Shown here: piece after piece, positions 1-38,707 of the stretch
Layout: every line of letters begins with the position of its first letter
How positions within the stretch are numbered: the stretch's first letter is position 1
Assembly: GCA_900088475.1 (NCBI GenBank)
Contig: FLMG01001299.1
Span: forward strand, 1-38,707
DNA length: 38,707 nucleotides
Direction: 5' to 3'
Source of the DNA: Hyphochytrium catenoides
Taxonomy: Eukaryota; Sar; Hyphochytriomycetes; Hyphochytriales; Hyphochytriaceae
Program-made: the position numbers and the translations under genes
Notes under the pieces: model-generated
Database searches by the model: none
Told to the model about the DNA's origin: nothing
What the model saw: only the letters and a program-made list of their open reading frames with translations

Positions 1-1655
1 GGCCTCACCGAGGTTTATATTCGCAGACCCCACAGCCGCCACTTTTGCAGCAGCAGCAGCAGCAGGTATACTACAGTCAGTCTCAAGCACACACCGGACG
101 GGGCCAGGTGCAAGAGTACTCGGGCTCTCACTACCAGGAAAGCTCCCAGCCCCAGATGCCCCTCTACCAGACACAAAGCAGGCATATGCTAGGTGGGCAG
201 CCCCTGGATGGAGTGGTTGATGGCCCAGAGTATGGAGAGCAGGGGCCAGGTAAGAGGTGTGAGAGCTTGTAAGTGAAGATTAGCTTTACTGACTCAACGG
301 TTGATAGATGCCGCTCAAAGACTCAATGTTGGGAGTCGTCTTCAGCCGCGGATGCCTACCTCGCAGGAAGGAAACGGTGCCTTTGATAGACAGCGGTAAA
401 CTTCTCTCTCCTGCCGCGTTCTAGTCTTTGAAGAATAGTGTCTAAGCGATGCCACGCCGTATGCAGGCCGAGTTCTGGAAGAAGCACGGCGAATCCAACC
501 TCGGAGCGGCCTATCAGGTACCTCATACCATCGCCATTCTCTATTCTGACTGCCGCTAACAGTCCCGTGGTAGTGAACTGAAGTCCGCACGCCAGGAGGA
601 AAGCCAAAGAATCAAAACTGCCACAGCGCCGGATATAGACCGTGAGTGAGCAGTGCCCATCCGCCGTCAAGATGAGGCTCATTTCTGTTCATTCGGTTTT
701 ACAGCTTCTTTAGACAAAGCAATGAAGGACATGGCTCTCTTGGACAGAACGGTTCTACCTGAGACGTTTTCGGTTAAAGATCCTGCGGTACGACGGCCAT
801 GTGCCTTTGGCATTATACACCTGCACTGACCTCCGGTTATTTTGGATATACCAGGACGTGAAGATGTCTGCAGGTTTAAGCGATAGCGGAAGGCATCGCA
901 CGACAGCGACAGAGATGAACGGCACCCTGGAGCGAATAACTGCCGAACAGCCTCCTGTTATCGCAGCTGACACAGACGCTCAACGCTTTCCAGTACACTC
1001 CGCTTTAGATCAGGTGCAGCCTCAGTCTGTACACAATGACGGTCAGCCCCAAGAGTCTACCTTCGTGGGATCGCACTCCGAGGCTCCGCAGCCCGAACCT
1101 GTCAGTGACGAGGCCATCATAGCAGAGCTCCACCAGGAAAGCGCTACTTTTATGCTCGCAATGGAGAACAGATTACAGCAGCTTCGAATAGTCCGACCTC
1201 TCTGGTGCCAGGGAAACGTACGAGGTGCCCTCTCTGTGATAAAACAGCTTCCACCACCTTTGAGGCTCATGTTGGTGGTCGATTTTCTCCGTGGCGCTGA
1301 TTTGCGGTGCCAAAGCTTCAATCTTGACGGTTGTACTGAGCTTTTGCCGTTAGTGCTAGAGCTGATGACCAGCGAATTTGAGACCAACATCAAGCTGGCT
1401 GTGAACACTGCCACAGTGTTGCTTAACATGTTTGGACATGTTATCATGAATACTCGGCTCGCACGAGACATGGCCCCAGCCGGCCGTATACCGCTTAGCT
1501 TGGAGGACAGGCTGAAAAAATGTGACCCCTGCTACGAGGCCTTCGCTGCTATGCGACCAGCCGTTCAACGACTTAGTGATCCAAGCATGCCATTTCAAGG
1601 CCTGGCAGCGCAACTCCTCAAGCTGAAGCGTCTCTTAGATGAGTTCATAAAGTAG
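1..1655 (+). CDS. KATNB1: Katanin p80 subunit (regulatory), C-terminal part; 5' end outside window
   Basis: Katanin p80 targets and activates the p60 AAA ATPase that severs microtubules. Modelled exons are 1-249, 308-395, 447-517, 705-787 and 855-1655, with GT-AG junctions of matching phase; the stop is TAG at 1653-1655. The first exon is open to the window edge and is Gln-rich with a run of six CAG codons, as expected for the poorly conserved linker between the WD40 propeller (not in the window) and the C-terminus. The last ~180 residues (about 1110-1650) resemble the con80 domain: an LxxLRIVRPLWCQGNVRGAL stretch, then VVDFLRG, LLPLVLELM and a KCDPCYEAF motif, in the order seen in animal p80. 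That domain binds p60 and microtubules. Recognition rests on con80 alone; the exon joins between 250 and 854 are my inference and the 186-base intron at 518-704 could hide a further exon. Confidence 0.8.
48..65 (+). repeat. CAG trinucleotide run (six units) in the katanin p80 linker
   Basis: Six consecutive CAG codons give a short polyglutamine run inside a wider Gln/Ser/Tyr-rich segment of the p80 linker. It lies in frame with the coding exon, so it is a coding microsatellite and may vary in length between strains. Confidence 0.85.
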
Positions 1656-2745
1656 ATCGTGGTACGGATCTCACAGCTTATAGTTATATTTATGATACAA
1701 AGGCATTGCCATGACATGAGCTTCTTGGACCCTCAACCCATTTTCAATATAAACTCGGAGTGACGTCCGTTCTTGACCCCTTCACCCTTTCCAACTGCCA
1801 GTCATTGGCGGGGCTGTGACGAGATCTGAATGCCAATCTGGGGCACACAATCAGCAGTGTAAGTGCGGATAGAAGGACAACAAGCCGCATTGATTCGGTT
1901 GTTTGTGGAAGATGGACACGAGACTCTGTGGAGCTTGCATGCCAGCTTTAAGAGATACTACTACAAATTTGTCATTGCAGAGGATCCCTTCTTATCCTAA
2001 TGCTTGAGAGCCAAGTGGTACTTGCAGAGACGATCAATGCACCAGTGGAAGCGATGCTTGCTAAGTACTACTCTCGAAGCAAGACTTCTTGTCCTGAGGC
2101 GGCCGCTAAGCAGAAGGTTGGGCCGCCGTTAACAAGTCATGACTTGATGGTGAAGGGAGCCAATCTCCCCCTTGATGCTCATGGTCAAGAGCCCACATCA
2201 ACCTTTGCCCTGCCCGCTGTCAGCGCAAGAAGTATTCCCACCGAGCGACGTAAATGATGACGGCCCGAGCGCGCTGCTGCACGCCGCATGGGCAGCTGAG
2301 AGATGAATCACGCCAGCAGATGGCAGGGAGGCAGCGGCGGCGTTACGTCCTCCTCTCTTCGTCAATAGAAGGAAATCACCTCACTCCTCTTGATTGACAG
2401 ACATCGATTGACATGACAGTCCCTCAACTACTGGGGGTGCTTTGGAAGGTCCCTAACAAACAGCCCCAACTCGTTCCAGAGCTCCCCTTGGACGCTGATG
2501 TATGCTCTTTGCACCCTTGCACCCGTTGTCCTGAACAGGATCTTGGCGATAAGAATCAAGCTATGGGACGACTTGGTAGGGTTCTTCCTACACGTACTAT
2601 GGATGCTCCTCATTGTTTGCCATGATTGACAAGGTTCATCACTTTCTCTTCTTCTTCCCATCATTGTCAGCACAAGCCACGCCGGACAAGAGCCGTGATT
2701 TATATCTTCTAAAGCTTATTCCTTTGGTTAAAAAGTCTAGGGGAG
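1656..2745. other. Intergenic region between katanin p80 and urate oxidase
   Basis: No exon with family resemblance was found on either strand. A short open frame at 2000-2257 (+) has no recognisable content and no clear splice partner. The region should hold the katanin 3' UTR and the urate oxidase promoter and 5' UTR, but no specific element could be assigned. Confidence 0.5.
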
Positions 2746-4058
2746 ATGGAGAAAGTTCAGCTGGGTTATAACGCACATGGAAAGGGAAGGGTTCGAGTAG
2801 TGAAGGTGACTAGGCTACCGCAGCAGCATCTGCTCAAGCAGTTCACCGCATGGATTCTGGTTGAAGGACCTGTCGAAGATGCCTTCACTGCAGGCGATAA
2901 CTCGAAAGTGCTGCCGACGGTAAGTACGTAGCTGGAAGTGAACGACACGGCCTTCTTCCGCCCAGTGCTAACATCGCATCACAGGACACCATCAAGAACA
3001 CGACGTACGTGATTGCTAAGAAAACTGAGTTCGCAAGCATCGAGGAGTTTGGCATTGCTCTGGCTAAACATTTTGTGACAGCTCATCCGAATATTGTAAG
3101 TAGTGCAATCAGAACACTGATGCTCAGACTTCTGACTTCTCCGTTTCCTTCCATTTGCGTTGTATAGATTCATAAGGCTCAGGTCCACCTAGTTGAGGAT
3201 AATTGGACTCGTATTCCAGCCAAGGACTCCAAGGGCGTTGTCAGACCTCATTCCCATGCCTTTGTGGCTGATAACACCGAGAAGCGCTTCACGACGTCAG
3301 TGCATTAGGTCGATTGCTTCCCAACGTCCCCGACCTAACTATCTCCCTCGTTTTCTGTTGCAACAGCGTGAAAGCCACTAAATGTCACAGAGGGGGTGCA
3401 CAACCCAGCTTCACCATCTCGTCCGGTCTAATGAAGCTCAGGGTGATGAAGACGACCCAGAGTGGCTTTGTCAAGTTCTATAAGGACGCATACACCGTCC
3501 TTCCTGAGGTGGATGACAGGTAAGGAGCTGTGGCCACCCCTTGCCTGTGGTGTAAATCAGACTGTAAACTTCTCTGCCGACCTGCCATTGCTATGACTGC
3601 TTTTCAGGCTCTTTGGTACTGAGGTTAAGGCCGAATGGAACTATGTCGGAACTAAAGTAAACTTTAATGAAGCGTATGATACCATCAGAGCGGCACTCAT
3701 CGAGGCATTCGCGGGCCCAGCAGACACTGGAGTTTACAGGTGAGTTGAAGAAAGAGATAAGCACACAGCTAGTCCTCCAAAGAGGACCGTAGTATCAGTA
3801 ACTGATCCTGGATCCGCAACCTTTCCTCCCAGTCCTTCGGTGCAGTTTACCCTCCAAGAAATGGGAAAACTGGCCCTTGAACGCTGTCATAACGTTTCGA
3901 GCATTCTCTTGTCGATGCCTAACATTCACAACATGCCTTTCGACCTTGAGCGATTCGGACTCAAGAAGGACCATCCGCATGGGGAGATTTTCTACCCTAT
4001 TGATGAGCCTCATGGGACCATCGAGGCCAGGGTAGAGAAGCTTCACGCTAAACTCTAG
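2746..4058 (+). CDS. UOX: Urate oxidase (uricase), peroxisomal; complete, six exons
   Basis: Uricase oxidises urate to 5-hydroxyisourate in purine degradation, without cofactor. Exons are 2746-2919, 2985-3095, 3168-3295, 3367-3519, 3608-3739 and 3833-4058; all junctions are GT-AG and the frame closes at 307 residues, the usual family length. Family landmarks are present in order: [11 protein letters not shown] near residue 60 (the active-site Thr), NWTRI, HSHAF in the middle, [14 protein letters not shown] (binding-pocket Phe), VDDRLFGT (urate-binding Arg), [10 protein letters not shown] (urate-binding Gln) and [11 protein letters not shown] (the His beside the active site). The protein ends in Ala-Lys-Leu, an accepted PTS1 variant, so peroxisomal import is likely. 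The ATG at 2746 fits the family N-terminus (basic residues just after the start, then RVVKVTR). I see no damage. Confidence 0.96.
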
Positions 4059-5308
4059 AATCCCACTACTCTCAAATCCTTCTATCAAGGCTTGACGCCT
4101 TTAACTCATGAACGAAAGGCGGATTCTAACTCTGATGATATGCTACACTGAGTTGTTAGTCTGGCCATAATGCTTGTATTCAGCGTCTTGACTTTAATTT
4201 AAGGCGGAAGTTATGTCCCTAAAGTAAACAATGAACTCTGACTTGAATGATTCCCTACCAGTGGTGAGATGATGCCCAGCTTCTTTTGGTCATTCGTTGC
4301 TGACTTGACTCATTAAGCACGGCATGACGACCTAATCCCTGAGTCCTATTCAGCAAGATGTTTTGTGGCGACACACGACTCCAAGAATGACATACCCGGT
4401 GGGTGCGCCGTTATCCACCTGCTATGATAAGAGGACATGAAACCAATAGCTGGGGTAGCAGAACGAAGAGTTTCGTGGATAGGCCGATAGTGCCTGTAAT
4501 GACGAGCCATTTGACGTACAATGACATTGACAGCAACAAGTTAACCCGGGAATCCCTCATCAGCCTTCTGTTGATGATCGTTTGCTAGTACGTCGAAACT
4601 TGTAAGGGCAGGAACTAATGGGTCTAGGTCTCTAGAGGTATGACTGTTCATAGGAGCTTCGGCGACGTTTGGAGGGCCTTCCTTGGACCTTGAGTTCTCT
4701 CAGCGGGGGCATCTTTTGCCTGATTATCAGTCACCAACCCCATACAGTTGCAAACCGAACGGCTCAGGTTCTGATGTTAGTCACCAAATCTTCCAGCAGT
4801 AAGGTTGAAGCTCTCTGAAGCTCTTTGAATAGTTACAGGACGACGCTAGGAACCCTAATCCTACTCAGATGACATGGATGTCGCCGAAAGTAATAAACAC
4901 GGATAGGAGATAGAACCGGTTTCTTCGTTCTGCTTGTCCTCTACTAGCCAGGACACAAAAATAAAGTTGCCTTCCCGAATACCCCGCATTTAAGAAAGGC
5001 TTCGAAGGGCACGTTAGCGGCTCTTTACTGCGAATCGGCACTTGAAGGTCAATGCGAGATGAAGACTTCCAGATTCCAGACGCCTGGCCTTAGCCTTCGC
5101 GGCGGCCGCTCCTCTCGCTCGCTCGCGCTGCGAAGGGCTTGCTTATTACGTAGGTCTTGGCAAGTCCAGGAGCTATGGCGTCACTTAAGACGGGGCTGTC
5201 CTTCTCAGGAACCAGATGGGCTTCTCCTATGCCACAATCGCCGCTTTGGCCAAGTTGATGGCCTGCGCCTTGCCGCAGCTGATGACGTTGCAAGTGGGAT
5301 AAGGCACT
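4059..5308. other. Intergenic region between urate oxidase and the dynein heavy chain
   Basis: About 1.25 kb without a supportable gene. Open frames at 4403-4588 and 5059-5358 have no family resemblance. The stretch directly before 5309 is open on both strands over the start of the dynein gene, but none of these frames is convincing. It presumably holds the dynein promoter and 5' UTR. A short upstream ATG frame begins at 5174 in the same frame as the dynein start and ends at a stop about 50 bases before it. Confidence 0.5.
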
Positions 5309-6830
5309 ATGAGTTACGACACACTGCAAACCCGCCCCCACTCCCTGATCCAGCTTGAGTGGACAAAGAAACTTGCCAAAGGAGAAGGCGATGACGTTCC
5401 AGCTGCAAGATGGGGCCATACGTGTACCGCTGTTGGGTCGAATGTTGTCATATTTGGTGGTTGTGACAAGACGGAACCCCCGGGGCCCGTCAACGATACT
5501 TTCTTGCTTCGAACTGCTGGAGGTGAGTACAAGTGGTCGCGACTCAAAGTTCTTGGAGACATTCCGAAGCCGCGATGGCGGCATAGCGCCACTTTGATAG
5601 ACAACCAGAATATAGTCGTCTTCGGGGGCTTCCATAGCGAGACTCTGCGCTTCAACGATGTCTGGATATTCAATTGCGTCAGCCTTGCATGGAGACCAGC
5701 TGACGTCGAGCGCAGTCTCTTTACTCCGCGCGGTAACACTGTCACGGGGGTCCATAGACGCAACCTTATGACAGGACCCACTAGTCACGCCGGCCATAGT
5801 GGTACCCGCCCGTCGTCCTCCGCTACCCTTCCTCAGAAGCAATCGTTACTTGTGAGAGCGGAACCCGCCTCAAACAATGCAGAGATAGGAGCACCAGGTA
5901 ACGTTTATCCTCCGTCTCGACACTATGTCCTCAGCGCTTTTTGTGTTTTCGCTTTCCTTTTTCTCTGTACGTTGGGCCCAACATTTCTAAGTATTCACCG
6001 TTCTAGACCTTCCGGGGGAGGCTGTTGGGCCATCGCCACGAGGCTCTCATTCTGCCAACATTATCAATGGGGATTTGTACATATTTGGTGGCTATGGCGG
6101 TTCAGGCTTTTCCAGACGAGATTTTGATGATCTACACATTTTGCGCATTAAGTCACTGGAGGATATGTTCTGGGTAAAGCCCGCTACCAACGGTAAACCG
6201 CCGGAGAAGCGGTCGGGCCATCAGGTGATAAAACTGTTTGCTTACAATGCCCCTTCAGATATCGAGGACGAAAGTAACAGAAAAGCTGTCACTAGGGTTG
6301 TGCAACAGAGAGCAAGCTATTCGTTTATGGTGGATGGAGCTCGAGTGCCAGGTTCAACGATCTACACGTCTTCGACGTAGTCACGTTGACTTGGAGCTCG
6401 CTGGGTGCTCCTCTCCCTCCTTTAGGTCGCTGCATCTGGAACCATGCATCCTGTGTCATCCCTTCCATCCCAGATATGAAACTGATCTTCTTTGGGGGAA
6501 TGACATCGCGACTTCAGGAGACTTCTGCACAACAGCCCATGCAACCTTATGACTACTCGAACAAGGTCATCATGTACGATACAGGCACGAGGCAATGGTC
6601 TGAGCCGCCCGTAGTGGGCACCATCCCGTCACCTCGATCAGACTTGGAGATTGGCTACGATATACAAAAAGGCAACCTGTTGGTGTTCGGTGGGTGGTCG
6701 AACGCATGGTGAGTGAACGGTGCTGTCCATCACTCCTCCGGGGTAGACTGTAGGCTGATATGATCACAATGTTAGGCTGGACGATCTCTACGTTTTAGAC
6801 ATTGGCAGCATAGTGGGTCCAGCTTACAGC
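5309..6830 (+). other. Dynein N-terminal Kelch beta-propeller (six blades)
   Basis: Residues about 15-430 hold six Kelch-type repeats. The blade starts read ARWGHTCTAVG, PRWRHSATLID, PRGSHSANIING, EKRSGHQ, LGRCIWNHASCVI and SPRSDLEIGYD. The double-glycine turns are VIFGG, VVFGG, YIFGG, FVYGG, LIFFGG and LVFGG, usually followed by a ND(L/V)xxF or DDLYVLD strand. Blade 4 becomes continuous only after a 71-base intron (6225-6295) is removed. In Chlamydomonas outer-arm dynein a Kelch propeller of this kind sits in the tail and makes contacts between heavy chains or neighbouring arms. Confidence 0.88.
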
Positions 6831-9800
6831 GTTGTAGCTCTGTATCCTCCAACCGGGCCCGTGACAGGTGGCACAGAGATCTATATCGATGGCATTGACT
6901 TCCCAAACAAACCGGTGAGGCATAGCAATGTGTGAGAATATGCCCAGTGACCCGCCATACATTATGCATGTACAATGTCTATTTAAGAGCTCTCTCTGTT
7001 ACCGTTTGCTCGACTACTACCTGGCTCTCTCCTCTCTCTCTTTTAGGTTCAAGTACGCTTTTCCTCCAAAGTAGGGGCCATCGAAGTAGCCGGCAGCATT
7101 AGTGGCCGTAACATCGTTCAGGTCATCTCCCCGAACTTCATGAAATACGGCCACGGTCAGGTCCATGTGCGAGTCGCATTTCAGGGCGATTCGTACACAA
7201 CATCCTCTGTGCCCTTCACTTTCCAACCCGTTACCGATGCAGAAAAGTCATATGCCTTCGGCCCCGGACTTCTTAGTGGACAGGTGATCAACGTCCGTAG
7301 CATATTCTACATACAAACCCGGGACTCCTGGTTGGGAAATAGAGAGTCAGGGGGAGATCAGTGGGACATCACCATCAAGAGTGTTGAGGAATCGGAGGAA
7401 GAGCAGTTTGTGACTGCAAGTATCCAAGATCCCGGCAACGGGGTTTACACAGTCACCTATACTGCTCCTCTGGCGCTCACATACGAGATATCCGTCCTTT
7501 ATAAGGCAGGCCCAGGTTCTAGACCCAGCCATATTGCACTAAGCCCTTTCCGAGTGAGGTTTGAGGCGTCAGGCACGAAGGAGCTAAACAGCATAATCGG
7601 CAAATTGATGCAAGACGAACTCCGAAAAGACCTCGAGGAAGTGGAAAGCTTTGCCACTACAGCATTGGAGGGACTGCAAATGAAGAAGGATACGAAGAAT
7701 GGTGCCACGGAAGATGAGGAGGTGACTGAGCTTGTTAGGGTGAGCGTAGTAGTACTTATTTTCTGTGAGACTTCCCTAGATCTAAGTGGACTGCCAACTT
7801 GTCGCCGCTCTCCTTCCCGTCCTTAGGTTCTGTTACTTATTATTGGCATCGAAGAGCGGAAGGATGATTTCGAGCTTAGGCTATCTAGAGCACAGAGTAC
7901 TTTAAAAGAGATACAGCAGAAAGGGGACCGGCTGCCAACAGTCCAGAAGGTGCTGGGCGTTGCGGGAGATCACTGGCGGGCACTCTTGGCAAAGATCCCA
8001 GCTGCGCAGGCGACAGTCAATCCATTAATCAGAGTCCATCAGGGGCGGACCAAGGAGAAAATTAGGGCTTTTGAGGGACAGGTAGTTGAGTATAAGGTGA
8101 GTTGGAGGCTAATCTGGCACCACGAAACGAAGATGTTCCCCTACAAAGCTCAGGACAGTAGTTTACATAAGCCAGGCTTCAAGAGAAGAGAAGCTCATTA
8201 CCCCTGGTTATAGTGACGGAAACAGTTAGCTCTCGTTGCACGAATAGCGACAGAGAGATGTGATATAAGGAAGGGAATATTAGTATCGACAGCTGGAGAT
8301 ATCTAGGGTCTAGCCAGAGAACCGGCTTTGGCACTCTGAAGGAGTCTATCTTAATCTTCTTTATCTTCAGACTCGCTTTTTTTCCGAATCCTTCTGGCGG
8401 TTCAGTACGGAGACTGCGGAGACTCTAGACCAGTTGAGAGAAGAAAGTGAGAAGCTTGAAGCCTTAAAGGAAAATTTGACTGAGCAGAACCGCATCGCCT
8501 TCATCTTTGACTGTCCTTCAATGATGAAGACAGCAAACGAAGCAGTGGCGGAGGTAGAAAAGGCTCTCAAACGCTTGGAGAAGCTTTGGGAGCTTGCACA
8601 TCGTGTAGTAGCCTTCATGAAAACGTTAGAAGGCCAGACTTGGGGTGAGACGGATCCGCTTGCCGCAGCTCCAAAGGTGAAAGAGCTGGGCCAGGCGGTG
8701 GCTGCTTTGGGCCAAGAGCTGGCTTCTGCGGAGGTGCAAAACGGCTTAGTGGCTTTTGTCGCCAGCTTTGAAGCCCTTCTCCCACTGCTTTCTCTCCTAC
8801 GAGAGCCTTACATTCGCACTCGGCACTGGCAACAGCTGATGCGCAACATGGACGCTTTGTTTGATGTGCCTACAGAGCACCCGGAGGTACTGATGAGAGA
8901 AATACTGGCCTTAAAGTTGGTAGAGAATAGGGCAGTCGTTCTAGAGCTTTGTGCAAGGGCACAGAAGGAGAAAAAGCAAGAAGATTTTCTACAGGCCCTA
9001 AAGAGCAAGTGGGAAGGACTGTCCTTCCATCGCTATGTCCACTCGGAGTCTGGCAAGGAGCTACTGGTGCCCCCGCCTGATCTTCTTGAAGTACTCGAGA
9101 GTGATGAGCTCTCAACTACTGCGCTTCTTGCAGGCTCAAAGGGCCTAATGTACTCGGTAAGTCTGCGTAAGCACACAGAGAACCAGAGCCGGAAAAGACG
9201 TCACTGGGGTAGTTTTCCTTTCTTCGTTGATATCCTATTCTTGGCGTGGTAGGAGAGAGCACACTTATCGTGCAGCACCTTTCTACTCTGTCTCCCACCC
9301 TGCTAATTGGCAAAGAGGAATGACTCACGGGCTTCTCTCACCCTCGTATCTCTTATTATTGCTTCGATATGCCAACACAATGCCTAGGGCGAGTTGGAGC
9401 AATGGCAGCGATTTCTGCAGAAAGCTAAAGGAGTACTTCAGACAATGACAAGTGTGGTACACTCCTGGCTTTACCTCTTTCCTCTTTTCTCTGGCTCGAT
9501 ACAAGCTCAGGATGATTTGAGGGCCGACGCAGATCGATATCAGGAAGTAACCACATCCCTTTCGCTTCTCGAAGTGAAGTCAAATGATCCCTTGCCAAAA
9601 ATAAAAGCATTAGCCGCACAATCAGAGTTTCAAGCCGGCCTGGAACCGCTGTTGCTTGGCCTTCAGCATTGTAAGGCTGCCGTCAGCTCGTTCTTAGACC
9701 AGCAACGAGTAAGTGTCCCAGTGCTCTTCTTTGTTTCCGACGCGCAAATGATGAGAATCTTCTCCGACCCCATGGCCATTAAGATGGACATCAGAAAGGT

Positions 9801-12800
9801 GAGTTCAAGGAGCACAGCGGCTGGGCTCTGAGCAACTGTATATAAGTGGCGCCTACCAAGTTGACTCACGGCGCCTCTTGTCTTCCTAATCATCTCTTTC
9901 AATGTTTAGGTTCTTCCCGAGATTCGTCGTCTAAAATTTGACCAAGGGGAAGATCAAGCTATTGAGATATTGTGTCACGAACAGGCAGAAGCTCTCCCAC
10001 TTTCCTCTCCCGTCTCTCTCTCTCTTCCCCCAGAAAAATTTCTCTCGGAGTTGCTCCAGCTCACCAAGCAAAGCCTGAAGTCGGCTCTCGCGTCCTCTCT
10101 AGAGAGATACCAGGAGCAAGCGAGGCCTGACTGGCTCGTCCAAAAGAGGAAGGTGGATGCTGTACAGACTAGCGAAGAGAAGCAGGAAGAGCTGGAACAG
10201 CCCTTTGCAGACTCCTCACAGGTGGCGGAGCTCGCCCTCAGCATTTCTTTTGCCAAAGAGGTGGAGGAGGTCTTTAAGGAGATCAAAGCAGGGACCAAAA
10301 ACGCGATGAAAGACTACGCGGAAAGACAGCTTCTCGTTCTCTCGGACCTCCAAAGAAAGACACGGAGAGCAGGACAACAACGAGAAGCTTATAACCGCCT
10401 TTGCTCGGCGCTTATCGGCGAGCTTGGTCGACGGGATCTGCTAAAACATCTGGTGCAGGAAAGCGTGGATGACAGCAAAGACTTCAAATGGAGGGCGCAG
10501 GTTTTGTCAACCTTTACTTCTTATCTTCCCTAACTCTAATTCTCACCTATGTTTAGGCTGCTGTCAGTGCTAAAGATGGTCACTTGTCGTGAACTAGGGC
10601 TTTGTTTCTTCCTTTTCGCTGTTTCTGTTGCTGCCATCTTCCCGCCCAGAGCTTTGAATTTCGCTATTGTCTGCCCCTTGTAGGTCAAGCACTCCTATGA
10701 AAACTCCAAGATAGAGATGAACTTATTCGACCTCAATTTTGAACATGGAGGTCACTTCTACTCCGCGTCGTCACGCCTGATTATGACTGACTTACTGGAG
10801 AGAATGATTGTTGGTCTATCTCTCAGTCTGCGTTCAGTAGTTCCTTGTGCTTTGGTGGGACCTACAGCCGGGAAGAGGACGATCATTGCCGAAGTGGCCC
10901 GCCTTACAGGCAAGGTCTCTTGCCCATTTCTTTGCTCTTCTATGTCCTCCATTTCGTCTATTTTGTCTATCATTAGAGGGACGGCAGCCGCAGGTGCCTG
11001 GGTCGTCTGGGAACGACTAGAGGATTTGCCCTCTGGCGTGGCGTCTTACACTTTTAGTCTGATGAGCATCCTTTTTGATGCAATCAGAGCCTCAGGCGCC
11101 ATAACAGGTTAGGGAGACGCTGCAGCAACTGGCTTACTGATCTGATCGCTATCATCCTTCTGCACGCATGAACGCTATGTTCTGGACAATAGTATATGTT
11201 TGTCTCTAGTTTCTTGCTCTTACTCTCCGAGTTTCGCCATACGACCTCTTTTGCTAAGGGTGCTCCTAGGTTCGGTCGTTCATTTGGATGGCCTATCAGT
11301 TCCATTAGTGTCCTCCTGCAGCTGCTTTGTAGTGATGCCTTCCCACGGTGCCCACCAAAAGACTTGGGAACGGCTATTCGGAGGTACGATGAGAGGAGAA
11401 AGCGTCAACTTCAGCAACCTCTTTTGCGAGACACTAAAAGTTTCTCTTATACAATCCCTCTCTTGTCTTTGAAGATGCGCGACGTCTTTTCCGGCCCCTC
11501 CACGTGGGGCGTCCGGACCTTCTCTCTCTCTCGTGCCTCCTACTTTTAGCGAGTGGTTTTCTGCACTTCCAGAGCCTCGGACAAAGGCTTGCAGCTTTTC
11601 TTCAACAGCAAGAGTACAAGAATAGGTGCTTTCCTAGCACTGTTGCCCTCTCTCCCTCTCTTCCTTTAGCTATCCTAGAAGAAGGAGTTTTGGAAGATGG
11701 GGAGGAGACGGAAAGAGACGTGTCTTGGCATTTGTGGGATGTCAGAAAGGTCAAAGAGATCACGACGGCTGCTGCCTCTCTTCTTCTTGCCCATCGGGCA
11801 GCTGCAGTTAGCGCCACATTACGTGCGGGGAAAAAGGGTGATCCAGTGGAACGACAGGAGGAGCAAGAGAAGCTACCAGTCCATAAGGTGAGGAATAAGA
11901 AAAAAGGGCTTGCAAGTAGTCATTTACTTCTCCATCGTGGCCGTCCTGTATGTGATCATTTCTTACTCCTGTTATCGATTGCCGTCCCTGACATGTTTGC
12001 TCAAACTATTAGTGGACTTCAGGCCTGCTATTGCACCTTTCTCTAGCCCTGTTCCGCTAATCCTTCATTAACTAGGGCGTAGAAGAGAGACTAGTCCGCA
12101 AGGCTCTGTTGGCTTGCCTAGAGCCTCGGTTTAGAGGCTCACGAAGGGAGGAGCTATTGAAAGATGTTGCACTCTTTTTTGGCAAAATGAACGCTACAGA
12201 GAGTGCGGTTGGTGGACAGAATGGAGTAACAGACACCTCGCCCGAAGAGCAACAGCGTGTTCTCTCGTTCTCAGGTTACTCAGAGCAACTGCATTTATGG
12301 CCAGACGCAACCTTGCTGGTCAAGTGTATGCAGCTCCAGTCGTTAACCGCCAGTCAAAGATCAGTGATAATAGCAGGGCCTCCTGGTAATATAGATAATC
12401 GTCAGCGTCTCTTTGCGTGGACCTCCTCAGCTATGCAATTCATGTCCAAGGCACCTGCTCACCCTCACCCCTATATACTTCTGTAAGCCTCTTCAGCTCC
12501 TTTGTCGGATCGTTGATGCATTTCCTCCATCTTCCCAGGATCGGGTAAAACCCAAGTGCGGAGATTGCTAAACTACGCTCAAGAAAAGGAGCGCGGACCA
12601 GGCAAGGTGTATGTCCGTCCGCTCTCTCCATTGGCACTGGAGACAGAAGAACTGCTCGGTGCCTTAGCGCACGGAGATTGGCGGGATGGACTGTTGACAT
12701 CGCTGCTGAGAAAGGAGAAGGTCTACGCAGTCCTGAACTATGAAAAAGCATTTCCTGCAGGAGTGGACGTCTTAATGTTTGCTGTCTCCTCTTGACCGTT

Positions 12801-15800
12801 CATCATCCTTTCTTATTGCGTCCTATTGTAAAGTGCTTTGTTATGGACCTGCATCATCAACCTTCTTCTTCGCCATTCCTCTAATATCATTCGGCGTCCG
12901 GGCGCCCTTAATTTTTGTTGGTGGGTTATGTTGATACACTTCCTTTTCACCAAACAGGAAGGGGTTGAAGAGAAATGGATCGTTGTAGATGGAGAGCTGA
13001 ACGATGAGCTATTCCATCTTTTGGGAGGTGGACAAGAGTCTCTTGTGCTGCCGACGGGGGAGAAGCTCAAAGTAGAAGAGAATGTCAGGGTCCTTTATGA
13101 GTCCTCGTCTCTATCTCTTCTCTCACCGTCTTCCCTGTCTCATTGCGGGCTTCTGTACATCTCGCCCCTAGACTTTAAGGCGTGGGAAGCCTTATTAGGT
13201 AAGGCGAAGTTGAGCTCACATTTACTCCCCGCACTTCATGCGCAGGATTGTTCTGATATTTTTTTTTGGTCTCCAGAAAGACTGAGATGCGTCAGAACTT
13301 AGCATAGCCTCATCCAAAAATGTTCCTTCTCTCTCTCTGTCTCTTTGTGTCTCTCCCACGCTCTGTCTCTTTGTCTCTCACTCTCTCTCTGTTCTGATCT
13401 AATGATCTTCACATGTCATGCTCTGTCTCAGCGGCCTGGGTTGCAAACTTGGAGACTTCAGGCGTAGTAAAGGAAACTTTAACCAAAGCAACAGAGAGAT
13501 TTCTAAAGGCACCGTTGCAATTTTATAAGACAGTAAGTGCAGCCGTCGCAAGTCTGTGACCTCATTTTATACGGGTATTGTCTGTATGTTGCTCTGCCTA
13601 GCTTTAGGACGTTTCCATAGAAGCCATAGTTTACATGCCATAGCATCAATTCTTTTTTTGCTCTGCCTACTGCCCACAACTTAGCTTTTCCTAATAAGTC
13701 CTATCCATCGCGACCAAAGAGTCAGATCCAGCGCTTAACGGTGCCTCTTTTGATGTCAAATTGTTAGTTGGGCGATGGCCGTACCGTCGCGGTAGTGCAG
13801 ACTTTCATCCGGTACCTACAAGGCCTTCTTGCTTCGCATAAGCGGCTCTTCGAGAACCTTCAAGCTCTGGAGAAGGCAACCGAGTTTGCTGCCGTATGGG
13901 CGATAGGGGGCTCCTTCCTGTCACAAGAGCAGATTTATGGAGCGGCAGATAGGATAGAGAGGACAAGAGGAGAGGAAGCCAACTCTATCTCTTTTTCATC
14001 ATGGTGGCTGAGTTCTGTACCTGACAGTCAGCTACCTCCTGGAATCACGAGTGTCTTTGACGTCTGGTTCAACGACCAGACTTATAGCTTCGAAAGATGG
14101 AGAGATTCACCTTTCTTTAATAGAGAGGTAGGTGACATAACCGCCTATGTCTGTTGATGTGAAAGCTCCCACTCCATGCCTTGATATTGCTTACTAAGTT
14201 TATCTGTTCGTTTCCACTCTGGTGACCCACAGTTGTCATCTCTGCTACGCTACAGATTTTGTCTCGTCATCTAAGCTTTCGCGACGTATGCGTGCCAGGC
14301 ATTGCCTCCCTTCAAGTCTGAACCGTCCACCGCCGATCTTGCGCGGGTCTTCATTCCCACTGAGGCCACAGCTGCTGCGGAGCAGTGGCTTACCGTGACC
14401 CTAACAACAGGAGGAGGAGCAGTGTTGGTGGGGAGAAGCGGGGGAGGGAAGCGAAGAGTGATGAATAACTTTCTTCGGCGCTGGGGCCTCCTCACAGACG
14501 GGATAGACATAAAACATATCGCAATGACTAGCGAGCTATCCTCCGCGCGACTGCAGAGATATTTGGAGAGCCAACTAGTTGGAAGGGAGGCAGAGGACAG
14601 TGGAAAACAAGAAAGACCAGAGTGTGAAGGGGGCGAGATGTCTCCTGGGGAGGGCACCAGACTGCTGCTAGTATTCGTGGAGGATGTCAGCGACGGTATT
14701 GAAAAGAGTGTAGAGTCCAAAGGCAACGCACTGGAGCTTCTACGGCAGTATTACGACTACGAAGCATGGTAAGGGACTCAAGCTGAAACTAGCTGTCGTT
14801 CTTCAGTACATCTTCGTGCTTATGCATTGTGTTTTGTTGCTGCCTGTTACTTGGGCCCAATGTCAAGCATCCAAAGGGCTACTTAGTGATCCTTGGTTCC
14901 TGCTTCCCTCAGGTATGATCGGGGAAAATGGCAGCTGAAGTCTATAACCGGCTGTGCCTTCTACGGCTTAATGAACTACAGCGCCATTCCTTCTTCCTTA
15001 GCTAGAAGGCTTCTCCGCCACCTTTCCGTGGTACCCCTTTTTTCATTCCGTGCGTCGTCTCTCTCTTCTCTGCTGGTTACGCTCCTGGACGGCGCGCTTA
15101 CCGGTTCACGCTCTGATGCCCGGTCATTGATGCTGCCCCTCTCTGAGCTCTTGGTAGATCTCCATTGGACAATAGTCCAACGCTTCCGTCCTAGTCAGTC
15201 ACGGCCACAATTTGTGTTCGGACTGCACAACCTCGTACGTGTGGCACTTTCTATTTGCAAAATAGACAGAGCTACCTTGAAAGGACCGCTTCTCGTTGAG
15301 GTCAGTGGGTGTTCCCAGTATTCTCCTCTAATGTATGCTCGGAAGTCTGCTGCTTACTCTCAACCCTTAGTGTCCTTTCCTCTCCACCTCCCACTTTTTG
15401 CTAGCTAAGTCGTCGACCTTAAGCCTGGTTCTTTCTAAATTGCTTTTCTCCAGTTGCTCTCTCATGAGCTAGAGCGCGAATATGGAGACAGACTCCCAAC
15501 CGCTGATGAGCGAGCGCAGTTCTCCTCTCTCCTTCTGTCGAAGTTCCCGAAGTTCATTCCCCAAGAAGCGATTCCCTCCTCCTCTGCCGAACCTACTGAG
15601 AAAGCGGCAGGCCCAGATACTGAAAATCCCTTCAAACCGCAGTCCCTACTCTTCCAGGCGTTTCCTCCTCTGGCTTCTCAAGAAAAAGAGAATGACGTAG
15701 GAAGGCCAACAGGATATAAGAAGATAGACAACTTGTCTCTAGCGTACAAACAGTTCTCCACCTCCTCTAGCGCGGTACTGTTCAGACCACGTCCGGACCG

Positions 15801-18800
15801 TCGTCTTTTGCTCTGTGAAGCTCTCTTCTGTCAGATCCTTAAGCTCTCCCGAATACTTTGCTCCTACAAGGGTCACGCTGTTCTTTCGGCTCCCTCTGGT
15901 TATGGAAAGAAGACTCTTGCCTCTCTTGCGGCTCTCTGTCTGCAAATCCCCGTTCGGAATCTCCCATTATCAGCTACTCCTCTAAGTGCCGAAGATCTTC
16001 GAAGCAGCCTCCGAACTATAATGGCTGAATTTACAACCGATATGTCAGGTACTGGAGTTCTACTCACGATTAGGGAGGAGGAGGTTCTAGACTGCAAAGG
16101 CTGGGCCGTGCTTGCTGCTTTCCTATCCGGTAAATTAGAAGGAGAAGTCCTCAATGCGGATGACAAGGAGATGCTAACCTCATTGGTGAGGAATCTAATA
16201 GGTCTAGCACGGTTCGCATCGTCTTCCTCACTGATTGTTATATACCCCTGCCTCCTCTAGGTGTGCGAGAAGGCTCGAAGTAACGGTGAAGTCCTGGATC
16301 AAGGGCAGGCCTGGCAGCGGTGTCAAGGTCTCCTGCAAGAACGAGTCCATGTCTTTCTCCTTTCCGGGACCGAACTCTGCCGCTTTGGAAAGGAAGTAAC
16401 TTCCATGATGCAACTCTGGTGCGCACTGAAGAAGAGCGGTTACCTATCTCTCACGCAGAAGACCTCTTTGCTCTCCATGCTCGTTTTCATCATAGTGTTA
16501 GTGTCTCCGTTGCACTCTTCGGCTATGTAGCCAGATTCTTGGCGGTGTGCTGGCACGAATATGACTGCCTAACGCTAGTCAGTCCTAATACAACCCTTGT
16601 CCTTTCCTCTCTTTGACAGCACTGTGATTTGTCTTCCTCCACTTCTGGCTCCAGATTTGTCCTTCCTTGCACAGCAGGCGCTTGGAACCCTGGAGACCCT
16701 TGACCCTAAACTGCGACCAGGAGTGGAAGAATTCTTAGCACAAGCCTTTCTGAGGGCACAGGAGTTGGAAGAACCAAAGGTTCAGAATAGTTCTGATGAC
16801 AGGGAGCCTTACTTCAAGCCCCAAGCCCCTTCTTGAGAGCTTTCTTTGCCGCCCTCTTGCCATCTCCATGGTTCGTCAGCCATTAACCACAAACACTCAC
16901 GTTACCACCTTAGGCCGAGGCCGTAACCTCCTCAGATTTCTACGAGTCCTTGCACACCTTCTGCCACCTGTACATTGAAAAACAGCAAGCAACCCGGCAG
17001 GTTCATCAAATCTCTATCTACCTTCGTCTGTTTCCCTTTAGCCGAATGAAGTTTTTCTGTTCCTTAAAAGGGAAAGGCCCCTGTCTCGCATCATCTTTTC
17101 TTGTTTAGACCAGGCAATGCAAAAACTTAGGTTCTTCCCTTAAACTTTCTTTCAGCAATTGATGGCCCTGGCGAGCGCAACCTTTCGACTGGAAGAGGTG
17201 GAGGGGTCCATCAAAGTCTTCCAAGCTGCCCTCAAGAAGGCGATGACCGAGGTCGACCAAAAGAGGAAAGGTCTAGGCGCTGCCTTCGAGAAGGTGAGCT
17301 ACACGTGCAGGACGGGGGTAAAGTTATTCATAGATGTCCGTCCTAATTCTTCCTAGGTTGAACGGGAGAAATCCAATAGTGTGGCTCTGCAAGCTGCAGT
17401 AGAGAGTCAGAAGCTTGTCTTTCAACGGCTCAGCATGGAAGTGGAAGCGAAAAGGAAGGAGAAGCAGGTTAGGTTGTGGACTTGCAAACGTTCACCCCCA
17501 GCCCCGCCTAGGGTATTCCTTTCACGTTATTATTTATGCAAACCTGCTGTTACACAGGGCGAAGAGATCAAAGCAGCTCCCTTTCTACGCGGCATGCTTC
17601 TGGCTTTGGACCGTTTAGAGGTAAAGGAGGTCGGGCGAATGAAGCTCCTCACGCAATTGCCAGAGGACTGTGACCCTATCGTAGCCGCTTTAGCTGTGCT
17701 GATGGCTGGGGTGCACAAAGGAGTCACCATTCAAAAAAATGGCAAGGTAGGAGGAGGACGGTCATGTGTCGCGTTAGGCAACTTGCCTTCGTCGCGTCCC
17801 CTCCATTCTCTCCATTTTCTTTTCCTTCCGTTCTGAGAAAGAGAAGGCATTCCACCAATACGTCAAGCATTGCCTAGCGGGCTCTTACCTCCCACAGTTT
17901 TAGTGATGGTTCCGCTATCGTGTTATGCTTTGCCCTCTGCCTCTCCTCACCACTCTCTGGAGTTCTCACAACGCTATGTACAATGTTTCTTAGGTCCTTG
18001 AGACGCATCGGACGTGGAAGGTGTTGCGCTCTTCACTGTTCGCCAATATCGCCGAGTTCCTGGAGGAGGATCTGCCGAAATTTATCAAGATGATTGAAGA
18101 ACAAACAGTCCCAGGAGTAAACTGGGTTGAGGCAAGCACTCTCTGTTTCTTTGTTGGTGCTAGTCTTCTCATTTGAATCTTCTGCCGTGGCAGGGTACCG
18201 CCTCAGTCCTAGTCTTTACTCCCTCTGTTTTGCTACCTCTTCTAACGCGATAAAACTCTCTTATCCTTCCAGCTTCGGCCGTTCCTTAATCTAAAGGCAT
18301 TCACAGTGGAGGTCCAGCAGAGGCGGCATCCCGTCACGGCTGCACTATGCGAATGGCTTCTGAACGCCACGCAATACAACGAACTTATGGCGAAGCTGCT
18401 TCCTAAGAAGAAAGTTCTGAAAGAGGTATGAGAATACTACTTACCACTATTGTTCTCGACCCCTGCTGGAGAAAAAGAAACCGCCCGTCCTGCCCAAGTG
18501 GCGCTTTCAGCCGCGTAGCACTCTGTGACTAAAGAGTAATGTCATAGTTTGAGGAAAGGTTCGAGAAGGAGCAAGTCAACCTTCAAATAGCTGAGAGGGA
18601 GGCTATGGAGGGCAAGGCTAAGCTTCACACAGCGGAGGAGAAGTACGCACAGGCACTTCAAGAAATCAAGGATGCTGAAGGTTTCTCCTCTCCATTATGT
18701 CTCGCTCCTGGTCCCTGTAGGTTCTTATCTGACTTGTCCCTTCGCTGTACCATGGCCGTTCTTAGGGATCGTGGCGAAGAGTCAAGAAGCCACGACTTTA

Positions 18801-21800
18801 GCTTCAAAACTTGCGGAGGCATTCGAATCTGACGTTGAGAAGGTGAGACACCACGAGTGCAAGAGAAGGAGAGTGTAAAGAGGCTGGAGGAGCCATACGA
18901 TGAATAAGGCGGAAGTGGTCAGGGTGTGCAAAAGAGGGGAGCCAAAGAACCTCTACCAATTGTGTCTCTTTCGTTCCTCGCGTATGTTAGTGGAAGTCTC
19001 GGGAAGCGTCACTTAGACGCCAGTCAGAGACGCTGCTCGGCAGCAGTCTCATCACTAGTGCTTTCCTGAGCTACTGCGGCCCTTTTAGTCCCGATGTCAG
19101 AGCGGGGATGATCAGCAAGGTAAGGCCGACCTATCCTCCTCCTCCGGTATACTTTGCAGGGCGCCAAGTGATTGTGGGCATGACGGGCCCTTACTTCCCT
19201 TTCCGTTTCCCGGAGAGAAAGCATCCTTCTGCTTTAAGATTATCTCTTACAGCCTCTTCTCGACTTGAGCTATGTCTGTACATTCACATGATTCCTTGCC
19301 ATCGAGCTCATACCGTTTCTTCCTCCGGTTATTACCGGCATTTTGCGGCTGGCCACGTAGTGGATGGAGCTTCTAATTGGCCTAAAGCAAAGCGGGAATG
19401 ATCTTCCATTGTCGCCTAGTTTTTCTCCGTCTTCGTTCCTTTGTACATCGAGAGACACGCTCCTCTTTGCCCAAAGCAAGTTGCCCACGGACGAGTACTC
19501 GATACAGAGCGCCGCCATTGTCAAGAATGCAACCAGGTAAGCAAGTACGACCAAGGAAATGCGGCTTAGACCGTTGATAGCTGGATGAATGGCAGACATC
19601 ACATTCTGCAATTCTGACCGGAATCTCTCTTTCGCTACCTGCATCTCTCTTTGGCGCAATAATTCCATCAGGAGAGCTGTTCTAGTGAAAGACCCCTATC
19701 TCCAAGCCTCTCAGTGGCTGAAGACGCCAGGAGCACTGGGGCTGGATCAGGTGGTATTCACAAAGCTTGGAGGAGGAACAGGTGAAGGGGTCGACAATAT
19801 TGATCAAGCAGTCCAAGCAGCCGTTGAATGGGGAAAGACACTCGTGGTGGACGGAGTTGGAACCTCCAGTTTCCCTCTTTCTCTCTGTGCAGCAGCAACT
19901 CTTGACACTATGCAGCGCAATGGTCAGGAGCTGCTATACTGGGGATCGACTGAAGTCCGTCTCCATCCCTCGTTCCGGCTTGTTCTGCTCTGTCCTCTCT
20001 CCGCTCCCCCACTACCGCAGTCTGTGCGCAGAAAAGTGCAGGTCACCTCCTTTTGTTACGTCTCACCGTCAACGTTGGAGGCAGAATTGAGCAAAGTGGC
20101 ACTGGAGAAGTGTCGTCCTTTGCTCTCTCGCGCCTACTACTCTCTTTGTGCCAGGCAGTCAAGATTGAAGGCCGAGGTCTCTCTGGCAGAGGTGAGAGAC
20201 CACCACCGTCAGATTTTTAGCCTCGCTTCAATCTTTCCCAAGGTTCTTCAACTTCTAGCTCACACACTCTCATCACGTTGTCACCTCTTATTTCCGTGCT
20301 AAGTTCAGAAGATGACTAGGTCTCTTCTCTTTGCTCCACTTCTCATCGGGCGTTGACCCACGTTTTCGGGTCGGGCCTTCTTCTTACCCTTCAAACTCTG
20401 GGATTTAGGATGCGATGGTGCTTGAGATTGGGAGCTATCAGGGGGAGCTCTACAATGATAAGGAAAAAATACGAAGCCTTACAAATATGAAGACCACCAG
20501 CGAAACGCTGAGGAAAACTCTCTCTTCTGCCTCCACACCTCGAGAAGCGATGGAGGTGCAGATTGAATACTACAAAGGGATCGCAGAGAGGGCAGCTCTT
20601 CTCTTTCTCTGGTTGCAGGAGCTGGAGAAAGCGCATCACGTATACTGCTTCTCTTTAGCTTCATTTGTTAGTCTATTTCGTAGTGCAGTCGGCAAGTTTC
20701 TCGAGACGGAGGATAGGGATGGTCTGGAGGTAGCTTTCTCAGCTGGGGCACTGAGGCGGCGGCTAACTGCGGACCCGCCAAGGCTTCCTACGAATCCGCC
20801 TCGCACTCACTGGTGCTCTTACTGCTTCGGCGACTCAGACAAGTCTCCTACCGACGGAGAGGTTGAAAAGGCCGTGAAAGAATGGAAGGAGAAAGACGTA
20901 GCGGCCTCGGAGGAAGAGGTAAGGGCACATCAACCATCTTCTCCCTCTAAATTCTATGCTACCAACATAGGACTAGTCAACGGCTCACTCATCTCTCGTT
21001 AGTTGGTAAATGCCAAGTATGACTTCCTTATTCTCTGTAGGCGCTCAAACTCGTGGCAAACTTGCGTGACTACGTCAGTCAAGCGGTGATACAGCTAGCC
21101 AAACAGGCGCTTTTGCCCGAACATATTCTGCCCGCCGCTCTAAGGCTCGCTCTCCTCCTTCTCAGGCAGGAAATGAAGGAACCTGAGAACGCAGAACTTG
21201 TTCAAAAGGTAAGAAGCCGTATTACAAGGAAAGCGAAGGAGGACGGGTACACGTTTATCATGGGGCGCTATCAGTATTGGTAAAGCTTACCCATTGCCGA
21301 AGGCTTTATAACGTTTATCCCAAGCCTGTTGCTTGGCACCACTTATCCTATGCGGGAGAAATCTCTCTGTTAACTTTGTCCACGCCGCAGTTTCTTCCTG
21401 CTCCAGCGAGACGGACTTCGGGCTTATCCGCTCCTTCTGAGGTGTCTGAGTGGCTAGACAGCCAGACATGGGCATCCGTGAAACGTCTGGAGGAGGTTCC
21501 AGGGCTCACATCTCTGTCCTCTGAGATTTTGAAGGAGGCAGCGGAGTGGGAGGACTGGATAGAAGGTTACGCTCCGGAGCTGGATATGCCGACCGCGCTG
21601 AAAGGTGCCAAAGCGCATATCAGGCTTCTGTTAACAGGTATGAATAGGCAGCAGTTTTGACACCTTTGGAAAGAGGCACAGTCGATGGAAAATCAGTACG
21701 GAGAAGACAACACTTCACCGGTAATGGGCTGATCCTCTCTTTTTCTCTAACCATGCAGCCAATCTTCGTCGTGATCGCCTTCAGGACGCCTGTGAGCTTT

Positions 21801-24087
21801 TTGTGTCGGAGCTTCTAGGTATGATTTTGCTATTACGTTGACTTCAGCGCTTCATTCCTCTCCCTTTATGTTTCTCCGAAGTGTTCTCTCCCTCCTGTCC
21901 TACCTCCTGTCTCTCCCTTTCCTCCGGTTGCTTGATTCTTCTAAAACCTTCGCATCCTATGCAGGTCAGCATGTGGGCAGGATCTACTTTTTTAGTGATC
22001 TTCCACTGTCTAACATTATCGCCCAAGAGACCTTACCGTCTACGCCAGTTCTTCTTTTCCAAACCGATGAGGCAGATATTGTCCGCGTCCTCTCCTCGCT
22101 AGCCGCTGACATGGGCTTCCCTGAGGAGAGAGGAAAGCTCTCCATCATCTCCCTCGGCTCTGTAGATGCTCAAGCGAAGACCGAGGCAACACTGAAGAGA
22201 TTTAGCCGCGAGGGCTGTTGGATTGTCTTGCATAACTTCCACCTTTGCCCATCAAGCTGGCAGGCAAAAATAGCGAAGCTGCTAGAGGAGAGCGCTCCCA
22301 CCTCTCACGCGCAATTTCGGTGCTTTATATTAATGGACTGGGCAGCGGCTCCATCCTTGCCCGAGCTGCTTCTTCGCCACTCTCACAAAGTCACCCTTGG
22401 GAAGAAGGCGTTATCTGCTAAAGCAGACTTCTACCAGATGTGGCTCTCTGCGGAGGCAAGTGCTCGAGGAGAAGGACTGCGTCGTCGTCAGGAGTTGGTC
22501 ACGGCAGTCTATGCTCTGTGTTTCCTTCATCTACACCTTAGGCGAAGGGAGCTTTGTGGGGGAGCTGGATGGGACTTTCCCCTGTCTATTCATCCCTCCA
22601 GTCTCCATACTGCCGTCAACTATATGCGCGACTTCGTGCTGCGTGTCGGAGGCGCCACCGGTGAGAGTGCTGTCGCCGCAGAAAAGTTTGGCACTTTGAT
22701 GCCATGGGAAGAGCTTCAATACGTCATTGGTAACATACTTTACGGGGCAACAGTGCGCGGCAAGGAGAACCAGTCCATATTGAGCTTAGAGGCGCAGCAT
22801 GTCCTCAGGGAAGAGGTTCTCACTCAAATGGAAGTCTCTCCTGGGTTTCAGCTGCCTTCGCCTGCTCAAAGTGATTTCTATGAACTAGCAGAACACATTA
22901 TCGGGGCGCTGCCGTCATATGGCTGGCGCTTGCAGCCTTGGCTTGCTGTCAAAGAACGGTACCATCTCTATGAAAGAAGTCTTTACTGCCCTTTACTCCT
23001 AGAAACAGCTACTAGCGCCTCAATGGCAGATAGAGACTCTGAGACGATGGCGGAGAACCGGACAAGGGAACATCTCGAGGCTATCAGAGCTGTTCTGCCA
23101 AAAGCAGAGCTCCAGCTCGACGGATTGCAGTCTCAAGTAAGCAGCACGGCAGAGACGGAAAGTGGCGCACTACTCCTCGCTCTCCTGGAGGAATGTGAGC
23201 TAATGAATGTCCTCATAAGAAGAGTCTCTGCTGATATAAGTGCATGTCTCGCGGTAGTACAAGGGGAGGCAAACAGCACGTTGCGGACGCAGCAGAACCT
23301 GGCCTCTGTTGCTTTGAACATCGTTCCACCTTCCTGGAGGTTGTCGGAGGCCACTAACCTTGGTTTATGGGTAAAGAACCTTGGCCCACAAGTCCTGGAG
23401 ATGCAGCGTTGGGCAACCGATGTGCAGCTCCCCGTCTGTTATGACCTGAGCCTTTTTAACAGTCCCAACCGCCTGCTTCTCGCCGTCATCCGATCCGGTG
23501 CGAAGAAGTTGAAGAGCTTGCCATCTGCCGTCGCTCTAGATGCCAGGCCTACTAGATGGATGACGCGAAATGAGGTTCAGGCGGCTGCTGAGAATGGGCT
23601 CTACGTCTGCGGCTTGAAGCTCCAAGGTGCCAGATGGGAAAGTACCGGCCAGCAAGGCAAGAAGGGCCAGAAGAGTGGTCAGCCCGATCAATCCCGATCT
23701 ACACTGAGGAGCAAAGCTGGCGACCAAGGTGAAGCACCATCTACAGCGAACAACACCCGAACCGCTGCTGGGACAGCCACCAAGGGTGGACGTACAGGGT
23801 CCTTACGCGCGTTGGCGGTACGCGATTGTAACTCCATGACCCCGTTTCCGGTGTTGCATATCTTTGCATCTGTGCCGCGGGACGTGGACAATGTAGTCCG
23901 AGCAGAAGACGGGATAAGCATCTATAGAGAGCTTTCTGACCAGTTTGACTGTCCAATCTACGAGACCAGCTCCCGCCGACACCGACTTGGCCTTATACCT
24001 CTTGCACTTGGACCAGATCTGTCTTCGAAAGACTGTTTGCTTCAACGCGTGACACTATTCCTCAGGGAAGATACGGACGTCAGCTGA
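5309..24087 (+). CDS. Kelch-containing axonemal-type dynein heavy chain with degenerate AAA1; about 38 exons, ~4,359 residues
   Basis: Modelled exons: 5309-5897, 6007-6224, 6296-6708, 6776-6914, 7047-7739, 7827-8096, 8371-9156, 9388-9798, 9910-10500, 10684-11107, 11270-11383, 11475-11887, 12076-12385, 12539-12720, 12958-13198, 13432-13532, 13768-14127, 14299-14768, 14913-15300, 15454-16185, 16261-16418, 16620-16779, 16914-17000, 17156-17293, 17357-17467, 17558-17746, 17994-18116, 18273-18425, 18548-18680, 18766-18842, 18991-19119, 19388-19536, 19672-20191, 20409-20918, 21041-21208, 21391-21637, 21759-21818, 21965-24087. Every junction is GT-AG with matching phase, and the total is divisible by three. 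Domain order: Kelch propeller, IPT/TIG, filamin-like repeat, linker, AAA1-4, stalk with microtubule-binding tip, AAA5-6, C-terminal domain. The Kelch-filamin front end is the hallmark of outer-arm heavy chains such as Chlamydomonas alpha (ODA11), so an axonemal outer-arm role is inferred. AAA1 lacks catalytic residues. The start at 5309 is the first ATG ahead of blade 1; an extra upstream exon cannot be excluded. Least certain is 17001-17155. Confidence 0.88.
6790..7560 (+). other. Dynein tail IPT/TIG domain followed by filamin-type Ig repeat
   Basis: Residues about 415-515 begin with VVALYPPTGPVTGGTEIYI, the classic IPT/TIG opening, and run to VPFTFQP. Residues about 520-640 show the filamin-repeat pattern: SYAFGPGLLSGQV, then a QDPGNGVYTVTYTAP strand pair, then an SPFRVRFEASG end. 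Together with the Kelch propeller this matches the front end of Chlamydomonas alpha-type outer-arm heavy chains. Confidence 0.8.
8371..10500 (+). other. Dynein linker (DHC_N2-like) region
   Basis: Exons 8371-9156, 9388-9798 and 9910-10500 encode the linker that swings over the AAA ring. Landmarks are REPYIRTRHWQQLM (family: R-x-RHW), then SWLYLFPLFSGSIQAQ (family: W-x-YLEPIF), then VLFFVSDAQMMRIFSDP (family: RFFFVSD), and FKWRAQ just before AAA1 (family: FEWxxQLR). AAA1 starts near residue 1370, several hundred residues earlier than in most heavy chains, so the ordinary helical tail between the filamin repeat and the linker is largely missing. Confidence 0.8.
10684..12075 (+). other. Dynein AAA1 module, catalytic motifs degenerate
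   Basis: Position is fixed by the flanking linker and by FDLNFEHGGHFYSASSRLIM (family: YEYLGNxxRLVIT). The Walker A site at 10858-10878 reads GPTAGKR, that is GxxxGK, where the family has GPAGTGKT (GxxxxGK). The Walker B site reads AWVVWERLEDLP at 10996-11031, where the family has AWGCFDEFNRI, so the catalytic Glu is Arg. The sensor segment is FVVMPSHGA in place of ITMNPGYAG, losing the Asn. A downstream LFRPLHVGRPDLL is recognisable (family: LFRPVAMMVPD), as is WHLWDVRKVKEI (family: HYDWGLRAIKSV). The fold is therefore present but the site should neither bind ATP normally nor hydrolyse it. Confidence 0.8.
12076..14127 (+). other. Dynein AAA2 module with intact P-loop
   Basis: The P-loop GPPGSGKT (about residues 1788-1795) is created across the intron 12386-12538: one base of the fourth codon lies at 12385 and the rest at 12539-12540. 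WRDGLL (family: EWTDGI), KWIVVDGELND (family: KWIVFDGPVDA) and SPSSLSHCGLLYIS (family: SPATVSRCGMVY) follow in order, so AAA2 is recognisable from end to end. In known dyneins AAA2 binds ATP without hydrolysing it. Confidence 0.85.
13320..13395. repeat. Pyrimidine-rich CT repeat inside a dynein intron
   Basis: An imperfect CT/CTGT-rich tract lies within the intron 13199-13431. It is noncoding in the splice model and sits upstream of the acceptor at 13431. Confidence 0.7.
14299..15453 (+). other. Dynein AAA3 module
   Basis: VFIPTEATAAAEQWL matches the family VPTxDTxR lead-in. The P-loop is GRSGGGKR at 14431-14454 (family: GPTGTGKS): spacing is intact but the Ser/Thr after Lys is Arg. The Walker B equivalent is VFVEDVSD (family: FIDDLNMP). 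ALELLRQYYDYEAWYDR and RRLLRHLSVVPL correspond to the family ELLRQxxDxxxWYD and RRxRHF motifs. RPQFVFGLHNLVRV near 15205 matches the FNLRDLSRV segment that closes AAA3. Confidence 0.8.
15454..17000 (+). other. Dynein AAA4 module
   Basis: LSHELEREYGDRLPT matches the family HExxRVFxDRL. The nucleotide loop is SAPSGYGKKT near 15886-15915 (family: GVGGSGRQS), with Ala at the first Gly position but a GK pair that most axonemal AAA4 loops lack. FLSGKLEGEV matches the family iLxxGEVP. HVFLLSGTELCRFGKE corresponds to HVVLCxSPxGxxFRxR, and it joins TVICLPPLLAPDL (family: CTIDWFxxWP) only when intron 16419-16619 is removed. Confidence 0.75.
17156..18842 (+). other. Dynein stalk coiled coil and microtubule-binding tip
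   Basis: Exons 17156-17293 and 17357-17467 encode the first stalk helix (Glu/Lys-rich, heptad-like). Exon 17558-17746 contains LRGMLLALDRLEVKEV (family: ALDxLxxxDIxEVK). Exons 17994-18116 and 18273-18425 form the microtubule-binding tip: TWKVLRSSLFANIAEF, then VTAALCEWLLNATQYNELM (family: SxAAxxLCxWVxAMxxY) and LLPKKKVLKE. Exons 18548-18680 and 18766-18842 return as the second helix. The tip is therefore complete although diverged. Confidence 0.8.
18991..20408 (+). other. Dynein AAA5 module
   Basis: LLGSSLITSAFLSYCGPFS matches the family LxGDxLLxxxFIxYxGPF. KLPTDEYSIQSAAIV matches GLPxDxxSxxNGII, and RRAVLVKDPYLQASQWLK matches RWPLMIDPQxQAxxWI. EVRLHPSFRLVLLCPLS and VTSFCYVSPSTLEAEL correspond to HPxFRLYLTT and VINFxVTxxGLExQLL. 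Exons are 18991-19119, 19388-19536 and 19672-20191. Confidence 0.85.
20409..22470 (+). other. Dynein AAA6 module
   Basis: After IRSLTNMKTTSETLRKTL and the Tyr-x4-Arg-Ala segment (YYKGIAERAALLFLWL), the AAA6 core follows: LAKQALLPEHILPAAL, WLDSQTWASVKRLEEVPGL and NLRRDRLQDACELFVSELL (family: RPDRxxxAxxxFV). LLFQTDEADIVRVLSSLA takes the place of the family SPGADP loop, and GCWIVLHNFHLCPSSW matches GxWVxLQNCHLxxSW. Spliced from 20409-20918, 21041-21208, 21391-21637, 21759-21818 and 21965 onward. Confidence 0.85.
22471..24087 (+). other. Dynein C-terminal domain, with a low-complexity insertion
   Basis: The long last exon encodes the helical C-terminal region and then VYVCGLKLQGARWE-type sequence (family: VxGLxLEGAxWD). 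Directly after that motif, 23638-23805 encodes about 55 Gly/Gln/Lys/Ser/Thr-rich residues that look like an inserted loop. The final strand region resumes with VLHIFASVP and the DCPIYET motif (family: CPVYxT), ending at the TGA at 24085-24087. Confidence 0.85.
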
Positions 24088-25435
24088 ACAGAGGGCCAAC
24101 GTCGCTCTTCATATCTCTGTTCCCATACGCCCGTAATAAGAGGGAGAGAGTGTGTGCAGACAGCAGTGTAAGGAGCAGCAAAAGCTCTACGCAGAGTATT
24201 TATTTAGGGAATGAAAATGTTTGAGCCAGGGCTCGCCAGCTTTACGAAGCTGGGCGGCCCATCGGCTGATAGAAGCCCATAGAAGCTGCTCAGCGCACCT
24301 TCCACTTAGTTATAGTCCTTGCAGTTGGACGTATCACCATAGATTGTCTTCGTGCATCGAGCTCTTACCCTGTGGTCCACATATTTCTCTTTGCACGATG
24401 AGTATGATGAAGAGTACACTGGACTGCGGTCCGTACAGCTACCCTCCGCCTTAATATACAATGAACGCTAGCCCATGCCCCGTGAGCCAGTTCCGTGGTA
24501 CACAGTGTCACGTTCTTCTACTCATATACCCAGCCAAAGCGGAGGGACAGTGGAGACCCCTTCCTCTACACGGAGCGCGCTTGGTGTCTGTTAGGCCGTC
24601 CACTTGAAGGGGACCTAGAGATGTAACAGATTGGCACATGGTTGCCGATGTGGACCTGAGAGAGTAGTGCCAATATGCCCGACTCTCCCATAGCTCACAC
24701 ACCTTCCCTGCTTCTTGTTTGGCGGTATCTGGGCTGATGGGTATCCCAGGAGCAAGGGAAGCTTTGAAACGAGGAGGAGGGAGCTGTGGAAGATGGGGTA
24801 CGAGAGAACACATTACCTCTTTTGTCTGACATAGACTAGGACGCCATAAGCTATCCTAATGCTAGAGTACACGCTTCCATGTGTCAGGGATCGAGGAAAG
24901 CCTGCTTACTTTGTCAGGAGGACTGTGGTACGAAGCGTTTATCTGCTACTGGAGGACTTGCTTCATCATCTGTAGTCTTCACATTTCCGCAGGATGTGCA
25001 CTAACTAGCCGGCGCTCTTTCTTAATAACTTCTACGTCCCGACGTCGTCTGCCCCTAACTTGATAGTACCCGGCACTGCAGCGCTCTCTGCCTGATCTCA
25101 GCTGAGGTCAATTGAGCAGAGGAGACACTGAGGAACAGGCGAAAGGCGAGACGAGTGTGGTGAACTACGTTCCCTACCCATCCAACAACCCCTTCACCCA
25201 TCCATCATCCCAAGTCCGTCTCTGGGAGCGTCAAGACCATTCAGGCTCTGACAGCTGCTACAGTCGTCATAGTATAGTTGCTGACTTGTATAACCTGCCT
25301 GTGATTAATACCCGTCACCAGACACACCACACATATGACTGATATCATACTACATGGTAGCTTGAGCTTTACCCTCCTCTCTGCATCTGGAGCGGCCTGG
25401 CTAGAGCAAGTGGCGAGGAAGCGGACAAGGAAAAG
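24088..25435. other. Intergenic region downstream of the dynein gene
   Basis: No convincing exon on either strand; the short frames at 24221, 24508, 24881 and 25112 lack family resemblance. A 7-base perfect hairpin with a TACG loop lies at 24236-24253. The dynein 3' UTR should be at the left edge. The inverted repeat begins at the right edge. Confidence 0.5.
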
Positions 25436-25866
25436 GACTCTGCGGCTCGCAGCGGAGCGGCGCGGAGGCCGCGAGTGAGTGCCAACTGGGAAAGGGAGCG
25501 AAGGAGCTCCAACCGCGGGCGCGAATGAGTGCCGATCGGGAAGGGGAGCAGGGGAGCTCCGACCGGCCAGCAGGAACTGTGCCACGGGCGCGAATGAGGG
25601 CCAACTTGGGAGGAAAGCGAGCGAGCTCCAACGGCCAGCGGGAACTGAGCCGAGGGCGCGAACGAGTGCCAACGGGACAGGGGAGCGAAGTAGCACCACT
25701 GGGCCAGCATGAACTGAGCGACGGGTGCGAGCACGGGCTACTAATGGACCATTGCACCGTGGGAATAGGAGCCCACGCAGTGAGCAGCGCGGCACGGACA
25801 GACCACTGTCACGTCGTCTTCTGGACCAATTGGTGTCTTCGGAAAGCGATCGCGAGGAGCACGAGG
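25436..25866 (+). repeat. Left arm of a ~430-base inverted repeat
   Basis: The sequence is nearly identical to the reverse complement of 26139-26565. The best stretch is 25740-25866, which matches the right arm's reverse complement with only a handful of differences. Further out the arms stay alignable but the left arm lacks part of one 69-base unit. The arms are GC-rich compared with neighbouring DNA. Confidence 0.88.
25517..25735 (+). repeat. 69-base minisatellite in the left arm (about three units)
   Basis: Units start at 25517, 25586, 25654 and 25723 (the last is partial), each opening with GGGCGCGAA or GGGTGCGAG and ending near GGAACTGWGCCAC/GA. Because 69 is a multiple of three, the tandem array stays open in several frames and creates long spurious open frames on both strands. 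Confidence 0.85.
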
Positions 25867-25898
25867 GTGGGACGGAGGACCCACCACCAGAAGAAGGA

Positions 25899-26138
25899 AT
25901 GAGCTCAGGCTCCGCGGGCGATAGTGAAGAAGGATTGGAAAACCTCTCCCGGCGAGACCCAGGGTTAGGAACGATCTCCGCGAGAGACCGCGAGCGGTTA
26001 CCGGTTTTTGAGGGGAACCAATCGTTCAGGCACCATCTCCGGGACTTGGAGGTGGTTAGTCGTCGTTGGACCGACGCACAGCGTGTAACGGCGCTGGAAG
26101 AGTCTATTGGGAAACAGTACCGCCATGTGCTAGGGTTA
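25899..26138 (+). pseudogene. Gag-like fragment between the inverted arms
   Basis: An ATG at 25899 opens a frame through the spacer: an acidic Ser/Gly/Glu-rich start, then LPVFEGNQSFRHHLRDLE and RRWTDAQRVTALEES. This resembles the start of Ty3/Gypsy-type Gag proteins (P-x-FxG followed by a helical stretch with WTDxxxxxxL). The frame then runs into the right arm, where it ends at 26264, so nothing after the first ~80 residues is gag-like. I infer a truncated retroelement. No protease, reverse transcriptase or integrase is present, and the resemblance is by eye only. Confidence 0.35.
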
Positions 26139-26565
26139 CCTCGTGCTCCCCGCGATCGCTTTCGGAAGACTCCAATTGGTCCAGAAGACGACGTGACAGT
26201 GGTCTGTCCGTGCCGCGCTGCGCACTGCGTGGGCTCCTATTTCCACGGTGCAATGGTCCATTAGTAGCCCGTGCTCGCACCCGTCGCTCAGTTCATGCTG
26301 GCCCAATGATGCTCCTTCGCTCCCCTGTCCAGTTGGCACTCGTTCGCGCCCTCGGCTCAGTTCCCCCTGGCCGTTGGAGCTCGGTCGCTCCCCTTCCAAG
26401 TTGGCCCTCATTCGCTCCCGTGGCACAGTTCCTGTTGGCCGGTTGGAGTTCCCTTGCTCCCTTTCCCAGTTGGCACTCACTCGCGGCCGTGGCTCAGTTC
26501 CCGGTGGCCGGTTGGGGCTCCCTTGCTCCAGGCCTCCGCGCCGCTCCTCTGCAAGACGCAGAGTC
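26139..26565 (-). repeat. Right arm of the inverted repeat, including the 69-base minisatellite
   Basis: This is the reverse-complement partner of 25436-25866, separated by a spacer of about 272 bases. It carries one more partial 69-base unit than the left arm. The open frames at 26066-26593 (+), 26248-26811 (+) and 26136-26630 (-) are products of the repeat and are not annotated as genes. Confidence 0.88.
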
Positions 26566-27099
26566 TCCGCAGCGATGGCCAATACAAGCATGAGCTCTCG
26601 CTGCGTTAGCGTTCCAGATCCCTCCGACATTGTTGAGGTCAGGCTGCGAGACCGCTGCTTGCGTTCCGCGTCCCCCCACGGCCAGCAGCAGCGACTGCGC
26701 GGCCCCGTGATGCTGACCGCCGTTGCCTCCTGCTGCCACTTCGCGTTTCCACCATTCTCCTCCCTCTCTCTCTTTCCATTTCTCGTCCCACTCCTCTCTC
26801 TCGTCCACTAACCCTTACCTCGCCAGTTCCTCTAGCCAGGCTGCTTCCAGTGGCGGAGAGGAGAGGTAAAGCTCACGCAGCTCCCATGTAGTACTATATC
26901 AGTCAGATGTGTGGAGATGTGTCTGGTGACGGGGAAAACACTTAGTGATTTACCAATTAAGGATATACAAGTCAGCATCTCTATTACTACTAGGAGCTGT
27001 CATAGTCAGGGTCTGAATGGTCCTGAAGGCTCCAACAGAGTTGGAGGGATGAAGGGGCTGTTGGCTGGGTAGAACTCTCTAGTTCACTGTAGAGGAAAG

Positions 27100-27135
<36 letters not shown>

Positions 27136-27384
27136 GGGAGGGACGAGACAGGGAGACACAGAGGCAGAGACAGTGACAGAGACAGAGAGAGAAAGAGAGA
27201 GAAACACAGATAGAGAAAGAGAGACAGAGAGTGAGAGAGAGAGAGAGGAGGAGAGAGAGACAGAGACAGACAGAGTGAGACAGAGACAGCGAGAGAGAGA
27301 GAGGGGAGAGAAAGTGAGGGACAGAGACAGACAGACAGAGGGAGAGACAGTGACAGAGACAGAGAGAGAAAGAGAGAGAAACCC

Positions 27385-27416
<32 letters not shown>

Positions 27417-27754
27417 CACCCCCATGACTTACTCAACTCGAATCGCCAATTATTCTGAATGTTGTTTGCTTCTTCTTCTTCCCAGAAATCCTAGCCGCTA
27501 ACGGTAGGAACCAAGTCACGTTTTCTTCTGAGTCATCAACAGCAACAGGAGAAGCGGAAGAGTCTCTGTGAGAAGCGCCGGTGAGTCATTCACCGCGGCC
27601 TCGATGCTGCCCAAGGCAGAGGAAGCGAAGACCCAAGAGAAGAAGACCTCCAAGACTAATATATTATCTAAGGACATGGCCGGGATAGAGGGCTAAGTAA
27701 GCTGGAGCGATGTGGATTGTCTGAGGTAAAAGGTGGAAGCTCTGGGAAGAGAGA
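26566..27754. other. Intergenic region before the GNL1-type gene
   Basis: Apart from the purine repeat at 27101-27420 I see no gene. The segment 27421-27754 should include the promoter and 5' UTR of the GTPase gene. A possible 5' UTR intron cannot be judged from sequence alone. Confidence 0.5.
27101..27420 (+). repeat. GA-rich purine microsatellite, ~320 bases
   Basis: Nearly unbroken purine on the + strand, built from GAGA, GACAGAGA and GAAAGAGA units. On the - strand it reads as Leu-Ser repeats (27084-27436) and on the + strand as Arg-Glu repeats; both are trivial open frames. Confidence 0.95.
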
Positions 27755-29818
27755 ATGCCTGCAGGAGGGAGAAAGAAGCCCTTTAGCGCCAAAGCGAAGA
27801 AGCAGCAGCTTCAAGCGAAGCGCGAAAGACAACGCAAGGCGGTCGAGGAAGCAAATCCTGAGTCTTTTGAGGGCGTCCTCTCGCCCCGAAGTGGACGAGG
27901 AAGAAGGAAGGCCCACGATGTAGAAGGGGCTGCTGCTGAAGAAGGGACGGCAAGACCATTGCAAGGAGGCAGTCCTGGGCTCGGACGCAAGCTTACTACC
28001 ATCTTTGCAAGGGAGTCCGATGAAGAGGTTGCTAGACGGAAGAGCGACGCCACGCGGCGTCTGACTTACCGCTGGACGGAGTCGCCATACGTGGATGGGC
28101 TCTGCGCGAAAGAAAACGATGTAGACATACCTAAACGCCCCCCTTGGGATAAGTCCATGACCCCGGAAATGTTAGAACAGCGGGAGCATGAGGCCTTTGA
28201 CCGCTGGCTCCATGATCTTCAGGAACATTATCCTCTCGGCCGTCTTAACTATTTTGAGCAGAACATCGAGGTGTGGCGGCAGCTGTGGCGGGTCATCGAG
28301 AGGGCTGACATCCTGATCTACATCCTTGACATTCGCTTCCCCCTCATTCATTTTGGACAGAAGTTCTACTCTTACATTAGAGAAGAGCACGGCAAAGAGG
28401 TCGTCCTTTGTCTGAATAAGTGTGACCTTGTCGGTGAGGAGGTTGTTCTAGCCTGGCTTAGCTACTTTAGAAGTATACTTCCTGGTGCGCGGATAACATT
28501 CTTCCATTCAAACAAAGGTGGGAATCCTGGCGCAACTCACTCTGCTGAAGATGCATTTCGGCTTATGGAGACTATTAGCAAGTGCGTAGTCAGTAGGCAA
28601 GGGCGACAAGTGCCTGCCTCTTCCTTTATGGCCGACTATCTGCATGCACTAAGTGTACGGGATGCGCCAGACAAAGAATCGGAACTCCACCTTTCGCAGG
28701 AAGAAAGCGCTGGAGTTCAAGGCTCTATCCCTTTCGAGGAAGAACCGGAGGAAGTCGAGATAGATCAGAGGAAGATGCCGCGGAGGCAAAGGCAGCGGGA
28801 GAGCTATCTGCTTTTGGGCGTGATCGGAGAGCCGAACATGGGAAAATCTACGCTGATGAACAATATCTTCAAACGCAAGGTTGTCAGCCATTCTTCTACA
28901 CCGGGCCATACCAAGCACTTTCAGACGATGTTCCTGACCCCCACTATCTGCTTTTGTGACTCACCGGGGGTTGTTCTTCCAAAGCTAGACGTCCCAAGAG
29001 AGCTTCAGGTAGGGAGGACCTTCATCAGAGACCTTTATAGACACAGGCTGGGAAACAGGACGAACATAATAAGATCTCCGTAAGCCTTGACAAGAGGAGA
29101 TTGAATTGTGGGAGCACTTAGGAAGGGACAGATAGACGAGTGGAGTGACTGCCAGCCTCGTGGCGACAAAGGCTAATGTCGTACTCTCTTGAAGGTGCTC
29201 GTGGGAGTCTATCCTATTGCTCAGACTCGTGAGCCCTACAGTGCGGTCCGCTACCTGGCAGAGCGCTGCTATCCCCCCATACAGGAGGTTTATCGCCTGA
29301 GTCCGGACTATGATCAGGCCGAAGATGACGGTAAGCTAAAGACTCTTAAGATGGCATCTCGTGGCTGAGGAGCTAACTTACCACCTGGTTGATAATCTAT
29401 AGGCAGCCAGCAGGTAGAGGGCACCTGGGTTCCCTCTACCGGCAAGGAATGGTCTCCTTACAGGCTGGCGGAGGCATACGCACTAAAGAGAGGCTTCACT
29501 ACGAAAGGAGGGCGGCCTGACACCTACAGAGCCTGCAACCGCATCCTACGAGATGCAATGAATGGGTGGAAAATTGTCATGGTCTTCATGCCTCCGGACT
29601 GGTACGAGACTCACAAGGATGCATTGCCTCCGACGAGGTGCATGGTAGAGTCAGAGGAGCAAGTCGAGAGCGAGAAAGTTGACCTTTTCTCAGAAGAAGA
29701 TGATCAAGACAGTGATGACGAAGAGCAGGAGCAAGAGACACGTGCAAGCCCTCCAATGGCGGACAGACATCCTACTGCGTCCTTCGCTCTACTGGATGAT
29801 GAAGGCAACGAGGCATAG
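27755..29818 (+). CDS. GNL1: GNL1-type circularly permuted GTPase (YlqF/YawG family)
   Basis: Exons are 27755-29008, 29195-29330 and 29403-29818, about 601 residues. The N-terminus (KKPFSAKAKKQQLQAKRERQ) closely follows the animal GNL1 start and is a basic, likely nucleolar/nuclear targeting segment. GTPase motifs occur in permuted order: NKCD (G4) near residue 225, then GEPNMGKST (G1) near 353, TPGH (G2) near 380, and DSPG (G3) near 400. Other GNL1 landmarks are RPPWDKSM, LNYFEQNIEVWRQLWRVIE, TPGHTKHFQTMFLTP, VGVYPIAQTREPYSAVRYL and an acidic tail ending in SFALLDDEG. Relatives act in ribosome assembly, so a similar role is inferred. LSG1 (the other eukaryotic permuted GTPase) fits less well because it lacks this N-terminus and the YPIAQxxEPY segment. 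Confidence 0.93.
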
Positions 29819-31198
29819 GCGTCAGTGGGAAGCGGGGAAAGCTCTCTACACCGCCGCGCCCTTATAGGAGGTAGATGAGGATCCGCAGGATTCAAGCGAG
29901 GTCCCAAAAGAGGAAGCAGATGGGCGGCCTCCATCGAAGATCACTCCTATCGCATGTTCTGGACGATGCCTTCCTTGGTCATAGGTGAAGGGATCTGCCG
30001 TTGACCTACTCACTGCAAATGGTTTAGGCGCTGCCGGCTTGAATATGTGACCTGCGGAGGCATTCCGAAGCAGGAAACGCAAGCGCAAAACTCTCGAACT
30101 AGCAACGACTCAACTGTCAAGAGACTGTCCGCATGGTGCTTAGTATCTCTTCGACCTCACTGAGTCTTCTTTTCTTCGCCTCATTTCTCTTCAACACCAT
30201 CATTGACGCTTTGTCAGCGACGAGGGGGCAAATTGCGAGTTGGCTGTTCAAGGTGGCCACAGGTTCGGAGGCAGTGTTCCTTTTGTAGGTATAACAGAGA
30301 GGATCTGGCGCACCTTATGAACATGGCAACCGCTGGGAGAAAGAAGGCGGAGCTTGGAACATGACGGCGCGCAGCAGAGGCTATCATAATCTTATAAGTC
30401 AGAGAAGAGCAACCACGAAAAGCGCTGTTCGCTAGACCTCATCACCGCTGCCTATGGCGGAGGACATAGTGGAGACTGAATGTGAAGCCCAGATGTCCCT
30501 GCCGCTCCAAGACTGGTACAGCCTCAAGACTGGTGGCCACCGAGATGGATGCCAGGAAGACAGCAGCCGTCCTCAGAGCAGTTTTCATTATTAGGTGAAG
30601 CAAGTTCTAGGTTCAGTTCGAGCAGTGACTGCCTTACCCTCTTTTCCCCACACTGCACTTTCCCATAAGCAGCATCAACGTCTTCCACTCACTGCCTTCG
30701 CTTTGTTGATGAGATTCATGAAGGGGAAAACGAGATGATTGTGGCATGGCAACGGAGGATTGTCACGCGGAAGGAGTCCTCCGAATGTCCTTCCTCTGCT
30801 TCCCCTTCCCTCTACGTCGTCAAGAACATAAAAGAGACGCTCTGCAAGACTCACAATGACAGACAGATTCCCTGTGATATTACATTAAAAGGTTGAGCGG
30901 CATCGGACTGTTGAGCTACCGGATGTATCCGCAGAATGCCAGATGAGGGAAAGACGGAAAACACCGAGAGAGTGCTGTGCTTGGTAGACGCTGCTTCCAA
31001 AAAGACCGAAGAATCTCTCCAGAAGAAGGAGAGCCAGAAGATTTTGCTCCAGCTTCTCATGAGCTTCGACCGATAGTGAGCCAAACCTCTTGTTGCTGCT
31101 GATCCAATTCATCTTTGAGAGTCCAAATATGGGTTAGACTGTCGCGTGATCAGTTGGAGATCTTCTTCTCATCTACCCAGGACAGGGACAGGACACGC

Positions 31199-31342
31199 GA
31201 GAAAGAGAGAGAGAGAGACACGGAGAGAAAGAGAGAGAGAGAGAAAGTTGCCCCATCAACTCCATAGATCTTCAATAGGGGAGAGACATTAGACAGACAC
31301 GGAGACACAGAGAGAGAGAGAGAGAGAGGAACAGAGAGAGAA

Positions 31343-31381
<39 letters not shown>
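31199..31381 (+). repeat. Two GA-rich microsatellite tracts
   Basis: Purine tracts at 31199-31247 and 31300-31381, separated by about 50 bases of ordinary sequence. The second contains (GA)n runs longer than 15 bases. Confidence 0.9.
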
Positions 31382-31900
31382 AGAACTCTTGCTGCTCTTG
31401 GACGTGCGGTTGCTGATACACACAGCTCGGCTTCTTATTCTTCTTGTTGTATCTAGTGGCGCTCTGACTCTTCAAGTTGCTACTCTGTTTACTGCTTCAT
31501 CTAAAAATACTGCATAGTACCGTGTATCTGCAGAGTTGTAGCCATATCTTGGTGCCACTCTTCCTAGCCCTTCTGAAGGTCTGGGGTGTGTTCTATCATC
31601 AAATAGCAGTAATAATGCTATGCTCACAATAACACATATATGATACCTTTGATTGTAATAATAGGGAGAGGTAGGGGGCAGACTTGATGGAAACTGGCTC
31701 TCCGGCGAGACAGACAAAGAGAGGGAAGACAGAGAGTGTGAGAGCGAAAGAAAGAGCAGAAGAACGCGCGAGACAGAATGTACGAGAACTACAGAGATTC
31801 TCTAGGCACAACCCTCAAGAGAGAGACGCACACAGCGAAAGGAGATGTGTGTTGAGAGAGAAAAGATAGATCGTATGTGGAGGGAAAAGAGAACGACGGA

Positions 31901-31903
31901 GAG

Positions 31904-31951
<48 letters not shown>

Positions 31952-31955
31952 GAAG
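31901..31955 (+). repeat. (GA)n microsatellite
   Basis: Mostly perfect GA dinucleotide repeat of about 45 bases with a short imperfect edge. Confidence 0.93.
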
Positions 31956-32209
31956 AGGGGTTGTGATGCTTTCAGATGGAGATGAACCAGGTCAAACGGT
32001 ATGGCGAGCTCCTAGAAAGAGAGACGGTCAAAGTCTTCTCTGGTCCTTTCCTCCTTCTTTCTCCTGATCCCACCTGCACCACAGAGAACGAACCGACGGG
32101 AACACCAGCGAGAAAGAGAGAGAGGCGGACAGAGGGAGAGAGACAGAGAGATAGAAGAGCCCTTGTTGGTAAGGACAGGGGAGAAAGAGAGACAAGGAGG
32201 GCGAGGAAA

Positions 32210-32210
<1 letters not shown>

Positions 32211-32244
<34 letters not shown>

Positions 32245-32250
32245 AAGAGA
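32211..32250 (+). repeat. (GA)n microsatellite within an open frame
   Basis: GA repeat read as Arg-Glu codons in the open frame 31976-32557. A six-base codon period makes such tracts stop-free, so openness here is weak evidence for coding. Confidence 0.85.
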
Positions 32251-32581
32251 CAGGATATGCAAAAGATCAGGGCGCACTGATGTGTTGGGAGGAAGACTGG
32301 AAGTGCTGAGACCAGAGGATCAATCTGTGCAGTTCAGGGTCTTCCCCATATCTCGAACTCGGCACAGCCGCGCCAACAGAGAAGAGAGAGAAAGAGCAAG
32401 AGAGAGAGAGGGAGAAAGAGCGAGAGAGAAGAGTATCAGCATTATCAAGAGCTCGTCTCTCCTTAATTTCTTGCTGTTTCCTTCTTCCAAAGGATCTTCT
32501 TCAGCCAGAGATCGCCCGCGCTCTAATGTTCAGACAGTAGGGTCCTCGGGGTTCTGAGGCGCAGAGGACGGAGACAGGAAG

Positions 32582-33691
32582 ATGCTGAGAGCTCCTGATG
32601 AAAGCGTGGAAAGAAAGAGCTTCGAGAGCTTTGTCAGCGCTCGGCATGAGGAAGAGAGGAAGAGAGCTGCCTCTCTTCTGACAATCGTCCCTTTCTCCTC
32701 TAATAACAGCACGCAGGCGGGTCCTCTCATCCACGCGGTAAACGTTACTCCTGTTGGAGACACAGCGGCACAGAAGCAGCCCGTCCCTTCGTCTCTCTCT
32801 TCTTCTCGTCATGGCCGACCACGGTCATTGACAGCTCCCACTGCTGCTCTTCCTCTCTGTCTCTCTTCTTCTGCCTATCAGGACCCTACACAGTCTCTCC
32901 CTCTCTCTTCTTCTCCCTTTCCTCAGAGACTAGGGAAGATGGGCCGCCATCTGAGCCTCAACCTCCAGGTAAGCGCGCCTACCATTTCCTACGCCACACG
33001 GCAGGAGAAGGGCGCTGTATACTATCCCATCATTCTCTCCGAGAAAACCGCACGCAGACCGGAGCACACAGTCTCTAGAAGGTACTCAGACTTTGCAGCG
33101 CTGCAGAAAGAGCTCATCGCCACCTGTGAGGGAGACGGACGGCCCGATGGATATGCGCTAGGGCTGGCTATCAGACAGATTCCTTTCCCTTCTCGGGGTT
33201 TCTTCGAGTACCGCTACCATCCAGAGCTCATCGAGAGACGGAGAGCGATGTTCCAGCACTTTCTTCATGAAGTTCTGCGGTGGTCTGCCAACGGGATGTT
33301 CTGTGCCAGACTTAGACGGCAGCTGACGAATCTTCTGGAAGGCTTTCTGGAGCTTTCCAAGGTGCTGCAGCCTCAAGCAGCTGGGCTGGAGATGGCATCT
33401 GAGCGACGGAGGCCGGAGTTACTCGTGATCCAGGAGAAGGAGAACGAGTCCATGTGCAGCTCTGACAGTCTCTTCTTAGAGATGCTTTCCGCTGCAGAGG
33501 ACTCTCAGGAGGTCTCAAGCTATAGCATCAGCGTCGGAGAGGCGTCCAAGCCGATGATGGGCAGCGCTTTTAGCTGTCATCGGCAGCCCCTAGAGCCTCC
33601 AAGTCTTGGGGAGCCCGTAGGAGGAAGGAGTCGACGGCATACGACAGATCTCTCAGTCCATAGAATCAGTCCCACAGACAGGAGCAGATAG
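32582..33691 (+). CDS. PX (phox homology) domain protein
   Basis: A single open exon of 369 residues. Residues 1-120 are Ser/Pro/Thr-rich and probably disordered. Residues about 122-255 form a PX domain, which binds phosphoinositides (often PtdIns3P) on endosomal membranes: YYPIILSEKT strand, then RRYSDFAALQKEL (the R-R/K-Y-S-D-F signature whose Arg and Tyr contact the lipid), IPFPSRGFFEYRYHPELIERR (shifted proline loop and the second basic pair), then AMFQHFLHEVLRW and a LEGFLEL helix end. The tail to 369 is polar and lacks recognised domains (no BAR helices). The ATG at 32582 follows an in-frame TGA 24 bases upstream; upstream of that the same frame stays open to 31976. Whether the gene has upstream exons is unresolved. 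Confidence 0.8.
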   Translation: MLRAPDESVERKSFESFVSARHEEERKRAASLLTIVPFSSNNSTQAGPLIHAVNVTPVGDTAAQKQPVPSSLSSSRHGRPRSLTAPTAALPLCLSSSAYQDPTQSLPLSSSPFPQRLGKMGRHLSLNLQVSAPTISYATRQEKGAVYYPIILSEKTARRPEHTVSRRYSDFAALQKELIATCEGDGRPDGYALGLAIRQIPFPSRGFFEYRYHPELIERRRAMFQHFLHEVLRWSANGMFCARLRRQLTNLLEGFLELSKVLQPQAAGLEMASERRRPELLVIQEKENESMCSSDSLFLEMLSAAEDSQEVSSYSISVGEASKPMMGSAFSCHRQPLEPPSLGEPVGGRSRRHTTDLSVHRISPTDRSR

Positions 33692-34163
33692 CACGAGGTT
33701 GTCTTCAATCTCTCTCTGTCTCTCTCGCCGTTGCTTGTCTCTTTAGTCTAATAGAGGTCCGTACTAAGCTTTTCTTTCCCAATGTCTCTTTGTCCTACCG
33801 CCGGGTATCCAGGCCCATGTAGAAGTATCAGCAGCAAGATATGTCTATCAAGTTATAATAAGAATTCAATATAAAGCCAAAGAATAGATAGCGACGCGCT
33901 TTAAGCGGACGCTTCTTGGCCTTTGCTATCTACAGAAAGAGGCCAAGGTTCTGCCGCATAGAGCCACCGTGATGACCTTCCAGGCGTCACACGGCTCCAT
34001 TATAATGGACAGAGAGAGGGGCGACAAGAGGAAGAAGACTGGAATAAGTGTGACTGATATTGAGCAGAGATATTCTATGCGAGAGCACTTGGGATGACAC
34101 TTAGGACTGATGGTCTCTTGTGGGACCTGCTCTCTCTGTACGTTCTGCTGCTGGCTCAGCGGC
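33692..34163. other. Short intergenic region between convergent genes
   Basis: Lies between the 3' end of the PX gene (+) and the 3' end of the coiled-coil gene (-). CT-rich at its left edge; both 3' UTRs should be here. Nothing else seen. Confidence 0.5.
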
Positions 34164-34358
34164 TTAAGAGCGAAGGCGCATCTGACTCCTCACTCTTGAG
34201 ATCTCCCGCTGATAGTGCTCTAGCTGTCTCTCTAGCTCTTCCTTGCGCCGCTTGTCGCGCAGCGTGCGGCAGGCAGATTGCGATAGCTTCTCGTACTCCA
34301 TGTCCATCTGCACAAAAGCAGCATGAGAGGAAGTAGATGGCAATATTATGGGCCTGCG

Positions 34359-34411
<53 letters not shown>

Positions 34412-37402
34412 GCTATCCCTCTCTACCTATCTGTCTGTTCCTCAAGCACACCCTCTCTCATCTTCGGCAGGGAGCGTTGCTTCTATCTCTACTGCTCACA
34501 TTCGGCTTTCTACCCCGTCTACCATCCATCGAACAGACCTTTCTCTGTTCAATCTGCAATGATTGCAGCAAGTCATTTAGTTGAGAGAGTGTCTTGGCTT
34601 CTGAGATCACTCTCTGCCTTTCATTGGCATAGGGCGCTGATAGCGCGACATCCAGCTGACCTTCATCGTCTAAGCCGCTCTGGAAGCGCTTCTGCAGCAG
34701 ATCACTTAGGGATATACTGCCGGAAGTCGTATTTGATCGGCCCCAGGCATCAGGGGCAAGCTCTGCGGTACCCAGAGTGAGATGCTGAGCTATGTTTGGA
34801 GATTAAGAAGAGAGAGTCGGCATGTTTACCTTGATCCGGACTCGAGGTGAAAGGTACTTCCGCTTTTGTGATGGTTGAGAATGGCGGTGGGGGAGAGAGA
34901 GAGAGCTTTAGAGTATCGCTGCCCTCATTTCGAAGAAGGTCAGCAAGGGATCTAACGCCGCTAGAACTGGATTGAGTGCCCATAGTTCCAGAAATCGCTT
35001 CGTCTTCTGGGAGTTCAACAGGCCCCGTAGCTCTGTACCCTTGCTCTTCTTGATTCTCTCTGTCTCTATCCGAACGGTCTCGTTCTCTGTCTCTTTCCCT
35101 CTTTTCTTCCTTGTAGGCTGATCCTTTCAATGGCGCCAATGGGCTGCTTCTTCCTATGTCAATCTCCGCTTCTTTTCCATGTCTTCGCGGAGGGGTCTGA
35201 TAGGCTGCAACGACTGAGGGACTTCCTTCTTTCTGATGCTTGAAACCTGGACTTGCGAAGGCTGCGCCTGAGTCCGTACGAAGAGTTTCAGATCCCCAGA
35301 AGGGGAGAGAAGACGCGTTCCATCGCTCGTGGAAGCGACTCGGCTTTGATGGTCTCCAATCATCCTATGTTTAGATGGATTAGCCGTCATCCGTCACAAG
35401 GGTTAACCTGATAGGGAATGGGGTTTGCAGGATGAACTTATGGCTTACTTCGTGGTCTCGTCCCAGTCCCGACGGGCCATAGAGTTGCGAAGTCTTTTCA
35501 GCTGCTCCGACCTTACTGGCTCCTGCTGTCACGAGACCTTGAACGCCAGCCTTTGTAGGACTTACTATTCTGTCAGTATCGTGTCTTGTCCATCTTTCGC
35601 TCAAGCTGTAATCCTCGTCCTGTTCTCTCCTGCGCTCCGCTGTCCTCTCTGCTGCTAGCTGCGTGGTGACTCTTTGCTTCTCTTGCTGGGCATGGAGCTC
35701 TCTGTGTATCTCTTCGAGCTGTTGCTGGAGCGTTGCGATTGTCCTTTCTTGGCTGAGCAATTGCTCTCTTAAGCGCTCATTACTTTCCTCTTTAGAAAAT
35801 AGGTGCAAGGATTGTTGTCTAGATGTCTCCTAAGGCCAGACGTGCCGTTAGTGACGAGACAGAGGGCAATAGGGTTAACGCTGTGGCGCGGCAGGCGCAG
35901 GAGACTGACCTTGTGCTCCTCGCTGGTCTTCTTTAACGCTTCAAGGGCCGCTTTGAGCTCTTCCAGCTATATAAAGGCGGCATCAATGAACAAGAAGAGT
36001 CTATGATCTCTGAAGCCTGAGGACAGTCATCTCTCTCTCGCTACACTGAGTCCCAGTCTGACCACTGAAGCTTCTCTCACTCTCACACACACTCTCTCTC
36101 TCTCTCTCTGTGGCTCTCTCTCTTTCTTCCTCTCTAGCCAATTCGAAGTCATTCGCTCTCGATGCAAACCTCCTTTTTGCTGTTCCTCCCTTACCTCCTT
36201 ATCTTTGGCCGCCACAAGCTGCGTCAATCGCATTCTCTCCTCCAGCAAGGCTCCTGCCTCCTCCTGCTGACCATTCTTGAGCCTCTCCAACTCTTGATGG
36301 GCTCGTATGAGTTCCTCATCCCGCGTGCCCAACAACCGGCGGGTCGACTTCAAAAGAGGAAGAGAGAGAGAGAACATCGTGGTCACATACAGTGCCACAT
36401 TGAAGAGCTACCCGGCAAATAGAGACATGCCCACGCTATTGAGCCAAAGGGGCCATGACAGATAAGCTGAGACAAGGTTACAGTCGCTAATGGGAGATGC
36501 AGCCTCAGAAAGAGAGAGCCAGAAGAGCAGCGTCTGCATGGACGTAGTTGAGACAAATAAGGTGGTACAGAAGGTTGAGAGCGTGACACTGAGTCAAAGG
36601 ATCATGTTGTTACCTCCAATTCCGCTGCCAAATCTGCCACTCTCTTTCTTCCTTCGGCAGCTATCTCCTCAGCCCTCTGGACCATCCTGCCGAGCTCCTG
36701 TTCATAATGTTGACGAAGGTCAGACACTTGGCGGGCGTGTCTTGACGACGCTACGATACGATCCCGCTGCAGAGCCAGCAGCTGGTGCTCCAACAACGTG
36801 TCAATTCCAGGAGAAGGCAGAGAGGCGAAAGAAGGAGAAGGAATGCCCTGAGAAGCTCTGGCATAGGGAAAGAGCTGCCGCAGTAGGTCATCTGAAGAAG
36901 CACGAGCATGGGTTCCATAGAACGATTCATTCCGTCCTTCACTTCCTACTGAAGCGATTGAGATGTTCAGCAGATCTTTCTGACTCCTTGCGAATGGCTC
37001 TTGGACGGAGTGCGAGGGCAGAGACTGCCCTCTAGAAGGAGGAGGAGGTGGAGGAGGAGGTGGCAACGGAAAAGCGGCGCTCCCAACCAAAGGGAGAGGC
37101 AGCTGCTCCGCCCCAGTATTGGGGACTTGGCTAGAGGGATAGACGAGCTGAGACTGGCTAGGAAGCTCTCTGTCATAAACCTCCAACGGAACACTGTCTA
37201 AGCTCTCTATGAGTGCAGAAGCTGTCGATGAACCAGCTGCAGGCGAGTAATCATTGCCTGCCGCCAGCTGGTTATCTTCATTTGCCCTAGTAGAAGGAGT
37301 AGGAAGAGTGTCTCTTTGGCTCTGACTTCTTTTCAAGAACTCTGTCAGCGAGGTAAAGCCTTCGGAGCTCCTCGCCTCTGTGCCCTGACCAAACCTGTCC
37401 AT
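34164..37402 (-). CDS. Multi-exon coiled-coil protein, function unknown
   Basis: Modelled exons (in transcript order): 37402-36614, 36347-36195, 35966-35910, 35787-35408, 35364 to about 35200, about 35140-34830, 34762-34539, 34307-34164; the join between the fifth and sixth exons is unresolved. The N-terminal ~190 residues are Ser/Pro-rich with a polyproline run at about 37039-37065. Then comes a long coiled coil (QHYEQELGRMVQRAEEIAA onward; LEELKAALEALKKTSEEHK is a whole 19-residue exon; QQLEEIHRELHAQQEK). A Ser/Arg-rich segment contains a DRDRERDR-type run. The last two exons are best conserved-looking: ISLSDLLQKRFQSGL, then SACRTLRDKRRKEELERQL and YQREISRVRSQMR before the TAA. A basic TLxxRRRKEELE helix like this occurs at the ends of some cytoskeletal/centrosomal coiled-coil proteins, but I cannot name a family. 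No membrane segments. Confidence 0.7.
34361..34411 (+). repeat. (CT)n microsatellite in an intron of the - strand gene
   Basis: CT/TTCT repeat of about 50 bases located in the intron between exons 34762-34539 and 34307-34164 of the coiled-coil gene. On the coding strand it is a purine tract. Confidence 0.9.
36080..36140 (+). repeat. CT-rich microsatellite in an intron of the - strand gene
   Basis: CACACA followed by (CT)n and CTTT-rich sequence inside the intron between exons 36347-36195 and 35966-35910 of the coiled-coil gene. Confidence 0.85.
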
Positions 37403-38223
37403 TTAACTAAGCAGGCCCTGGTCTCCGCTCTAGAGTCTAGCTGGCAGCTGTACCAAGTATATTTGAGTCGCAAGGGCACGGCTCATTCCCCATACCCCTG
37501 GACATTATAAAGCTGGGCGCACCGAGGGATACGTGCAAGAGAGAGCACTGACTGGCCGATTGTGCTATGACCTGCTCCGCTCACTCAAGCAAAGCTCTGC
37601 GGCCTGCTTCCAATCCTACTCTTCTTGTCAGCTTTAGGACTAGGGAAGCCAAGCCAGCAGACCTTTCTCTCATTCTTGAGGCGGAGGTGGCGAGCGGGTC
37701 CTCCTTCCTCCGCAGCGCTGGTCATCGGTGATGTTTGGAAGAGTGGCAGATGCTTCCGAACTTCAAAGTGGTCATATTACTAATAATCCTGACATATCAT
37801 GTTACATCTGGCAGAGGAGCTTACAAAGCCCAACGGATTCTAAATATCTGTTCCCGCCAGACATCTACAGATAGAGCTTTTGAAGATTGATTATTGCCAA
37901 GCAAACACGGTGATGACTCCTCATAGGAGGTCTTTCTAACATTGAGAACAGAGAGCTGAACAGAGAGAGGACTTCTGACGGTGGCGCCATCCTTGGAGGC
38001 GAGGAGCTACATGATGATTTCCCATAGTCTTACTCTACTGGTGGGCACCGAAGGTTGCGGCTAAGCATTGGGCAAGAAGCCCACCAAAACTTGCTCGTGA
38101 GAATCCCCCAGCGACATGGATCAGAGAGGTTTACGTCTGTGTGCTGCTAGAATCAACAAGCCATCCATGCTTCTTAAGGTTCAGACTCAAAAGATGGAGC
38201 CTGACAGTTTTAGCTGAGGATTA
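37403..38223. other. Intergenic region upstream of the coiled-coil gene
   Basis: Contains the presumed promoter of the - strand coiled-coil gene at its left edge and the 3' UTR of the putative anoctamin gene at its right edge. The short + frame at 37316-37510 has no recognisable content. Confidence 0.5.
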
Positions 38224-38509
38224 TCATGCGTCGATCCCATTTTCTTTCTTCATGAGCTTCCCATCAAGTTGCTCCGACTCCTCACTGTCCATTCTGTGCC
38301 CTGGAGAACACGCTAAAGCGGTCCTCCGATAGTCTGACACTATCTTTCGGAGTATTGCCTTCTTCCTATCAAACATCACCCGGACTGCTGCAGGAATACT
38401 TGGTATAGATCCCAACACTAGGAAAAAGACCAGGACGTTCATGTGCTCAAACAGCACGAAGAAGAGGAACCGAGACTGGAACGTCACGCAGTCAAAGTTG
38501 GGATGCATG
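38224..38509 (-). CDS. Probable anoctamin (TMEM16) C-terminal exon; rest outside window
   Basis: Anoctamins are ten-helix membrane proteins acting as calcium-activated chloride channels or lipid scramblases. This - strand exon encodes SRFLFFVLFEHMNVLVFFLV, a hydrophobic segment carrying the FEH motif typical of the last anoctamin transmembrane helix, followed by SIPSIPAAVRVMFDRKKAIL, which parallels the conserved IPDVPxxVxxxxxREKYL region just after that helix. A polar tail of about 45 residues then ends at TGA (38226-38224). The acceptor is placed at the CCAG before CATGCATCC (exon starts at 38509). The TC-rich - strand sequence farther upstream fits an intron. Only ~95 residues are visible, so the family call is moderate. 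Confidence 0.55.
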
Positions 38510-38645
38510 CTGGCCGGTGAGAAGGATAGAGAGAAAGTCAATTCAAGGGATAGATGACAGAAGTGAAGAAAAGTACAATGAGGAAAGGAGACTTTGAATG
38601 ACGAACAAAGCCAAAGACCCTAGATAGAACTGGCAGCTACGATTC

Positions 38646-38707
38646 GCAAAAAGAGGGAGAGAGAGACAGAGAGAGAGGGAGAGAGAAGAGAGAGAGAGAG
38701 AGAGAGA
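38646..38707 (+). repeat. GA-rich microsatellite at the window edge
   Basis: GAGAGA/GACAGA repeat running to the last base of the window, so its full length is unknown. It probably lies in an intron of the anoctamin-like gene. Confidence 0.9.

Follow-up and report, generated by a model that had tools for sequence, protein, structure and literature searches.

The gene at positions 5309 to 24087 on the forward strand of the window, by which we mean the whole 38,707-nucleotide stretch of Hyphochytrium catenoides DNA analyzed here, probably encodes a third outer-arm dynein heavy chain of the Kelch type, whose catalytically dead head is retained in some outer arms for a structural or regulatory role. 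The features of the gene and of its predicted product, here called the window protein, are as follows.

5309..24087, + strand: whole coding gene, Kelch-IPT-filamin-dynein heavy chain with a degenerate motor; 39 predicted exons, 38 GT-AG introns, 4337 amino acids
5309-5897, 6007-6224, 6296-6708, 6776-6914, + strand: exons 1-4, Kelch beta-propeller and start of the IPT/TIG fold (Pfam Kelch families to 7e-26); 3' end of exon 1 uncertain
7047..7739, + strand: exon 5, remaining IPT/TIG fold and filamin-type Ig fold (Pfam Filamin 54.8 bits; over the spliced stretch, Filamin 55.9 bits and TIG 24.5 bits)
8371-9156, 9388-9798, 9910-10500, + strand: linker region, DHC_N2 (Pfam 4.6e-26 in 8371-9156)
10684-11107, 11270-11383, 11475-11887, + strand: AAA1 module (Pfam AAA_6 38.8 bits over the first exon)
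10858..10878, + strand: degenerate AAA1 Walker A, GPTAGKR against GPAGTGKT (sequence and aligned columns)
11008..11025, + strand: degenerate AAA1 Walker B, WERLED against FDEFNR (sequence and aligned columns)
11335..11349, + strand: degenerate AAA1 sensor 1, MPSHG against MNPGY (sequence and aligned columns)
12376..12552, + strand: intact AAA2 Walker A, GPPGSGKT, split by the intron 12386-12538
14317..14768, + strand: AAA3 exon with degenerate Walker A GRSGGGKR and Walker B VEDVSD (Pfam AAA_7 1.4e-11)
15454..16185, + strand: AAA4 exon with degenerate Walker A APSGYGKK (Pfam AAA_8 2.7e-07)
16914..19119, + strand: stalk coiled coil and microtubule-binding tip, recognizable (Pfam MT 76.2 bits over the spliced stretch; alignment)
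19672..20191, + strand: AAA5 exon (Pfam AAA_9 1.1e-12)
21965..24087, + strand: AAA6, AAA lid, C-terminal domain, last exon and stop (Pfam Dynein_heavy, AAA_lid_11, Dynein_C 1.1e-28)

The exon path was obtained with a spliced-alignment program that combines a profile with codon use and splice signals, and the N-terminal exons were placed by hand using splice signals. The introns are thus predicted, and because GT-AG borders and an open frame are in part imposed by the program, the path score serves as the control. The best path scored 3820, whereas three block-shuffled copies reached 324-345 and the reverse strand 253. The only in-frame stop is the terminal one, the other two frames of the exon sequence hold 220 and 187 stops, and the 38 introns are 63-274 bases long. 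Additionally, the best codon score falls in the used frame for 38 of the 39 exons, and the codon score is weakly positive in all six domains scored. Two unlike profiles were run, one built from six heavy chain paralogues of the same genome and the other from Kelch-type dyneins. The second model, from the Kelch-dynein profile and with its ends not extended, has 38 exons and 4291 amino acids; it ends exon 1 at 5732 instead of 5897, takes 20722-20838 as coding and moves one exon end by 6 bases (12762/12768) and another by 15 (18116/18131). None of these differences lies within AAA1, where both profiles pick the identical three exons. An earlier note on this DNA had described a full-length heavy chain, in frame over about 38 exons, which keeps linker, stalk, microtubule-binding tip and C-terminal domain. 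The open model of 4337 codons and the matches to DHC_N2, MT and Dynein_C agree with this description, but the Kelch-IPT-filamin N-terminus, which is not a standard dynein tail, had been overlooked. The AAA1 module had been placed at 10684..11480; its start agrees, but it extends to about 11887.

Other genes are seen on the forward strand of the window. Upstream of the dynein gene lie a katanin con80 domain (726-1652, 91.6 bits), possibly of a katanin p80 gene, and a piece of uricase (3744-4055, 48.2 bits), while a GTPase domain, MMR_HSR1 (27725-29083, 51.2 bits), and a PX domain (32558-33691, 39 bits) lie downstream of it.

All three AAA1 motifs that we tested are degenerate in the window protein. 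The P-loop lacks one residue and has Arg as its last, so it does not match GxxxxGK[ST], Glu-Arg replaces the acidic pair DE in Walker B, and the sensor-1 Asn is absent. These are the residues that the earlier note had pointed to, and both the sequence and the alignments confirm them. The P-loops of AAA3 and AAA4 are also lost, while the nucleotide pocket of AAA2 is kept (GPPGSGKT with WIVVDG). Judged by these motifs, the predicted protein is classed as not an active dynein. It is hardly conceivable that an artefact of assembly or gene model conceals a normal AAA1. Although the introns are inferred from prediction, the Walker A codons lie within a single exon, which means that they could be replaced only by a different exon, and G....GK[ST] and [FLIVCMAW]{3}DE[FLMIVWH] had zero matches in six frames of 10400-12100. 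No alternative exon with a P-loop or DE pattern, and hence no path restoring GxxxxGKT and DE, was found in that region, and the two profiles give the same path. Furthermore, an artefact would have to account for motif loss that spans AAA1, AAA3 and AAA4, and for five other proteins that are similarly altered.

Along the spliced model, Pfam finds a Kelch propeller, IPT/TIG, filamin and then a dynein heavy chain, i.e., two Ig-type folds follow the propeller. The propeller is contiguous with the motor, as DHC_N2, AAA_6, AAA_7, AAA_8, AAA_9, MT, Dynein_heavy, AAA_lid_11 and Dynein_C all match on this one model, in which the joining exons are predicted. Kelch-IPT-filamin-DHC is the defining architecture of the third outer-arm heavy chain, whose features include an enlarged AAA5 loop over the buttress and which is described as an extra source of motive force (King, 2025; PMC12338079). 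The position of its ring and its docking on the beta-chain tail are treated by Rao et al. (2021; PMC8500839). The N-terminus therefore suggests that the window gene is this third chain, called alpha in Chlamydomonas and gamma in Tetrahymena. A homologue search with residues 1-650 returned at least 23 matches, of which 22 are Kelch-dyneins and one is a Kelch protein with no dynein domain, and some of the Phytophthora matches carry the depositor name "Dynein alpha chain, flagellar outer arm". Nine of the 22 Kelch-dyneins listed align with the window protein in one stretch of 3800-4300 residues (25-27%, >1100 bits). Among the matches listed, we take the named nearest relatives to be mostly stramenopiles. 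In the N-terminal tree of 42 rows, the window protein is placed with the oomycete alphas and the proteins P0064 and P0086 (support 98/99). Collectively, architecture and tree assign the predicted protein to the third outer-arm class. The earlier reading of an axonemal-type dynein with a dead AAA1 thus holds for the dead-site motifs but had missed which chain this is.

The motor and the attachment end have diverged to very different degrees. Compared with the alpha chain of Pythium oligandrum (P0063), the window protein is 43% identical over the Kelch-Ig end, 15% over the short tail, and 28/28/31/28/19/30/23/25% over linker, AAA1, AAA2, AAA3, AAA4, stalk, AAA5 and AAA6-C. The corresponding values for the Triparma laevis alpha (P0108) against P0063 are 49% and 26% and, for the same motor parts in order, 51/76/56/52/49/58/52/56%. 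The window motor is thus 19-31% identical to P0063 where ten intact alphas are 45-88% identical, while its Kelch-Ig end (43%) falls within the 41-49% of intact alphas from other groups. For nine intact alphas, i.e., the ten aligned besides P0063 minus Phytophthora P0068, identity to P0063 is 41-60% in the N-terminus and 74-79% in AAA1. Within the window protein, AAA1 has lost most (28% to P0063 vs 74-88% in intact chains), and stalk and tip are less eroded than AAA1 (30% vs 50-73% in intact chains having that part). However, the N-terminal end branch of the window protein is 1.19 changes per column against a tree median of 0.4, and the other degenerate chains described below also lie above the median (P0131 0.91, P0064 and P0086 0.65, P0121 0.62, P0115 0.59). 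Some intact chains are equally long-branched in this tree (P0127 1.16, P0119 1.13). The long branches of the six degenerate chains might mean that constraint is lower at the attachment end too, and this end therefore appears far better kept than the motor, yet not untouched.

A search with P0064 gave 93 matches, itself included, and the set screened with a profile of intact AAA1 comprised 99 proteins from this search and that with residues 1-650 (P0063-P0161), the window protein and C388, a Kelch-dynein from another contig of the same genome. Among these 101 proteins, 9 were without an AAA1 match, 5 were partial in AAA1, 81 were intact and 6 were degenerate. All but one of the intact chains (80/81, C388 included) have exactly GPAGTGKT and FDEFNR, the remaining one being P0096 with GTAGTGKT. 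The two groups are well separated, with profile scores of 378-455 bits for the 81 intact chains, 60-183 bits for the 6 degenerate ones and none in the gap between. The Walker A and Walker B motifs of AAA1 in the degenerate chains are:

Window protein: GPT-AGKR / WERLED
P0064: GESCTGKA / FRHIDL
P0086: GPSGSGKV / FRDVLS
P0115: GHNGT--SS / FDSMEH
P0131: GPPGVGKT / VEGVHR
P0121 (Chrysophaeum taylorii, NCBI): GPACCGKS / LEDFDR

P0064, P0086, P0115 and P0131 come from the sources lgn and ena, and all five comparison proteins are gene calls studied at the protein level only. Both Walker motifs are changed in four chains (the window protein, P0064, P0086 and P0115). P0121 and P0131 retain a legal Walker A, with ED for DE in P0121, and "dead" is less sure for these two since both may still handle ATP. 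The AAA2 P-loop GxxxxGK[ST] is kept in all six, and that of AAA3 in five, the window protein being the exception. In AAA1, the window protein is less identical to P0064 (17%) than to P0063 (30%); the degenerate motors are mutually unlike, and no common "dead-head" sequence is thus conserved. With five further Kelch-dyneins altered at AAA1, the window protein is not one odd sequence, a recurrence that the single-gene view of the earlier note had missed.

The Kelch-dyneins of oomycetes, ochrophytes and their relatives form two old clades, A and B, and the window's genome has one of each. In the N-terminal trees, clade A holds C388, Aureococcus and others, while clade B, whose base is weakly supported (83/68), holds oomycetes, Triparma and all six degenerate chains. 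When the count is limited to the 87 chains whose AAA1 is covered in full, with clade membership beyond the trees assigned by hand, degenerate chains make up 0/15 in clade A, 0/17 outside A and B (14 placed by tree and three by hand) and 6/55 in the rest, which were called B by exclusion. The N-terminal trees rest on 572-615 columns, and the window branch in them is long. The 42-row tree is a subset that we chose from 83 rows, and these 83 are the 101 without P0066, P0067, P0071, P0085, P0088, P0089, P0100, P0126, P0150, P0152 and P0157-P0161, and without P0138, P0143 and P0155, whose N-terminal match is too short. The 21-row trees leave P0066, P0067 and P0071 out of 24. The motor tree is saturated and uninformative.

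We also considered the window gene as a recent duplicate of the genome's own alpha C388, and this grouping was rejected (p-AU 0.0004). A single origin of the six degenerate chains was likewise rejected (p-AU 0.0002), in a test on 572 columns that shares any long-branch pull. Well-supported branches force three changes among the degenerate chains. If a lost AAA1 is not regained, this points to at least three losses: one in the window protein with P0064 and P0086, one in P0115 and one in P0121 with P0131, with a larger number if the first three do not belong together. The putative group of the window protein, P0064 and P0086 has a support of 65/91 in the 42-row tree; in a 21-row tree that does not include P0086, the window protein joins P0064 with 93/94. 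P0115 forms a pair with the intact P0111 (100/100). Most likely, therefore, the window gene is the organism's clade-B alpha, which has gone dead, with a live clade-A gene in the same genome. Only one genome shows this pattern of A alive and B dead. For Aureococcus and Chrysophaeum, which we take to be pelagophytes, it is suggested by the two species together, Aureococcus falling in A and Chrysophaeum having a degenerate chain in B.

In the genome, AAA_6 matches occur on 21 contigs, of which the window's is the weakest (36.4 bits), followed by C712 (72.4 bits). AAA1 could be read in 19 of the 20 other contigs, that of C25 lying in Ns, and GKT and DE are complete in 18/19, while C900 has only the second half of the P-loop (TGKT) together with DE. 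C388 is an intact alpha with a Kelch end, GPAGTGKT, FDEFNR and MNPGY, in a reading without the C-terminal part; the intact outer-arm paralogue that the earlier note had thought worth looking for is thus present. For both C122 and C508, the closest chains are outer-arm betas. The two share 48% identity over 1675 residues, and C122 shares 44-45% with three animal beta-type chains over a stretch of about 2750 residues, which makes both betas look old. Together, the intact alpha and the two beta-like chains suggest that ordinary outer arms are assembled too. With two beta types and two alpha types, two outer-arm isoforms are suggested as well. Another divergent heavy chain lies at C1027:379001-396000 (loci L015 and L016), nearest to PDB 8glv chain Fm and DNAH6-type inner-arm dyneins; its AAA1 keeps GPSGCGKT and LDEMQR, and its sensor 1 reads TFGKGFP against the usual TMNPGYA. 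C566, a contig to which AAA_6 gives no match, has weak Dynein_C matches at 4771-5841 (31.9 and 68.7 bits) that possibly represent a further divergent or partial chain. Apart from the dyneins, a scan of the genome for the chlorophyll-binding family PF00504 gave no match.

How such a chain might work can be proposed from the parts that it keeps. The Kelch-Ig end would still dock on the beta-chain tail, and the ring would fold around a structural ATP in AAA2, which in dynein holds ATP without hydrolyzing it (King, 2025; PMC12338079). AAA1 would be unable to bind and split ATP normally, leaving the head without a power stroke. A docking end and an AAA2 pocket without an AAA1 cycle would then yield the same third ring, left in one pose. 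The head could space, brake or gear the beta head, or else form a fixed cross-bridge via the kept stalk. In Chlamydomonas, arms assemble without the alpha chain, and the two cilia then no longer differ in beat (King, 2025; PMC12338079); loss of the motor may therefore be tolerable and could tune one flagellum. The "pseudo-motor" of the earlier note, with a structural, regulatory or tethering role, is in line with the open frame, the motor-biased decay and the intact C388, from which such a role seems plausible.

That the frozen head is instead bound to the neighboring doublet through the stalk tip, tying two doublets permanently and not acting on the beta head, is possible but somewhat unlikely. 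Stalk and tip are still recognizable (Pfam MT 76.2 bits) and less eroded than AAA1, as the identities to P0063 given above show, but the attachment end points to the ordinary outer-arm site. We consider it unlikely that the gene is a relic under relaxed selection, i.e., a clade-B alpha on its way out that has been replaced by C388 and has no special role. The strongly decayed motor, the intact alpha in the same genome, the recurrent changes and the mutual unlikeness of the degenerate motors would all fit a relic, as would the long N-terminal branch, which allows for relaxed selection on the whole gene. However, a model of 4337 codons without stop or frameshift despite saturating divergence of the motor is difficult to reconcile with this explanation, and the weakly positive codon score in every domain scored, the 43% identity still seen in the Kelch-Ig part and the AAA2 P-loop kept in 6/6 degenerate chains also argue against it. 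Finally, it is very unlikely that the head is not dead, with AAA1 binding nucleotide atypically or a reduced cycle driven from another site. The window AAA2 P-loop is intact, as is that of AAA3 in 5/6 degenerate chains, but AAA1, AAA3 and AAA4 of the window protein are all without the motif, and the reported lack of hydrolysis in AAA2 makes this site a poor candidate.

A third outer-arm chain with a dead head kept as a structural or regulatory part thus remains our preferred explanation. As a tentative extension, stramenopile-type flagellates may have two anciently separated alphas, of which one stays a motor while the other has repeatedly become motor-dead and is selected for its docking end, ring and AAA2 ATP. 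Powered and passive arm classes could then set the stiffness or waveform of different flagella or zones. If the alpha engine was switched off at least three times with the mounting kept, the position of the third head would matter without ATP hydrolysis, and this head may sometimes be a passive part and not an engine. This opens the question of which roles besides pulling an alpha head may have, such as spacing, braking or gearing the beta head, or making the two flagella of one cell different. For cryo-EM and for rescue tests of Chlamydomonas oda11, the degenerate chains would be a natural source of motor-dead variants. No motor-dead outer-arm chain was found in searches of one open-access library, a scope that most subscription papers fall outside, and a term search of the text of Wickstead and Gull (2007) gave no P-loop, Walker, degenerate, catalytic or Kelch.

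The five other degenerate Kelch-dyneins resemble the window protein in having the same architecture, an altered AAA1 Walker B and a kept AAA2 P-loop, but differ from it by their kept AAA3 P-loop and, in P0131 and P0121, by the legal Walker A. A search with the AAA1-AAA2 region gave at least 62 proteins of 17-35% identity, two of them named DNHD1 (dynein heavy chain domain-containing protein 1), and no close orthologue among the matches listed for this query. Vertebrate DNHD1 is also a dynein-like chain with an altered AAA1 (P0031 GPDGVGKM/IDHAER, P0053 GPHGAGKT/INHAER), but the precomputed Pfam lists for it have no Kelch or filamin family. Over AAA1-AAA2, it is 23% (P0031) and 22% (P0053) identical to the window protein, with 56 and 44 bits, whereas the nine Kelch-dyneins mentioned above exceed 1100 bits, and DNHD1 is therefore not the closest by sequence. 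Mutations in DNHD1 are reported to lead to malformed sperm flagella (PMC9916431). Of the known proteins that we met, DNHD1 is the nearest analogue, as far as the two sequences examined go. The window protein shares the Kelch propeller, two Ig-type folds, linker, AAA modules, stalk and C-terminal domain with Chlamydomonas alpha (ODA11) and Tetrahymena gamma; unlike these chains, it is without the AAA1 catalytic motifs and the P-loops of AAA3 and AAA4.
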